Origin: Candidatus Woesearchaeota archaeon
Lineage (GTDB): Archaea > Nanobdellota > Nanobdellia > Woesearchaeales > JAFGPW01
Direction: 5' to 3'
Assembly (NCBI GenBank): GCA_016935985.1
Contig: JAFGPW010000004.1
Location: forward strand, 1-64,000
DNA length: 64,000 bases
Of this stretch, positions 1 to 64,000 are shown one piece after another. A program made the position numbers and the translations under genes. Position 1 is the first letter of the stretch, and the number at the start of each line of letters is the position of its first letter. The notes beneath the pieces were generated by a model. The model had not been told where the DNA came from. It did no database searches and saw only the letters and a list, made by a program, of their open reading frames with translations.

Positions 1-369
<369 letters not shown>

Positions 370-547
370 TTGGGTGTCGCTAAAGAGTGTTCCGTAAACT
401 CGTATCAAGGAATTGTCACGAGGTTAATCGTTTTGCTTTACATCCTGCATCATACTTCAAGTTGCGTTGAAGTACTCATGGTAAGCCAATCAAAGAACGG
501 GAGGCGATAAGGATACCGTCTTGGGACGGCATCCAGGTGGATATCGG

Positions 548-560
548 GGTTGTATATAAG
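548..560 (-). promoter_or_regulatory. TATA-like element (CTTATATACA) upstream of 16S rRNA
   Basis: AT-rich TATA-like box on minus strand in the GC-rich leader about 180 bp upstream of 16S. Confidence 0.35.
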
Positions 561-777
561 GCTTTCGCTCGCGATCCAGGGGAAGGGATCGCTGTCGTCG
601 TCTGGGATACGCCGCGTAGCGAGACCTCGTCCTGAGAAGCAAGGTCGAGCAGCCGCTGACGACGGCGAGGGCGAGACGGGTCGAGGCCGAGCAAGCCATC
701 CCTTCCGGAAGAGGGATATGATTATGCATGAATATGTATCTTTACCGTCGAGAACGGGACGGAGCCGGCCGCTCAGC

Positions 778-879
778 CTACTTCCTGAGACGCTTGCGCT
801 TCTCGCGTTTCATGCGCTTGCGCTGCCACTTCCAGCGCATCTGCCCCTTCTTCTTCCAGCGCCGTGAGCTCCGTTTCAT
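778..879 (-). CDS. rpl41e: Ribosomal protein eL41 (33 aa)
   Basis: Minus-strand ORF MKRSSRRWKKKGQMRWKWQRKRMKREKRKRLRK*; Arg/Lys/Trp-rich eL41-like; TATA box (TTTTATAAA, about 908-918) upstream. Below the length cutoff of the supplied ORF track. Confidence 0.8.
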   Translation of the reverse strand: MKRSSRRWKKKGQMRWKWQRKRMKREKRKRLRK

Positions 880-984
880 GGTGGATGCCGTGAGGAAATT
901 GCTACGGTTTATAAAAGTATCTGATGCCCTGTGCGGCAGACAGCAATCAAAGATTGCCGGGCCACGCGTCGCATCTCCGCGAGA

Positions 985-1106
985 TGCCCCGTGCGGGATT
1001 CGAACCCACGTCCTCGGATGTTTTCGGCGAGAACCGAAAATTTCAGCAATCTCCGATTGCTCGCCACGAAAATCCGAGATGATTGGCCGGACTACACCAA
1101 CGGGGC
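985..1106 (-). tRNA. tRNA-Glu(UUC) with 47-nt canonical intron at 37/38
   Basis: Acceptor GCCCCGT/ACGGGGC, D-arm GTGTAGTCCGG, anticodon loop TTTTCG^...^A, T-arm GTGGGTTCGAATCCCGC; bulge-helix-bulge TTTT-CGT-GGCGAG / CTCGCC-GAAA-ACA. Confidence 0.9.
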
Positions 1107-1116
1107 GATTGAAAGG

Positions 1117-1138
1117 TGGGCCTGCGGGGATTCGAACC
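1117..1138 (-). repeat. Near-identical copy (21/22) of the tRNA-Ile 3' end (T-loop plus acceptor 3' strand)
   Basis: TGGGCCTGCGGGGATTCGAACC vs TGGGCCTGCGGGGATTTGAACC at 1266-1287. No matching T-stem 5' strand or complete cloverleaf found around this copy. Confidence 0.75.
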
Positions 1139-1265
1139 GACGGTTTCGTCCGTCGACACCGAGGGCAAGCGCTCGCCTCCGGGTCGGCTCACCGCAGACC
1201 GTGGGACCGGACACCAGCCCGCGTCCCACCGACTCCTCTGGGCCCTATCCTTTCGGAAAGGATAC

Positions 1266-1382
1266 TGGGCCTGCGGGGATTTGAACCCCGGACCACTGGT
1301 TTTCCTAGACTGCCCATGAACTTGGCTGTGCGGACAGCGGTCGTATAAGACCAGCACTCTCACCAGACTAAGCTACAGGCCC
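1266..1382 (-). tRNA. tRNA-Ile with UAU anticodon, 42-nt canonical intron at 37/38
   Basis: GGGCCTGTAGCTTAGTCTGGTGAGAGTG CTGGT CTTATA^...^A ACCAG ... CGGGGTTCAAATCCCCG CAGGCCC A; bulge-helix-bulge CTTA-TAC-GAC / GTC-TAGG-AAA. Confidence 0.88.
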
Positions 1383-1478
1383 GTCTGCAGGGGCCCTGAG
1401 GAATCCTGGGCTATTTAAATATATTGCGTTTGGCGGGCCTGCACAAGCTTTAAGAAGATTCCCGGATTCCCCCGGCGT

Positions 1479-2789
1479 ATGAAGACCTACACTATCGCGC
1501 TCGATATGAATGTCGAGGATAAGGCCGAGATATTGCATGGACGGCACGGCAAGAGGGTCGTCGGGCAGAAGGGAATCGATCATGCGGCGCGTGGCGCGGC
1601 GATGGCGCTTCAGGACCATCCCGATCTCGAGCTCCTCATCATCGGCGACAACAAGGACATATCCTCCAAGGAAGCGGGCCACCGCACGCCGCGCCTCGAA
1701 CAGGCCCTCATCACTGGAGCGGAGGAGGTGGGAATCGATTATAATGACATCGCCGGCAGGTTCAGGATCATCCACGCGCCGCGGATTATCAGGCCGGGCC
1801 AGAAGGGCATCAAGGACATCCCGTTTACAGAGCTTATGGAGACGAGCGTCTACCGGACGATCGAGACCCTGACGCTCGGGACTCCTGCGCAGGCGGCGGT
1901 CACCTGCACCGACACAGGGGCGGTGCTCAACCTCGCCAGCATGAAACAAGGCGAGAGCAGGAAGGACAAGAAGCCGTTCATCCCGATGATCGAGGGCATC
2001 GATATGGCGACGCTGTGCGCCCCGTTCCCGAGCCAAGGCAGGACCGGCTACACGCTCGTCCTTGACATCGGCGGCCTTGCCGTCTCCTCGCCGCTCAACT
2101 ACCTGCACAACGCGGTGATGGCATCAGCGCTCCTCAAGTCTCAGGAGCGGATCCGGAGCAGGCCGAAGGTGGGTCTCGTCAATATAGGTAAGGAAGCGAA
2201 GAAGGGCGACGAGTTCCTCAGGTTCACCGACCTCATCCTCAGGAAGTACGTCGCCTCAACCTCGCAGTTCGACTATCTCGGCTTCGTCGAGGGAAACGAC
2301 ATCTTCACCGATCCGGCGAAGGACTCGGAGCACAAGCCCGACATCGTCCTCGTATCGGGCATGGCAGGCAACATCATGCTCAAGGCGATCGAGGGGTTCG
2401 GCAGGTTCATCAAGGGCGAGCTCGGGACGGCGGCAGGCAGCGGCTATGTGTCGAAGGCAGCAGCGGGGATTTTCTTCAAGGCGACCGGAGGCGGGAAGCG
2501 CTTCACCAGGCGGATCACCCCTGAGGCCTACGGTGGCGCCTACATCCTCGGGTACAGGAAGCTCATCATCAAGGGCCACGGCGCGTCATCTGACCTCGCG
2601 ATACACGCCTCGATCGGGAAGGCGTACCAGGCGGTATCCCATGATTACATACCGACGGCGGAGGATTATCTCCGCCGGTGGGGCACCGATGCCGTATCGA
2701 AGCGCATCACCGCTGAAGCGAAGTCACTCTGGTATCTGCAGCAGAAGCTCAGGGTCATGTTCAACAAGGCGTATGAGAAACTCGGCTGA
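1479..2789 (+). CDS. PlsX-like phosphate acyltransferase family protein (436 aa)
   Basis: IALD N-term, VGLVNIGKEAKKGDE and DIVLVSGMAGNIMLKAIEG match PlsX signatures (IAxDAMGGD, GLLNIGxExxKG, DVVVxDGFxGNxxLKxxEG). Confidence 0.8.
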   Translation: MKTYTIALDMNVEDKAEILHGRHGKRVVGQKGIDHAARGAAMALQDHPDLELLIIGDNKDISSKEAGHRTPRLEQALITGAEEVGIDYNDIAGRFRIIHAPRIIRPGQKGIKDIPFTELMETSVYRTIETLTLGTPAQAAVTCTDTGAVLNLASMKQGESRKDKKPFIPMIEGIDMATLCAPFPSQGRTGYTLVLDIGGLAVSSPLNYLHNAVMASALLKSQERIRSRPKVGLVNIGKEAKKGDEFLRFTDLILRKYVASTSQFDYLGFVEGNDIFTDPAKDSEHKPDIVLVSGMAGNIMLKAIEGFGRFIKGELGTAAGSGYVSKAAAGIFFKATGGGKRFTRRITPEAYGGAYILGYRKLIIKGHGASSDLAIHASIGKAYQAVSHDYIPTAEDYLRRWGTDAVSKRITAEAKSLWYLQQKLRVMFNKAYEKLG

Positions 2790-2801
2790 GGACAGCGCAG
2801 G

Positions 2802-3617
2802 TCACTTGGCGAGCCTCTTGAGGTCGGTCTGCCCCTTCTGCTCCTCAGGGAGTACCTGGCTAAGGTCGAGCTCGAGGTTCTCCTCATCAGTGAGGAGCGA
2901 GATCCCGATCTCGCCGAACGACACTTTCTGCAGGAGATCCACCTTGCGCTGGTTGTCGAGGTGCAGCAGCGGCACGAAGGTGTAGACCTTGTCCTCCTTG
3001 GAGTCGGAGGGCAGCAGCTGGGTGAAGGTGAGGGTCGCGCCCTTCTTCTGGATGAAGTAGGAGCGGATCTGCCGATAGACCGACCTGATCACCGAGGTGA
3101 TGTTCATCGGGTTGTCCACGAGGTTGATGTCAGGGGCGTCGGGGATCCGGTTGAGGTCGCGCCGCTTCTTCACCTCGAGGGCCTTCCCCAACGCCTCGAC
3201 GAGGTCGTAGATCGAGACCTTGCGCTTGCGCGGCTGCGGCGTGCGCGGGACGAGCGTCGGCCGCTCCTCGCTCGACTGCGGGATGAACTGGCCCTCATAT
3301 TCCTCCATGAGCTCGTCGTAGAACTCCTGCTCGGTCTGCTCGGACGAGGCGATGAGCCGGTCGAACTCCTCGAGGTCCTCGGCGACGAGCCGGTTGGACT
3401 TCAGGCGGAGCAATATAGCGGCCGCGAGCAGCACCTTCCCCGACACCCGGAAGTCCAGCTCTTGGAGCTTCTTGATCGTCTCCAGGAACTTCGCGGCGAT
3501 CAGCGAGACGTCGATGTCCCAGGGGTTCATCTGCTCGGTCCTGACGAGGTCGAAGATCATCTCCTGCCAGGTCAGCTCATCCTCGTTGATGAGCATGCTG
3601 AAGATCTTGTCTTCCAT
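2802..3617 (-). CDS. scpA: Segregation and condensation protein ScpA
   Basis: MEDKIFSMLINEDELTWQEMIFDLVRTEQMNPWDIDVSLIAAKFLETIKKLQELDFRVSGKVLLAAAILLRLKSNRL. Confidence 0.9.
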   Translation of the reverse strand: MEDKIFSMLINEDELTWQEMIFDLVRTEQMNPWDIDVSLIAAKFLETIKKLQELDFRVSGKVLLAAAILLRLKSNRLVAEDLEEFDRLIASSEQTEQEFYDELMEEYEGQFIPQSSEERPTLVPRTPQPRKRKVSIYDLVEALGKALEVKKRRDLNRIPDAPDINLVDNPMNITSVIRSVYRQIRSYFIQKKGATLTFTQLLPSDSKEDKVYTFVPLLHLDNQRKVDLLQKVSFGEIGISLLTDEENLELDLSQVLPEEQKGQTDLKRLAK

Positions 3618-3720
3618 AGCCGCCCCTAATGCGTGGGCATATTTAAATCTTGTTGCCCAGAATCGTCGCGAGCGCACCACAATCTTTATATAAAAGCCGC
3701 GATTCCGGATGCCCTGCCAA

Positions 3721-3835
3721 GGGCCTGTGGTCTAGCGGTCATGACGTCGCCCTTACATGCACAGCTTCGCTGGGCGACCAGCAGGGGCACTGCTGAGTAA
3801 GGCGGAGGTCCCCAGTTCGAATCTGGGCAGGCCCA
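3721..3835 (+). tRNA. tRNA-Val(UAC) with 42-nt canonical intron
   Basis: GGGCCTGTGGTCTAGCGGTCATGACG TCGCC CTTACA^TGCACAGC...GAGTA^A GGCGG ... CAGGCCCA; bulge-helix-bulge CTTA-CAT-GCA / TGC-TGAG-TAA. Confidence 0.92.
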
Positions 3836-3859
3836 TCCGCCCACGATGAGATGCTGTTC

Positions 3860-3930
3860 GCGACGGTAGTCTAATGGTAGGACACTACCCTGCCACGGTG
3901 GTAATCCGGGTTCGAATCCCGGCCGTCGCA
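3860..3930 (+). tRNA. tRNA-Gly(GCC), intronless
   Basis: GCGACGGTAGTCTAATGGTAGGACACTACCCTGCCACGGTGGTAATCCGGGTTCGAATCCCGGCCGTCGCA. Confidence 0.95.
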
Positions 3931-3995
3931 TTCCGCAGAAATGAGGCGGACCGCGTGACAATCTCCGATTGTCGCTTGCCGGCCGTCGCATTCCG
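3919..3995 (+). repeat. 17-bp direct repeat of the tRNA-Gly 3' end (3919-3935 and 3979-3995)
   Basis: CCGGCCGTCGCATTCCG occurs exactly at both positions, 60 bp apart. Confidence 0.9.
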
Positions 3996-4013
3996 GAGCG
4001 AAGAGAAGGGGTA

Positions 4014-4427
4014 ATGACCATGGACCAGGGGCTCCAGGAGAAGTACATGGAGATGCAGGTGCTGCAGAACCAGATCAAGCAGGTCGAGAGGCAGCTCGAG
4101 GTCTTCGAGACCCAGCTCGCCGACCTCACCAAGACCATGGAGGCGCTCGACCAGCTCGGCGTCGTCGAGGAGGGCGACCAGATCAAGGTCCCGCTGACGA
4201 ACGGCATATTCGTGGACGCCACCATCGGCAGGACCGATCGGCTGACCGTGAACGTGGGAAGCGACACCCTGGTGTCGAGGACCGTCCCTGAGACCAAGAG
4301 CATCCTCGACGAGCAGGTCCAGGAGATATCCAAGTACCGCGACGAGCTCATCCAGGGCCTCCAGAAGCTCGTCCACCACGCGCAGCGCGTCGAGGACGAC
4401 CTCCGGGCCCTCGCGGCGAAGGAGTAA
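4014..4427 (+). CDS. pfdA: Prefoldin subunit alpha
   Basis: Coiled-coil/beta-hairpin prefoldin alpha pattern (VPLTNGIFVDATIGRTDRLTVNVGSDTLV); next to FtsY. Confidence 0.9.
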   Translation: MTMDQGLQEKYMEMQVLQNQIKQVERQLEVFETQLADLTKTMEALDQLGVVEEGDQIKVPLTNGIFVDATIGRTDRLTVNVGSDTLVSRTVPETKSILDEQVQEISKYRDELIQGLQKLVHHAQRVEDDLRALAAKE

Positions 4428-4431
4428 GACG

Positions 4432-6126
4432 ATGTTCAAGTTCTTGAAGGAGAAGCTGTCCGAAGCATTGCATAAGTTCTCGAGGAACGTCGACGAGGCC
4501 TCTGAGACCGTCGAGGAGGAGCCGAGAGCACCGGAGGGAATCCCGCTCCCCGAGGAGAAGGAGCTCGAGCAGGAGCTCGCGGAAGGGGAAAGGGAAGAGC
4601 ACGAGGAAGAGGAGAAGGAAGCGCCCGATGAAGAGCCGCTCGAGCCTGGGCCTGCAGTCGAACAGGGGAGAGGAGATAGGGAGAGCAAGGAGAGAGAGAC
4701 GCCGGCGGAGCCGATTGGAGGACAGGCGCCGCCGCCTGAGCCGGAACCGATCATCGGGGAGGATCTCGCAGGGCCCGAGTCGGCCATGACCGGCGAGCCG
4801 AAGGAGGAGAAGGCGCCCGAACCCCCACCTATGAACCTCCCGCCCGAACCGCTCCCTGACCACACGCTCCCCCCGCTGCCCGACCTCGCCGAGCCGCCGA
4901 AGGAGGAGAAGGGGCGCAAGGGTTTCTTCTCGCGGATCACCAAGGCCTTCAGGAAGAGGGAGGAGAAGCGTGAGGAGGCGTTGCCGGAGATCGAACCCCT
5001 CCCTGAGCTCGAACCTCTTCCTGAGGAACTCATGAGAGAGGAGCCGCCGAAGGCATCTGCACCCGGGAAGGAGAAGGAGCGGGAAACGAGGCTGCCGGTG
5101 AGGCCTGTGCCGGCACCAGCACCTGAAAAGGAACAGAAGGGTCCTGAACCCAAGAGGGAGAGACCCTCAATAATAAGGGAGGAGCCCAAGAAAGAAGAGG
5201 AGGATGAGGAGCGGAAGGAGAAGCGGAGCTTCTTCTCGGCGATCTCCGACACGATAACCAAGAAGGCGATCTCAGATGACCAGTTCGAGAACATGTTCTG
5301 GGACCTCGAGATGGCGCTCATGGAGAGCAATGTCGCGATGGAGGTGATCGGCGTCATCAAGAGGGACCTCAAGGAGCGGCTCGTCATGACCAAGGTGCGC
5401 CGTGGCCAGACCGCGCGCATCATCCAGGAGTCGCTCCGGCAGTCGATCGAGACCATGCTCGCGAACGAGAGCCCGGACCTCTATACCATGATCGCCGAAC
5501 GCCGGAAGAAGGAGCCCGACGCTCCCTTCGTGGTGCTCTTCGTCGGCGTCAACGGCTCGGGCAAGACCACGAACCTCGCCAAGGTCGCGCACTACCTGAA
5601 AGGGAAGGGCCTTGGGGTAGTGCTTGCCGCGTGCGACACCTTCCGCGCCGCGGCGATCCAGCAACTCGAGCTGCATGGCGAGAACCTCGGGCTGAAGGTG
5701 ATCAGGCATGATTATGGGAGCGACGCGGCGGCGGTCGCGTTCGACGCGATAGGACATGCGAAGGCGAAGAGGAAGGATGTCGTCCTCATCGACTCGGCGG
5801 GCAGGAGCCACGCGAACACCAACCTGATGGATGAGCTCAAGAAGCTCGCGAAGGTCGCGAAGCCTGACCTCACCGTCTTTGTCGGCGACTCGCTCACCGG
5901 GAACGACGCGGTCGAGCAGGCGAAGACGTTCGATGCGGCGGTGGGGGTCGACGCGGTGATCCTCGCCAAGCTCGACGTGGACGAGAAAGGCGGCGCGGCG
6001 ATCTCGGTCTCGCAGGTGACGAAGAAGCCGATCCTCTTCGTCGGGACCGGCCAGTCCTACGAGGATATCAGGCCGTTCCATCCGGGAATCATCCTCGAGA
6101 GCCTCGGGCTCGATGGGGCGGCATAG
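4432..6126 (+). CDS. ftsY: SRP receptor FtsY with long acidic/Pro-rich N-terminal domain
   Basis: GVNGSGKTTNLAKVAHYLKGKG, DTFRAAAIQQLE, DSAGRSHANTNLMDELKKL, AKLDVDEKGGAAISVSQVTKKPILFVGTGQSYEDIRPF. Confidence 0.96.
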   Translation: MFKFLKEKLSEALHKFSRNVDEASETVEEEPRAPEGIPLPEEKELEQELAEGEREEHEEEEKEAPDEEPLEPGPAVEQGRGDRESKERETPAEPIGGQAPPPEPEPIIGEDLAGPESAMTGEPKEEKAPEPPPMNLPPEPLPDHTLPPLPDLAEPPKEEKGRKGFFSRITKAFRKREEKREEALPEIEPLPELEPLPEELMREEPPKASAPGKEKERETRLPVRPVPAPAPEKEQKGPEPKRERPSIIREEPKKEEEDEERKEKRSFFSAISDTITKKAISDDQFENMFWDLEMALMESNVAMEVIGVIKRDLKERLVMTKVRRGQTARIIQESLRQSIETMLANESPDLYTMIAERRKKEPDAPFVVLFVGVNGSGKTTNLAKVAHYLKGKGLGVVLAACDTFRAAAIQQLELHGENLGLKVIRHDYGSDAAAVAFDAIGHAKAKRKDVVLIDSAGRSHANTNLMDELKKLAKVAKPDLTVFVGDSLTGNDAVEQAKTFDAAVGVDAVILAKLDVDEKGGAAISVSQVTKKPILFVGTGQSYEDIRPFHPGIILESLGLDGAA

Positions 6127-6130
6127 GACC

Positions 6131-6832
6131 ATGGCGACGCCCGGCTGGAAGGACTACCGCGACGCGTTCATACGGCCGTTCTCGATCAGCGCCCCGTCGA
6201 GGAACCTCGTGACAAGGACCCTTCCCGGAATCATCCTCACCGCGATCCCGTTCCTCAATCTCCTCGCCCTCGGCTACCTCGCGAGCCTCGCGACCCACAA
6301 CGCATCCGGCAGGCAGGACCTCCCCCCGTTCCAGGAAGAGTGGGGCCGCCACCTCATCGACGGCGCGATGCTGCTCGTCATCGGGATATGCTACTCCCTG
6401 CCCTTCTGGGCGCTCATCGTCCTCATGGGCATCGTCGCAGGGGGCTATGATTCTTCGGCGCTCTTGATGGGCGCGCTCACGGTCTCAGCAGCGGCCTTCC
6501 TTGTCGTGTCGTTCCTCCTGCCGCTCGCCTTCCTGAGGTATGACCGGGAGAAGCGGCTCAGCGACGCGTTCGCTCCCGCCGCGGTGGCGAGGATGGGTAA
6601 GCAGCCCGGCTATGCCGCGGCATGGCTCGCCTGCGCCATCTACCTGGGCATCATGATGGCCGCCGCGACTGCGGTGAACCTCTGGCTGATCGGCCATGAC
6701 AGGGGAAGCCCCCTATGCTCGGCGCTCCTCACCAGCCTGGCGACGTTCCTGCCTTCGGTCACCTTCTTCACGCTCCTCGGAAAGGCTTTCAGGCAGGAAG
6801 GAAGGGCGGCCGGAAAGGGGCAACATTTATAA
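6131..6832 (+). CDS. Multi-pass membrane protein, DUF4013-like
   Basis: Multiple hydrophobic segments; SLPFWALIVLMGIVAGGYDSS...AFLRYDREKRLSDAF. Confidence 0.65.
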   Translation: MATPGWKDYRDAFIRPFSISAPSRNLVTRTLPGIILTAIPFLNLLALGYLASLATHNASGRQDLPPFQEEWGRHLIDGAMLLVIGICYSLPFWALIVLMGIVAGGYDSSALLMGALTVSAAAFLVVSFLLPLAFLRYDREKRLSDAFAPAAVARMGKQPGYAAAWLACAIYLGIMMAAATAVNLWLIGHDRGSPLCSALLTSLATFLPSVTFFTLLGKAFRQEGRAAGKGQHL

Positions 6833-6886
6833 AGAAGTGAAGCTTTGGAACGCCTGTTCTAAGCATTCAACGGGGGGTTGAAACCT

Positions 6887-7204
6887 ATGCCAAAGAAAGA
6901 GACCAAGAAGGAGGACCAGTCGCAGCTCGTCGCGATCCTCGCCTATATCACCATCATCGGGTGGATCGCCGCGCTCGTAATCAACTCGAGCAACAAGAGC
7001 GACTTCGGCAGCTTCCACATCAGGCAGGCGCTGCTGATATTCATCGTATGGTTCGTGCTCTGGTTCATCCCGGTGATCGGGTGGCTGCTCAATATTGTGG
7101 TGCTCGTCTTCTGGATCATGGGCCTCGTGTACGCCATCCAGAAGAAGAAGACCCTGGTGCCGCTCTTCGGCACGTACGCCCAGGACTGGTTCAAGGCGCT
7201 CTGA
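6887..7204 (+). CDS. Small membrane protein, DUF4870/Tic20-like
   Basis: QLVAILAYITIIGWIAALVIN...SFHIRQALLIFIVWFVLWFIPVIGWLLNIVVLVFWIMGLVYAIQ. Confidence 0.65.
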   Translation: MPKKETKKEDQSQLVAILAYITIIGWIAALVINSSNKSDFGSFHIRQALLIFIVWFVLWFIPVIGWLLNIVVLVFWIMGLVYAIQKKKTLVPLFGTYAQDWFKAL

Positions 7205-7243
7205 GCGCCTTTTTTCACTCTTTTTCCCGGTCGTTGCCCGGCT

Positions 7244-7909
7244 TTAATGGAATTCTATCTTCCCATCGTGGTAGACGCCCTTATGGAGCGGAATCGGCCG
7301 CCAGGAGTCGACGACGAGCTCCGCTCCCAGCCAGTCGGCGAGCTCCTTCGGGTTCCCTATCGTCGCCGACAGGCCGACGATGCGAAGCCTCGGGATTACC
7401 TTCCGCAGGACTGTTATCAGGATCTCGAGCGTCGGGCCTCTCGCCGGGTCGTTCAGGAGGTGGATCTCGTCGACCACCATCGTCCGGACCGATGAGAGCC
7501 AGGGCGTCTTGTGCCTGATCAGCGAGTCGAGCTTCTCCGAGGTCGTGATGACGATATCATAGCGGCTGAGCCGGCTCTCGGATGAGTCGATGTCGCCGAT
7601 CGAGAGCGCGATCCTCGCGATGCCGCCGTATTTCTCCGTGAACTGCTTGTGCTTCTCTGACGCGAGCGCCTTGAGCGGGACGATATAGACGCTCATCCCC
7701 TCTCCGGAGAAGAAGGTGTCAAGCATCGCCATCTCGGCGACGAGGGTCTTTCCCGACGCCGTCGGCGTGCAGACGAGGAGATTCTTCCCCGAGAAGAGCC
7801 CCGCCCGCACCGCCTTCTCCTGGGCGGGCATCAGCCTCGTGATCCCTTGTTTTTGCATGACCTCCGCGATCCGCTCCGGGACGAGGTCCTGTAGCCCGGC
7901 CGCTGCCAT
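7244..7909 (-). CDS. Hel308/Ski2-like DEAD/DEAH helicase, RecA1 domain only (truncated)
   Basis: LMPAQEKAVRAG, TPTASGKTLVAEMAM, VPLKALASEKHKQF, DEIHLL, GLSATIGN motifs present; stop directly after WRPIPLHKGVYHDGKIEFH; no RecA2/WH/ratchet domains. Confidence 0.85.
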   Translation of the reverse strand: MAAAGLQDLVPERIAEVMQKQGITRLMPAQEKAVRAGLFSGKNLLVCTPTASGKTLVAEMAMLDTFFSGEGMSVYIVPLKALASEKHKQFTEKYGGIARIALSIGDIDSSESRLSRYDIVITTSEKLDSLIRHKTPWLSSVRTMVVDEIHLLNDPARGPTLEILITVLRKVIPRLRIVGLSATIGNPKELADWLGAELVVDSWRPIPLHKGVYHDGKIEFH

Positions 7910-7970
7910 GCCCGCAAGGGAATGGAGAGATGAATATTAATGTTTCGCGGGTGACGCCGGAGATGTCTCC

Positions 7971-10900
7971 TCACATGCTCTCGTAGAACTCGCGCTCCTG
8001 CCTCTTCCGCTCGCGCTCGGCCTTGATGATGAAATGGAGCAGGAACCAGATCATCCCGGCGATCATGATGAGCAGCCAGAGATAGACGATGACGAGCTCG
8101 AGGGAATCGCCCTCCCGTTCGACGGTGAAGCTGAGGGACTCGGTGCCCTGCAGGCTGCAGCGCTGGCCTGAGGAGGACTGCGACGTCGCGTTGATGAGGA
8201 GAGTGTAGCTCCCCGGCGCGAGGTCGGAGAAATAGGTCGTGTAGTTCCTCCCCTTCTGGTACGGGATGATGAAAGTGTCGACCGTCGCTGGCCCGCGCTT
8301 GAGCGTCCCTATCATGTGGGCCGGCGGGATGCAGATCCCCGGGCTCGCGTCAGGCACCGGTCGATTGTTATAGTTCGAGGTGATGCCGGCGCGGACGATG
8401 ATGGTCTCGTTCTCCCCGAAGGCCTCGCCGTTCAGGACGGCGTCGATCCGCAGCCCGCCGAACTGGGTAGCCTTCTGATAGATCTCGCCGAGGATCCTCG
8501 TGAGCGTGGAGGAATCCTGGATGGAGAAGTAGTACTCGCCGCACTCCCTGCTCCGCTTGGAGATCTCCGCCATGTCCTGGAGCAGGCGCTCGGCCACGGT
8601 CCCGCGCTTGACCGCGTCGCCGTAGCCGATCGTGTACAGGCAGATGCCGCTGTCGACGAGCTCGCGGACCTTGCTGATGATATCACGGTCTGAGGAATCC
8701 CAGGGCTCGCCGTCGGAGAGGAAGATGACGAGCTTCGCGTGCGTCCGGTTGTAGTACTGCGAAGCGTAGTTCTCGCCCACTGTCTCGAGAACGGGCAGGT
8801 AGGCGGTCGACTCGGAGGACACGATGCTTCCGATAGTGTCCCTGAGCGCCACCTTGTTGTCGGTGAACTGGCCGATGATCTTCGCCGTATCGCCGAACTC
8901 GACGATCGCCGCGCGGTCGCCCTCGAAGAGCATGTCGACGAACCGCTTCGAGGCGTCCTTCGCCGACGCGAGCTTGGCGCCGCTCATGCTCCCCGAACGG
9001 TCGATCACGAGGGTCAGGTCGACCTTGGAGTAGTTCGAGAACGCGATCTCCTTCTCCTGGTAGGAGACGCCTGCCTGGAGGGCTTCGGCCGAGATGCCAT
9101 CGTAGTAAGTGAAGTTCCCCGTCTCGTTGAAGGCGTGGGTGAACGAGCCGCCAGGGAGGATGAGTCCCGAGTCGAACCGCCCGTCAGGCGTCCCCTCCCC
9201 GCTCACCACCGAGTGCGACACGATGTCGCCGTTCGTCCACACGACCGTCGTCTCCTCCTCGATCTGCACGTTCTTCGGAAGGAACCCGTTCGGCGTGATG
9301 TTCACGAGCACGGTCCGCCTCTCCGTCCGCTCGGCGATGAGCTGCTGCTCGATGGGCCGGCAGTCGGTCTCGGTGCAGCGGTCGAACGCGTAGTCCGAAT
9401 ACACGTCGAACACCGTGCGCGCGTAGCCGGATATGTTGCACGAGGCGCCCGAGGAGGTCGCCGCCTCGGCCACGATCTCCACCTCATAGGTGCCCGGGTT
9501 GATGTTGGCGATCCGCCGTGAGTAGCCGGCGGGCGTGTACGGCACGTCGAGCGTCATGACGTCACCGTACTGGGTGTCGATGAGGTAGGCGGTCACCTTC
9601 GCAGGCGGGATGCAGAGCATATCGTCGTCGGTGAAGAAAGGGGTGGAGAGGTCATTGTACTCCGACGCGACGCTCATGTTGATCGAGAATTCCCCCTCCG
9701 CCATGATCACGTCCTCGATGTTCGTGCGGATCCTGAGCTCGTCGCGGTAGGTCACCTCCTGATAGATGTCCTGGAAGACCTCGGTCAGCGTCTCCTCGGA
9801 GTCGGGGGCGTAGTGGTAGCCGCCGCAGCCGGTCTCGGCGCGCGATGTCAGGGCCATTGCCTTGAGCACCGCCTCGCCCTCGGATCCGGGCGTGATCGCG
9901 TCGCCGTAGCCGATCGTGTGGATGCAGATGCCGTCCAGAACGACCTCCGCCGTCTTGTTGATGATCGAGGCGGGGCGCCCCACGTCGTCGGGCTGGCCGT
10001 CGGTGACGAAGATGATGAGGTTCTTGTTCTCCTCCTGCCTCTCCTTGAGGATGAGGTCGTGGGCGACGGAGAGAGAGGGGATGTACTGTGTCATCCCATC
10101 GAGGACGATGCCGTCGATCGTGCGAAGGAGCGTCGCCTGGTCGTCAGTGAAGCCCTGGGCGAGCCTCGCCATGTGGTTCAGGAGGATGACCGCCGCCCGG
10201 TCGTCGCCGGACATGAGGCTGATCAGCTTCTTGGAGGCCTCCTTCGCGCGCGCGAACCTGTCGCCCATCATGCTCCGCGACCGGTCGAAGATGAGCACGA
10301 TGTCGACCGAGTTCCGTATCGACTCGCCGAGGAGCGTGCCCTCCTTGAGGCGGATGAAATTCGCGATCTGCCGGCAGTCCTCCTGCCTGCATAGGACCGT
10401 CCCTTCCGGATTCAGGGTCTCGGCCGCGGTCTCCACGCATGAGTAAGGGACGCCGACGCAACGGCCGCCCATCTCGAGCCCGAAGCACTCGCAAGTCTCG
10501 AGGAGCGTCGTGTGCTCCTTCGGGTACATGAGGAAGATGAGCGCGCAGAAGAGCGCCGAGACGAGCAGGATGCGCAGGAGCTGGTTGCGCTTCTCCGACT
10601 TCTTGATCGCCCTGAACGAGACCACGTCCTCGATGCTGATGACCTTCGTCATGAAGACGAGGAAGAGCGCAATCGGGATGATGAGCAGCGGCAGGAAGTG
10701 CATCAGGACGAAGCCGGAGAGTGTACGGCCGACATCCTCGACCGTCGAGACGATCCTGATCTCGTCGGCGCACTCGCGCTCGATCTCCTTCCATATCTCG
10801 TAGGACAGGTCGATGTCCTCGACCACGTTCTCGAACTGCCACATGATGAGCGGGTCGTCCGAGATCACCTCATAATTGCTGTTCCGGAAAACGATCTCGT

Positions 10901-12218
10901 TGAGCTTGTCGGCGAAGCACTTGGGAATGTCGACATACACCTTGAGAACACCGACCTCCCGCTCGATCATGACCTTGTTCTTCACCTCGGTCCTTCCGCC
11001 GTCGGTCTTCACCTGCTGCTTGATCGTGAGCGCGTCCTCGGCGAGCTCCTCCTGGCCCATGATGGCGTCGAGAGCGAGCCGCTTGTCGCTGCCGCTGATG
11101 TTCTGGAGGTCGAGCACCCGCACAAAGAGGCTCTCGACGTCGTCGTCGGAGAGCCGCACCTCCCGGCCCTGGAAGAAACCGAAGACGTTCACCTTCTGGA
11201 TGAAGCTGAGGTAATCCTCGTACATCCCGAGCCGCGACACGTTGAAGGTCGTCCGCCGCACCTTCTGTATCCCCGCCTGCTGGCAGGCGACCTCGAGGAG
11301 GTTCTCGCCAATCTCGGCCTCGATCGTGAAGCTCGGCTGGAAGACGGCCTGCGTGAGCTGGTTGTTGAGCGTCACCGTGCAGTCCGCCTTCTGGCTGGTC
11401 AGGATCTCGACAGGGACGGTGCGGGTCGGGTACTCCTTTTGCTCGGGAGCGAGGAGGATGATGGTGAGCTTCGAGGCCTCCTCGCGCAGCACCTTGGAGT
11501 AGATGTCCTCGAAGACCTCGGTGAGCGTCTCCTCGGAGTCGGGGGCGTAGTGGTAGCCGCCGCAACCGGTGTTGGTCTGGCTCGTGCGGGCCATGCGCTG
11601 GAGGATGAGCTCCGCCTCCGATCCGGGCGTGATCGCGTCGCCGTACCCGATCGTGTGGATGCAGACCCCTGCCTTCGTGACGGTGTCGGTCTCGGCGAGG
11701 ATCGAGTCGGGCCTGCCCTCGTCGTCCGGCTGGCCGTCGGTGACGAAGATGACGAGCTCCCTCGTCGCCTCGCGGGGGTCTGCGATTATGCCCGCGAGCG
11801 TCGTCCTGAGGGCGGGGATGTACTGGGTGGTGCCGTCGACGGTGAGCGCGTCGATGTCGTCGGCGAGCAGCCGCTCGCTCGCGGTGAAGCCCCGGACGAC
11901 CGACGCCCGCTCGTTGAAGGCGACGAGCGCCGCCCGGTCGTTCGCGCCCATGATCCCGACAAGCTTCTTCATCGCCGCCTTCGCGTTCGCGATGCGGTCG
12001 CCTGCCATGCTCCGTGAGCGGTCGAGAACGATCGAGAGGTCGATCGCCACGAATTCGGAGGGGTCGACCAGGCTCGAGACCGAGTACGCCTCGTCGGCCG
12101 CGCAGGCCCCGCCCTCGCACTGGTAGTTCTCGGGGAGCTCGTAGAAGAAGTCGAGGTAGAAGAAGACGCCGGCGATCGCGAGGACGAGGATGATGGGGAC
12201 GACGCTTTGGGGTTTCAT
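7971..12218 (-). CDS. Large membrane-anchored protein with three VWA domains (1415 aa) and a cupredoxin-like segment
   Basis: Three MIDAS motifs (DRSRSMAGDR, DRSRSMMGDR, DRSGSMSGAK); duplicated CIHTIGYGDAITPGSE...GCGGYHYAPDSEETLTEVF; VNITPNGFLPKNVQIEEETTVVWTNGDIVSHSV; N-, mid- and C-terminal TM segments. Confidence 0.85.
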   Translation of the reverse strand: MKPQSVVPIILVLAIAGVFFYLDFFYELPENYQCEGGACAADEAYSVSSLVDPSEFVAIDLSIVLDRSRSMAGDRIANAKAAMKKLVGIMGANDRAALVAFNERASVVRGFTASERLLADDIDALTVDGTTQYIPALRTTLAGIIADPREATRELVIFVTDGQPDDEGRPDSILAETDTVTKAGVCIHTIGYGDAITPGSEAELILQRMARTSQTNTGCGGYHYAPDSEETLTEVFEDIYSKVLREEASKLTIILLAPEQKEYPTRTVPVEILTSQKADCTVTLNNQLTQAVFQPSFTIEAEIGENLLEVACQQAGIQKVRRTTFNVSRLGMYEDYLSFIQKVNVFGFFQGREVRLSDDDVESLFVRVLDLQNISGSDKRLALDAIMGQEELAEDALTIKQQVKTDGGRTEVKNKVMIEREVGVLKVYVDIPKCFADKLNEIVFRNSNYEVISDDPLIMWQFENVVEDIDLSYEIWKEIERECADEIRIVSTVEDVGRTLSGFVLMHFLPLLIIPIALFLVFMTKVISIEDVVSFRAIKKSEKRNQLLRILLVSALFCALIFLMYPKEHTTLLETCECFGLEMGGRCVGVPYSCVETAAETLNPEGTVLCRQEDCRQIANFIRLKEGTLLGESIRNSVDIVLIFDRSRSMMGDRFARAKEASKKLISLMSGDDRAAVILLNHMARLAQGFTDDQATLLRTIDGIVLDGMTQYIPSLSVAHDLILKERQEENKNLIIFVTDGQPDDVGRPASIINKTAEVVLDGICIHTIGYGDAITPGSEGEAVLKAMALTSRAETGCGGYHYAPDSEETLTEVFQDIYQEVTYRDELRIRTNIEDVIMAEGEFSINMSVASEYNDLSTPFFTDDDMLCIPPAKVTAYLIDTQYGDVMTLDVPYTPAGYSRRIANINPGTYEVEIVAEAATSSGASCNISGYARTVFDVYSDYAFDRCTETDCRPIEQQLIAERTERRTVLVNITPNGFLPKNVQIEEETTVVWTNGDIVSHSVVSGEGTPDGRFDSGLILPGGSFTHAFNETGNFTYYDGISAEALQAGVSYQEKEIAFSNYSKVDLTLVIDRSGSMSGAKLASAKDASKRFVDMLFEGDRAAIVEFGDTAKIIGQFTDNKVALRDTIGSIVSSESTAYLPVLETVGENYASQYYNRTHAKLVIFLSDGEPWDSSDRDIISKVRELVDSGICLYTIGYGDAVKRGTVAERLLQDMAEISKRSRECGEYYFSIQDSSTLTRILGEIYQKATQFGGLRIDAVLNGEAFGENETIIVRAGITSNYNNRPVPDASPGICIPPAHMIGTLKRGPATVDTFIIPYQKGRNYTTYFSDLAPGSYTLLINATSQSSSGQRCSLQGTESLSFTVEREGDSLELVIVYLWLLIMIAGMIWFLLHFIIKAERERKRQEREFYESM

Positions 12219-13768
12219 AGTTGGATGAGGCTGGCGCCGGTCATCTCACTGGGGAGTGGTATCCCCATGACCGCCAGGATCGTCGGGGCGATATCCCGTA
12301 GGCCTCCATCCTTTTTTAATCTTGCCTTTCGGATCTCCTCGTCGTCGCTGATCAGGGTGAGCCGCACGGGATTATGGCCATGCGACGGGTCGACGGTGCC
12401 GTCTTCATAGAGCATGTGGTCGGCGTTGCCGTGGTCGCCCATCAGGAGGATGCAGTAGTCTTCGGCGAGGGCCCGCTCCACCACCCTTCCCACGCATTCG
12501 TCGACCACCTGGCATGCCTTCACCACCGCGTCGAACACTCCCGAATGCCCGACCAGGTCGGGGTTCGCGTAGTTGAGGACGATCAGGTCGTATTTCCCGA
12601 TCTCAGGGAGCAGCTTCTCGGTGATCTCGTAGGCGCTCATCTCCGGCTTCTGGTCGAATGAGGGGACCTTGGGCGAATCGATGAGGATGCGGTCCTCGCC
12701 GGGGTAGGCCATGTCCTCCTGGGAGTTGAAGAAGAAGGTGACATGGGCGTATTTCTCGGTCTCGGCGATGCGGAGCTGCCTCAGTCCCGCTCCGGACACC
12801 ACGCTTCCGAGGTTGTGCGCCACCGTCTCCTGGGGGAAGGCGACGGGCAGGCCGTACCGGTCCCCCCTGAAGTAATCGCACATGCATACGTAGTGGACCT
12901 TGACAGAATTCTTCGGCCGGCAGTCCTCTGAGCAGAAGTGGAGGCGGTTGACCATCGCGGCGATCTGCCGGGAGCGGTCGGACCTGAAGTTAGAGAAGAT
13001 GAGGCCGTCGTCGTCCTTGAGCAGGGCGATGGGCTTCCCTTCACCGTCGACGATCGCGGTCGCCTGGACATAGTAGTCGGTCCTGTCGCCCCGCGCATAG
13101 GCCTGCCCTATCGCCTCGGCCGCCGAACGGGCCATGTGCCCCTTGCCGAGCGTCCAGAGCTCGTAGCAGGACAGGGTCCGGTCCCACTGCTTGTCGCGGT
13201 CCATGCCATAGTAGCGGCCGATGACGCTCGCGACCCTGCCGATGCCGAGCTCTGCCATCTTCTCCTCGAGCTCGTCCAAGAGACGCGACACCGACCTCTC
13301 CGGCATGTCCCTGCCATCGAGGATGAGATGGATGAAGACCCTGTCGAACGCCATCCTCTTCGCGAGCTCCAGGATCGCGTACAGGTGGAGGCGGTCGGCG
13401 TGCACGCCCTGGTCGGAGAAGAGGCCGGCGAGGTGGAGGTCGGTGCCGTTCGTCATGCAGTGCTCGATCGCGCCCTTGAGGACCGGATTCTCGAAGAAGC
13501 TGCCGTCGCGTATCGCGCGGTTGATGAGCTCGTAGGGCTGCCAGACGATCCTGCCCGCCCCCATGGTGAGGTGCCCCACTTCTGATCCGCCCTGCACCCC
13601 TTCCGGGTTGCCGACGTCGTTGCCGGTCACCCGCACGATGGCGTTCGGATATTCCTCGAGATAGGCGAGGTGGTTCTTCGGCTTCGCCACGACGATCGCG
13701 TTCCCGGGGTACGCCTCACCCTCACCCCACCCGTCGCGGATGATGAGCAGGACCTTGTGCTTCCTCAT
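12215..13768 (-). CDS. gpmI: 2,3-bisphosphoglycerate-independent phosphoglycerate mutase
   Basis: LLIIRDGWG, GGSEVGHLTMGAGRIVWQPYELINRAI, FSDQGVHADRLHLYAILELAK, GDHGNADHM. Confidence 0.93.
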   Translation of the reverse strand: MRKHKVLLIIRDGWGEGEAYPGNAIVVAKPKNHLAYLEEYPNAIVRVTGNDVGNPEGVQGGSEVGHLTMGAGRIVWQPYELINRAIRDGSFFENPVLKGAIEHCMTNGTDLHLAGLFSDQGVHADRLHLYAILELAKRMAFDRVFIHLILDGRDMPERSVSRLLDELEEKMAELGIGRVASVIGRYYGMDRDKQWDRTLSCYELWTLGKGHMARSAAEAIGQAYARGDRTDYYVQATAIVDGEGKPIALLKDDDGLIFSNFRSDRSRQIAAMVNRLHFCSEDCRPKNSVKVHYVCMCDYFRGDRYGLPVAFPQETVAHNLGSVVSGAGLRQLRIAETEKYAHVTFFFNSQEDMAYPGEDRILIDSPKVPSFDQKPEMSAYEITEKLLPEIGKYDLIVLNYANPDLVGHSGVFDAVVKACQVVDECVGRVVERALAEDYCILLMGDHGNADHMLYEDGTVDPSHGHNPVRLTLISDDEEIRKARLKKDGGLRDIAPTILAVMGIPLPSEMTGASLIQL

Positions 13769-13776
13769 GCCACGCA

Positions 13777-15060
13777 TCACCTGAGGTCGCGGAAGCCTGC
13801 GCCGGGGTACTTCGCGGCGCTCCCGAGCCCGTCCTCGATCACCAGCAGCCGGTTGTATTTCGCGTTCCGGTCGGTCCTGGCCGGCGCCCCGAACTTGACC
13901 TGGCCGGCCCGCACGCCGACCGCAAGGTCGGCGATGAAGCGGTCCTCGGTCTCGCCGCTGCGGTGGGATATCACGGTCGAAAAGCCGCTCTTGTGGCTCA
14001 GGCGCACCGCCTGGAGGGTCTCGGTGAGGCTCCCGATCTGGTTGAGCTTGATGAGCACCGAGTTCACCGCCTTCTTCGCGACCGCCATCTCGATCCGCTC
14101 GGGATTGGTGACGAGCAGGTCGTCGCCCACGATCTGCACGCGGGAGCCGATCTTTGCCATGAGCTCCGTCCAGCCGTCCCAGTCGTCCTCCGCCATGCCG
14201 TCCTCGAGTGAGACGATCGGATAGGCCTTGGTGAGCTCGTCGTAGAAGTCGACGAGCTCTCCTGAGGAGTAGGATTTCGCGCCGATATGGTAGGTCCCGT
14301 CAGCGAAGAACTCGGACGACGCCGAGTCGATCGCGAGCCGCATCTCGTCTCTATAGCCAGCCTCCTCGTACGCCTTGACGACGAGGTCGAGACGCTCCTG
14401 GACCGTCGGTATCTGCGGGGCGAATCCGCCCTCGTCGCCGATGAGGATCCCTTGGGGCCCGAACCGCCTCTTGAGCTCCGCCTGGAGCTCATGATAGCTC
14501 TCGGCGACCATGCGGATGGCTTCTGAATAGCTTTTCGCGCCGACCGGCACGATCATGTGCTCCTGGATGTCGTTGTCCTGGCCCGCGTGCTTGCCGCCGT
14601 TGATGACGTTGCACATGGGCACTGGGAGGACCGCGTTCGCGCCGTTGGAGAAGCCGTAGAGCCTGCCGAGGTGCTGGTAGAGCGGGATGCGCTGGGCTGC
14701 CGCCGCTGCGACCGCTGCTGCCATGGAGACCGGGAGGACCGCGTTCGCGCCGAGCGCGTCCTTGCTCTTCGTTCCGTCGAGCTCGAGGAGCGCGCCGTCG
14801 AGCTCCGCCTGCTGGGTCTCGTCCATGCCGAGGATCCGCTTGGCGATCAGGGTGTTGACGTTCTTCACCGCTGTGCCGACCCCCTTACCGCCGTAGCGGG
14901 GGCCCGTGTCGCGCAGTTCCAGCGCCTCATGGCTGCCTGCCGAAGCGCCGCTCGGGGTGAGCGCCCAGAAGTCGCCGTTCTCCGTCGTCAGCCGCACGCC
15001 GACCGTGGGGTTGCCACGGCTGTCGAGCAGCTCATATGCCTTCACGTCCTTGATAGTCAT
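13777..15060 (-). CDS. eno: Enolase
   Basis: LDSRGNPTV, GASAGSHEALELRD, LPVPMCNVINGGKHA, GDEGGFAP, SLEDGMAEDDW, SHRSGETED. Confidence 0.98.
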   Translation of the reverse strand: MTIKDVKAYELLDSRGNPTVGVRLTTENGDFWALTPSGASAGSHEALELRDTGPRYGGKGVGTAVKNVNTLIAKRILGMDETQQAELDGALLELDGTKSKDALGANAVLPVSMAAAVAAAAAQRIPLYQHLGRLYGFSNGANAVLPVPMCNVINGGKHAGQDNDIQEHMIVPVGAKSYSEAIRMVAESYHELQAELKRRFGPQGILIGDEGGFAPQIPTVQERLDLVVKAYEEAGYRDEMRLAIDSASSEFFADGTYHIGAKSYSSGELVDFYDELTKAYPIVSLEDGMAEDDWDGWTELMAKIGSRVQIVGDDLLVTNPERIEMAVAKKAVNSVLIKLNQIGSLTETLQAVRLSHKSGFSTVISHRSGETEDRFIADLAVGVRAGQVKFGAPARTDRNAKYNRLLVIEDGLGSAAKYPGAGFRDLR

Positions 15061-15184
15061 CAGCGCATCCCTCTTTTTTCAATCGAGAAAATATGTCCTG
15101 TCGATGCCGGGAGAACCAATGCAGCAGTGATTAAAAAAGGTTTCGGAAAACCTGAGAGAAGCCGTGCCAGGGCCGGCAGCAGGG

Positions 15185-15991
15185 TCAGCCGATGTAGTTC
15201 GTGCTGTCCTTGATGAGGCGGCTCTCGATCCTGTGGAGCCTGCCTTTCGCCAGGCCTGCCCCTTCGTCCACTTTCCCCATGACCTTGGTCTCGAGCTCCT
15301 CGATCTCCTTGTCGAGCTGCTCGAGGTCCAGGCCGAGCTCGAGCTTGGCGTTGAGCACCTGGAGGATGCCGCGAGCTCCCTTGACGCCGAGGTACATCGG
15401 GTGTCCGAAGGTCTCGGCGAGCATGGAGACGCCGGCGATGCTCCGGCGGCCTGCGAGGCCGAGCAGCAGCCCCGATACCCCGACGATGGGGCCGACGATG
15501 CCGTAGAGGTTCGCCGCCATCCCGCTGTCCTTCTGGTAGCGCCCGATCGCCTCTGCCGTGGTGCCGGTGCAGTACACCTTCGGCTCTTTCGGCTCCTCCT
15601 GGAGGCCGATACCTCCGAGGGTGATGATGTCGCTTCCGCCCAACCGCTGGAACTGGTCGAGGAGGAGGTCGGAGAACTCGTAGCAGGAGACCTCGTCGAT
15701 CGGCTGGACGTCGCCGGTGAGGAGCAGAAGGTCGTTCGCCTTGCCCTTGCGCTTCACATAGAAGAGGGTGATCTGCGGGAGCTCGATGAGATTGTCCTCA
15801 TTGACGAAGACCGAATGAGGCATATGGTAGGAGGTGAGCGAGAGGAGCCTCTTCGCCTTGAGCTCATCCACGATGAAGTCGACCGCGACCTTACCCACGT
15901 TGCCGATGCCGGGAAGCCCCTCGATGAGAATCGGCCTGTTCAGCTTCGGGAGGTCTAGGTCTGCTGCGGCGTGGTCTATGGTCCAGGGCAT
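15185..15991 (-). CDS. PAC2 family protein (proteasome assembly chaperone-like)
   Basis: RPILIEGLPGIGNVGKVAVDFIVDELKAKRL... GGIGLQ... GVSGLLLGLAGRRSIAGVSMLAET. Confidence 0.88.
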   Translation of the reverse strand: MPWTIDHAAADLDLPKLNRPILIEGLPGIGNVGKVAVDFIVDELKAKRLLSLTSYHMPHSVFVNEDNLIELPQITLFYVKRKGKANDLLLLTGDVQPIDEVSCYEFSDLLLDQFQRLGGSDIITLGGIGLQEEPKEPKVYCTGTTAEAIGRYQKDSGMAANLYGIVGPIVGVSGLLLGLAGRRSIAGVSMLAETFGHPMYLGVKGARGILQVLNAKLELGLDLEQLDKEIEELETKVMGKVDEGAGLAKGRLHRIESRLIKDSTNYIG

Positions 15992-16136
15992 GATAGGCCG
16001 GGGAATGGCGCGCAGTATATAAGGTTTTTGCAGCCTGGGAAGGGAGGGAAAAGCTTATAAGAGGGACATGATACCCCTTTTAGATAGTACTTATTATGGG
16101 CATGAACATGATCGTATCAGACAGGGCGTAGGGGTG

Positions 16137-16850
16137 ATGAAGACCGGCGCGTATGAAGAGATCATCAGGGACATGCGAGTGCGCAAGGAATGCCGAGGGA
16201 CGATGACCCTCATCTCGTTCCCCGAGTTCCCCACGAGGGATTATGTCGATGTCTCGGTGCAGACCAATCCGCTGCTCTGGAATAATGAGCAGATGGAGGA
16301 TCTCCCTCATGCCCAGATTGAACGCATCGAAGGCATCTACATCACGCCAGGCATCATCAAGGACCAGCGCTGGAGCCTCGCCCGGTTCCTCAACAGGTAC
16401 TATAAGGGGAAGGATGACGTGTATGTGATCGGCGTCCTCACCGGCGCCGCCATGTTCAAGGGCGACCTGCTCAAGAAGATCCACTTCGATCATGAGGAGG
16501 CGAACATCAAGCTGAGCTCCTACAATGAGAAGAACAGGCGCGGGCCGCTCGACTTCGAGATCGATTTCCCCGACGATGTGGAGGGCCGATCGGTCATCCT
16601 GATCGAGGACATCGCCGACTCGTTCGTCTCGATGGACAGGATCGAATCCCGGGCCCAGGAGAGGGGAGTGAAGGAGCTCCTCACCGTGACGCTGCTCGAC
16701 AAGGTCGAGGGCCGGCTTGCGCAGTACCATGATCGGCATCCGGGAATCTCGCTCTTCACGATCAAGAACCGGTATGTCGTCGGGTATGGGCTCGATGCCA
16801 ACAAGCGAATGCGCTACCTCAACGGCATCTTCACGATAAAGGGAGAATGA
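16137..16850 (+). CDS. Phosphoribosyltransferase (HPRT-like); start may be 16068
   Basis: VYVIGVLTGAAMFKGDLLKKI and PRPP motif SVILIEDIADSFVSM; later start preferred because the TATA box sits only about 10 bp before 16068. Confidence 0.8.
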   Translation: MKTGAYEEIIRDMRVRKECRGTMTLISFPEFPTRDYVDVSVQTNPLLWNNEQMEDLPHAQIERIEGIYITPGIIKDQRWSLARFLNRYYKGKDDVYVIGVLTGAAMFKGDLLKKIHFDHEEANIKLSSYNEKNRRGPLDFEIDFPDDVEGRSVILIEDIADSFVSMDRIESRAQERGVKELLTVTLLDKVEGRLAQYHDRHPGISLFTIKNRYVVGYGLDANKRMRYLNGIFTIKGE

Positions 16851-17024
16851 TCAGACCAGCCCTTGCCTCTCGAGGTCCTCGCGCTTGGCTTCGCGCCGGT
16901 ACTTCGCGTAGTGGTCCTCAGGAGAGTATTTCGCGGGCTTCGGGTTCACCGCCTCGCCGCCGCAGGGACAAGCCTCCTTCAGGGTGTACCTGCCGCATGC
17001 CCGGCACTTGAGGATGTGCTGCAT
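16851..17024 (-). CDS. nop10: H/ACA RNP protein Nop10 (57 aa)
   Basis: MQHILKCRACGRYTLKEACPCGGEAVNPKPAKYSPEDHYAKYRREAKREDLERQGLV*; canonical position after aIF2alpha; not in the supplied ORF track. Confidence 0.93.
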   Translation of the reverse strand: MQHILKCRACGRYTLKEACPCGGEAVNPKPAKYSPEDHYAKYRREAKREDLERQGLV

Positions 17025-17030
17025 CGCGTT

Positions 17031-17816
17031 TCACTTCTGGTCGCGGACGAACTGCACGGTCGCGCCGTCCTTGGTGAGGAGCTTCTCCGCCGTCTTGGTG
17101 ACGTCTGAGAGCAGCCGCTCCGCGGTCTTGTAGTCCTCAGCGACGATCCTGACCGAGTACTTGCCGGCCCCCTTGTAGCGGAGGTGGAGGTTCTCCTTGT
17201 CGAGGGCCTGCACCTTCAGGAGCCCGGCCTTGATCTTCTCGACGCCCGACGGGTGGTAGGACTCGACCCCGAGCGTGCCGGTGATCTCCACCTCAGGCAG
17301 GCTGATGCGCTGCCTGATCGTCTCGTCGAGCGTCTTCTGGGCGGCCTTGTCAAGACCGATGCCATCGACCTTCGCTCCGCCGAGCACGACGTCCTCGAAG
17401 AAGCCGTAGAGCGTGTCGTAGTCGGCCTTGACCGCGTCCATGATGGTCGCGAAGAGCGTTGCCATGTCGAGCTTGTGGAGCTTCGCGACGTGCTCGAGGA
17501 TCTTCTCCGCCTTCTGGTTCTGCTTTATCTCGTTGACCTTGAGGCGCTTCTGGTTGTCGTTCACCCGGCGCAGCGAGAGGTCGATGTGGCCGCGCTCCTC
17601 GTTGATGCGCAGCACCTTGCAGACGATCTTCTTGCCCTCTTTCACGTAGTCGCGGATGTTCCTGATGCGGCCGGGCGCGATCTCGGAGATGTGGATCATG
17701 CCGCTCTTGTTGTGGTACTCGTCGAGCGTCACGAAGACGGAATGGAACTGCACGTTCGTCACCGTGCACATGACAAGGTCGGATTCCTCGGGGAACCCCT
17801 CTTTCTGCATGAGCAT
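17031..17816 (-). CDS. eif2a: Translation initiation factor 2 subunit alpha
   Basis: S1 domain GMIHISEIAPGRIRNIRDYVKEGKKIVCKVLRINEERGHIDLSLRRV. Confidence 0.96.
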   Translation of the reverse strand: MLMQKEGFPEESDLVMCTVTNVQFHSVFVTLDEYHNKSGMIHISEIAPGRIRNIRDYVKEGKKIVCKVLRINEERGHIDLSLRRVNDNQKRLKVNEIKQNQKAEKILEHVAKLHKLDMATLFATIMDAVKADYDTLYGFFEDVVLGGAKVDGIGLDKAAQKTLDETIRQRISLPEVEITGTLGVESYHPSGVEKIKAGLLKVQALDKENLHLRYKGAGKYSVRIVAEDYKTAERLLSDVTKTAEKLLTKDGATVQFVRDQK

Positions 17817-18001
17817 TATTCGAGGACCTCCAGTATCCGCGCCTTGATGCGGGTCTTGCCGCCGGTCGGCTCGGAGATGGTCTTGCCGCACACGAGGCAT
17901 TTGACCTTGGTCGCGCCCTTGCCGAACGTGATCTGCTCGTTCTTGCACTTCGGGCAGCGTATCTTCACGAACTTGGATGTCGGTTCCTGGGGAATGGCCA
18001 T
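17816..18001 (-). CDS. rps27e: Ribosomal protein eS27
   Basis: MAIPQEPTSKFVKIRCPKCKNEQITFGKGATKVKCLVCGKTISEPTGGKTRIKARILEVLE; zinc ribbon. Confidence 0.95.
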   Translation of the reverse strand: MAIPQEPTSKFVKIRCPKCKNEQITFGKGATKVKCLVCGKTISEPTGGKTRIKARILEVLE

Positions 18002-18212
18002 GATGATACCCTCCGGTGATGGGCGATGGAATCCCGCCGAGTATTTAAAGGTTGCCTTGGGAGGACATCGTTCAATAACCTCCGTCGCTCTTGGGGTGCG
18101 GCGTCGCGAGACCTCATCGTGAGACCTCATCTCCTGGAGCGGAGGCCGAGCGGCCACGGCAACGATGGGCCGCAGGCGAAGAGGATGTTCCGGCTGGTGA
18201 AGAGGGCGAGAA

Positions 18213-18521
18213 TCAGATGAACTCGATGCGTTTCGCGCGGATGCCCTTGGGCTGGACATGCTGCTTCTTGCACTCCTTGCACTGGTAGCGGAGGTCTGTC
18301 TTCTTGGTGGTCTTCGCGCCGGTGAGCTTGAATTTGGTGACCGCGGGCTTCGAGTAGCGGCCCCGGTTGCCGGTGCCGCGCGCCTTGCCTCGCCTTCGCG
18401 CCCGGACCTTCGAGCCGTAGGAGAGCGAGCTCGCGTTCTTCTTCTTGGTCTGGGCGATCTTGTGCTCGGTGTGCTTCTTGCAGTACGGGCACAGCCGTCT
18501 CGTCATCTTGGGCAGTTTCAT
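18213..18521 (-). CDS. rpl44e: Ribosomal protein eL42 (L44e)
   Basis: MKLPKMTRRLCPYCKKHTEHKIAQTKKKNASSLSYGSKVRARRRGKARGTGNRGRYSKP...RYQCKECKKQHVQPKGIRAKRIEF. Confidence 0.96.
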   Translation of the reverse strand: MKLPKMTRRLCPYCKKHTEHKIAQTKKKNASSLSYGSKVRARRRGKARGTGNRGRYSKPAVTKFKLTGAKTTKKTDLRYQCKECKKQHVQPKGIRAKRIEFI

Positions 18522-18673
18522 CGGAAGTGGGGAAATGGAGGTCCCTTTATAAAGCTTTTCCTTCAGACCGATATATAAATAGAGGGATGGCATTGCGAAA
18601 CATTTATATAGATAAATATACTACTAATAGGTAATAACATTTAACCTGAAAAAATGAGGTGAGGTGGATAACC

Positions 18674-19297
18674 ATGACTGATGATACCACGAACTCGCTC
18701 GTCGAGAAGCTGGACAGCACGGGCTGGGGAGCAAAAACGCTCTATTATGCCCAGAAGCTCGCGCTCCCGGTCGTCATCCTCGGCGCGACCGTCCTTTCGA
18801 GCTGCGGCTCCAAGAAGGGCTTTGACAATGTCCCTGACCTCGACGACTACGACATGGAGTTCGACTTCACCGCCGGGATGCCAGCAGAGCAGACGGGGTT
18901 CGATGCGGTCTACAAGGGCCAGATCGGCAACGTCGAGGTGACCGTTCTCGAGGGCAGCGTGCATAACGGGAAGAAGCACCATGTCCTCGCTTGGGGGCAC
19001 ATCAAGCAGCCGGAGAGCTACCGCATCGCGCCGAAGTATATGCCGTGGGGCCTGGGCGACAAGCGGACCAGGATGGAGACGGTCGAGAAGGTCTTCGTCG
19101 CCGACCAGGACACCAGCGACGATCATCTGGACCGGCTCGTGGCGGTGGGTCCGGTCATGATGGACCTGAACGCGAAGCATCCGTCCCTGCAGAAAGGCGG
19201 GTTCTTCTACGAAGCCTTCAAGAAGGGACTCCGCGCGCCGGCGGACCAGAAGACCGCGAAGATGGCCCAGTTCTACGCTGATATGAAGAAGCGGTGA
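18674..19297 (+). CDS. Hypothetical protein with TM segment and lipobox-like LSSC
   Basis: Hydrophobic LALPVVILGATVLSSCGSKKG near N-terminus followed by soluble domain; AT-rich promoter (catttatatagataaatatac) upstream. Confidence 0.7.
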   Translation: MTDDTTNSLVEKLDSTGWGAKTLYYAQKLALPVVILGATVLSSCGSKKGFDNVPDLDDYDMEFDFTAGMPAEQTGFDAVYKGQIGNVEVTVLEGSVHNGKKHHVLAWGHIKQPESYRIAPKYMPWGLGDKRTRMETVEKVFVADQDTSDDHLDRLVAVGPVMMDLNAKHPSLQKGGFFYEAFKKGLRAPADQKTAKMAQFYADMKKR

Positions 19298-19315
19298 GGC
19301 GATCGCCTCCCCTTA

Positions 19316-19960
19316 TTATTTTCCCTTCATCTTCTCTGCGCGTCCCTTGCTGACGAGCAGTTCCGCTACCTCTCTCGGCAGGTTCGCGACATCCTCCTCG
19401 ACGAACGGGCCGTAGACCGCAAGGTCCGGCCCCACGAACTTCGGGATCGGCTGGAGGATCCGCACCATCGCGTTGAGGCTGTCCTCAGCCGGAACCATCC
19501 CTGATGTGGCGGCATCGGATGATGTTCCAGCTGCCGTCGCAGGCGACGGCAGCGCGGGCGGCTGCGACGGAGATTTTTGGGAGAGAACGTTCGCGAGAAC
19601 GCCGCTCCTGAACGCCGCGAGGCTGTCGATGACCCGGCGGTAGAGCGCGACCTCCTCGTCGAGCATGGCCTTGGAGTCAAAGGACTTCGAGCCGGTCCGC
19701 GCCTTGTTCATGGCAAGGCCCACGATCTTCTTCTCGCGGCGGTCGTAGAGCTCGGCGATGATCCGCTTGACGTTCTCGATCTCGGCAGGCGACTTCCTCG
19801 CATCAGCGCCGGTCTTCTCCTGGATCCCCTGCTTCTCTTTGAGGTACTGGATGACGAGGCCGTAGAACCCCTCAGGAAGCTCCTGGAGCTCGTCGCGCGT
19901 CTTCTCCCGGCGCACCAGCTCGAAGAGCGTCTCGAACGTGAGCGTGATAGCCGCGGCCAT
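19316..19960 (-). CDS. GINS replication complex subunit
   Basis: ITLTFETLFELVRREKTRDELQELPEGFY N-term and FVGPDLAVYGPFVEEDVANLPREVAELLVSKGRAEKM B-domain. Confidence 0.88.
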   Translation of the reverse strand: MAAAITLTFETLFELVRREKTRDELQELPEGFYGLVIQYLKEKQGIQEKTGADARKSPAEIENVKRIIAELYDRREKKIVGLAMNKARTGSKSFDSKAMLDEEVALYRRVIDSLAAFRSGVLANVLSQKSPSQPPALPSPATAAGTSSDAATSGMVPAEDSLNAMVRILQPIPKFVGPDLAVYGPFVEEDVANLPREVAELLVSKGRAEKMKGK

Positions 19961-20037
19961 AGGATACCCCCTGCGCCGGTCCGGGCGCAGGGACAGGTAA
20001 TTCCATCAGGTTTAAATAGTTTGCTTCAGCCCTCCCG

Positions 20038-21249
20038 ATGATGGCGCGGCTCTCATTCCAGGACCTCGCGTTCTCCGACGGGAAAGCGGCGCTCGATATC
20101 CGGTTCTACACCCACTACCGATGCTCGATCCCGCATGAGGATCTCGTCCCGCTCGGCCCGTACACGGTCGAGCCCCACGCGGTCACGTTCCCGCGGCTGT
20201 CGGACGCCCGCGCCTCGCGACGCTTCGCGGCGCTGCTCGAGAAGGCGTTCTCCTATCTCACGAATACGGTCACCGGCAAGCGGACTGTCTATGTCCACCG
20301 CAACTCAGGGATACCGCTCATCGGATCAGGCGCGTTCGGCATCATAGACCGCGGGACGAGGGTTCTCGAGATGAAGCCGATCACCGGCTGCAACATCGGC
20401 TGCGTCTTCTGCTCGGTGGACGAGGGCCAGCGCCAGGCCGATTTCGTGGTCGAGGCCGACTACCTCGCCGACGAGGCGAGGAAGGTGATCGCCTTCAAGG
20501 GGGCGCCGGTCGAGCTCCACATCAACTGCCAGGGCGAGCCGCTCCTGTACGCCCCGCTCGCCTACCTAGTCGCGCGGCTCAGGGAGGACCCGCTCGTCGC
20601 CCGGGTGGTGGTGGAGACGAACGGCATGATGCTCACCCCGACGGTCGAGGACCGGCTGATACAGGCAGGGGTCTCGCAGTTCAACATCTCGCTCAACGCG
20701 ATGGATCCGACGCTCGCCCGTAGGATCGCGGACGCGCCGTACCGGGTTGGGACGGTGAAGGCGACGATCGGGCGGCTCGCGAAGAAGGTGCCGGTCATGG
20801 TGACCCCGGTGTGGGTGCCGGGGCTCAACGACGCGGAGATCGACGGCCTTGTCGCCTTCTGCAAGGAGCACGGCGTGGCGTGCGCGCTGCAGAACTACCT
20901 GGAGTACCGGTTCGGCAGGAAGGCGGGGAAGGAGAAGCCGTTCGAGGATTTCTACGCCGAGCTCCGGGAGCTCGAGCGGCGGCACGGCGTCAGGCTCATC
21001 CTCGACTTCAAGGACGGGTTCTTCGGCAAGGGAAAGGCCCTTCCCAAGCCGTTCAAGAAGGGCGATGTGGTGCGCGCCGAGATCGTCTGCGAGGGCCGCC
21101 TGAAAGGCGAGCGGATCGCAGCTTCCCAGGGGAGGGCGGTCTCGGTCATGAAGTGCCCGAAGGAACACGGCCAGGTCGTGATGAGGATCACGCGGTCCAA
21201 GCACAACATCTACGTCGGGACGCCGGTGCGTTCCCAGCCCGGACACTAG
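20038..21249 (+). CDS. Radical SAM protein with C-terminal TRAM-like domain
   Basis: CNIGCVFC (CX3CX2C) cluster motif, HINCQGEPLL, ISLNAMDPTLARRIADAPYRVGTV; C-term KGDVVRAEIVCEGRLKGERIA. Confidence 0.85.
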   Translation: MMARLSFQDLAFSDGKAALDIRFYTHYRCSIPHEDLVPLGPYTVEPHAVTFPRLSDARASRRFAALLEKAFSYLTNTVTGKRTVYVHRNSGIPLIGSGAFGIIDRGTRVLEMKPITGCNIGCVFCSVDEGQRQADFVVEADYLADEARKVIAFKGAPVELHINCQGEPLLYAPLAYLVARLREDPLVARVVVETNGMMLTPTVEDRLIQAGVSQFNISLNAMDPTLARRIADAPYRVGTVKATIGRLAKKVPVMVTPVWVPGLNDAEIDGLVAFCKEHGVACALQNYLEYRFGRKAGKEKPFEDFYAELRELERRHGVRLILDFKDGFFGKGKALPKPFKKGDVVRAEIVCEGRLKGERIAASQGRAVSVMKCPKEHGQVVMRITRSKHNIYVGTPVRSQPGH

Positions 21250-21265
21250 GGCTTCCGCTCGTTCT

Positions 21266-21313
21266 TGAATATAGCGAAGAAAAAGGAAGGAAAAAAAGAG
21301 AATAAAAAAGAGG
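21266..21313 (-). terminator. T-tract terminator downstream of S-layer gene
   Basis: Minus strand reads CTCTTTTTTATTCTCTTTTTTTCCTTCCTTTTTC just after the stop. Confidence 0.55.
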
Positions 21314-21315
21314 CC

Positions 21316-23862
21316 TTACGCCTCTTCCTCTTCAGCCTCCTCTTCAGCCTCCTCTTCGACTTCCTCGACAGGGGCGCTGACAGAGATGTCGGTCAGGCTG
21401 GTGCCGGACACGACCATTTCCATGCCCTCGAGGTCGTACTCGTCGTACTCAGCGACGACTTGGGTGGCCTTCCGGGTGTCGAGCGCGCTGTAACCAGCCA
21501 CGAGCATGGCGACATTGTCGCCGTTCTCGAACAGCTTGATCACGCCCTCTCCCTCGACGAAGCCCTCAGCGCAGTTGGCCGGGTTGCCCATGAGGGAAGC
21601 CGCAGCCGTGTTCGCGCACGGACCGCCGACGACCACCGCATGCTGGGACTTGATGTTCGAAACCTCGCTGTCCAGCTTCACAGCGCCGACGCTGATCTTC
21701 TGGACCTGCTCGGTCTCGATCACGCCTTCCCCAGCGGACGCGATGACCTCCGCGCCGAGCGGGGTGACGAAGACCTTGGCGATGACATCATCGTAGTAGT
21801 GCTTGATGCTCACCATGTCGTCGTCCTCGACGTTGTACTCGACCCAGGTGCCCTTGTTGGTCGCCCTGACCACAACATCATCGTTGTCATCCGCCATGTC
21901 GAACGGGCCCTGGCCTCCTGCCGCGCCGTTCCAGGCGAACTCGATGTCATCGACGATGCCGTCGGTCCCATCGTCCGCACCCGTCAGGGTGAACCCGACT
22001 TTCAGAGGCGCGACCGTGTCCGTCCGTTCCGTGAAGTTGAACTCGCTCAGGATCGGCGTTGTCGGATCGGTCAGGTCGATCTCCAGATCGAGGTCACCCT
22101 CTTCAGACGTCTCCATGTCGAGGATTCCCCCACCAAGGTTGTCGCCGAGGTTGGTGAACTCGATGTGGGCTGCCCTCATAGCAGTCGCGCTCCCTGCAAA
22201 GTCACACGCCACATCGCCGCCGCCAGCGGCAGTCGTGTTAATGCAGCTAAGCTGGATGTTGCCCACACCCTCGCCGAGCGCGATGGTCCACGGACCAGCG
22301 GTGCCAAGAGCCACGTCGACGTCGTTGTCGGTCGCGCCGTAGGTCAGGTCCTCGAAGCTCATCTCGAGATTGCCGAGATCGATGTCCGTGATCTCGATGA
22401 GGTGGGCCTCATTGCTGATGACAGCCAGGAACCGGGCACCGGTGCAGTCCTCGACGTCGCCTGACGCGTTGAAGTCGCACGCAGCACCTTCCACGTAGAT
22501 GCGGTCCTCAGGCGCGAGGTCCTCTCCCAGGTAGACGACGTCGGGCGAAGCCGCGGTGTCGTCGACGATCAGGTCGAGCACGATCTCCTCGTCATCGCTG
22601 TTGAGGAACTTCAGCTCGCCGCTGTCGCCGGAACCGGCCGCCTCGATCATCTCGTGGGAGCTCGTCTCGACGCCTGCGAAGACGATCTTGAAGTGGCCGA
22701 AGACCGGATCGACCCAGCTCTCGCCGGGAGCGAGGTACAGGTCGTCCTCAGGCAGGAAGGAGATGTCAAAGCCATCCCATTCGCCGTCGTCGCCGCTTCC
22801 GCCGCCACCGTTCAGGGTGACGAGCGAGCCGTCGACCTCATCGCCGTTGATGTCCACTTCTTGGCCATCCTCGAGGATGAGCTCGCTCGCGCCGAGGTTC
22901 ACTTCGCAGATGTCCGCGTCCTGGGCCTCGCTGTGGACGGCCCGTGCATCGGTCACGCCGATGGAGACGCCGTTCTTGCTCTCGGTGTCATCGACATCGA
23001 TCCAGGTGCTGTCGCCGTCGACCTTGAAGCCGCAGCTCGTCGCGTCCTCATCGACGTCCACCATCTCGACCGTGTGGTCGACGCCGTCGACCGTCACGGT
23101 GATCTCGTCGCCCTGCATCAGCCAGATGACCGTGTCGCCCGCCATGAGGGTGATCTTGTCGATGTCGCCGGCAGAGTCGGTGTCGACGTCCGTGATGGTG
23201 TACCGCATCCCGAGGATGTCAAGGGATGTCGACTCCAGGTCGTCGCCCGCGTCCGAAGCCGTCTCGTTGTTGAACTGGATCGGGTTGTCGAACTCGAGCG
23301 TGTAGGTGTACAGCGTATCGCCGGACGCGTCCGAGAGCCACAGGTAGTTCCCTGCCTCCGGGGCGTCGTCGTCATCCTGGTAGAGGATGAAGGCCGCCTG
23401 GTCCGGGTCGGTCGGGAACGCGAGGGTCTGCTCGTAGGTCTCGTCGTTATCGTTGTCGCCCTCGTTGTCGTTGTACTCGCCGTCGGTCAGCAGGTCCGGA
23501 AGGTCACCGGAATCGAGCTCGGCCGGCTCGACGCTCTGGATGGTTTCGGTGTAGTAGAAATCCTCGTCACCGACCTCATACCCATCGTCGACCGCGACCG
23601 TGGTACCGGCCCCGGTGTCGACCGCCGTCTTCTTGACGGAGACCGCCTGCAGGCTCATGGCGATGTTGGTGATGCCAACAACGTCCTCTGCCGCCGCGTT
23701 CTTACCGACAACGAGGAGGCCGTTGAACTTGCCGTCCTCGATAAACATACTGGGGTAGTCGGCGAGATCCGCCGCTGCCATCGCGCCCATGAGCGTCATC
23801 CCCACCATGGATGCACCTGCTCCTAAGGCAACGATCTTTTTTATTGCCTTTCTCAGTTTCAT
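21316..23862 (-). CDS. S-layer protein (848 aa)
   Basis: Signal peptide then ADLADYPSMFIEDGKFNGLLVVGKNAAAEDVVGITNIAMSLQ; C-term VVVGGPCANTAAASLMGNPANCAEGF...LFENGDNVAMLVAGYSALDTRKA, typical archaeal S-layer family. Confidence 0.93.
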   Translation of the reverse strand: MKLRKAIKKIVALGAGASMVGMTLMGAMAAADLADYPSMFIEDGKFNGLLVVGKNAAAEDVVGITNIAMSLQAVSVKKTAVDTGAGTTVAVDDGYEVGDEDFYYTETIQSVEPAELDSGDLPDLLTDGEYNDNEGDNDNDETYEQTLAFPTDPDQAAFILYQDDDDAPEAGNYLWLSDASGDTLYTYTLEFDNPIQFNNETASDAGDDLESTSLDILGMRYTITDVDTDSAGDIDKITLMAGDTVIWLMQGDEITVTVDGVDHTVEMVDVDEDATSCGFKVDGDSTWIDVDDTESKNGVSIGVTDARAVHSEAQDADICEVNLGASELILEDGQEVDINGDEVDGSLVTLNGGGGSGDDGEWDGFDISFLPEDDLYLAPGESWVDPVFGHFKIVFAGVETSSHEMIEAAGSGDSGELKFLNSDDEEIVLDLIVDDTAASPDVVYLGEDLAPEDRIYVEGAACDFNASGDVEDCTGARFLAVISNEAHLIEITDIDLGNLEMSFEDLTYGATDNDVDVALGTAGPWTIALGEGVGNIQLSCINTTAAGGGDVACDFAGSATAMRAAHIEFTNLGDNLGGGILDMETSEEGDLDLEIDLTDPTTPILSEFNFTERTDTVAPLKVGFTLTGADDGTDGIVDDIEFAWNGAAGGQGPFDMADDNDDVVVRATNKGTWVEYNVEDDDMVSIKHYYDDVIAKVFVTPLGAEVIASAGEGVIETEQVQKISVGAVKLDSEVSNIKSQHAVVVGGPCANTAAASLMGNPANCAEGFVEGEGVIKLFENGDNVAMLVAGYSALDTRKATQVVAEYDEYDLEGMEMVVSGTSLTDISVSAPVEEVEEEAEEEAEEEEA

Positions 23863-24027
23863 TTACTCAACACCTCCATATCACACAAAGGCTATCTTGT
23901 TTGTTCTCCATCCGGAGTTTAGCTAAACCCCGCTTTTTTGATAAAGCGGACCATCAATCCTGTCCCTGTCGTCGCTATGGTAGTCGATTCTAGTGCTTAC
24001 TCTTGTAGGCCCACGTATGTTATAGCA

Positions 24028-24040
24028 TCTTTATAAAACT
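24028..24040 (-). promoter_or_regulatory. TATA box of S-layer gene (TTTTATAAAG), implying a leader of about 140 nt
   Basis: Best TATA match upstream of the S-layer ORF; ATG is at 23862. Confidence 0.5.
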
Positions 24041-24527
24041 TTCGTAACCCCAGACCTGGTCAGGAAGGCGGTAAACGCTGATATGGGCCTTCCTGACCGT
24101 TTCAGGGGGAATAAACCTATTGCTACTCTCAGATAGGAACAGGCCATTCGGACCCGATTCCAGGCATCTGTTTAAAAATTACCGGCTTTCGGGAAAACCA
24201 AACTCTCGTCGAGTATACGTATTACTACATATTACGCAGTCGGAAAGGAGTTGAGTTTTAGCCAAGGGGTTCGGTGGGCTGGAGCCGGAGGCGGAATGCC
24301 CGCCCCGATGCCGGCTGACGTCAGCTGCACGAGAAGGGATCCGAACGAGGGGTCTTGTCCATCGATGCTCAGCAATAGGAGATTACCAAGCATCCCAGTA
24401 ACGCGTTGCGATACTCGTGACACCGAAGGCCGGCGTATGCTGGCGCGTCGCCGACCGAAAGGCCGGGGAGACAGAATGGAGTGGAGTTCTCCCCATCCTT
24501 CATTTCCCCAGGCTTTTGGAAAAAGGC

Positions 24528-24674
24528 TGCGGGGGAAGGGATTCGAACCCTCGTAGGCGCTTGGCCAACAGGTTTCTTCCATGCCGGCAGAGTTGCCCCT
24601 GCCGGAATGGCCTAAGCTTGGACTGGTTTGCCACATGAGCCATCTGTCCCGTTTGACCACTCCGGCACCCCCGC
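24528..24674 (-). tRNA. tRNA-Leu(UAG), two introns: 26 nt at 30/31 and 37 nt at 37/38
   Basis: Mature GCGGGGG-TG-CCG-GAGTGGTCAAA-CGG-G-ACAGG-CTTAGGA-CCTGT-TGGCCAAGCGCCTAC-GAGGGTTCGAATCCCTT-CCCCCGC-A after removing ATGGCTCATGTGGCAAACCAGTCCAA and CCATTCCGGCAGGGGCAACTCTGCCGGCATGGAAGAA. Confidence 0.85.
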
Positions 24675-24755
24675 AGGGGAAAGCAGGGACCCCGGACATC
24701 CAGGCCCTTATTAATACTATTGGTAGGTATTGGTGGGAGGAAGAGAAAAAGGCCC

Positions 24756-24920
24756 CTACTTCTTCTGCCAGGTGTAGGAGCGTAGCCTCGCCGAGGCGCC
24801 GTAGCCGCACGAGGCGCAGACCTTCTTGCGGACATGGTAGGTGTGCTTGCCGCACCGCCTGCATCGGATGTGGGTCTTCTTGCCCGACCTCTTGCCCATC
24901 GATGCTGTGCCCTTGCTCAT
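24756..24920 (-). CDS. rpl37e: Ribosomal protein eL37 (54 aa)
   Basis: [54 protein letters not shown]; not in the supplied ORF track. Confidence 0.95.
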
Positions 24921-24945
24921 CGGCCGTCAACCCTGTCCGCTCCCC

Positions 24946-25170
24946 TCATGCCGGGGAGATCATGATGATGGTGTCGCCCCTGACGAAGACCACGCCGAGC
25001 TTGCGCTTGAGCGAGCCGTTCTCATGCTCTTCCGCCTCCTCAAGGACTATATTGATGTGGATATCGAAGGCCTTGAGCTTGCCCATGAACTGCTTGCCGT
25101 TCTTCAGGTCGACGATGACCCGCCTGTTCCGCGCCGCGTTGAGCGCATCCAAAGGTCGTGAATTTTCCAT
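24946..25170 (-). CDS. LSm/Sm-like RNA-binding protein
   Basis: RPLDALNAARNRRVIVDLKNGKQFMGKLKAFDIHINIVLEEAEE...VFVRGDTIIMISP; Sm1/Sm2 motifs, adjacent to eL37. Confidence 0.95.
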   Translation of the reverse strand: MENSRPLDALNAARNRRVIVDLKNGKQFMGKLKAFDIHINIVLEEAEEHENGSLKRKLGVVFVRGDTIIMISPA

Positions 25171-25309
25171 TTCGCATACACCCCAACAAGTGGAATATGG
25201 GATGAGGAAACCTGGGGGCTATTTAAATGTTGCGTAAACATGCTCAGGGAGCCCGTGCCATCGCAGGTGCGAAAGTCTTATAAAGGCCCAGGTGTTTCCC
25301 GGAAGGACG

Positions 25310-25696
25310 ATGGTCGTCTCACAGGCGCGGTCGCAACGCACGGTCTCCGGCTCCAAATACAAGGCAGCCTGGAAGAAGAAGCAGCACGAGATGGGCCGCA
25401 CCCCCTCGCTCACGAGGATAGAGGCCAGGAAGATCAAGGCCATGCGGGGCCTTGGCGGCACCACGAAGATGCGGGTGCTACGCGAGGAGACGGCGAACCT
25501 CTATGACGCCGCCTCGAAGAGGTATGTCACGGCGAAGATCCTCTCCGTGATCAACAATCCCGCGAACCGCCATTATACGCGGCGGAACATCATCACCAAG
25601 GGCACGATCATCAGCACCGACCGGGGCCAGGCGAAGGTCACGAGCAGGCCCGGCCAGGACGGTACCGTCAACGCGATGCTCCTCGCGAAGAAGTGA
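25310..25696 (+). CDS. rps8e: Ribosomal protein eS8
   Basis: SGSKYKAAWKKKQHEMGRTPSLTRI...RVLREETANLYD...KILSVINNPANRHYTRRNIITKGTII. Confidence 0.96.
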   Translation: MVVSQARSQRTVSGSKYKAAWKKKQHEMGRTPSLTRIEARKIKAMRGLGGTTKMRVLREETANLYDAASKRYVTAKILSVINNPANRHYTRRNIITKGTIISTDRGQAKVTSRPGQDGTVNAMLLAKK

Positions 25697-26387
25697 GCGA
25701 TCTCTTGAGCGGACACCCGACGCCCGCGCTCTTTCCTTGATAATACCGCTTCGCATGCTCGACAAGGAGCGCATGGCACTCCTGGAACACCGCAAGGTCG
25801 GGCTCCAGGTTCTTCTCGAACAGGGATTTCACCTTGTCATACGACGCTCCTTTCCGCACCAGGCCAAGACCCTCGACGATCCGCCGGGTGTAGGCATCCA
25901 CCACGAAGCTCGGCACCCTGAAAGCGTAGAGCAGCATCGAATCGGCGGTCTCGGGACCGATTCCCCAGACAGAGAGCAGCGCCTCGCGGGAGGGCGTCCC
26001 CCTAAGCCCTGCGAAGAACCGCGAGAATTCCTTGAGCTTCCTCGCCTTCGCGGTGAAGTATCCTGATGGCCTGATGATCTCCCCCAGCCGACGGTCGCGT
26101 ATCCTCAGGATCGCCTCTGGCGAGAGCGCCCGCTCCCCTCCAAGCGCGGCGATCGCCTTCTCGACGTTCGTCCAGGCGGCGTTCTGCGTCAGGATCGCGC
26201 CGACGCAGACCTCGAAGGCCTGGGAACGGGTCTGGGGATAGGAATAATCGCTAGGGTGATAGCCGGCGAGCGAGCCGGACTTGGTCATCGTGACCGGCCT
26301 CGTGTTCCGCAGCGACTGCAGCGGCCACCATCCCTGCGGGCCGTATGACGCCATCAGCTGCCGATAGATGCGACGGACAGGGTGCAT
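25668..26387 (-). CDS. Endonuclease III-like HhH-GPD DNA glycosylase
   Basis: AFEVCVGAILTQNAAWTNVEKAI, LLSVWGIGPETADSMLLYAF...FVVDAYTRRI. Confidence 0.9.
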   Translation of the reverse strand: MHPVRRIYRQLMASYGPQGWWPLQSLRNTRPVTMTKSGSLAGYHPSDYSYPQTRSQAFEVCVGAILTQNAAWTNVEKAIAALGGERALSPEAILRIRDRRLGEIIRPSGYFTAKARKLKEFSRFFAGLRGTPSREALLSVWGIGPETADSMLLYAFRVPSFVVDAYTRRIVEGLGLVRKGASYDKVKSLFEKNLEPDLAVFQECHALLVEHAKRYYQGKSAGVGCPLKRSLTSSRGASR

Positions 26388-26453
26388 GCGGCAGGGCAGG
26401 CACGACCCCTATAATAAGATTTATATAATCAGGTCGCCCTGGGAAGAGAGTCG

Positions 26454-27239
26454 ATGAGCTGGGTCTTCTACGGATTGGGGCTGCTGCCGTTCGCCTTCTA
26501 CGGCATTTTCTACCTCGCGACGCGCTCGCACGCCAAGGCTGCGCTCTTCTCCGGCCTCGGCTTCACCGCGGTGACTGCCGCGCTCAGCTTCTTCATCATC
26601 AGCGACATCATCGACATGAGGGACCGGTTCCTGACAGAGCCGAACCTCTTCCTCCTCAGGGACGATGATGGTTTCGTCGCCGGCTTCTCGGGATCGCCGC
26701 TCGAGCAGGACGAGGTCGTCTTCCCCGGCGGCGATGAGCTCGACCGGTGCTGGGCGTCGTATGCCGCAGGCGACAGCAGGGCGGTGCTCGGCTCCTATTA
26801 TAAGCTCTTCGTGCTCGACAAGGACGCGCTCCTCGCGAACGTCCCTGAAGAGATAGGCCTCCAGGGCGAGACCTTCGACCGGGCGTTCCTGGAGCGGCTG
26901 CTCGCCGCCGAGGACCCGATCGGCCTGTTCCTCAGGGAGCGCGTCTTCGGCGAGACGTACGACGAGTTCTCCCCCGACCAGATGGCCGAGGCGCGGGCCG
27001 GCCTCGAGGCCCAGCTCGGCGACGCCGCCGAGCTCAAAGGACGGCTCTTCGGCGTCCTCTTCGGCGCCGCCATGGCGCAGGCAGGGCCATCCTTCCTCTT
27101 CGACGGGTATAAGGCCGGCAGCATCGAGGTCATCCCCGAGAGCCCTGCGTTCATGCTCGTCAGGAACATCCCTGACAGCATCCTCGACACCGCGCGGGGC
27201 ATCGCGATGCGGGAGCTCCCGCAGGAGGCGGCGGCATGA
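26454..27239 (+). CDS. Hypothetical membrane-anchored protein
   Basis: Two N-terminal hydrophobic segments, GC-rich coding frame, overlaps next gene by 4 bp. Confidence 0.6.
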   Translation: MSWVFYGLGLLPFAFYGIFYLATRSHAKAALFSGLGFTAVTAALSFFIISDIIDMRDRFLTEPNLFLLRDDDGFVAGFSGSPLEQDEVVFPGGDELDRCWASYAAGDSRAVLGSYYKLFVLDKDALLANVPEEIGLQGETFDRAFLERLLAAEDPIGLFLRERVFGETYDEFSPDQMAEARAGLEAQLGDAAELKGRLFGVLFGAAMAQAGPSFLFDGYKAGSIEVIPESPAFMLVRNIPDSILDTARGIAMRELPQEAAA

Positions 27240-29752
27240 GGGCGCTCATCCCGGTCCTGCTCCTCCTGCTCGTCGCAGGGACGGCTGCGGCGCAGGGAAC
27301 GCTCGAGTTCGACGGCTGGCTCTATTCCGATGAGAGCGTGACAATCGACAAACGCCTCTTTCTTGTCACCATCCAGCCGGGAGGGATCGAGGTCATCATG
27401 CAGATAGACCGCGACTTCGGGATCATCGGGCTCGGCGACTGCGAGACCACCGAATCGATGCGGATATGCTACGCCGACTCGGACCGGGACCTCGACACCG
27501 GCGACCGCAGGGCCCGGCTGAAGATCTACTCGCTCTCGCCTGAGCTCGAGATCGCGCGGTCGGTCGGCGGCGGCACCCTCGTGGTCGACCAGGAGTACGA
27601 GGTGAGCGTGAACCTCTCGAACACCGGCGAGGCGACGGCGCGAAGCGTCGCCTACGAGGACGGCTTCCCGGACTCAATCGAGATCGCCGACTGCGACCGC
27701 TGCACCGCCGACGGCGGCACGGTCGCCTGGACCGGCTCGCTCAAGGCGGGCGAGACGCACGAGATGACGTACACGATCGTGCCCCGCGAGCCCGTCGACC
27801 AGGACCTCCGGGCGATGGCGACCTATTCCGACGGCGAGACGACGATGACTGAGTACTCCTCCACGCTCACCTTCGAGGCGCGGCCGGCGATCCTCGCCGA
27901 GTACGGCATCAACGCCACCGAGATCGACGCCGGCGGGTCGGTCAGGATCGATATCAACCTCACCAACGTCGGCGAGCGGGACGCGACGGTTGGCGAACTC
28001 GCGCTCCTCGTGCCCGACGGGCTCAAGCTGCTCGGGCAGTCGAGCGCCTTCGAGGCGGTCGGCTCCTCAAAGCTCGTCTGGTCGGGCGACCTCAGAGCGG
28101 GGACGACGCGCCGGCTCTACGCCGAGTTCAGCGCGACGGTGGTGGGATCGAGCGACCTCATCATCGAGGGGTCGTACATCGTCGGCAACCGGAAGCGGTC
28201 GATCGTCGGGCGCATCGGCACCGTCGAGGCTGAGGCGCGCGGCCTCATGCTCCACTCCACCTTCGACAACGACCTCACGCTCGAGTCCGGCCAGCTGCAG
28301 CAGGTGGCGGTGAACCTCCAGAACCTCGATGACATCGGCTACCGGGACGTCCGGGTGACGTTCGACACGACGCTCGCCGACATCTCGCCGATCTACCTCG
28401 CCTCGATCGGGGCCGGCGAGTACCGCCGGCTCGCCCGGTTCGACGTCGCGATGCCCGCCGTCAACGCGACCAGGGTCTACGACGTCGCCATGAACCTCAC
28501 GTACGAGACCTTGTACGGCGAGCTCTATACCGACGGGACCGAGGCCTCGGTCACCGTCGAGCCGATCAGGGGCATCGGCATCCTCCACAGCATCAGCCCC
28601 GCGACTGCCGAGTCAGGCGAAGAGGTCGGTGTCGAGGTGCGGCTCACCAACAACCGCCGGCAGGACGTCTCAACGGTATCGGCCGAGGACGTCTTCTCGA
28701 GAGATCTCTACCTCGAGGGCGTCTCGGAGAAAGTGATCCGCATGCTCCCCGACGGGCAGGAGGTGACCGCGTACGCCTACACGATCACCGCGCCGGACGT
28801 CGGCGAACGGATGAAGGTGAACATCACGACGCTCGTCTCCTACACGGAGAACGGGACCGAGTACCGCTTCAACAGGACCTCATCGTTCCTCGTCGAGCCG
28901 AAAGACCTCGCGCTCGATATCGTGCGGACGCCTGACGTCACCACCGTCTTCGCGGGCCAGCTCGTCACCGTTGATTACCTGCTGACCAACAATGAGGAGG
29001 AGTCGCTCTTCGGCATCGTGATCACGTACCCGAAGGACCGCCTGCTCGACAGCGTCGGCGCCGCGGGCTACGCGGTGTCGCGCATCGACCCCGGCGAGTC
29101 GCTCCGCTTCGACAACATCCAGATGGTTCGGCCTAAGGCTGCCGGCACGGTCAGGATCGGGAAGTCCGCGCTCTCCTTCACCGACGCGCTCGGCCACGCA
29201 TACCGGGTGAACGCGTCAGAGGACGCGCTCAGCGTCGCCTCGGGCTTCATCCAGGGCCCCGCGCTCCTGCTCACCAGGAACGTCTCGGTCGCAGGGCGCA
29301 CCGTCGCCATCGGCCTTGCCGTCGAGAACGTGGGAAGCGAGCCCGTGTCAGCGCAGGTCAGCGACCTCGGCGAGAGCTGGAGCGTCTCGCTCGGAAGGGG
29401 CCAGGAGAAGCGCTTCGCCTACAACCACACCCCCTCGTCGTGGGGGAACCTGACTCTCCCTCCCGCGCAGGCCGCCTACACCTATTTCAACCGCACCTTC
29501 TACGCCTATTCGGGCGAGGACCGTGTCGGGATCGCAGCGCCCGCCGCTCCTGCTACCGAGCCGGCTGCAGGGATCCTGCCGGACAGGGAAGAGGGAGGGG
29601 AGGGGCAGGAAGAGACGCTCCTACCGCCTGAGGGCGATGAGCGGACGATAGCACCGGCCCAGGACATGCGCGCGCCGCCGCAGGAGGAGCGGAAGAACCC
29701 CCTTAGTACTATCATCGAGTTTATAAAAAAGCTTATATTCGGCGAGGACTGA
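27236..29752 (+). CDS. Secreted protein with repeated CARDB/COG1361-like domains (838 aa)
   Basis: Signal peptide; repeats of VSVNLSNTGEATARSV, VRIDINLTNVGERDATVGEL, VAVNLQNLDDIGYRDV, VEVRLTNNRRQDVSTV, VDYLLTNNEEESLF. Confidence 0.75.
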   Translation: MRALIPVLLLLLVAGTAAAQGTLEFDGWLYSDESVTIDKRLFLVTIQPGGIEVIMQIDRDFGIIGLGDCETTESMRICYADSDRDLDTGDRRARLKIYSLSPELEIARSVGGGTLVVDQEYEVSVNLSNTGEATARSVAYEDGFPDSIEIADCDRCTADGGTVAWTGSLKAGETHEMTYTIVPREPVDQDLRAMATYSDGETTMTEYSSTLTFEARPAILAEYGINATEIDAGGSVRIDINLTNVGERDATVGELALLVPDGLKLLGQSSAFEAVGSSKLVWSGDLRAGTTRRLYAEFSATVVGSSDLIIEGSYIVGNRKRSIVGRIGTVEAEARGLMLHSTFDNDLTLESGQLQQVAVNLQNLDDIGYRDVRVTFDTTLADISPIYLASIGAGEYRRLARFDVAMPAVNATRVYDVAMNLTYETLYGELYTDGTEASVTVEPIRGIGILHSISPATAESGEEVGVEVRLTNNRRQDVSTVSAEDVFSRDLYLEGVSEKVIRMLPDGQEVTAYAYTITAPDVGERMKVNITTLVSYTENGTEYRFNRTSSFLVEPKDLALDIVRTPDVTTVFAGQLVTVDYLLTNNEEESLFGIVITYPKDRLLDSVGAAGYAVSRIDPGESLRFDNIQMVRPKAAGTVRIGKSALSFTDALGHAYRVNASEDALSVASGFIQGPALLLTRNVSVAGRTVAIGLAVENVGSEPVSAQVSDLGESWSVSLGRGQEKRFAYNHTPSSWGNLTLPPAQAAYTYFNRTFYAYSGEDRVGIAAPAAPATEPAAGILPDREEGGEGQEETLLPPEGDERTIAPAQDMRAPPQEERKNPLSTIIEFIKKLIFGED

Positions 29753-29767
29753 GCGGAAGGCGGGACG

Positions 29768-30172
29768 ATGGGGATATTCGACAGGCTGATGTTCTGGAAG
29801 AAGGATGACGGGCTCGGCGACATGCCGGGGCTCGACACGCCCGTAGGCCACGACCTCGGGCTCCCCGACGCCGGCGCCGACCCGATGGGGCAGCAGCAGA
29901 ACCTCGGGATGCCGACCCAGGACGACAGCTTCGGCGCCGATGCGGGGCCGTCACGGCCCGGCTCGTTCTCGTCATCGTCCTATTCGCAGCCGTCGTACGG
30001 GCACTCGCAGGCAGGGAGCTCGTCGCACGAGATCATCGTGGGCAAGGAGATCGAGATCATCTCGAGCAAGCTCGACGCGATTAGGGTGTCGATCGAGTCC
30101 ATCAACCAGCGGCTGTCCAACATCGAGCGCATCGCGTCGGGAGAGCAGTCCAAGCGCGACCGGTATTGGTAG
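29768..30172 (+). CDS. Small hypothetical protein, Ser/Gly/Gln-rich linker with C-terminal helix
   Basis: MGIFDRLMFWKKDDG...IEIISSKLDAIRVSIESINQRLSNIERI. Confidence 0.55.
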   Translation: MGIFDRLMFWKKDDGLGDMPGLDTPVGHDLGLPDAGADPMGQQQNLGMPTQDDSFGADAGPSRPGSFSSSSYSQPSYGHSQAGSSSHEIIVGKEIEIISSKLDAIRVSIESINQRLSNIERIASGEQSKRDRYW

Positions 30173-30209
30173 GGATAGGTTTATAATGTCCCTCGGCCTC
30201 TCGGGCATC

Positions 30210-30698
30210 ATGGCACGACGCACGCGACCCGGCATCGCCGCGTTTTTCTCAATCAGGCGCAACCGGCTGTTCGTCGCCGTCGCCGCAGGGACGTTCCTCC
30301 TCGACGCCCTCGTCAAGCAGCTCGTGCGGTCGTTCCTCTCTGTCGGCGAGGACCTTGTCGTGATCCCTGGCCTCTTCGCGTTGACAAGGTTCGAGAACAC
30401 AGGCGCGAGCTTCTCCATCCTCGAGGGATGGACACCCTTCCTCGCGGTCTTCTCGGTCCTGATCGGCGTAGGGATCATCCATTATTATGCGCGCATCCCG
30501 GGACGGCTCAGGACCCCGTTCGCGCTCGTGCTCGGAGGCACCGCGGGGAACCTCATCGACCGGGTGGCGTTCGGGACGATCACCGACATGTTCGCCTTCA
30601 AGCTGGGAGGGGTGGGCATGCCGATCTTCAATGTGGCCGACATCGCGGTCTTCGTCGGCGGCGCCGCGATACTCCTCTACCTCATCAGGGCGAGATGA
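30210..30698 (+). CDS. lspA: Lipoprotein signal peptidase II (LspA-like)
   Basis: NTGASFSIL, LGGTAGNLIDRVAFGTITDMF, FNVADIAVFVGGAAILLY: both catalytic Asp motifs; TATA box at about 30177-30187. Confidence 0.9.
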   Translation: MARRTRPGIAAFFSIRRNRLFVAVAAGTFLLDALVKQLVRSFLSVGEDLVVIPGLFALTRFENTGASFSILEGWTPFLAVFSVLIGVGIIHYYARIPGRLRTPFALVLGGTAGNLIDRVAFGTITDMFAFKLGGVGMPIFNVADIAVFVGGAAILLYLIRAR

Positions 30699-30717
30699 GA
30701 GAACTCGTGCGGAGCCG

Positions 30718-31275
30718 TCACTTCTTCCGCGATCGCCGCTTGGCCGGCGCGCGCTTCGCCGGCGCCTTCTGGGGCTTCTTCGTCGGTTTCCGCTTCGCCG
30801 GAGCCGGCTTGTTCGCCGCCTTCTTCTCTTCGGCCCGCTGCTCCTTTATCTCGTCGATGATCCGCTGCGCCTCCTCCAGCGGCCGGAGGTCGTGGATGAC
30901 CTTCTCGGTCTTGTAGGAGGCGAGCGTCCGGCGCTCGCGCTTGAAGGCATCCACGCGGTTGATCGCATGGACGAACCCCCAGACATTCACCACGGTCGCG
31001 ATGATCAGGAGCCCTGACTTCGGGGAGGAGATGGTGTAGAGGAAGATGGTGTTGACGAGGTTCACGCCGAAGAATATCTCGGCGAGCATCCAGGACCAGA
31101 CCTTCCTGCGGCTGATCGCGTAGAGCGCCACCGCCGCGAGGACCAGGAAGCAGAGCACGAGGAAGAGCTCGCGCACGAACGTCCCTGCCGGCAGGCCCGC
31201 CATGACGGCGAGGACCGAGATGAAGTTGATGACGATAAGGACCAATACCAGGAGATATGACTGTTCCATCCCCAT
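30718..31275 (-). CDS. Hypothetical four-TM protein with Lys/Pro/Ala-rich basic tail
   Basis: TM segments then KKAANKPAPAKRKPTKKPQKAPAKRAPAKRRSRKK. Confidence 0.6.
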   Translation of the reverse strand: MGMEQSYLLVLVLIVINFISVLAVMAGLPAGTFVRELFLVLCFLVLAAVALYAISRRKVWSWMLAEIFFGVNLVNTIFLYTISSPKSGLLIIATVVNVWGFVHAINRVDAFKRERRTLASYKTEKVIHDLRPLEEAQRIIDEIKEQRAEEKKAANKPAPAKRKPTKKPQKAPAKRAPAKRRSRKK

Positions 31276-31356
31276 ACCACCTCCGATGGGCTGGGTGGAC
31301 TGACGGCATGCTACTATTTAAATTTTTTTATTCTGGAGTGGTAAAATAGGATGATG

Positions 31357-31701
31357 TCAGAACTCGTCGAGGTCCATGAGGCTGGTGAGGTAACCCTTCT
31401 TCTCCAGGAAATCCACCTGGTTCTTGCGGTACTTGAAGATGACGTCGCCCTTCTCGTCGCCGGAGAGCTCCCAGGGCTCGATGAGCACGATGTCGCCCTC
31501 GCGCACCCACAGGCGCCGCTTCAGCCGTCCCGGGATGCGGCAGTTGCGGGTCTTGCCGTCCATGCAGCGCACGATGACGCGCGAGCCGCCGACCCTGCGC
31601 TCGAGGATGCCGAAGGTCTGGCTGCCCCGCGGGAGCTTGACCCGGGATATCTCCTCCTGGATCTCCTGCTGGCGCGCCGCTGCTTCCTTTTTCTTGGACA
31701 T
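31357..31701 (-). CDS. eif1A: Translation initiation factor 1A
   Basis: TFGILERRVGGSRVIVRCMDGKTRNCRIPGRLKRRLWVREGDIVLIEPWELSGDEKGDVIFKY. Confidence 0.96.
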   Translation of the reverse strand: MSKKKEAAARQQEIQEEISRVKLPRGSQTFGILERRVGGSRVIVRCMDGKTRNCRIPGRLKRRLWVREGDIVLIEPWELSGDEKGDVIFKYRKNQVDFLEKKGYLTSLMDLDEF

Positions 31702-31813
31702 CGACGCCCACAAACCCGGCTCGGTATATAAATCTTTGCCAGCCTCTCCCCACCAAAAGCTATAAATAAGCAGGAAGGGAAGGTACCTCCCGGAAAAGAG
31801 GTGCCATGTCCGA

Positions 31814-33904
31814 ATGCCGAGAGATCTCCTGCTGGTGCTGATCCTCGTCCTCTTCGTGCCTGCGGGATTCGCCTGCGAGCGCCATGCCGACTGCCCGGCC
31901 CCGCGCTGCGCGGGCGCGGTCTCCTACTGCCATCAGGGCACCTGCTCCCAGACCGCCTGCATAGTCGAGGAGCCTACGGGAACCAGCGAGGTGCCGAGCT
32001 TCAAGGAATCGCTCGCGCCGTACGAGCGGGCGATAAACTTCTCCAAGCCCCAGGACTACGACACTGCGGAGAAGACCTTCCTCGAAGCGGTGGGCATCGG
32101 CGGGATCATCGGCAACCTCTTCAAGACGATAATCATCGTCGCGGTGACGCTGCTCGTCGTCTTCATCCTGATATTCGCGAGGGAGCGCTCGTGGCACCTC
32201 TTCGCCGCGATCCTCGCGATCCTTGTCGTCGCGATCGTCCTCATCGGCCTGCTCGCGGCGGCGGGCATCGACGCGATTAACGCGCTCAACCCCTTCAGGC
32301 CCCACTCTTGGGACGAGACCGGGATCAACGAGTTCCGGCTGCCGGCATCGAGCGAGAGCTATTCGCTCCAGCCCCAGCGGCGGTGGCTCTCCTTCCAGGA
32401 GCGGCAGCTGCTCTCCGAGGATGTGGTGCAGGCGTACGAGTACAAGGGCCTCACCTCGGGGGATGATCCCTTCTCGGTGATGGTCCTCGAGTTCGCCGAC
32501 CGCGCGAAGGTCGCCGGCTTCTCCCAGCCGTGGCTGCGCCAGACCGACGACATCAAGACGGTGCGCGGCGAGGAGGTCTACCTCGGACCGGTGAGCCGGG
32601 AGGGCTTCACGGTCTCGAAGTGGGACGAGGACCGGTTCGTCTTCGTGGTGGTCGCGCCTCGGGATGACGTGCAGGGGATATCCGGCCTGATGGTCAGCAG
32701 GTATCCTGCGGCGGCGACCCCGAACGTCATCCCGGTATCCGACAGCGCGCCGCCCGCGATCGCCTATTTCGGGCCGGTCGGCTACTCGCGGGAGCGCGAC
32801 ATCAGGTTCACGGTGATCGACGGCATCGCCGGCGTGCGTCTCGAGTCCATAACGCTCGACCCGTTCGGCGGCTTCTCGCCCGTCCGCGACTGCAGGGTGC
32901 TCTCCGAGACGCGCGGACGGCCGCGGGAGGTCGGGTGCTCCTACACGCTCGGGGACGGGCAGGAGGGCGCGTACACGGTCACGGTCTCCGCGTCGGACAC
33001 CGCGAACAACATCGGCACGTTCTCGACCGGCATGGTCTTCGACGTGGGGCTGCCCGACCTCCTGCGGCTGGTGCCTTCGGATCGGTATACTGGTTTGAAC
33101 CACGTCGAGCTCTCGATCAGCGACGCGCTCTCGCCCTTCGACGCTGATAATCTCAGCATCGATCTCGACGGCGAGGCGCTCCCGCGCGGGGGCTGCTCCT
33201 CCTCAGGAAGCGGCCTCTCCTGCGCGTACGACGGCGTGCTCGTCGAGGGCGAGAACCATCTCTCGGTCAGCATCCCTGACCTGGCAGGGAACACCCTCTC
33301 GTATTCGCGGACGATCGTCCTTGACAGCGCGCCGCCCCGGCTGCGCCTGCTCTCGCCCTCGTCGCAGCTGATCACCAGCACGACGGCGATCGTGTTCGAG
33401 GCGGCCGACGACGGCGCCGGCATCAATCTCGCGACCGTGCTCGTCGACGACCAGCCGTTCGACCGTGAGGAGCGGTGCGCCGATGTGGAGGGCGGCTACC
33501 GATGCGGGTTCGATTTCGGGACCTTGCCGCAGGGGAAGAGCACGGTGATGATCGAGGCGGCCGACCTCGCGGGGAACATCGGCAGGGATTTCTTCCTCGT
33601 CTTCCACGATTCGGTCGCTCCGGTGCTCACCATGCTGAGCGCGTTCGAGGCGGGCTTCCTCGAGGATGAGGAGAGTATCCTGATAGCGTTCGAGGTCGCT
33701 GACGATTACGCGGGAGTCGTCCTCGATTCTGTCGGGGTGAACACCCTCGGGTTCGATGCGGCTGAGGACTGCGCCCTGATCGATACGGTCGTCAGCTGCG
33801 CGTTCTACGCGTCCGCCGCGTCCCTTTCCGATGCCGGCGAGCTCCGGATCTCAGCCATGGACGGCGCAGGGAACACGGAGACGTTCTCGATGCGGCTGCA
33901 CTAG
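31814..33904 (+). CDS. Secreted Ig-like/bacterial-Ig-type surface protein (696 aa) with TM helices near N-term
   Basis: Signal peptide, Cys-rich CERHADCPAPRC, two TM helices, then repeated VSASDTANNIGTFS / SIPDLAGNTLSYSRTIVLDSAPP / EAADLAGNIGRDFFLVFHDSVAP. Confidence 0.7.
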   Translation: MPRDLLLVLILVLFVPAGFACERHADCPAPRCAGAVSYCHQGTCSQTACIVEEPTGTSEVPSFKESLAPYERAINFSKPQDYDTAEKTFLEAVGIGGIIGNLFKTIIIVAVTLLVVFILIFARERSWHLFAAILAILVVAIVLIGLLAAAGIDAINALNPFRPHSWDETGINEFRLPASSESYSLQPQRRWLSFQERQLLSEDVVQAYEYKGLTSGDDPFSVMVLEFADRAKVAGFSQPWLRQTDDIKTVRGEEVYLGPVSREGFTVSKWDEDRFVFVVVAPRDDVQGISGLMVSRYPAAATPNVIPVSDSAPPAIAYFGPVGYSRERDIRFTVIDGIAGVRLESITLDPFGGFSPVRDCRVLSETRGRPREVGCSYTLGDGQEGAYTVTVSASDTANNIGTFSTGMVFDVGLPDLLRLVPSDRYTGLNHVELSISDALSPFDADNLSIDLDGEALPRGGCSSSGSGLSCAYDGVLVEGENHLSVSIPDLAGNTLSYSRTIVLDSAPPRLRLLSPSSQLITSTTAIVFEAADDGAGINLATVLVDDQPFDREERCADVEGGYRCGFDFGTLPQGKSTVMIEAADLAGNIGRDFFLVFHDSVAPVLTMLSAFEAGFLEDEESILIAFEVADDYAGVVLDSVGVNTLGFDAAEDCALIDTVVSCAFYASAASLSDAGELRISAMDGAGNTETFSMRLH

Positions 33905-33940
33905 AAATAAGGATAAGGAAAAGAGGAAAGAAAAAAGGAA

Positions 33941-34522
33941 TCAGTTCTTCCTCTTGCGGTACGCGACGAACCCTGCCGCTCCGAGGAGCGCGAGCCCGGC
34001 GCCCATGGTGCCGAACTCGGGGATCTCGTTCTCGCCGTCATCGAAGCAGACGGTGATGTGGCTGATCCCTGCGATGTTGCCGCCGTTGTTGACCGGCGGG
34101 TGCAGGCCGTAGTCGCTCGTCGCCTCGGGGTCGTACTCGTAGACGTTGGCGTTGTCGCCGCCCTTGGCGATGACCGCGCTGATGCCGATGTCAGACGACC
34201 AGTCGAAATAGGTCTCGTCGCCGGTGGAGACCAAGAAGGTCCCGTGGCCGTCGAGGTCCCAGTCGCCGTCGTAGGTCCAGGTGCCGACATAGTCGTCAGG
34301 CTCCTCAATCTTTACCTCGTTGTCATAGCCGAGGTCGGCGCAGGTCGGGTTGCCCGCGACGAAGTGCTCGCAGTCCGGGTCAGCCATGTCGATGTCGCCG
34401 TCGAGATCGTTGTCGATCCCGTCCCAGCACTTCTCGAGGCCTGGCGCAGCCACCGGGGTGGCGAACGCCATCGGCAGCGCGAGCAGCATGAGTGAGAGTA
34501 TGAGCGTGATGGTCTTGTTCAT
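33941..34522 (-). CDS. Secreted protein with C-terminal PEFGTMGA sorting-like tag
   Basis: Signal peptide; ...NEIPEFGTMGAGLALLGAAGFVAYRKRKN at C-terminus; KCWDGIDNDLDGDIDMADPDC. Confidence 0.8.
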   Translation of the reverse strand: MNKTITLILSLMLLALPMAFATPVAAPGLEKCWDGIDNDLDGDIDMADPDCEHFVAGNPTCADLGYDNEVKIEEPDDYVGTWTYDGDWDLDGHGTFLVSTGDETYFDWSSDIGISAVIAKGGDNANVYEYDPEATSDYGLHPPVNNGGNIAGISHITVCFDDGENEIPEFGTMGAGLALLGAAGFVAYRKRKN

Positions 34523-34566
34523 GGGTTTCGCCTTCCTCTTTACTCTACTTCAGGTTCACCCCTTTT

Positions 34567-34596
34567 ATTGAAAAAAAATGAGATAAAAAAAAGTGG
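34567..34596 (-). terminator. T-tract terminator downstream of 34606 gene
   Basis: Minus strand CCACTTTTTTTTATCTCATTTTTTTTCAAT. Confidence 0.5.
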
Positions 34597-34605
34597 AAGA
34601 AGAGC

Positions 34606-35376
34606 TTAGTTCTTCTTCTTGCGGTACGCGACATAACCGGCAGCACCGAGGAGCGCGAGAGCAGCACCGACAGTGGTGAACTCAGGGAGGTAATCCCAAT
34701 CGAATCCGTTCAGCTCAAGGATGTCGTTGCCGCAGGTCTGCGTGATGTGCCAGTCGCTGATGTCCTGGAATTGGGGCGTGCCGAGAAGGCCCTTATTGGC
34801 CTCGATCTCAACCACATAGGTGTTGTGGCTGTTGTCAGCACCCGCCTTGAACAGGGTGTAGACAAGGTCAGCAGTGCCAGTCCATACGCTGTCACTGCCA
34901 TCGCAGGTGAAATCAGCTTCCGGATCCCTGTCCGCAAACGCAGCGGTCCAGACAGGCAGGTAACAGACCTTGCCAGCGTCCGCGCCGCGCAGCTTGATGC
35001 CGTACTCGTATCCCTGGTCGCCCCATTCCGGGTCATTGTCCAGGTCAAGCGCGAGGGCATTCATGTAATAGCCGCTCACGCCGCTCGAACCGAGGGACGT
35101 GACGATGGCGAAGTACGCATAGCCGCCGAAATCGTCGAAGTAGAGGGCCTCGAGATCGAAGGGCTCACCGCCGATAGGCATAGAACCCGGGCCCGCAGGC
35201 CAATCATCCTCTATGTAATCTATATCAGGGTCTGCCGGGACGAAGTCGCTCGCGTGATAGGTACCATCGCTGAACGGATCAACTCCCCAATCGGAAAGAT
35301 CACCGTCGATGGTGTACGCTGAGACTACGCCTACCAGAAGCAGAAACGCCGCAACAAATGATATCATTTTCTTCAT
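34606..35376 (-). CDS. Secreted protein with C-terminal PEFTTVGA sorting-like tag
   Basis: Signal peptide MKKMISFVAAFLLLVGVVSA; C-term LPEFTTVGAALALLGAAGYVAYRKKKN. Confidence 0.85.
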   Translation of the reverse strand: MKKMISFVAAFLLLVGVVSAYTIDGDLSDWGVDPFSDGTYHASDFVPADPDIDYIEDDWPAGPGSMPIGGEPFDLEALYFDDFGGYAYFAIVTSLGSSGVSGYYMNALALDLDNDPEWGDQGYEYGIKLRGADAGKVCYLPVWTAAFADRDPEADFTCDGSDSVWTGTADLVYTLFKAGADNSHNTYVVEIEANKGLLGTPQFQDISDWHITQTCGNDILELNGFDWDYLPEFTTVGAALALLGAAGYVAYRKKKN

Positions 35377-35707
35377 GGTGGTCGACCTCCAAAACGTTTT
35401 GGTTGGTTTCTCCTGTGAGAGTAGGAGTGTGATGTGTGTATGGCCCCCAACGGCCGTATCTAGTCTGTTTATATGATTTATGGAAGCTGGTTCATTAACT
35501 TATATTTAAATGTTTCGATTATGTTATTACTTATCAGTGGATACTTATTGAACCGACTTTGGAGCACCACAGCATGTATGGTTCTCCTCGATTGTTCCCC
35601 CCCAAGCTGACGCTTGACGCGTCATATCTGTCTACGAGTTAAGGGTGGTACCTGCTTATATATATAAATGTTTGGGTATCCGGTTTAAAATAGGGTATAT
35701 TAACGAA

Positions 35708-36304
35708 TTACCAGAACATCCAGCTGCCGGTGGCGATGACATAGGCCGCGAGGCAGAGGTTCGCCGCCGCGTGCGCGTTGATGACCCCGTTCATGTCTTT
35801 CCGCAGGTACCAGACCAGGTTGAGGAGGAACCCTGCGACAAGGCCGGGGAGCCACTGGGCGTGCGAAAGCCCGAAGAAGAGGATGGTGAAGACGAAGGAG
35901 ACGAGCGTGAAGGTGCCCATCCTCACCTTCTCCCACCGGTACGGGTCGATCAGGTACCGCATCAGGAACCCGCGGACGAAGAACTCCTCGACGATCGGCA
36001 CGAGCAGCACCGCGCCGAGGGCGCGAAGGAGCATGGCGAACACCGAGTCCGGCACGAAGCCGCTCGCGAACGCCGGCGGGTAGGCGCCGTCGAGCACGAT
36101 CCAGAAGAGGAAGATCATGATGCCGATGAAGACCGCGAACGGGTCGAGCCTGTAATCGAACTGGTAGTGCTTCCGGTACGCGAGCACCGCGATGAGGGTC
36201 GCCGCGACCTTGATCGCGTACGCCCAGGTGTCGTCCGCGCCGAGCGCCTTCGCGAGCGGGGATGAGAAGACATAGACGATGAACGGGACGAGGTACTGTT
36301 TCAT
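35708..36304 (-). CDS. CPBP/CAAX-type intramembrane protease, resembles PEP-CTERM-associated CAAX protease-related proteins
   Basis: EEFFVRGFLMRY, FFGLSHAQWLPGL, NAHAAAN: Glu-Glu...Arg / His / His CPBP motifs; multi-TM. Confidence 0.78.
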   Translation of the reverse strand: MKQYLVPFIVYVFSSPLAKALGADDTWAYAIKVAATLIAVLAYRKHYQFDYRLDPFAVFIGIMIFLFWIVLDGAYPPAFASGFVPDSVFAMLLRALGAVLLVPIVEEFFVRGFLMRYLIDPYRWEKVRMGTFTLVSFVFTILFFGLSHAQWLPGLVAGFLLNLVWYLRKDMNGVINAHAAANLCLAAYVIATGSWMFW

Positions 36305-36412
36305 TGTCGGCGGGTCCGGGGCTGTGCCAGTCACTATATATTCCTTTCGGAAACAGGGGATTGACGACGCTTCACAAGTTTTTTAAATGCCGGCTGGCTT
36401 GCCGCGCCCATC

Positions 36413-37327
36413 ATGGGGGAAGCGCAAGCAGGAAAGCCCAGGATAACGGTCGTCATCCCCGCCTACAACGAGGCGGCGACGATCGGGAATGTGATCGCCG
36501 ACGTCGGAGAAGCGATGCGAAGGAGCGGCATCCCGTTCGAGATCATCGCGGTCGACGACGGCTCCTCTGACCGCACGGCAGACGAGATACGGAAGGCGGG
36601 CGCGAAGCTCCTGTCCCACGGCAGGAACCGCGGCTACGGCGCCTCGCTCAAGCACGCGGCGCGGATCGCGGACAGTGAGTATATCCTCACCATGGACGCC
36701 GACGGCCAGCACCGGGCCGCAGACATCGGAACGCTCGTCGCCAGGATGGACGGCGCCGACATGGTGGTGGGCTCGCGCGGCAACATCACCCAGACCTCCG
36801 CGTTCCGGGCGCCGGGAAAGAAGGTGCTCAACCTCTTCGCGAACTACCTCTCCGGCACCCGGATCCCTGACCTCAACTCCGGCTTCCGGCTGATCCGGCG
36901 CGAGCGCATCCTCGGGTGCGCGAACATCCTCCCCAACGGCTTCTCGTTCTCCACCACCATCACGCTCTCTCTCTTGCAGGACGGCTACACCGTCGAGTAC
37001 GTGCCGATCACCATGACCAGACGGAAGGGCGGCAGGAGCACCATCAGCCCGCTCAGGGATGGCATCAAGTTCGGGATGCTCATCATGCGGATCGTCATGC
37101 TCTTCAATCCCCTGAAGGTGTTCGTGCCGATCGCCACGACCCTGTTCGCGGTCGGCTTCGGCTACAGCGCGTGGGGGGTCGCCGTCAACTTCGACATCCC
37201 TGAGAGCGCGATCGTGCTGCTGATCGCGAGCCTCCTCATCTTCCTCACCGGGCTCATGGCAGACCAGCTCGCGCTCATCAGGCGCGAGCTCCGGCCTGAT
37301 GGGGACGAGCGGGGGAAGCGCCGATGA
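36413..37327 (+). CDS. Glycosyltransferase family 2 (dolichyl-phosphate sugar synthase-like) with C-terminal TM pair
   Basis: ITVVIPAYNEAATIGNVI, EIIAVDDGSSDRTADEI, MDADGQH, RKGGRSTISPLRDGIKF. Confidence 0.9.
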   Translation: MGEAQAGKPRITVVIPAYNEAATIGNVIADVGEAMRRSGIPFEIIAVDDGSSDRTADEIRKAGAKLLSHGRNRGYGASLKHAARIADSEYILTMDADGQHRAADIGTLVARMDGADMVVGSRGNITQTSAFRAPGKKVLNLFANYLSGTRIPDLNSGFRLIRRERILGCANILPNGFSFSTTITLSLLQDGYTVEYVPITMTRRKGGRSTISPLRDGIKFGMLIMRIVMLFNPLKVFVPIATTLFAVGFGYSAWGVAVNFDIPESAIVLLIASLLIFLTGLMADQLALIRRELRPDGDERGKRR

Positions 37328-38010
37328 GGAACCCTTTCTCGGAAGACGACGTGCGCACCTACTGGGACGCGGTCGCCGGCCACTACGTCCACGAGAACGA
37401 CAAGGTGAGCGCGACGCATGACCAGCGGTTCGTGGAGGCGATGCGCCACTTCAGGCCCGCGAAGGGCATCCGCGTGCTCAATATCTGGAGCAGGGACGGC
37501 GGGCTCGTCCCGTACCTCAGGAAGGCCGAGCCTTCTGTAAATCTCGTCAATTACGAACTCTCGCCGCGACTGACGGCGATCGCGCGCAGGCTGCATCCGT
37601 CCGAGGAGTTCCTCTCCGGGAGCCTCGAGCGGCTGCCGTTCAAGGACGCCTCCTTCGACGCGGTGATCAGCCTCGAGACGCTCGAGCACACCTCGTCGCC
37701 GTCGCGGTTCCTCACAGAGCTCTTCCGGGTGCTGCGGCCTGGCGGCCAGCTCATCATGAGCCTGCCGCCGGCCTCCGCCGAGTACACGAGCGTGATCGTC
37801 AACCTCTTCGGCCTGCACCATGGCGAGGGGCCGCACCGCTTCCTCGCGCCGAAGACCGTGAAACGGCTGCTGCGGCAGGCAGGCTTCAGGCTCCTGCTGC
37901 ATAAGGGGACCCTGTTTTTCTATGTCGGCCCCCGCTGGCTCGAGCGCCTCATCCCGCAGCCGCTCAAGGACGTCTTCGGCATCCGGCAGTTCTACATCGC
38001 GAGGCGATGA
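37324..38010 (+). CDS. Class I SAM-dependent methyltransferase
   Basis: YWDAVAGHYVHEND...RVLNIWSRDGGLVPYL...RLPFKDASFDAVISLETLEHT...LRPGGQLIMSLP. Confidence 0.85.
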   Translation: MRNPFSEDDVRTYWDAVAGHYVHENDKVSATHDQRFVEAMRHFRPAKGIRVLNIWSRDGGLVPYLRKAEPSVNLVNYELSPRLTAIARRLHPSEEFLSGSLERLPFKDASFDAVISLETLEHTSSPSRFLTELFRVLRPGGQLIMSLPPASAEYTSVIVNLFGLHHGEGPHRFLAPKTVKRLLRQAGFRLLLHKGTLFFYVGPRWLERLIPQPLKDVFGIRQFYIARR

Positions 38011-38903
38011 ATGTGACTGAGTATTATAAGGGGCATTCCAAGGTCGAGGCTTACCGCAGGCAGGGCAGCAGCGGCGGGGTCGCGACGACGATACTCGTCG
38101 ACCTGCTCAGGCGCAGGAAGGTTGACTATGTGGTTGTGGCGTCGTTGGGTAACGACAACCGCAGCGAGATGGTCATCACCGACCGCATCGAGGATGTGGA
38201 GGACGCCGCAGGGAGCAGGTACACGCTCTTTCGGCAGGGCGACATCCTGAAGCGCATCCGCGCGAAAGAGGGCAGGTATGCGGTGGTCGCGGTCGGGTGC
38301 TTCGCGTCAGCAATCAGGAAGCTCCAGGAGCAGGACCCTGTCTGGAAGGAGCGGATACCTTATATAATCGGGCTCTATTGCGGCAACATGCTCAGGCCCG
38401 AGGCCGACGAGGCGGCGGCACGGGCGCTCGGCGCGCGGTGGAAGGACATCGTACGGATCGCGTATCGCGAGGGCGAGGGCGAGGGCGACTTCGTGGTCGA
38501 GACGCGGGACCGGACGGTCCGCCACATGCCGAAGGCGCGCTGGAACCATCTCATCCCGTTCTTCATCCTGGAGAAGTGCGTGCCGTGCAGAGACCTCTTC
38601 AACGAGACCGCCGATATCAGCCTCGGCGACCTGGTCCCCGGCTGGAACGTCGTCCGGGTCAACACCGACGTCGGCCGCAGCCTCGTCTCGATCCCGGACC
38701 TCCACCTCGAGCGGATCTCCGAGGCGCAGGCGCTCGCGGTGCACGAGCACGCGCTCAGGACGAAGGAGCTGCTGAGGACGAGCCTGGTGATGCGCTTCCT
38801 GCGCTCCGGCGCCGGGCGGTTCTCCTATCGGTTCCTGCCGAAGGGGCCGCTCATGGGCTACGCGGAGCGGAAACGCAGGCGGATGCGACGGGTCATCCAG
38901 TGA
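38007..38903 (+). CDS. F420 hydrogenase/dehydrogenase beta-subunit (FrhB)-like protein
   Basis: RQGSSGGVATTILVDLL, VGCFASAIRKL, GLYCGNML, EKCVPCRDLFNETADISLGD. Confidence 0.85.
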   Translation: MNVTEYYKGHSKVEAYRRQGSSGGVATTILVDLLRRRKVDYVVVASLGNDNRSEMVITDRIEDVEDAAGSRYTLFRQGDILKRIRAKEGRYAVVAVGCFASAIRKLQEQDPVWKERIPYIIGLYCGNMLRPEADEAAARALGARWKDIVRIAYREGEGEGDFVVETRDRTVRHMPKARWNHLIPFFILEKCVPCRDLFNETADISLGDLVPGWNVVRVNTDVGRSLVSIPDLHLERISEAQALAVHEHALRTKELLRTSLVMRFLRSGAGRFSYRFLPKGPLMGYAERKRRRMRRVIQ

Positions 38904-40302
38904 TCCGGTAGACTGCAGAAACAGGTTCTTGTGTCGTGAAGACCGGCTCGAGGCCCCTGCTGACCAGCGCCTCTGCCTCTTCAAGGGTGTAGTCTGCGAT
39001 GAGGTAGTCAGCATCCTCTCTGTCCCACGCCGCGTACGGCACGTAGTCTATCCCCTGCCTGAAGTAGAGCCCATAGACCCGGTCGACGCTCTCATCCCTC
39101 GCCGCCTCGTCGAGGAGCCCGACGACCGTGCCGCTGCCGAGGTTCTCCTGCACATAGTCGCGCGCCTCGGCGCGGTGGAGCTGGCGCTGCGGGAGTATCA
39201 GCCGCAGCGGGACGAGGGGGTCGGTGAGGTCCTTGAGATAACCAGAGGTGAGCCAGGCGCTCGCGAGGAATGAGAGGATGAGGAGGATGGAGACGATCCG
39301 CCGCACTGCCCTCGTGTCCCTGAGCTGGAGCATGGCGAGAATGGTGAGCGCAGGGACGAACGGCACGAACTGCCGCGCCCTGATGACAGCCGTCTGCGGG
39401 AAGTACGCCGCGAGGAAGACCGTGAAGAGCGCGAGAGCGATAAGGAGCAGGTCCCAGACGCGGTCGCGCGGCCGGCCGAGCGCGGCGATGACGCCGGGGA
39501 CCGCGAAGAGCAGCGCGAGCGGGATCGCGCCGAGGATGAGTTTGGCGAGCATGGTGACGAACGTGATGAGGGTCGCCGGCCGCTCGCCGGCCGCTAGGAG
39601 GTAGGTGTTCGCCGGCACCGCGCCGTGCGCGAGGACCATGAGGAAGAAGACGCCCACGAAGAGGAAGCCGATGCAGCCGGCGAGCAGCGCAGGGCCGGGA
39701 TCCTCCTTCCGCTTCCATGCCTCGTAGACGAGGTAGATGACGAACGGCAGGACGATCAGGATGTTGACGAGCCGCGTGAGCGCGAAGAGGCCGAGGACAA
39801 GCCCGAGCAGCAGGTGGGAGGTATAGGTCGGCTTCCTCGTGATGAAGAGCAGGACCGAGAGCGTGAGCAGGAACGCGGAGAGCGCCTCGTTACCGGCGAT
39901 GATGAGCAGGAAGTAGGAGTAGAAGGGATTGAACGTGATGATCCCTGCGGCGAGGAGCGAGAGCTTCGACGAGAGGCCGAGCTGCCGCGCGAGCAGGTAT
40001 GAGAGCCCTGCCGATGCGCCGAAGAAGAGCGCTGAGACCGCCTTGATCGCGAAGACCGGATTCCTGATGAGCAGCATCACCGCCGCGGTGACGAGGGAGT
40101 AGAGCGGCGGCACGCTCGTCGCGTAGCGGATGCCGAGCGCGGTGCTGTGCCAGTAGGCATGCTGCGAATAGATGCTTTCCGCGAGCTCGGCATAGTAGAC
40201 GACGTCGGCGGAGATGTGGTACCGCAGGTACAGGAGCCCGATGAGGAACGCCGCGAGCCCGATGGCTCCGGCGATGAGCCGGCCCTTCCTGGTGTGCTGC
40301 AT
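38893..40302 (-). CDS. GT-C/family 39-like integral membrane glycosyltransferase
   Basis: About 10 TM segments, YLRYHISADVVYYAELAESIYSQHAYW lumenal loop. Confidence 0.75.
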   Translation of the reverse strand: MQHTRKGRLIAGAIGLAAFLIGLLYLRYHISADVVYYAELAESIYSQHAYWHSTALGIRYATSVPPLYSLVTAAVMLLIRNPVFAIKAVSALFFGASAGLSYLLARQLGLSSKLSLLAAGIITFNPFYSYFLLIIAGNEALSAFLLTLSVLLFITRKPTYTSHLLLGLVLGLFALTRLVNILIVLPFVIYLVYEAWKRKEDPGPALLAGCIGFLFVGVFFLMVLAHGAVPANTYLLAAGERPATLITFVTMLAKLILGAIPLALLFAVPGVIAALGRPRDRVWDLLLIALALFTVFLAAYFPQTAVIRARQFVPFVPALTILAMLQLRDTRAVRRIVSILLILSFLASAWLTSGYLKDLTDPLVPLRLILPQRQLHRAEARDYVQENLGSGTVVGLLDEAARDESVDRVYGLYFRQGIDYVPYAAWDREDADYLIADYTLEEAEALVSRGLEPVFTTQEPVSAVYRITG

Positions 40303-40403
40303 GCCGTCCCCGGCGTCGCCTGTCCTATATAAAATATGTTAATCTGATTGGAACCCCGCAGGGATTAACAAGCTTTTTATACTCCCCAGGCCTCATCCTC
40401 CCC

Positions 40404-41393
40404 ATGGCTATCCTCGTCTCAGGCGGCGCCGGCTACATCGGCTCGGTGACCGTGCATCAGCTCATCGCCGCCGGGCAGGAGGTGGTGGTGCTCGACACGC
40501 TGGAGAAGGGGCATGCGGCTGCGTTGCCCCCGGGCGTGAAGCTGTACCAGGGCTCGACCGGCGATGCCGCGCTCGTCATGCGGATCCTCTCCGAGAACAG
40601 GGTGGATGCTGCCATCCACTTCGCCGCCTACATTGAGGTCAACGAGTCGGTGAAGGACCCGCAGAAGTACCTGGCGAACAACATCGTCAACGGCATCGCC
40701 TTCCTCGACGCGCTCGTGAAGGCAGGGGTGGGGCGGATCGTCTTCTCGTCCTCCGCTGCGGTCTATGGCATGCCGAAGAGGATGCCGATCCCCGAGGACG
40801 CGCCGAAGCAGCCCATCAACCCGTATGGGCTGACCAAACACATCTTCGAGGGCGTGCTCGCGAGCTATTATGCGGCCTATGGGCTCTCGTCGGTGTCGCT
40901 GCGCTACTTCAACGCCGCAGGCGCGCTCCCCGACGGCTCGCTCGGCGAGGACCACGACCCCGAGTCGCACCTCATCCCGCTCGTCATCCGGGCGGCGATG
41001 GGCAAGAGGAGATCCATCAGCGTCTTCGGGACCGATTACCCCACGCCCGACGGCACCTGCGTCAGGGACTACATCCACGTGCTCGGCCTCGCCGACGCGC
41101 ATATCAGGGCGCTCGCGTACCTCGAAAGGCATCCGGGAGCGCACGCGTTCAACGTCGGCACAGGGAAGGGGCTCTCGGTGAAGGAGATCATCGGGGCGGT
41201 GAAGCGCGTGACCAGGAAGGATTTCGCGGTGGAGCAGGCTCCCCGGCGACCGGGCGACCCGCCAGAGCTCGTGGCAGACCCGGGAAATATTGGGAGGGAG
41301 CTCGGCTGGACGCCTGCGCACAGCAGGATCGACGACATCGTCGCGAGCGCGTGGAAGTGGCACAGCACGCACCCCGACGGGTTCGGAGGGTGA
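40404..41393 (+). CDS. galE: UDP-glucose 4-epimerase
   Basis: VSGGAGYIGSVTVHQLIAAG, SSSAAVYGMP, NPYGLTKHIFEG, RYFNAAGALPDGSLGEDHDPESHLIPLV. Confidence 0.96.
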   Translation: MAILVSGGAGYIGSVTVHQLIAAGQEVVVLDTLEKGHAAALPPGVKLYQGSTGDAALVMRILSENRVDAAIHFAAYIEVNESVKDPQKYLANNIVNGIAFLDALVKAGVGRIVFSSSAAVYGMPKRMPIPEDAPKQPINPYGLTKHIFEGVLASYYAAYGLSSVSLRYFNAAGALPDGSLGEDHDPESHLIPLVIRAAMGKRRSISVFGTDYPTPDGTCVRDYIHVLGLADAHIRALAYLERHPGAHAFNVGTGKGLSVKEIIGAVKRVTRKDFAVEQAPRRPGDPPELVADPGNIGRELGWTPAHSRIDDIVASAWKWHSTHPDGFGG

Positions 41394-41394
41394 G

Positions 41395-42165
41395 ATGACC
41401 GGCATCATCGAAGCCATCGTCCTCGGCGTCGTGCAGGGCATCACCGAGTGGCTGCCGGTGTCGAGCTCGGGCCATCTCGTGCTCGTCCAGCAGCTCTTCG
41501 GCATCGACGTCCCGGTGGTCTTCGACCTGCTGCTGCATGTCGCGACGCTCCTCGTGCTCCTCGTCGTCTTCCGGAAGGACATCCTCGCGATCCTCACAGC
41601 AATCGTCAAGGGCGACTTCAGGTCAGATGAGGGAAGGCTCGCGATCCTCATCGCCGTCGCGACCATCCCCATCGTCCTCGTCGGGCTGCTCTTCAAGGAC
41701 GCTATCGAAGGCCTGTTCTCGAGCGTCTCGGCTGTCGGCTTCGCCCTGCTCTTCACCGCCGGCCTGCTCTTCGTGTCAGAGATGCGGCCCGGGAAGAAGG
41801 CGCTCGACTGGAAAAGCTCGCTCATCGTCGGCTGCGCGCAGGCGGTGGCAGTCGTGCCGGGGATATCCCGCAGCGGCGCCACCATCTCGGCAGGGCTCCT
41901 GCTCGGCATCGAGAAGGAGAAGGCGGCGCGCTTCTCGTTCCTGATCTTCATCCCGGCGGTCGTCGGCGCCATGGTCCTCGAGCTCGGCGAGATCGCCTCT
42001 GCGCAGCTCGATCCCATGCCGGTCGCCGCCGGCATGATAGCCGCGTTCGCCGTCGGCTATATCTCGCTGCGCTGGCTGCTGCGGCTCGTCGTGCGGCGAA
42101 GGTTCCACCATTTCTCGTACTACTGCGCCGCGCTCGGCCTCATCGCGCTCGCGCTCTCCGTCTGA
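41395..42165 (+). CDS. uppP: Undecaprenyl-diphosphatase (UppP/BacA family)
   Basis: VLGVVQGITEWLPVSSSGHLVLV, VVPGISRSGATISAGLLLGI. Confidence 0.95.
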   Translation: MTGIIEAIVLGVVQGITEWLPVSSSGHLVLVQQLFGIDVPVVFDLLLHVATLLVLLVVFRKDILAILTAIVKGDFRSDEGRLAILIAVATIPIVLVGLLFKDAIEGLFSSVSAVGFALLFTAGLLFVSEMRPGKKALDWKSSLIVGCAQAVAVVPGISRSGATISAGLLLGIEKEKAARFSFLIFIPAVVGAMVLELGEIASAQLDPMPVAAGMIAAFAVGYISLRWLLRLVVRRRFHHFSYYCAALGLIALALSV

Positions 42166-42724
42166 CGAAGACGACCGATGCGAGGAGCACCATGAGCGCC
42201 CCCAGCGTCGAGAACTCGGGCACCGGCGCCGCGGCAGGCACGGTTTCTCCATGGACGCCAGGCGTGCCGCCGACGCTTCCCGGCTCGAACCGGTCGTCGA
42301 TCCTCACGATGCTCACGCCTGACGGCGCGATCGGGGTGTAGAGCACGCTGTCGACGACCGTCTTCGCGCTGTCGGCGAGCGCGATCTCCTCGCCCGTGTT
42401 GGAGAGCGAGAACGATGCCCGCGCGAGGCTGCCGGAATACGAGGGGTGGTCTCCCATGAATGCCGCCGGGTCAGAAGCGAGCACTGTCACGTCGTTGGTT
42501 TCTAGGGTCGGGGGACCGGCGACGGCGGTGATCCCATGGAAGACCCCGTTCTCGTAGAAGTACCACGTCTCGATATCGACCGGCACCGGGCCGGTGTTCT
42601 GTATCTCCATCCATTCCCTGCCGGCGTCGGCGCCGTCGGGGTCGTACATGATCTCGGTCAGCTCCTGCGCCGCGATAGGCACTGCGGCGAGGATGAGGGC
42701 TATCGCAAGGACGGTTAGTTTCAT
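42140..42724 (-). CDS. Lamin-tail-domain (LTD) secreted protein with PEFSTLGA C-terminal tag
   Basis: QELTEIMYDPDGADAGREWMEIQNTGPVPVDI; C-term PVPEFSTLGALMVLLASVVFVRRRARAR. Confidence 0.82.
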   Translation of the reverse strand: MKLTVLAIALILAAVPIAAQELTEIMYDPDGADAGREWMEIQNTGPVPVDIETWYFYENGVFHGITAVAGPPTLETNDVTVLASDPAAFMGDHPSYSGSLARASFSLSNTGEEIALADSAKTVVDSVLYTPIAPSGVSIVRIDDRFEPGSVGGTPGVHGETVPAAAPVPEFSTLGALMVLLASVVFVRRRARAR

Positions 42725-42799
42725 CAGCACCACCTCCGTGATGGAGGTTCGATAGGAGCGGTGCTTAAAATGGGTTTGGGAGAACTTCCCGGAGATCCT

Positions 42800-43729
42800 T
42801 CAGCCGACCAGGAGCGGCCGCGTCCGTGCGGTGAGCTGGCGCGCGGCGAGGCTGTCGGCGAACCCCCTGCCGAAGGCGTAGCCGGGGTCGGCGAGGATGC
42901 CGGAGAGCAGGTCGAGCAGCCCGTGCTCCTCCTCGTAGTAGACGAGCGTCGCCTCCTCGCCGATGCGGTCCTCGACGAGCGCGATCGCCTCATCCCAGGA
43001 GCCGAGCTCGTCGACGAGCCCTTCCTCATACGCGGTCTGGCCGAGGATGAGCTCGCCGGTCGCGAGCCGCTCGACCTCTTCCTCGTCCATGCGGCGGCTC
43101 CTCGCCACGTCGGCGACGAAGTAGCCGTAGAGGTCGTCGAGCAGCCGCTGGAAGATCGCCCCCTCTTCTTCCGTGAGTTCCTTATAGGGGCTGCCGAGGT
43201 CCTTGTAGGCGCCGGCGACGAGCCGGTTGTAGGTCACGTTGTAGCGCTCCATCAGCCCTTCCCAGCCGAGGTACGAGCCGTAGACGCCGATGCTGCCGGT
43301 GGCGGAGATCGGGCTCGCGACGATCGTGTCAGCGCCGGTCGCCACCCAGTAGGCGCCGGACGCCCCGACGTCGCGGATGAGCGCGACCGTGTACTTCTCG
43401 GTCCCTTCCACCTTCCGCTTGATCTCCTCGCTCGCGACCGGCGCCCCGCCGGGCGAGTCGATCGAGACGATGATCGCCTTGATGCTGTCGTCCGCTTCCG
43501 CGTCCTCGATGAAGGCCGCGATGGTGTCCGGGTCGACGGATTCGGAGAAGGCGTCGGTGCCGATCATGATCGGCCCGTTGATGGAGATCACCGCGACATT
43601 GCCGGCGTCCATGAAGAGCCCGACGAGCCAGCTGACGAGGAACGCGAGCGCGAGCGCCCCTGCCGCCGCCGCGATGATGATGGGGACGAGCCGCCGCCAG
43701 TCTTCTTTTTTCTGCTTTCCCGATGCCAT
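42800..43729 (-). CDS. sppA: Signal peptide peptidase SppA
   Basis: VISINGPIM, IVSIDSPGGAPVASEEIKRKV, GASGAYWVATGADTIVASPISATGSIGVYGSY. Confidence 0.92.
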   Translation of the reverse strand: MASGKQKKEDWRRLVPIIIAAAAGALALAFLVSWLVGLFMDAGNVAVISINGPIMIGTDAFSESVDPDTIAAFIEDAEADDSIKAIIVSIDSPGGAPVASEEIKRKVEGTEKYTVALIRDVGASGAYWVATGADTIVASPISATGSIGVYGSYLGWEGLMERYNVTYNRLVAGAYKDLGSPYKELTEEEGAIFQRLLDDLYGYFVADVARSRRMDEEEVERLATGELILGQTAYEEGLVDELGSWDEAIALVEDRIGEEATLVYYEEEHGLLDLLSGILADPGYAFGRGFADSLAARQLTARTRPLLVG

Positions 43730-43754
43730 GGGTGCTTCTTATCCTACGTGGTAT

Positions 43755-44315
43755 TTAGATGTTTGTCTTCGCGGGGCAGTAGAGGCCAGAGTTCTCGATG
43801 TGGATGAGCGCCATCATGACCGCTATCTTCACGTACTCCTTGCGCGGCAGCCGCCCTTTGGTGAGGAGGCCGATCGCACCCTCTTCTGACCCCACCTTCT
43901 CCTTGCCGCTGAGGCCAAGCCGGAAATAGGCTTGGTTGATGTCGATGCCGTCCTTCAGGACGAGCCGGATCACGTCAGGCGGGTACTCGAACCCCGGCCC
44001 GAGGCCGAGGTGATGGCGCTTCCCGTCGAAGAAGGAGACGACACCGACGTTCATGTAGCCTGACTTGGTGTTGGGGATGTGGACGAGCCCTGATTCGATC
44101 CCCACCGCGAGCGCGCACGGCCCGAGAGCGAATGCCTTCTCGGCGCGGTTCATCGCACCGCGCATCGTCTCGTCGAGCGACATCGGCTGCTCGGAGACAT
44201 CGGAACCCACCACCACGCCGACGACCTCGGCGTCGCGTAAGGCAGGGTAGCCCTGAAGCGATTCCCTGACCGCCTCGAGCTTCGCGGGGTTCCTCGACCC
44301 GACGGCGATGCGCAT
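43755..44315 (-). CDS. Inosine/xanthosine triphosphatase (DUF84/YjjX family)
   Basis: MRIAVGSRNPAKLEAVRESL, SDVSEQPMSLDETMRGAMNRA, AVGIESGL, GPGFEYP. Confidence 0.9.
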   Translation of the reverse strand: MRIAVGSRNPAKLEAVRESLQGYPALRDAEVVGVVVGSDVSEQPMSLDETMRGAMNRAEKAFALGPCALAVGIESGLVHIPNTKSGYMNVGVVSFFDGKRHHLGLGPGFEYPPDVIRLVLKDGIDINQAYFRLGLSGKEKVGSEEGAIGLLTKGRLPRKEYVKIAVMMALIHIENSGLYCPAKTNI

Positions 44316-44320
44316 GCGGC

Positions 44321-47300
44321 TCACCGCCTCCGCTCGTCCCGCATCTCCTCGAGCGCCTGGGTGGGCGAGTAGTACTTGCCCTGCCTGGAGACGAGCCCTT
44401 CGTGGAAGAGGAAGTCCATCAGGTCCTTGGTGTGGGGCAGCCCGTCGCCGAGGAGCTTCGCCGCGCGCACGAGCGTGATCCCCCGGTGCGCGAGCAGGAT
44501 GTCGCGCAGGTCATACACCGTCGCCGGGCGCTTGATGAGCTTGCGCTTCATCTTGGCGATGAGCGCCTCGCCGGTCGTGAATTTCGCCATCACGAAGAAG
44601 GTGAGGAATCCTGCGACGAGCGCGAGGACCACGATCTTGACGATATCGCTCGGCGTGAGGATGAAGAGGTCATTGCCGGTCTCCTCGCCGATCTGGCGGG
44701 GCTCCTCGTAGAGGACCTCGATGCCGCCTTCCTCTGCCCCCTGCATCTGCTGGCCGAGGGCGCCGGTGGCCTCCGCCGCGGTGCCGGTCTGGCTCCCTGC
44801 TGCAGGCGCCTCCTCTGCCAGCGCCTCAGGCTGCTCCTCGCTCCCGGCGCCGCCGGCCGTCGCCGTCTCGGTCACGGCCGTGCGTTCGACATAGAAGTCG
44901 GTCGACCCCGACCCGCCGCCCGAACGGCGCGAGGGCTCCTCGCAGTCGCCGCAGTCGGCGCGGCAGCTCTCGCAGTCCTCCTCGTCCTGGCACCGGCCGT
45001 CGCCGCAGTAGGGGCAGGCGCCGCAGTCGGCCGCGCAGACGTCGCAGCCCTCGTCCGTCTGGCAGGTGCCGTCGCCGCAGTAGGGCGCGACGTAGCTCGT
45101 GTCGACGGTGAAGCTGCCTGTGGGAGCCGTCGCGGTCGCGAAGCCGTCGGTGCAGGAGACGGTCCAGTAGTAGGTCGTGCCGTCACTGAGCGCGAAGGCG
45201 CGGCTGGTGCCGGTGTGGTTCTGGCGGTGGACGAGAGCGGTCAACGCCTCGTCGGTCGCGAGGGTGAGCGTGTGGACGAGCGTGTCGGTGGCGTCGATGT
45301 CATGACCGGGCAGCCACGTGAGCGTGACAGTCGTGTTCGCGACCGTCTGGTTGGCGAAGGTGAGCTGCGGCGCCGTCGGCGCGTCGTTCACGTTGTTGAC
45401 CGTGATGGTGATAAGCGTCCAGGCGAAGAAGGTCCCGTCGTAGATCGATATGTTCACCGGGTTCGGGCCGACATCATCGTTCGTCGGCGTCCAGTCGATC
45501 ACGCCGTCCTGGTCGATCGCGAAACCCGGATGGTCGTCGAAGTAGTTGATCTCGTCGCCGTTGGGGTCGGTCGCGCCGATGTCATAGCTAAAGTGCTGGT
45601 CCTCGATCGCGATCTGGCCGGTCGGCTCGGGGTCGAAGTACGGCGGCTGGGGCGGGCCGGTGTAGTTGATGGTGAAGGTCCAGGTGGCGGAGTCTGCGGT
45701 CCGCGCGGTCGTGTCCTCCGCCTGCACGTGCCAGTTGTACAGGCCGTTGGAGAGGTTCTGCGTGAAGGTGTAGGACTCGGTATCGTGTGGCGCGTCATGC
45801 ACGCTGCCGCTCGCGTTCGTGACGACGAGCCGGTGGGTGAGCGTGTCGCCCTGGTCAGGGTCGGTGCCGTTCTGCCAGGAGAGCGTGGGCGTCTGGTCGG
45901 CGGTTGTCTCGCCGTTCGTCGGCATCTCGAGGACCGGCGGGTTCGGCGGGCTCACGAAGCCGACCGAGACGATCCTTGCTGATGTCGTCGCCTGCTGGCT
46001 CGCGTTGTCGGTCGCGCGGCAGGCCCAGGCATAGACCCCGTCCCCGGGGAAGGGGTGGGTGTAGGAGAGCGTGTCGGACGTCCCGGAGGCGGGCTCGGAA
46101 TGGACCACCGCGAGGCTGCCTGACTCGTTGGTGAGCAGCGCTACGGAAGCAAGAAGCTGGTCATCAGATGCCGAACAATTGAAGAACACGCTGAAAGAGG
46201 CTGGAGAAGAAAAAAAAATCCCCGGCCAGTCCGGGACTATTGATGGGTAATTGTCTAGCGGTGGGTTGCCGGAATGGTTGGTGTCCCAGACAATTATGTC
46301 ATAGATACTGCCAGTGAGGTATGTCATCCCACCGTAGTCGGCGGTGCCTGCGATGTTACCTGCAGGTGCGTATTCGACCGTGTAGTCGTTGCCAGTGTGG
46401 GTGCTTAGGTTGACCGTACGGTTGTCCTGACGCCATGAAAGGCCGAACACCTGACCATCATCGCTGTGCGAGCGAAAGAACATCGTGCTCGCATTGAACT
46501 GGGTAAGATAGTATTCGTCTTCCGGGATGGAGAGGTCGTTCAGGATGTAACGCCAGATGCCGTCGAGGGCCTTCCTCGTCTCAACGTTTTCCCACCAGGC
46601 GGCCCACATTGGTATGCCAATATAGTAGTTGCCGTCATTCTTATAGAGGAGGGTTTTATTATCCTTGTCCATAAAGACCGTCCCGGGTAGTCCAAGCCCA
46701 TCGACGCTGTAGATATCATAGGTGTCACTGAGGTTCAGGACCGTGCCGTTGCCGAAGTCGATGGTATCAGTCGTCGTCTTGCTCCGCTGGGTGTCGATGC
46801 CGGTGAGCGTCGACCAGAGCGAGCTGTCGGCAGCGGTCCCGTTCGGGTATTTCGTGAAGCTGTCTGAGTCGAAGATAATGGTCTTCGAGCCCGAGAGCGC
46901 GGTGAGCAGGTTATGGAGCTCCTTCCTCGCGTACTCGCACTGGAAGCACATGATGTATTGGTAGGGGTCGAGCACGCTCGGATCGTTGATGATCTGGCGA
47001 ATGCCCTTAACGTCCATGTTGATGCCGAGCTCCATCGCTCGGTGCTGGGCTGTGTAGGCGCGAGTTCCACCACTAAGCCCATCCTTGACGAACGCAGCAC
47101 CCATCACCCCAAAGCTATCCTCTGGAGTGACCAACACCCATTCAGCATCGGAAATATCAAAATGTTTTCCTTCCACATATGCGAATGTGTCTAACGTCGA
47201 TTGCCAGTTCTCGGTGGTGTTACCATAATCGCTACAGCTGTAAACCATACAGTTGCCGTCCTTCCGATATTCTCTACTCCATTCGACTATACCATCACCA

Positions 47301-49507
47301 CCACCAAGAACATTTGAAAAAATATCATATTTAATGATCTCGGAAGTGATATTCGATTCGGTATTGCTCTCAAAATTCTGGCCAAGGGTATAGATATTAC
47401 GGTAGGGATGAAGGCCCTTAGCATATTCGGTGAAATAGAGGTTCTTGATATAACCCTTGAATCCATCACCACCACCAATATAGTCCTTATAGGTATAAGT
47501 CTCCTCCATGAGCAGTGCATCCCAACTCTCGTTGTACAAATCCACCAATCGGAGGTTCTCTCCCCATGACATCCAATTATAAACAGCTTTCGGCATCGCT
47601 GGGGCATGCAGTATTTGCCATTCAGGATAACGTGCCTTTATCCGAAGATACAATTTTGAGTTCGCACATGAAGCCCCTTCCCTAACGAACTCGGCAGCAT
47701 CATGCCTAAAAGAAGCATTCTGCCAGAATGGTAGCCAAGAGCAATCAGGGGCATAACCATACCGATCTATGAACTCACTTTGGTAGGTTATGAGTATCTC
47801 ATCACAATTGTTGTTGTAGAGGTATTCTGAGGGATACTCATCCCATAGCAGCACGTGGCTTATTTTATCCTTATAGGGACCTTGATACAAATCATCTAAA
47901 AGGGTGAACAGGTTGTTGGTCCTCTCCCGCAAGAACTCGTCGTTATAACATGCTTCGAGCGGCGGGACTGAAGATTCTTTTATCCAATCCTTGATACTGA
48001 TCATATAGAAGGAATCAGTATCGTCAGGATCAACGATTCTATCCATCTCAAGTTCATACCCGTATGCATTAGGGAAATTTGTTCCAGTGTAATATCCGAT
48101 GACATCACCATCGGTCTGGGTCATGGTCGTAGTGGCTGTTGATGAATTGATGAGTGTCCCAGTGATGTATGGTTCATCCCAAGCGGTAAAAGTGATATTG
48201 TTCTGCGCCCAAGTCATCGTCCCGTCTGATAGCCTGCAGAGTACTCCCCAGGTATTTGAACCGTATGGGACGATAAGCTCTTTCGCACCGAGTGTCGCAT
48301 TCTTAATGTCTGAAAATTCGATTTTATTATTCCCATCAAGGTAAATGCGGCACCAGGAGGGCGCATCTTGTGTCCATGAGATATTGTAGATGAAATGCGT
48401 CGCCTGTTGTGGGTGTGTACAGCCCTCGCAGGGGGCATAGAGTTGGATAAAGGGTTCAGGAGTATTGAATACACTAAACGAATCATTCGTTGAAGCATTG
48501 ATATTGCCGTCGGTGTCATAAGCGACTACATTCCATTCATGCACGCCGTTGCCGATAGTGAGGGTAGTAGTATAGAGACCTTCATATCCACTGGTATTGG
48601 AGTAGACCCGTTGGCCATCGAGATATATTTCTACCCGCTGGATGGTCCGATCGTCGGTGACTGTGTAAATGAAATCTACTGAAGAATCTGACCACCCCGC
48701 CCACCCCCGGATATCTTCGACCGGGTTGATTTGGACATCGGGATTTTTCCAATAGCTGGTGTTAGTAAGATCCCAACAGCTTGTATCGTTGACCGCTATA
48801 GAATAGACTTCTATCCGAAAGAGTGTTATGTTCACACCGCCATTGCCCCCTGTTTCGGCTCCGACGGTCAAATCGTCTGCTCCTTTGGTAATAGTCCCGG
48901 TGAAGGGATCGCTCGTCCCCAAAAGGATGCAATCCTTATATATTTTCCAATGGGTCGAGTTACCAACGATAGTCAATACGAATCGATCCCCTTCAGGAAA
49001 AAAGGATTTATCGACAGTTATATCCCGATCGCCGCTAACATCATAAGCATACCATCGCAGGTAGTTATCGAAGAGATCGAGCGAAAAATCATTGCTTTTC
49101 CTGATGATGTATGATGCTGGAGAAGGATTACCCCATAAATCAATCCGCATGTCGAGTTTGATGGTGAAGATGTTACCGAGGTCCCAGCCATTTGATGATG
49201 TAAAATCATGTAGATATGCAGTATCGTTTGTGCTCCAGGTATAAGGGTCGCGATCCCAATACCAGTCGTTGCCACTCCCAAGGTTGGTCAGGTCGTCCGA
49301 GCCGCAGAAATCGGTCATGAGAGTGTTATTTACCCCTTCGCCGGTATATAGATGCTCGCAATAGGGCTGATACGCTGCAGGGGGCGAATATATCTGCCAT
49401 CCGATTATCCTGAATTCTTCCAGAAGGAAGAAGAACACGCCAGCTATGAGAATGATGAAAAGGGCAGAGAGCAGGGTCTCATGCTTCTTCGCGTCATTGC
49501 CAATCAT
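44321..49507 (-). CDS. Giant membrane-anchored surface protein (1728 aa): LamG-like/glycosidase-like N-part, cadherin/FN3-like repeats, Cys-rich repeats, TM and cytoplasmic wHTH-like tail
   Basis: N-term TM; lectin-like segment; PNPPVLEMPTNGETTADQTPTLSWQNGTDPDQGDTL repeats; YCGDGTCQTDEGCDVCAADCGACPYCGDGRCQDEEDCESCRADCGDC; TM; VYDLRDILLAHRGITLVRAAKLLGDGLPHTKDLMDFLFHEGLVSRQGKYYSPT. Confidence 0.75.
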   Translation of the reverse strand: MIGNDAKKHETLLSALFIILIAGVFFFLLEEFRIIGWQIYSPPAAYQPYCEHLYTGEGVNNTLMTDFCGSDDLTNLGSGNDWYWDRDPYTWSTNDTAYLHDFTSSNGWDLGNIFTIKLDMRIDLWGNPSPASYIIRKSNDFSLDLFDNYLRWYAYDVSGDRDITVDKSFFPEGDRFVLTIVGNSTHWKIYKDCILLGTSDPFTGTITKGADDLTVGAETGGNGGVNITLFRIEVYSIAVNDTSCWDLTNTSYWKNPDVQINPVEDIRGWAGWSDSSVDFIYTVTDDRTIQRVEIYLDGQRVYSNTSGYEGLYTTTLTIGNGVHEWNVVAYDTDGNINASTNDSFSVFNTPEPFIQLYAPCEGCTHPQQATHFIYNISWTQDAPSWCRIYLDGNNKIEFSDIKNATLGAKELIVPYGSNTWGVLCRLSDGTMTWAQNNITFTAWDEPYITGTLINSSTATTTMTQTDGDVIGYYTGTNFPNAYGYELEMDRIVDPDDTDSFYMISIKDWIKESSVPPLEACYNDEFLRERTNNLFTLLDDLYQGPYKDKISHVLLWDEYPSEYLYNNNCDEILITYQSEFIDRYGYAPDCSWLPFWQNASFRHDAAEFVREGASCANSKLYLRIKARYPEWQILHAPAMPKAVYNWMSWGENLRLVDLYNESWDALLMEETYTYKDYIGGGDGFKGYIKNLYFTEYAKGLHPYRNIYTLGQNFESNTESNITSEIIKYDIFSNVLGGGDGIVEWSREYRKDGNCMVYSCSDYGNTTENWQSTLDTFAYVEGKHFDISDAEWVLVTPEDSFGVMGAAFVKDGLSGGTRAYTAQHRAMELGINMDVKGIRQIINDPSVLDPYQYIMCFQCEYARKELHNLLTALSGSKTIIFDSDSFTKYPNGTAADSSLWSTLTGIDTQRSKTTTDTIDFGNGTVLNLSDTYDIYSVDGLGLPGTVFMDKDNKTLLYKNDGNYYIGIPMWAAWWENVETRKALDGIWRYILNDLSIPEDEYYLTQFNASTMFFRSHSDDGQVFGLSWRQDNRTVNLSTHTGNDYTVEYAPAGNIAGTADYGGMTYLTGSIYDIIVWDTNHSGNPPLDNYPSIVPDWPGIFFSSPASFSVFFNCSASDDQLLASVALLTNESGSLAVVHSEPASGTSDTLSYTHPFPGDGVYAWACRATDNASQQATTSARIVSVGFVSPPNPPVLEMPTNGETTADQTPTLSWQNGTDPDQGDTLTHRLVVTNASGSVHDAPHDTESYTFTQNLSNGLYNWHVQAEDTTARTADSATWTFTINYTGPPQPPYFDPEPTGQIAIEDQHFSYDIGATDPNGDEINYFDDHPGFAIDQDGVIDWTPTNDDVGPNPVNISIYDGTFFAWTLITITVNNVNDAPTAPQLTFANQTVANTTVTLTWLPGHDIDATDTLVHTLTLATDEALTALVHRQNHTGTSRAFALSDGTTYYWTVSCTDGFATATAPTGSFTVDTSYVAPYCGDGTCQTDEGCDVCAADCGACPYCGDGRCQDEEDCESCRADCGDCEEPSRRSGGGSGSTDFYVERTAVTETATAGGAGSEEQPEALAEEAPAAGSQTGTAAEATGALGQQMQGAEEGGIEVLYEEPRQIGEETGNDLFILTPSDIVKIVVLALVAGFLTFFVMAKFTTGEALIAKMKRKLIKRPATVYDLRDILLAHRGITLVRAAKLLGDGLPHTKDLMDFLFHEGLVSRQGKYYSPTQALEEMRDERRR

Positions 49508-49600
49508 TTCTGCGGCCCACCACTTAGTATATGCAGAATTATTTTATATAACATATATATGTCTTTCCGTTCAAATATGAAAGAAGGTGAGAATAGACAT

Positions 49601-50428
49601 TTAAAAAAGGAAATTGCTGACGCGGTCGAGGAATCCTGCCTTCGCCGGCGCCTTCTTGGGGTCTATATAGGCCCGCTTGACCGTGAAATGGACGGCCGCG
49701 AGCACCAGGAAGAGGATCCACCAGGGGAAGAGCGGCTCTCTGGGCGTGCCGGCGATGACCGCGCCGGTGACAAGAGTATCCCCTTTGTCATCCTGCTCCT
49801 CAGTCTCCTCCTCAGGCTCGTCCTCGATGGTGACCGAGACTGTCGTGGGGAGCGGCTCGGGAGCGCTTCCCGAGTCCTGGGCGGACTCCTCTTCGGTTGA
49901 TTCCTCGGCGACACAGACGCACCCGCCGTCTGCGCAGGTCCACATGCCGTTGCAGGTCGGCGTGCCCATCGAGCCAGACGATCCTGAGCTGTACCTGCGC
50001 CTGACCGGCGCAACTGGAGTGTCGTCATCATCGTCGTTGCCGCTGTCGCCGGGTGCCTGCGGCTCTTCCGCCGGGCAGCCGGCGGTCTCGGCAGGGTTGA
50101 AGTCGTCGAGGTCCGCCTCATGGCCGCAGCCGTCGGCATCGAGGTCGACCTGCTCATCGCTGTCGTCAGGGAAGGCATCGCAGTAGTCGGTCCAGCCGTC
50201 GGCGTCGGCGTCGGGGTTGAAGGAATCGGTATCGTGCGTGCACGCGCCGTCGAATTCGTACCAGTGGTACGCGCAGGTCTGGTCGTTGAAGCCGCAGTAG
50301 GGCCTGCCGTCCTGGTTATAGCAGCCGTTGTCCGCCGCGCAGGACGGGATCTCACTGGCAGAGAACGCCGAGAGCGCGGTCGCGGCGAGCATGAGGGTGA
50401 TGATGATGCCGAAGACGAGGCGGTTCAT
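49601..50428 (-). CDS. Secreted Cys/Asp-rich protein with Ca-binding-type repeats and C-terminal TM
   Basis: DSFNPDADADGWTDYCDAFPDDSDEQVDLDADGCG; C-term WWILFLVLAAVHFTVKRAYIDPKKA. Confidence 0.75.
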   Translation of the reverse strand: MNRLVFGIIITLMLAATALSAFSASEIPSCAADNGCYNQDGRPYCGFNDQTCAYHWYEFDGACTHDTDSFNPDADADGWTDYCDAFPDDSDEQVDLDADGCGHEADLDDFNPAETAGCPAEEPQAPGDSGNDDDDDTPVAPVRRRYSSGSSGSMGTPTCNGMWTCADGGCVCVAEESTEEESAQDSGSAPEPLPTTVSVTIEDEPEEETEEQDDKGDTLVTGAVIAGTPREPLFPWWILFLVLAAVHFTVKRAYIDPKKAPAKAGFLDRVSNFLF

Positions 50429-50961
50429 CGCTGTCGCCTCCGCTTGTAGAGGACATAACCGTTCGCGCCGACGAGCGCCGCAAGCGCGCCGATCGTGCCG
50501 AACTCGGGCACAGCGTCGATGGGCTCTTCGGGGACCGGGTCCCGCTCCTGGAGCATGCTGACGGTGAGGCCGGCGCCCTGACCGATGTTCGTCGGCTCGC
50601 CGTCATCGTACGTGCCGTCACGGTCGAGGTCGGCGAAGAGGTCGAAGAGGCCGGTCGTGAACGCGGTCCAGGCCTTCTTGAGGGCGATCACGAAGCCGCC
50701 TGCGGTCACGGTCTCGACCGAGCCGGTCACGTCGGCCATCGCTTGGCCGTCGGAATAGGCGTCCTGGTCATCGACCACATAGAGGTCGACCTCCTGGTCG
50801 TCCTGATAACCGGTGCCGTAGACGCAGACATCCTCGCCGTAGGCGAAGTCGGTCTTGGGAAGCCCGGTGCCGCAGTCGTAGGGCATGATGCTCGCATCGG
50901 CATAGGCGAATGAGGCCAGCATGAGCGCGAGCATGACGCTTGCGATGATGATTTTGAGCAT
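50425..50961 (-). CDS. Secreted protein with PEFGTIGA C-terminal tag
   Basis: Signal peptide; C-term DAVPEFGTIGALAALVGANGYVLYKRRRQR. Confidence 0.82.
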   Translation of the reverse strand: MLKIIIASVMLALMLASFAYADASIMPYDCGTGLPKTDFAYGEDVCVYGTGYQDDQEVDLYVVDDQDAYSDGQAMADVTGSVETVTAGGFVIALKKAWTAFTTGLFDLFADLDRDGTYDDGEPTNIGQGAGLTVSMLQERDPVPEEPIDAVPEFGTIGALAALVGANGYVLYKRRRQR

Positions 50962-51144
50962 TTTATTACCCTCATATAGTAGTTACAGATGAGGTGGAAG
51001 TCGGACTATTTAAATCTTTCGATATATTTGTCACTATTTAGGGGCAACATAAGAAAGGTTTATAAATATGGTCGTCATTCCCTCTATTCACTACGTATTC
51101 GGGTTCATAAAACATATTAAACCCGCTCGGCTCCAGGTGTAAGC

Positions 51145-52266
51145 ATGCCTCCATCACTCCCCCAGGCGATTATCGTTCTTCCGACCTATAACGAGGCCGA
51201 CAATATCGGCAAGCTCCTCCCCCGACTCGTCTCGATCGCAGAGGAGCTGACCCAGTATGACATGCACATCCTGGTCGTGGATGATACGAGCCCTGACGGG
51301 ACGGCTGGCATCGTCAGGAAGCACATGAAGAGGAGTCGCCGCATCCACCTCCTGATGGGGGAGAAGCAGGGGCTCGGCATGGCCTATATCCGCGGCTTCA
51401 AGCATGCGATCCGCGAACTCAAGGCTGATGTGCTCTTCGAGATGGACGCCGACTTCTCGCATGATCCGAAATATCTCACCCAGTTCCTCGAAGCACTCGA
51501 TGACGGCAAGGATTTCGTCATAGGATCCCGCTACATACTTGGCGGGGCAGTCCCGGACTGGGGTCTCTCCAGGAAGGCAATTTCCGCAGGCGGCAATTTC
51601 TTCGCGCGAATCGTGGCTGGACTCTACAGCGTGCACGACTGCACCTCTGGCTATCGCTGCATCAGGGCGGCCCTCATCAAGCGCATCGATCTCGATGCGC
51701 TCAACGCGAGAGGGTACGCGTTCCAGATGAATCTCCTCTTCGAAGCGCACCGTCTCGGTGCCAGGATCGGCGAGATCCCGATCGTCTTCTACGATCGCAA
51801 GGTAGGGAAATCCAAAATCTCCAAGGATGATATCATGGAGTTCTTCTCGAACTCCTTCAGGCTCAGATGGGAGGGGTCGAGGAGGTTTGTCAAGTTCTGC
51901 CTCGTCGGTCTGAGCGGCGTCCTTGTCAACCTCGGCGTCCTCATCTGCCTTGCTGAAGGACTCGACGTCGCCAAGGAGATCGCGTCCGCAGGAGGCATCC
52001 TGGTCTCGATATTCACCAACTTCCTCTTCAACGAGTTCTGGACCTTCCAGGACCGCCGTTGCGGCGGCGCCAAGGGCGCAGGGATGCGAGTCCTGCAGTT
52101 CTATGCCGTGTCGTTCGTCGGTGCTGCCGTCCAATGGGGCGTCTTCCTGCTGGGCTACCGTCTGCTCGCTGCCGATTACCGAGTATCCCAGCTTATCGGC
52201 ATCGGCATCGCGACGTTCTGGAACTACTTCGTGAACAAAATGTGGACCTGGTCCAAAGGGGACTGA
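51145..52266 (+). CDS. Dolichyl-phosphate mannosyltransferase (GT2) fused to GtrA-like domain
   Basis: IIVLPTYNEADNIGKLLPRL, VVDDTSPDGTAGIVRKH, MDADFSHDPKYL, then FVKFCLVGLSGVLVNLGVL...TNFLFNEFWTFQDR...FWNYFVNKMWTW. Confidence 0.93.
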   Translation: MPPSLPQAIIVLPTYNEADNIGKLLPRLVSIAEELTQYDMHILVVDDTSPDGTAGIVRKHMKRSRRIHLLMGEKQGLGMAYIRGFKHAIRELKADVLFEMDADFSHDPKYLTQFLEALDDGKDFVIGSRYILGGAVPDWGLSRKAISAGGNFFARIVAGLYSVHDCTSGYRCIRAALIKRIDLDALNARGYAFQMNLLFEAHRLGARIGEIPIVFYDRKVGKSKISKDDIMEFFSNSFRLRWEGSRRFVKFCLVGLSGVLVNLGVLICLAEGLDVAKEIASAGGILVSIFTNFLFNEFWTFQDRRCGGAKGAGMRVLQFYAVSFVGAAVQWGVFLLGYRLLAADYRVSQLIGIGIATFWNYFVNKMWTWSKGD

Positions 52267-52267
52267 C

Positions 52268-53911
52268 ATGCCAGCGCCGAAGGTGTTAAAAGACGAATGG
52301 AGAGGGGTAGTGATCATAGCCGCGGCTCTCTTGGTACTCAGTTTTATACCGACGCTCTGGGGATTCATCACGACCCCGCAGGACCATACCTATATGTGGA
52401 TCTCCAAAGAGGTCATGGATGCAAACAACCATCTCAATCTCATGCTCCAAGCAAAGGATGGATATCTCCTGCAGCGGAACGGCTTCACGTCCGAAGCCAT
52501 GAGCAGGCTGTTCTTCAACCCGTACGTGCTCGTGATTGGTTGGTTATCTGCCATCAGCTCTGTCCCAATCATCGCCTTTTACCACCTATTCAGGATCGTA
52601 TTCGGCGGCGGATTCCTAGCGATGCTCTACCTGTTCATCGCGTACCTAGTGCCAAACAAGCACGAACGCCTCACCGCATTCCTCATCGCATCGGCCGGAG
52701 CGGGGTTCGGGTTCTTCTTCGAGGTCGTGAGAATCACCACTGGGTTCATGTTCGTGAGCCCTGACCTCTGGGTGACCGACCTTATCCCGTTCACGTATCT
52801 TAGGATGCCCCATTTCGCGCTCGCTGCGCTCCTCATGGTCAGCGTGCTCTACCTCTTCCTCAGGGGCCTGCGTGACGGATGGAGGTATGCAGTCGGCGCA
52901 GGCATCCTCTGCTTCCTGCTAGCGACGGTCCATCTCTTCGAGGTCATCACTATCTACCTACTCATGGGTGTCTATGTGCTCGTTATGTTTTTCCATGAGA
53001 AACGGTTCTCGTTCCAGCCTATCCTGAAGACCGCCTTCATTGTTATCATATCGATTCCCGCCATGCTTTACAACTATTCGGTCTTCATCCTCGATCCGGT
53101 GTATGCGAAATGGACGGAGCTCAATGTCACGGTCTCACCGAACATCATCAACTACATCTTCGGGCTCGGGTTCATCTTCTTCTTCGCGCTCTACTATGTG
53201 TATATCGAGACCGGCAGGCGGAAGCTCACCAAGGACGATGTCTTCCTCCTCGCGTGGATTATCATCTCCGTGCTCCTCATGTACTCGCCGCTCGCGACCC
53301 AGAGGCGATTCGTCTTCGGGGTCATGGTGCCCTATGCCATACTCGCCGCTCTTGGGATAATCAGGTATTTTATCCCTACCATGACCGATAAGCTCAAACC
53401 GCTCCATGTCGAACATTTCAAGCTGTTCCTGCTCGCGGTGTTTGTGCTGTTGATTGCCGGGACCAACATCCTCTCAGTCGCCGGCGATGTCGCGACAATC
53501 CATCCTTTGCTCTACTCGGCCGAGAATGAGTATGTCAATGATGTTTATCTCACCGACGACGAGATTTCTGCGCTCGATTGGCTCGCGCAGAACACCGGCG
53601 ATGATGATACGGTCATGTCGGGCCTCAGGATCGGCAACTACATCCCGCGTGTCGCAGGGAACCGGGTGCTGCTCGGCCACTGGGCGCAGACGATTGATTT
53701 CGTCGACCGCAGGGCTGAAGTCGCGTCGTTCTATGCCAATCCCACAAGCCTGAACGCAAAGGGCCTGATTGGGAAGTTTGGAATCAATTATATCTATGCC
53801 GGAAGTGAGGAGCAGGCCCTCGCGGGTGGGAATCTCTCGTTCGGTGCTGGGTATGAGATGGTCTATACTGCAGGAAACATCACCCTCTATAAGGTCGGAG
53901 GGATAGCATGA
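52268..53911 (+). CDS. Polytopic membrane protein, GT-C-like
   Basis: About 11 TM segments and C-terminal globular domain; operon with DPM1-GtrA and flippase. Confidence 0.65.
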   Translation: MPAPKVLKDEWRGVVIIAAALLVLSFIPTLWGFITTPQDHTYMWISKEVMDANNHLNLMLQAKDGYLLQRNGFTSEAMSRLFFNPYVLVIGWLSAISSVPIIAFYHLFRIVFGGGFLAMLYLFIAYLVPNKHERLTAFLIASAGAGFGFFFEVVRITTGFMFVSPDLWVTDLIPFTYLRMPHFALAALLMVSVLYLFLRGLRDGWRYAVGAGILCFLLATVHLFEVITIYLLMGVYVLVMFFHEKRFSFQPILKTAFIVIISIPAMLYNYSVFILDPVYAKWTELNVTVSPNIINYIFGLGFIFFFALYYVYIETGRRKLTKDDVFLLAWIIISVLLMYSPLATQRRFVFGVMVPYAILAALGIIRYFIPTMTDKLKPLHVEHFKLFLLAVFVLLIAGTNILSVAGDVATIHPLLYSAENEYVNDVYLTDDEISALDWLAQNTGDDDTVMSGLRIGNYIPRVAGNRVLLGHWAQTIDFVDRRAEVASFYANPTSLNAKGLIGKFGINYIYAGSEEQALAGGNLSFGAGYEMVYTAGNITLYKVGGIA

Positions 53912-55353
53912 AGACTGCCCAACGCATCGTCAAGAACACCGGCATCCTTTTCGCAGGATTGAATATCAACAAGGTAATTACTCTTTTTCTCACCATCGTC
54001 ATCGCGCGATATCTCGGCAATGTCGACTTCGGCAAGTTCGCGTTCGCAATCTCCTTCACCGGCCTGTTCATCGTGCTCACCGACATCGGCATGAGGATAT
54101 TCATCAAACGTGAGGTTGCACGTGACCTCAAACGGGCAGACCAATACCTGAGCAATGTTCTTGCCATGAAGGTCGTGCTGACGTTCGTTACTCTCATCGT
54201 TGTGTATTGTGTCGCGCTCCTACTCCAATATGCAACTTTCACAATCTTCACCATCTTGATAGCTGTCGCGATTATGGTATTCCAATCTTTCAACGACTCG
54301 ATTGACATGGTCTACCAAGCGTTCGAGCGCATGGACTACAGCGCTGGCATCACAATCGCCAGGACGGTCATCAGGTTCGGACTTGTGATCGTCGCTGTCC
54401 TCGCAGGCATGAGCTTTGTGGGTATCCTCCTGATGTTTCTCGCATCAAGCATCATCAGCCTCATTATCAGCCTCATCGTCTTCACGCGGAGATTCTCTTC
54501 ACTCTCGTTCGAAATTGATTTCGATTTCTTGAAGGACCTTATCAGAAAATCAATTCCGTTCGGTGTCGCAGCCATGTTCATGACCATCTATGCGAAAGTC
54601 GATGTGACCATGATATCGAAGCTCGTACTCGAGAACACGGATGCGGTGATCGGTTGGTATAGCGCAGCGCATACGCTCATCGACGGGCTACAGTTCATTC
54701 CTGTTGCTATCGCAGCTGCTATTGAACCTATTGCTGCGCGAGCTTTTGAGAAATCGATACCAACTTTGAAAAAAATATATACTAACACTTTTCGGATACT
54801 AATCATACTTTCATTCCCTATCGTATTGGGGACACACATTCTTGCAGAGAAAATTATCTTGTTAATATATGGGCCAGAGTTTATGGAATCAGCTATAGCT
54901 CTCCAAGCCCTAATATGGATGATGTTATTCCATTTCCATGTTTTCACATATGGTTTGGTATTGAATTCAATGAATAAAGAGAAATTGACCATGTTCTTCA
55001 CGATTATTGCGGTATTGGTAAATATTACATTGAACTTAATCTTGATACCACAATTCTCATTCATAGGAGCAGGAATCGCAACAATATTTTCAGAATTCTC
55101 TTATTTCATTTTAGGATACATCTATATCTCAAAAAAATTTTTGGTACTAAATATTATTAAGTATATTTATAAACCAATCATCGCGACAGGCGTAATGGGT
55201 TTGTTTCTCTATTATTTCCCAGCAATCCCTGTGATAATCCAGGTTATTGTAGGTTCAGTAATCTATTTCTCTGTTTTATTCATCATTAGGGGCATCACCA
55301 ATGAAGATAAAAAAGTTATAATTAACCTAATATCTAAGAGGTTTATTATATGA
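53908..55353 (+). CDS. Polysaccharide/oligosaccharide flippase (Wzx/MATE-like)
   Basis: RYLGNVDFGKFAFAISFTGLFIVLTDIGMRIFIKREVARD...; 12-14 TM. Confidence 0.9.
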   Translation: MKTAQRIVKNTGILFAGLNINKVITLFLTIVIARYLGNVDFGKFAFAISFTGLFIVLTDIGMRIFIKREVARDLKRADQYLSNVLAMKVVLTFVTLIVVYCVALLLQYATFTIFTILIAVAIMVFQSFNDSIDMVYQAFERMDYSAGITIARTVIRFGLVIVAVLAGMSFVGILLMFLASSIISLIISLIVFTRRFSSLSFEIDFDFLKDLIRKSIPFGVAAMFMTIYAKVDVTMISKLVLENTDAVIGWYSAAHTLIDGLQFIPVAIAAAIEPIAARAFEKSIPTLKKIYTNTFRILIILSFPIVLGTHILAEKIILLIYGPEFMESAIALQALIWMMLFHFHVFTYGLVLNSMNKEKLTMFFTIIAVLVNITLNLILIPQFSFIGAGIATIFSEFSYFILGYIYISKKFLVLNIIKYIYKPIIATGVMGLFLYYFPAIPVIIQVIVGSVIYFSVLFIIRGITNEDKKVIINLISKRFII

Positions 55354-56552
55354 AGATACTTATGGTGCACGATCTCGGTTACCGCTATGGCGGTGGTGAG
55401 ATATACCTCCTCAACATCAGGAAGGCCCTAGAGCAGCGAGGACATACCGTCAGAATCTTCACGTCCGATTACAATCCGACGGGAGAGTCGCTCTTCGCTG
55501 ACGATGTCGCACCAACAGGGGAAGGATCATTGTTCAGGATGCGGAGGATTTGGAACCGAAAGGCGAAATCAAGGCTCGCTGAGGTCTGCGCATCCTTTCG
55601 ACCGGACGTGGTGCATGTCCATAGTGTATTTTACCACCTTTCCGGCATGGCGCTGCGGGCTCTCAGGAAGTACCCTACCATACTCACCGTTCACAATTAT
55701 TTCATGTTCTGCGGCACCGGCTTGAAATATTATCCGGACTATGAGATATGCACGCATACGTTTGGAATGGTCTGTGTCAGGAAGGGATGCATTCCTTTTA
55801 AGGAATACCTCTTCCAGCTGGTTCTGCGGCATGTATTAAGGAGAGATCTAAAGAATGTCAATCTTTTCGTCCCCTGCTCAAGCTATGGCGCCTCTTTGCT
55901 CAAACAGAATCACTATTCGAAATTCTATATGCTCAATCACGGGATTGACCTTACAGGGTATGCCAGCAATCCTTTGCCGAAAGACAAGAACCTGCTTTAT
56001 TTCGGACGCCTCGTGAGGGAGAAGGGTGTTGATTATCTCATCAGGGGTATGCCAAAGGTGCTCGAGCGGTTTCCGGAGTATCGACTTCAAATCATCGGGG
56101 ACGGGCCTGAGAGGAGGAATTTGGCGGAACTCGCGAAGAGTCTCGGTGTTGGAAGCAAGGTCCGGCTCTTAGGGCATCTTCAGAACGAGCGCATTAAAAG
56201 GTATATTCAGAGGAGCAGAATCGTGTATGTCCCTTCAATCTGGCCCGACAATTCTCCAATTACCATTTATGAGACGCTCGCCTGCGGCAAGGCGATAATC
56301 GCTTCCCGGGTCGGAGGCATTCCCGATTTGGTGCATGACGGCAAAAACGGCTTCTTAGTCGACCGGAATGACTCGGACGCAATCGCGGAGAAGACTGTAG
56401 CGCTCCTGCGTGACCCGGCCCTGCTCAAGAGGTTCGGAGAGCACTCAAGGAAACTTGCCGAAGAGGAATTTGAAATAGGGGTTCATATAGGGAAACTAGT
56501 ATCCCTTTATTGCCAGGTTATTGAGGGTATTAGAACGCCCGTTGTGCGATGA
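55350..56552 (+). CDS. Glycosyltransferase family 4
   Basis: GGGEIYLLNIRKALEQRGHTV, VLRRDLKNVNLFVPCSSYGASLL, NLLYFGRLVREKGVDYLI, PSIWPDNSPITIYETLACGKAIIASRVGGIPDLV. Confidence 0.95.
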   Translation: MKILMVHDLGYRYGGGEIYLLNIRKALEQRGHTVRIFTSDYNPTGESLFADDVAPTGEGSLFRMRRIWNRKAKSRLAEVCASFRPDVVHVHSVFYHLSGMALRALRKYPTILTVHNYFMFCGTGLKYYPDYEICTHTFGMVCVRKGCIPFKEYLFQLVLRHVLRRDLKNVNLFVPCSSYGASLLKQNHYSKFYMLNHGIDLTGYASNPLPKDKNLLYFGRLVREKGVDYLIRGMPKVLERFPEYRLQIIGDGPERRNLAELAKSLGVGSKVRLLGHLQNERIKRYIQRSRIVYVPSIWPDNSPITIYETLACGKAIIASRVGGIPDLVHDGKNGFLVDRNDSDAIAEKTVALLRDPALLKRFGEHSRKLAEEEFEIGVHIGKLVSLYCQVIEGIRTPVVR

Positions 56553-57666
56553 GCGCCGCAAGCTGTTTCGCTGACCTGTCCCAACTGAACGTGTTCATAA
56601 CGAATTTTTTCCCCGCCCTGCCCCTTCTGTTCCGGTACTGCGTGTCGCTCATCAGCATGCTAATCTTCTTCGCGAGACCCAGCAGGTCATGCTCCTTGAA
56701 ATATTCGATATAGTTACCATAGACAGAACGGAATATCGGCAGGTCTGTTGCGATGCAAGGCTTACCCAGAGCCAGGGACTCCATAGGGGGCATACCAAAC
56801 CCTTCGAACGACGTCGGGAAGACAAGAAACATCGATTCCGAAATCACACGCCATTTCTCTTCGTCCGAGATACGACCGAGGAATTTAGAGTCGATACTGA
56901 GCTGCTCAGCTAGCTTTTGCAGCACTGCCCTCTCAGGCCCGTCCCCCACGATAACAACACCAGGACGTTTTCCCTTCGGGATGAGTGAAAGCGCTTTCAG
57001 GAGGTCATCGACATTTTTCGTCCGATAGAGCCTTCCGATATAGATAATCTGGCACCTCTCAACAACGCTCGGCAGGTCAGGTACCTTATCTATGCCTGGC
57101 AGGATGACCGCATCGACCTTGCGGTTGAGCCATTTCGATGCGTTCAACGCCGTAAGTCTTGAATTTGCGATGAGGATGTCGGATTTCTTCGCCACTTCAC
57201 GGAATTGCACCCATTCATCCTGGACTCGTTCATCGGTGTCGCCAGTCAGCTGGGCGTACCAATCAGGGGTCTCAAAGATGAAGGTGACCGATACAGCATT
57301 GATCCGTGTGGCTATCCGGTGAGCCTTGACAGCCGATGTCCTCTGGTAACCGATGACACAATCGAAATGTTCCTTTCTGCACCTAAGGTCAAAGAGACGA
57401 TCATTGAGACCCTCCCAAACCGAGTTCAGAATCCATATGCCGGGGAAGAAACGGGGAATCTCGCCGACATACCGTTGATAGCGGAACCACTGTTCAGACC
57501 CTGCCATGAAAGGCAACCTATTGATGCTGTAGATCCAGATTTCATGGCCCTGCCGTGCCAGTGCCTCGCAGAACTTGAAAACAGAATAATCGCCGCCCCC
57601 ATAATACCGACTCAAGTTCCTTGCAATCAGGAGTATTCTGAGCCTGCGGGGGCGTGCCATCAGCAT
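56530..57666 (-). CDS. Glycosyltransferase family 4
   Basis: YYGGGDYSVFKFCEALARQGHEIWIYS, IIYIGRLYRTKNVDDLLKALSLIP, FPTSFEGFGMPPMESLALGKPCIATDLPIFRSV. Confidence 0.93.
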   Translation of the reverse strand: MLMARPRRLRILLIARNLSRYYGGGDYSVFKFCEALARQGHEIWIYSINRLPFMAGSEQWFRYQRYVGEIPRFFPGIWILNSVWEGLNDRLFDLRCRKEHFDCVIGYQRTSAVKAHRIATRINAVSVTFIFETPDWYAQLTGDTDERVQDEWVQFREVAKKSDILIANSRLTALNASKWLNRKVDAVILPGIDKVPDLPSVVERCQIIYIGRLYRTKNVDDLLKALSLIPKGKRPGVVIVGDGPERAVLQKLAEQLSIDSKFLGRISDEEKWRVISESMFLVFPTSFEGFGMPPMESLALGKPCIATDLPIFRSVYGNYIEYFKEHDLLGLAKKISMLMSDTQYRNRRGRAGKKFVMNTFSWDRSAKQLAALIAQRAF

Positions 57667-59675
57667 TACCTCCCCCTCTGGAGGTCCCACATCGAAATCG
57701 CCGGATTGTCGTAAATCTTGTTCTTGATGGGCTCGATCGAGATGAAGAAGTTCGTCGGTTTGCGGTATTTATCTCGAATATAATATTCCTCTTTATATTC
57801 CCTCATTAATTTTTTTACTAGAGGGTCAGTATAGGACCGTTCGTACACGAAAATACCATGCCTCCCCCAATAATAGGTACCTGGAGTTATCCAATCAGGG
57901 ATTATCCAAAGTTCTTTTAACTCGCCATCAAGTAGCATCCGCTTTATCTCCTCATTAGATCTCCTGATGGGTTTAAGTTTGGACAAGTCACCGAACTCTA
58001 AGACGTTGAAAGGCGTGCTCGGGATGCCGGTCTGGGCGTATATGATGACGCTCGCGAGCATGCCGTCATCGACGAGGATCGAAGAGTTCAGGTCGAGGCC
58101 ATTGATGTACGTAGAGGAGGCGGTGATCTCGTCGTAGTTATAGACCACAGAGGGCTCATTGAAGAAGAATTCACGGTGGATGATAACGTTCGAGGACACT
58201 ATCGTCGCGATGATAAGGACGCCGAGCCATGATGCTGCGGTGAGCTTGCGTTCCCTATGCATGAAATAGTTGTAGGCCTTCACGAGCACGATGCTTATGT
58301 AGATGCTCAGCAGGGGGATGATGAATGAACGCACATAGTTCTTGTCGATGAGGAACTGAGAGAACCCGATGGTGATGATGAGCAGGAACATCTCGGGGAA
58401 GGACTTGTGTTTCTTGAAGATGAGGAGGAGCAGGCCGAGGGGCACCAGCAGCACCAGCAAGTTGACGGTCGTCATGTAATTGAGCACGAAATTGAAGAAT
58501 ATGATGGGGGGTGACCTCCCGGCCAGGAACTGGCTCTCATAGTAGTCGGTGAGGGAGGGGGTGTAGGACGCCGATCCGACGAACTGCCCGACGAAGAAGT
58601 AGATGATGACCATCACTAGTACCAAGGAGAGGTAGAAGTCCGGCTTATCGAGCGCCAGGCGTACGGTCCTGCGCGTGTAGTGGTCGAGGAGCTTATAGAA
58701 TCCGAGCTTCTTCTTGGACATCTCGTTCCTGATGAGATGGATGAGCACGACCAGCGTCAATGTAGAAATGATGATTGCGGCGGTGAATCCCCACGCAGGC
58801 ACGCTCTCCCAAGGGACACTATCGATGCGGGTCATCCAGCTCTCCTGCATCCTGTTCAGGTTGATCAGCAGGCGGTTCCTAGAGATGAGGTCGAGTATCT
58901 TTGCGATGACCAGGACCCCGATTAGTATCCCGATATCGAGAATCACCTTCAGAGAGAACATGGAATACCGTCTGATGAGGAGAGCATGAATCTTCGTCTT
59001 CTGAAACCAGCCCCATATCGTCGGCAGCATGAAATAACCGACCGTGAGGATATAGGCAAAGAGGATGATGAGGATGAACTGAAACATCCGATGGACGATG
59101 CTCGTGAACGCAATCGTGACGGCCGCAAGCGACGCATACCAAAGGCGCCGCGGGTCGCAGAAGCTCCGTATGAGCAGCCACATGAGGAGAGGATACATCA
59201 CGATGAGCATGATTCTCGCCGACGCGTTCCAACTGGTGAAGAGCACGAAGTAGGGGGCGACGGAGAACATGAGGGCCGTGATGAAGGCGAAGAGGAAGCT
59301 TCCGAACTCACGGGCGAGGACGAAGACGCCGATGATGCCGAGGACTGCGAGCCCAAGGGCCATGAAGATGATCGCCTGGTCTGTCAGTATCCCGAGGAGG
59401 GATGTGAAGGTCCCGAGGAAGAAGTATGTCGCAGAGGGGTAGGAGAAGGGGTAATACCCGAAGAGCGAAGCCGGGTGAAGTACCCAGTCGGCATATCCTT
59501 TCTCGACGAGGCTGTTCGCCATCGCGTTGATGGGGAAGCTGTCGAAGGTCACTTGGTGGTCGAAATGGAGGCGCGAGGCGATGGAGAAAATGAGGAGCAG
59601 GACGATGAGCAGTGTCTGCTTCCAGCTGATGGCGTCGCGCTCCGGATGGATGAGCGACGGCTGTGGTATCCTCAT
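57666..59675 (-). CDS. Polytopic membrane protein, GT-C-like; start MRIPQPSLIHPERDAISW
   Basis: About 12 TM segments; FDSFPINAMANSLVEKGYADWVLHPASLFGYYPFSYPSATYF lumenal loop. Confidence 0.7.
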   Translation of the reverse strand: MRIPQPSLIHPERDAISWKQTLLIVLLLIFSIASRLHFDHQVTFDSFPINAMANSLVEKGYADWVLHPASLFGYYPFSYPSATYFFLGTFTSLLGILTDQAIIFMALGLAVLGIIGVFVLAREFGSFLFAFITALMFSVAPYFVLFTSWNASARIMLIVMYPLLMWLLIRSFCDPRRLWYASLAAVTIAFTSIVHRMFQFILIILFAYILTVGYFMLPTIWGWFQKTKIHALLIRRYSMFSLKVILDIGILIGVLVIAKILDLISRNRLLINLNRMQESWMTRIDSVPWESVPAWGFTAAIIISTLTLVVLIHLIRNEMSKKKLGFYKLLDHYTRRTVRLALDKPDFYLSLVLVMVIIYFFVGQFVGSASYTPSLTDYYESQFLAGRSPPIIFFNFVLNYMTTVNLLVLLVPLGLLLLIFKKHKSFPEMFLLIITIGFSQFLIDKNYVRSFIIPLLSIYISIVLVKAYNYFMHRERKLTAASWLGVLIIATIVSSNVIIHREFFFNEPSVVYNYDEITASSTYINGLDLNSSILVDDGMLASVIIYAQTGIPSTPFNVLEFGDLSKLKPIRRSNEEIKRMLLDGELKELWIIPDWITPGTYYWGRHGIFVYERSYTDPLVKKLMREYKEEYYIRDKYRKPTNFFISIEPIKNKIYDNPAISMWDLQRGR

Positions 59676-60724
59676 CCCCGCACCTCCCGCATCCGTATCG
59701 TGTATCTGTCGACGGGAGAATATGGCAGGAAGAACCCGAGGAAGAGACCGAGGGCAGAGAGGTTCCATTTGAAGAGGGAATAGCCCGCCCTGACAACCGA
59801 CCGCTTCTTGACTGCGAAGAACAGGAAGAACGCCGCATAGAGGACCAGATAGGTCCCGATAGGCCAAAGGGTGAGGGGAGTGAACGCGAGGCAGGCGATT
59901 CCAACGACCCATACAGCGACCATTGCCAGATAGATCTTAAGTCTGAGCGCATGCTTAAGTATCCTGCCCGATCCAACGCTCTTCCGTAGCACCTGGCCAG
60001 GCCCATGGAAGTACCGTGATGCGAACTTGCCGGAGATCTCCGCCTTCGTGCTCGACTCGTCCCGATGATGGGTGACCCCGATGAAATCGATCCGCAGGAG
60101 ACGGAATCCCTTCTCGCGGAGCGCGATGCCGATATCAGACTCCTCGTTCGCATAGAGCTGCGGGTCGGTGAGGTAACCGACCATATCAACCGCCTCCTTC
60201 TTGTACATCCCGCCGCCCTCGAGGTAGTCAACTTCGCCGGTCTCGAGCGTGACATTCTTCTCCTGCAGGGTAGCTGAGATTAGGTTCCCGGAATGGGGTT
60301 CATGGACCCGCACCGCTGCGCCGGCGATCCCCCTCTCACGCACCCGAGGGATCAGCCTGATCAGCGTCTGAGGATGCAGCTCCATGTCACCATCGATGAT
60401 GTAAATCAGCTCTGCATTGGTCGAGAGGTATCCCATCTGGGGGCCCACGCTGCAGCGGCGCTGGGAAGGGTCGGTGAGCTGGATAATACGCAGCGGAATC
60501 TGGTTCTCTTTCCTGAGCCTCCGTGCAATCTCGACAGTCCTATCATCCGATAATGAATCGGCAAGGATAATCTCACCCCTCTTGATGAGATGTTTATTCG
60601 TGGCGTTCTCGAGCGCTTTCATGCATGACCGGATGCAGGTTTCAATGCGACGTTCCTCGTTCAGCGTCTTTATGATGACTGCGAGCGTCCCTTCCGTAAT
60701 CCGGCCTGTTGGTTTGCGAGTCAT
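59672..60724 (-). CDS. Glycosyltransferase family 2 with C-terminal TM helices
   Basis: TLAVIIKTLNEERRIETCIRSCMKAL, IILADSLSDDRTVEIA, YIIDGDMELHP. Confidence 0.93.
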   Translation of the reverse strand: MTRKPTGRITEGTLAVIIKTLNEERRIETCIRSCMKALENATNKHLIKRGEIILADSLSDDRTVEIARRLRKENQIPLRIIQLTDPSQRRCSVGPQMGYLSTNAELIYIIDGDMELHPQTLIRLIPRVRERGIAGAAVRVHEPHSGNLISATLQEKNVTLETGEVDYLEGGGMYKKEAVDMVGYLTDPQLYANEESDIGIALREKGFRLLRIDFIGVTHHRDESSTKAEISGKFASRYFHGPGQVLRKSVGSGRILKHALRLKIYLAMVAVWVVGIACLAFTPLTLWPIGTYLVLYAAFFLFFAVKKRSVVRAGYSLFKWNLSALGLFLGFFLPYSPVDRYTIRMREVRG

Positions 60725-60725
60725 C

Positions 60726-61862
60726 TTATTTCCTTAGGATTCTTTCGAGCTCATCGAAATTCTTCTTCGAGAAGTTCTGAAGGACGATTTGGCGGTTCCG
60801 TTCCCCCATCCCTTTCCAGGAGGATGGTGAATCGAGCGTCTTTCCGATAGCCTTCGCGAGTTCTTCCGGGCTCGCTTCGGGGACAAGGACCTTCTCGACC
60901 AGCTCAGGGATTCCGACGTGCCTCGTGGTAATCACTGGTTTCGCCGCGAGCATCGCTTCCATGAGGACGACAGGTATCCCTTCGCAGTCGGTCCCCCCTT
61001 TCACAGAGACGGTCTTGGACGGCAACACGAAGATGTCGCATTGGCTATAAAGGACATTCAGGAGGTCCTTATGGAGCTTGCCGAAGAACCTGAACTTGTC
61101 GGCGACGCCTGCCTGCTCTGCCCATCCACGGACCGGCAGGTGTCCTTCACCGCATACCCAGACGACAAAGTCATCACGCTTGAGGAAGGAGACCGCCTTC
61201 ACGAGATCATCATACCCTTTCCGTTCCTCGAAGGAGCCCACGACGAGTATTTTCCTCTTCGTATCCGGGAGATCTGCCGTAGGGTCTACGAAGAGCCTGA
61301 TGAGATGAGTCTTTTCTGGCTCAGTCCCGAACTTGGTGATGAGAAGCTGCCTGTTATGGTCAGAGACCGTGATTATATCATCAGCTCTTCCGAGCGCCTT
61401 CCGGAAGAGCTTCCAGTTCCGGTTCCGGTAGAGCTCATGGGCGTGTATGGTGACAGAAAGCCTGCATCCGGTGAGCAGCTTCAGGTAATAGCCGATGAAG
61501 AGCTTCGCATCACCGAAATGGCAATGGATGTGGTGGAGACCCTCGCGGGATACTATCCCGGCGTATTCATTCGCTATGAGGAACCAGAGGGTCCCCCAAT
61601 CCGAGAGCGATTGGATGAGAATCCGCAAGTATCTGATAGGGCTCTTGATGAAATACCAGGGCTGCTTGAGGATCGAGCCCCACCTATGGAAGGTGTAGGT
61701 GTTCCAGGAAGGTTTCGGATTATAGACACCCGGATTAATTTTCGTCGTGAAGATAAAGATTGTATAATCCCTCCTCTCGAGTTCTTCAAGCTCCCGGAGG
61801 ATGAACCTATGGATACCGATATCCAGGCCGAGGATGTAGCCAATCTTCTTCTTGCCGCTCAT
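60726..61862 (-). CDS. Glycosyltransferase family 4
   Basis: RADDIITVSDHNRQLLITKFG, KILVVGSFEERKGYDDLVKAVSFL, GIPVVLMEAMLAAKPVITTRHVGIPELV. Confidence 0.94.
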   Translation of the reverse strand: MSGKKKIGYILGLDIGIHRFILRELEELERRDYTIFIFTTKINPGVYNPKPSWNTYTFHRWGSILKQPWYFIKSPIRYLRILIQSLSDWGTLWFLIANEYAGIVSREGLHHIHCHFGDAKLFIGYYLKLLTGCRLSVTIHAHELYRNRNWKLFRKALGRADDIITVSDHNRQLLITKFGTEPEKTHLIRLFVDPTADLPDTKRKILVVGSFEERKGYDDLVKAVSFLKRDDFVVWVCGEGHLPVRGWAEQAGVADKFRFFGKLHKDLLNVLYSQCDIFVLPSKTVSVKGGTDCEGIPVVLMEAMLAAKPVITTRHVGIPELVEKVLVPEASPEELAKAIGKTLDSPSSWKGMGERNRQIVLQNFSKKNFDELERILRK

Positions 61863-62323
61863 GTTCTCATGCGTTCTGGGAACAGCTTGGGGTCGCTGTT
61901 CTTAGCTATGAACTCATCTTTCGTGCATAACTTCCTAGCAGGGACTCCGGCGTAGACCGAGTCGGATTCGCAGTCCTTCGAGACGACCGACCCAGCACCG
62001 ATGATGACATTGTCTCCTATAGTGACGCCGGGTAGCACGACGCTGTTCATGCCAATGAAGACGTTGTTTCCTATGGTGACCTTTTTATACATCGTGTACC
62101 CTTTGCCCTTGAAGCATTCTGTCGACCCGTCGTGCGCGAGCACGCACACGTTCCTAGTGATATAGACGTTGTCCCCTATCTTGACGAGCCCCTTGACGAC
62201 CTTCGGTGTGTCTATATAGGCCTTGGGTGATATATATCCTCCTTTACCAATCTTAATACCTGCCTTTTTCCAGTCGCGTGCCTTCCACATGCGGACGAGC
62301 TTTCCGAAAACCATGGTTTTCAC
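61859..62323 (-). CDS. Left-handed beta-helix acyltransferase
   Basis: Hexapeptide repeats IGDNVYITRNVCVLAHDGS...VTIGNNVFIGMNSVVLPGVTIGDNVIIGAGSVVSKD. Confidence 0.93.
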   Translation of the reverse strand: MKTMVFGKLVRMWKARDWKKAGIKIGKGGYISPKAYIDTPKVVKGLVKIGDNVYITRNVCVLAHDGSTECFKGKGYTMYKKVTIGNNVFIGMNSVVLPGVTIGDNVIIGAGSVVSKDCESDSVYAGVPARKLCTKDEFIAKNSDPKLFPERMRT

Positions 62324-63342
62324 CTTCGCCTCTTCACGATGTCGCGCACCGCTTCGAGGATGACATCGGTCGTGTCGACCCAGGAGGTACCAACTCGTTT
62401 GGATAGGGTGGTGCGCGTCTTCCTTTTATAATCCTTATGGATGATGTCGAGTATTTCCTTAGTGATATCTCCTTTCGGGATGCGTATGAGTCCTAGCCTT
62501 ACCAGCTCGCGATTTACTAGCATGTCCCTGCCGCCGAGGTAGACCGCAGGCACACCCATGAGAGCGGCCTCCCGAATCATTGTGTCGCCGCTCGAGATAA
62601 TCGCCTTGGCGTGAAACATCAGGGAGTATATGTCATCTACCGGCTCATTGAGGACAATGCAGGATTTTTCGAAGAGATGCTCTTTTCTCTTATCCTCGAG
62701 CGAAAGGACCACCAAATAGCCAGCACCCTTTATTCTTGAGAAGAGGGCATTCCAGTCGAACAACACTTCAGTTTGATAGTTCAAGCTAGTCGAGGAGATG
62801 AGGCGGACGAAGACATATCTCTCAGGGATAATGCCATACTGCTTTAGGGCTTTCGGAGATGGCTTGAACCTGTCAGGAGATAGGTATGCGAGCTCTTTAT
62901 AGCCATGGAAGTGATGGATGTTCCTTCCCTTAAAGGGTATGAAGCTCGGGATGTAGTAGGCAGTCGAGAACAACCTTCCCAGATGGAAATTTATCTTGTA
63001 TTCAAAGTCGTCATAGAAATTTATTGAAGGTACGCCGGCAAGCTTGGCTGCTAAGGTGATCCCGTGCCCTGAGAACGAGAGCGTGAGATCGATGTCTCTT
63101 TTCCGTATGAATCGGAAATTGAACAGCGTCCGCTTAATGAAATCCAAGATTTTAAGGGGAAGTTCATTCTCGTGCTTTCCGTATATAGTATAAGGCAATC
63201 CGATCTCCTTCTCGAATATCTTTGAGAGCTTACCGCGTTCCCTGATTACCACATAGAGACCATGCTTCTTCTTAAGCTCGGGTATCGCATTCTTGAAGAA
63301 GTTCACGTCCGCAGCATGGTAGAGCTCGATAAGTATCCTCAT
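62320..63342 (-). CDS. DUF354-family (GT-B-like) protein
   Basis: MRILIELYHAADVNFFKNAIPELKKKHGLYVVIRERG...GDTMIREAALMGVPAVYLGGRDMLVNRELV. Confidence 0.85.
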   Translation of the reverse strand: MRILIELYHAADVNFFKNAIPELKKKHGLYVVIRERGKLSKIFEKEIGLPYTIYGKHENELPLKILDFIKRTLFNFRFIRKRDIDLTLSFSGHGITLAAKLAGVPSINFYDDFEYKINFHLGRLFSTAYYIPSFIPFKGRNIHHFHGYKELAYLSPDRFKPSPKALKQYGIIPERYVFVRLISSTSLNYQTEVLFDWNALFSRIKGAGYLVVLSLEDKRKEHLFEKSCIVLNEPVDDIYSLMFHAKAIISSGDTMIREAALMGVPAVYLGGRDMLVNRELVRLGLIRIPKGDITKEILDIIHKDYKRKTRTTLSKRVGTSWVDTTDVILEAVRDIVKRRR

Positions 63343-64000
63343 CCAATCACCTTCCGTATTCTTCCGCTGATGGCAGCAGCGATTCTTGAGGGGAGGAGCC
63401 GCCAGGCTGCTGCAAGAATCTTCCGTTTATACGAGGCCTGCGAAACGCGTGGGGGCTTGGTCCCCTTCCTCAGCAGATATCTGTACGCAAGCTGCACTGG
63501 CACAGCCCCCCACCCCTCCTTGAAGAAGTGGGTGCCTGAACCTGGAAGGCTCCGTCCGAAATCGAACTCCTTGACACCGTGCTCCTTAAGGTATTTCAGG
63601 GTCTCCCAGAAGAGCGCATAGTTAGGTTGGTGGTCTTCATACCGGGCCTCTGCCGCTCCCCACGCATAGACAATCCGTGTTCCGTGCCTGAGCAGGAAAA
63701 TCGACGCCACTGGAGTCCCATCGATGCTAGCAGTCGGAATCAGCACGTTGTCGCCGCCATGTGTCAGGAGCGATTCGAAGAATCTCTTCGGATGGACGGG
63801 GCTGCCGAGCCGCTTCATCCGTCTCGTATAGATCCTGTAGAAGGAGTTGACATCCTTCGTTTCGGTATCGACGGCAACGCTTTCTTGCGCTTTCCTGACA
63901 TACCGTCGGGTCCGTTTCTTGAGCGCAGCGAACTGTCGTTCCTCGTCGATCAGATTCAGCCTGAGCGTGACATGCCCGCCGCCCGGAACGAGTCTAGGGT
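63339..64000 (-). CDS. FemAB/GNAT peptidyltransferase-like protein (5' end beyond right edge)
   Basis: Frame stays open to the window edge: LRLNLIDEERQFAALKKRTRRYVRKAQESVAVDTETKDVNSFYRIYTRRMKRLGSPVHPKRFFESLL...ATLFWETLKYLKEHGVKEFDFGRSLPGSGTHFFKEGWGAVPVQLAY-type FemAB signature. Confidence 0.82.
   Translation of the reverse strand, partial: PRLVPGGGHVTLRLNLIDEERQFAALKKRTRRYVRKAQESVAVDTETKDVNSFYRIYTRRMKRLGSPVHPKRFFESLLTHGGDNVLIPTASIDGTPVASIFLLRHGTRIVYAWGAAEARYEDHQPNYALFWETLKYLKEHGVKEFDFGRSLPGSGTHFFKEGWGAVPVQLAYRYLLRKGTKPPRVSQASYKRKILAAAWRLLPSRIAAAISGRIRKVIG

Follow-up and report, generated by a model that had tools for sequence, protein, structure and literature searches.

A woesearchaeal (DPANN) archaeon encodes what we read, with a probability of roughly 0.6, as an exosortase/archaeosortase system for sorting surface proteins, in which a CPBP/CAAX-type glutamic intramembrane protease would be an accessory acting on the same C-terminal helices. 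The protease is an XrtA/XrtE-type partner in a DPANN exosortase system, the exact step that it performs being a proposal. The window that we analysed, a stretch of 64,000 nucleotides on contig C4 of a 1.4 Mb genome (G000), carries four tagged proteins and the protease gene; the exosortase gene lies about 7.5 kb past its end.

An initial annotation had described four open reading frames of the window, all on the minus strand, as secreted proteins with a shared tripartite tail. On checking, all four proved to have the tail as described, each with an N-terminal signal-like segment, the motif PEF[GTS]T[IMVL]GA, a single hydrophobic helix and a basic end. The protein at 33941-34522 (193 residues, tag ENEIPEFGTMGAGLALLGAAGFVAYRKRKN, tail at 33944-34030, tail profile E 2.9e-19) has a core homologous to tagged proteins of G043, L107 and G237, and that at 34606-35376 (256 residues, tag DYLPEFTTVGAALALLGAAGYVAYRKKKN, E 3.3e-18), whose gene is separated from the protease gene by 331 bp, has a core with 41% identity over 241 residues to a tagged protein of G240. 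A secreted lamin-tail-domain protein (42140-42733; PF00932, 46 bits) ends in the tag PVPEFSTLGALMVLLASVVFVRRRARAR (E 2.8e-14), and the secreted protein at 50425-50961, with the tag DAVPEFGTIGALAALVGANGYVLYKRRRQR (E 1.7e-16), has a core common to tagged proteins in G063, G182, G240 and G268.

The tag recurs well outside the window. The DNA pattern back-translated from PEFxTxGA, CCNGARTTYNNNACNNNNGGNGC, matched the 1.4 Mb genome exactly at eight places and the reversed control at none, and the tail profile search that the annotation had proposed returned ten tagged proteins with signal peptides (E 3e-14 to 3e-19); the profile was built from these same ten sequences, six of which, on contig C2, had first been found through the DNA pattern. 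These six are consecutive secreted open reading frames in a tandem array (G000:C2:18754-22528, corresponding to L009:10755-14529). The helix is highly conserved among the tails of this genome (consensus PEFGTxGAALALLGAAGYVAYRKRK), more so than a plain membrane anchor needs; between genomes, the only invariant residues are P-E-F (24 aligned tails). The tagged cores belong to many, mostly unrelated families. For several of them, homologues in other genomes also end in such a tail, and the tail is therefore a reusable module. Single exact pattern matches in G030 and G046 were unsupported by tail profiles and were taken as chance, and weak profile matches without PEF (for example in G028) were discarded. 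The tag helices of protease-bearing genomes differed in Gly/Ala content from those of genomes without the protease (p=0.003), but this result was left unused, since it is confounded by kinship and ANME-1 tags were wrongly grouped in it.

The same annotation had seen no archaeosortase, which holds inside the window but not genome-wide: a search of the genome found one with the Cys-Arg-His set, a protein of 353 residues at G000:C4:71510-72571. It gives the single match to PF09721 in the genome (C4:71762-72535, E 5.5e-18), and it passes both this model (55.6 bits, gathering threshold 25.7) and the superfamily model TIGR04178 (54.9 bits, cut-off 23), although none of the named subtype models. Cys252, Arg299 and His320 do not vary among 17 homologues, and the structure model is all-helical with multiple spans (pLDDT 87.2). 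Scores above the model cut-off, the Cys-Arg-His set and the multiple tagged proteins together place the enzyme in the exosortase/archaeosortase superfamily.

The protease, at 35708-36334 on the minus strand, is a full member of TIGR03008 (pepcterm_CAAX; 110.2 bits, cut-off 81.05), a PEP-CTERM-associated, CAAX-protease-like family. It had been noticed through the arrangement EEFFVRGF...H...H and its place next to two tagged proteins, and its CPBP residues are indeed intact: E116-E117-x3-R121, H158 and H188-x3-N192 are invariant in nine homologues, as is a C-terminal Trp. It is the sole match to PF02517 (CPBP) in the genome, and it matches the C-terminal half of TIGR04162, the protease half of exosortase E, with E 2e-26. 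In a tree of the family, archaeal and bacterial members are mostly separate; a single Zixiibacteriota sequence falls among the archaea, in a weakly supported position. Alignments of the exosortase and the protease had no match among sequences of solved structures, and Foldseek searches with both models (pLDDT 90.7 for the protease) returned only meaningless matches with E above 1.

The distribution of tag, exosortase and protease across genomes links the three. Among 80 genomes of the same order, one per family, TIGR03008 was above cut-off in 9 and an exosortase was present in 18, and all 9 protease genomes were among those with an exosortase (p=2e-7). In a set of 246 genomes of the order, 16 of the 17 with the protease also had an exosortase (p=8e-13), the sole exception being G185, which is 87% complete and in 240 contigs. 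Strong tags, defined by a tail profile E of 1e-6 or better, occurred with an exosortase in 15 of 16 genomes (p=6e-12); only in G179, a genome 71% complete, was a strong tag found without exosortase, and it was also the only case of tails with neither enzyme. Co-occurrence of strong tags with the protease, a check put forward in the annotation, was 10/16 (p=7e-10). Since five genomes (G111, G200, G237, G255 and G268) had strong tags and an exosortase with no TIGR03008 gene found, the protease is not essential, and the figures of 15/16 versus 10/16 mark the exosortase as the core enzyme, with the protease as an accessory. Exosortases without the protease are in fact common (27 of 43 genomes of the 246-genome set), and in the protease-bearing genomes G007, G010, G041 and G055 tags were absent or only weak and variant. 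In the exosortase tree the enzymes from tag-rich, protease-bearing genomes mostly group together, and the co-occurrence is therefore partly due to common descent.

A second scan, by a different method, covered 28 genomes reached through the protease (Woesearchaeota, other Nanoarchaeota MAGs, one Methanophagales archaeon, Planctomycetota, Myxococcota and others); 26 of them have an exosortase. The remaining two, L140 and L142, have weak protease matches, that of L142 being the weakest of all. One genome, G010 (a single 1.3 Mb contig; L123/L052), holds an exosortase, the protease, a FemAB relative, an above-cut-off TIGR03006 deacetylase and variant PEL/PEM tails, and among archaea it perhaps comes nearest to the complete XrtA gene set of bacteria.

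Proximity of the genes points in the same direction, and the expected association of protease homologues with tagged proteins was observed. In 8 of 11 loci, one of them from Methanophagales, a tagged gene is found less than 2 kb from the protease gene. The chance estimate for this proximity, 2e-13, is rough, because the tag counts of three of these genomes come from one contig only and protease loci in which no tag was detected are left out. The nearest tagged gene is 83-285 bp from the protease in L104, L107, L111, L114, L118 and L120, and 1.5 kb away in L113. In L118 two PEF-CTERM-tailed proteins follow the protease, one of them above the TIGR03024 cut-off, and in L114 the exosortase (5053-6492), the protease (6494-7093) and a tagged open reading frame (7177-7422) stand in direct succession. 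The L114 exosortase has an apparent Ser for the otherwise invariant catalytic Cys (CKGSSGFES versus the usual xxCSGIES), which may point to a variant nucleophile, an inactive enzyme or a mistake in the assembly; the L114 tag has a Cys two residues before PEF (GDCSPEF).

What can be read directly is the tag, its recurrence, two enzymes with intact active-site residues, and their co-occurrence and adjacency; the catalysis, the order of steps, the anchor and the link to glycans we infer, as follows. ArtA and the sortases cut near a motif and transfer the protein to an anchor. Here the signal peptide would export the proteins, and the C-terminal [IV]PEFxTxGA-helix-basic tail would hold them in the membrane. 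The cysteine exosortase would then make its cut in the PEF motif or close to it, and would most likely hand the protein to a new anchor, as proposed here on the model of ArtA in Haloferax. The protease at 35708, a predicted intramembrane glutamic endopeptidase, may be a dedicated accessory on the same C-terminal helices, either trimming the precursor or clearing the helix stump after the exosortase cut. That it acts on the same helix, before or after the exosortase, we hold with moderate confidence: the bacterial fusion of both domains argues for action on one substrate, and strong tags that accompany an exosortase but sometimes no protease speak against the latter as primary cutter. A broader version, at somewhat less than even odds, is a two-protease pathway in which a cysteine exosortase and a glutamic intramembrane protease work successively on one helix, encoded by separate genes in small-genome archaea and fused in bacterial exosortase E, so that the machine would be shared across domains and the tag would be DPANN-specific.

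The annotation had suggested that the protease might process, or be co-opted for, the tag. It does belong with the tag, as it tracks the exosortase and often adjoins tagged genes; a main or co-opted role in place of an archaeosortase does not fit, as the genome has an exosortase. The protease could still itself recognise and cleave the PEF tag in the manner of myxosortases and MYXO-CTERM, leaving another tag or step to the exosortase, and it does adjoin tagged genes more often than the exosortase does, and shows weak matches to myxosortase models. CPBP proteases are able to cut tripartite tags, as MrtX does, and MrtJ adjoins its target gene (PMC11980579). We nevertheless consider this quite unlikely: the five genomes with strong tags and exosortase in which no such protease was found speak against it as main processor, strong tags follow the exosortase better than the protease, and tagged genes also flank the exosortase directly, in G043 and G111.

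The protease might instead belong to the exosortase pathway and have another component as its substrate (the exosortase, a lipid-linked partner or a glycan enzyme). Its being optional for the tag would agree with this, as would the glycan-related relatives of XrtA-associated TIGR03019 and TIGR03006 in the same region, but in many families, and at one Methanophagales locus, it is closely linked to tagged genes, which makes such a role unlikely. That the tails are ordinary C-terminal membrane anchors, alike by descent or composition and never processed, is highly improbable. A helix followed by basic residues is a common anchor shape, and the LPXTG model TIGR01167 also scores on the tails; set against this are the pattern matches absent from the reversed control, P-E-F in 24 of 24 aligned tails, the unrelated cores and the tracking of the exosortase by the tag. 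An accessory protease acting on exosortase-sorted tails remains our preferred reading.

The LPXTG scores deserve a separate comment. Two window tails (33941-34522 and 34606-35376) pass TIGR01167 with 19.6 and 16.3 bits (cut-off 15.9), in matches that begin at profile position 13, i.e. that cover the helix and basic end. We rejected the LPXTG class for them, the motif before the helix being PEFxT and not LPXTG. The tail of L046:14458-14889 is also above this cut-off, and these passes likely mislabel PEF tails. Among the curated tag models none fitted the window tails, and current models would call some tagged proteins LPXTG-anchored in automatic annotation, though they are archaeal.

A run of surface-glycan biosynthesis genes (glycosyltransferases, a Wzx-like flippase and a hexapeptide transferase, 51145-63342) starts about 51 kb into the window and continues past its end up to the exosortase. 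A FemAB-like gene on the minus strand (63339-64000 in the window, G000:C4:63339-64376 as a whole) is a near-full match to TIGR03019 (249 bits over the full length, cut-off 260), an XrtA/PEP-CTERM-associated family, and the run also holds two ATP-grasp proteins, an MraY-like transferase and a deacetylase (TIGR03006, 162 bits, cut-off 276). Co-occurrence with the exosortase is only moderate for FemAB (TIGR03019, p=0.017) and the deacetylase (TIGR03006, p=0.10), and we therefore treat these relatives as context and not as defining parts. The cluster beside the exosortase is probably linked to the sorting pathway; bacterial PEP-CTERM systems have a comparable exopolysaccharide context (PMC1569441).

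Other genes of the window also concern the cell surface. An open reading frame at 44321-49507 encodes a predicted surface protein of 1728 residues with Ig-like repeats and one C-terminal membrane span; the predicted cytosolic segment after the span resembles a winged helix, and the protein is possibly a membrane-tethered regulator. An LspA-like lipoprotein signal peptidase (29940-30698) and a secreted protein with a lipobox-like LSSC (18659-19297) suggest a second, lipoprotein-type anchoring route in this genome. A protein of 1415 residues (7971-12218) has three von Willebrand-A-like stretches and a cupredoxin-like stretch between membrane spans, and no PEF tag.

Small-genome DPANN archaea are believed to make contact with other cells through their surface proteins, and the system described here would extend exosortase-type surface sorting to them; among the open-access papers searched, we found no joint mention of archaeosortase and DPANN or Woesearchaeota. 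We know of no test of the purpose of the exosortase-CPBP pairing. In a genome that has a single exosortase, a single CPBP protease and ten candidate substrates, the division of labour between the two enzymes is testable. The genes also provide an independent, cross-domain case for the pairing noted as gene fusions in 2006 (PMC1569441).

The PEF-CTERM/archaeosortase C system of methanogenic and methanotrophic archaea (TIGR03024, TIGR03762) is likewise archaeal, with PEF, a helix, a basic end and an enzyme of the exosortase superfamily, and a Methanophagales protein beside a homologue of the 35708 protease passes TIGR03024 (39 bits, cut-off 23). The window tails, in contrast, reach at best 9.9 bits, and six more tagged proteins of the order gave no match at E<=1, or 11.6 bits; the helix here is Gly/Ala-rich with PEFxTxGA, and the exosortase had no match to TIGR03762 at E<=0.001. 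Myxosortases (MrtX, MrtC, MrtP and MrtJ) share with the 35708 protease the CPBP fold, EExxxR and HxxxN, and a link to a tripartite tag, but its scores are far below their cut-offs (Mrt_core 25.7 versus 100, MrtJ 27.6 versus 75), it accompanies an exosortase, and its tag is without the invariant Cys of MYXO-CTERM. The bacterial XrtA/PEP-CTERM/exopolysaccharide system similarly combines in one region an exosortase, a TIGR03008 protease and relatives of the TIGR03019 FemAB and TIGR03006 deacetylase; here, however, the host is archaeal, the motif is PEF and not PEP, the exosortase scores 33.6 bits against a cut-off of 208, and FemAB and deacetylase fall below theirs. Bacterial exosortase E is a natural exosortase-protease fusion associated with VPEID-CTERM (TIGR04162), and the two woesearchaeal proteins match its profile in turn, the exosortase at 151-295 and the protease at 328-514, though below its cut-off of 150 bits. 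Four exosortase-protease fusions were noted by Haft et al. in 2006 (PMC1569441); here the two activities would reside in separate genes about 35 kb apart, and serve a different tag motif.
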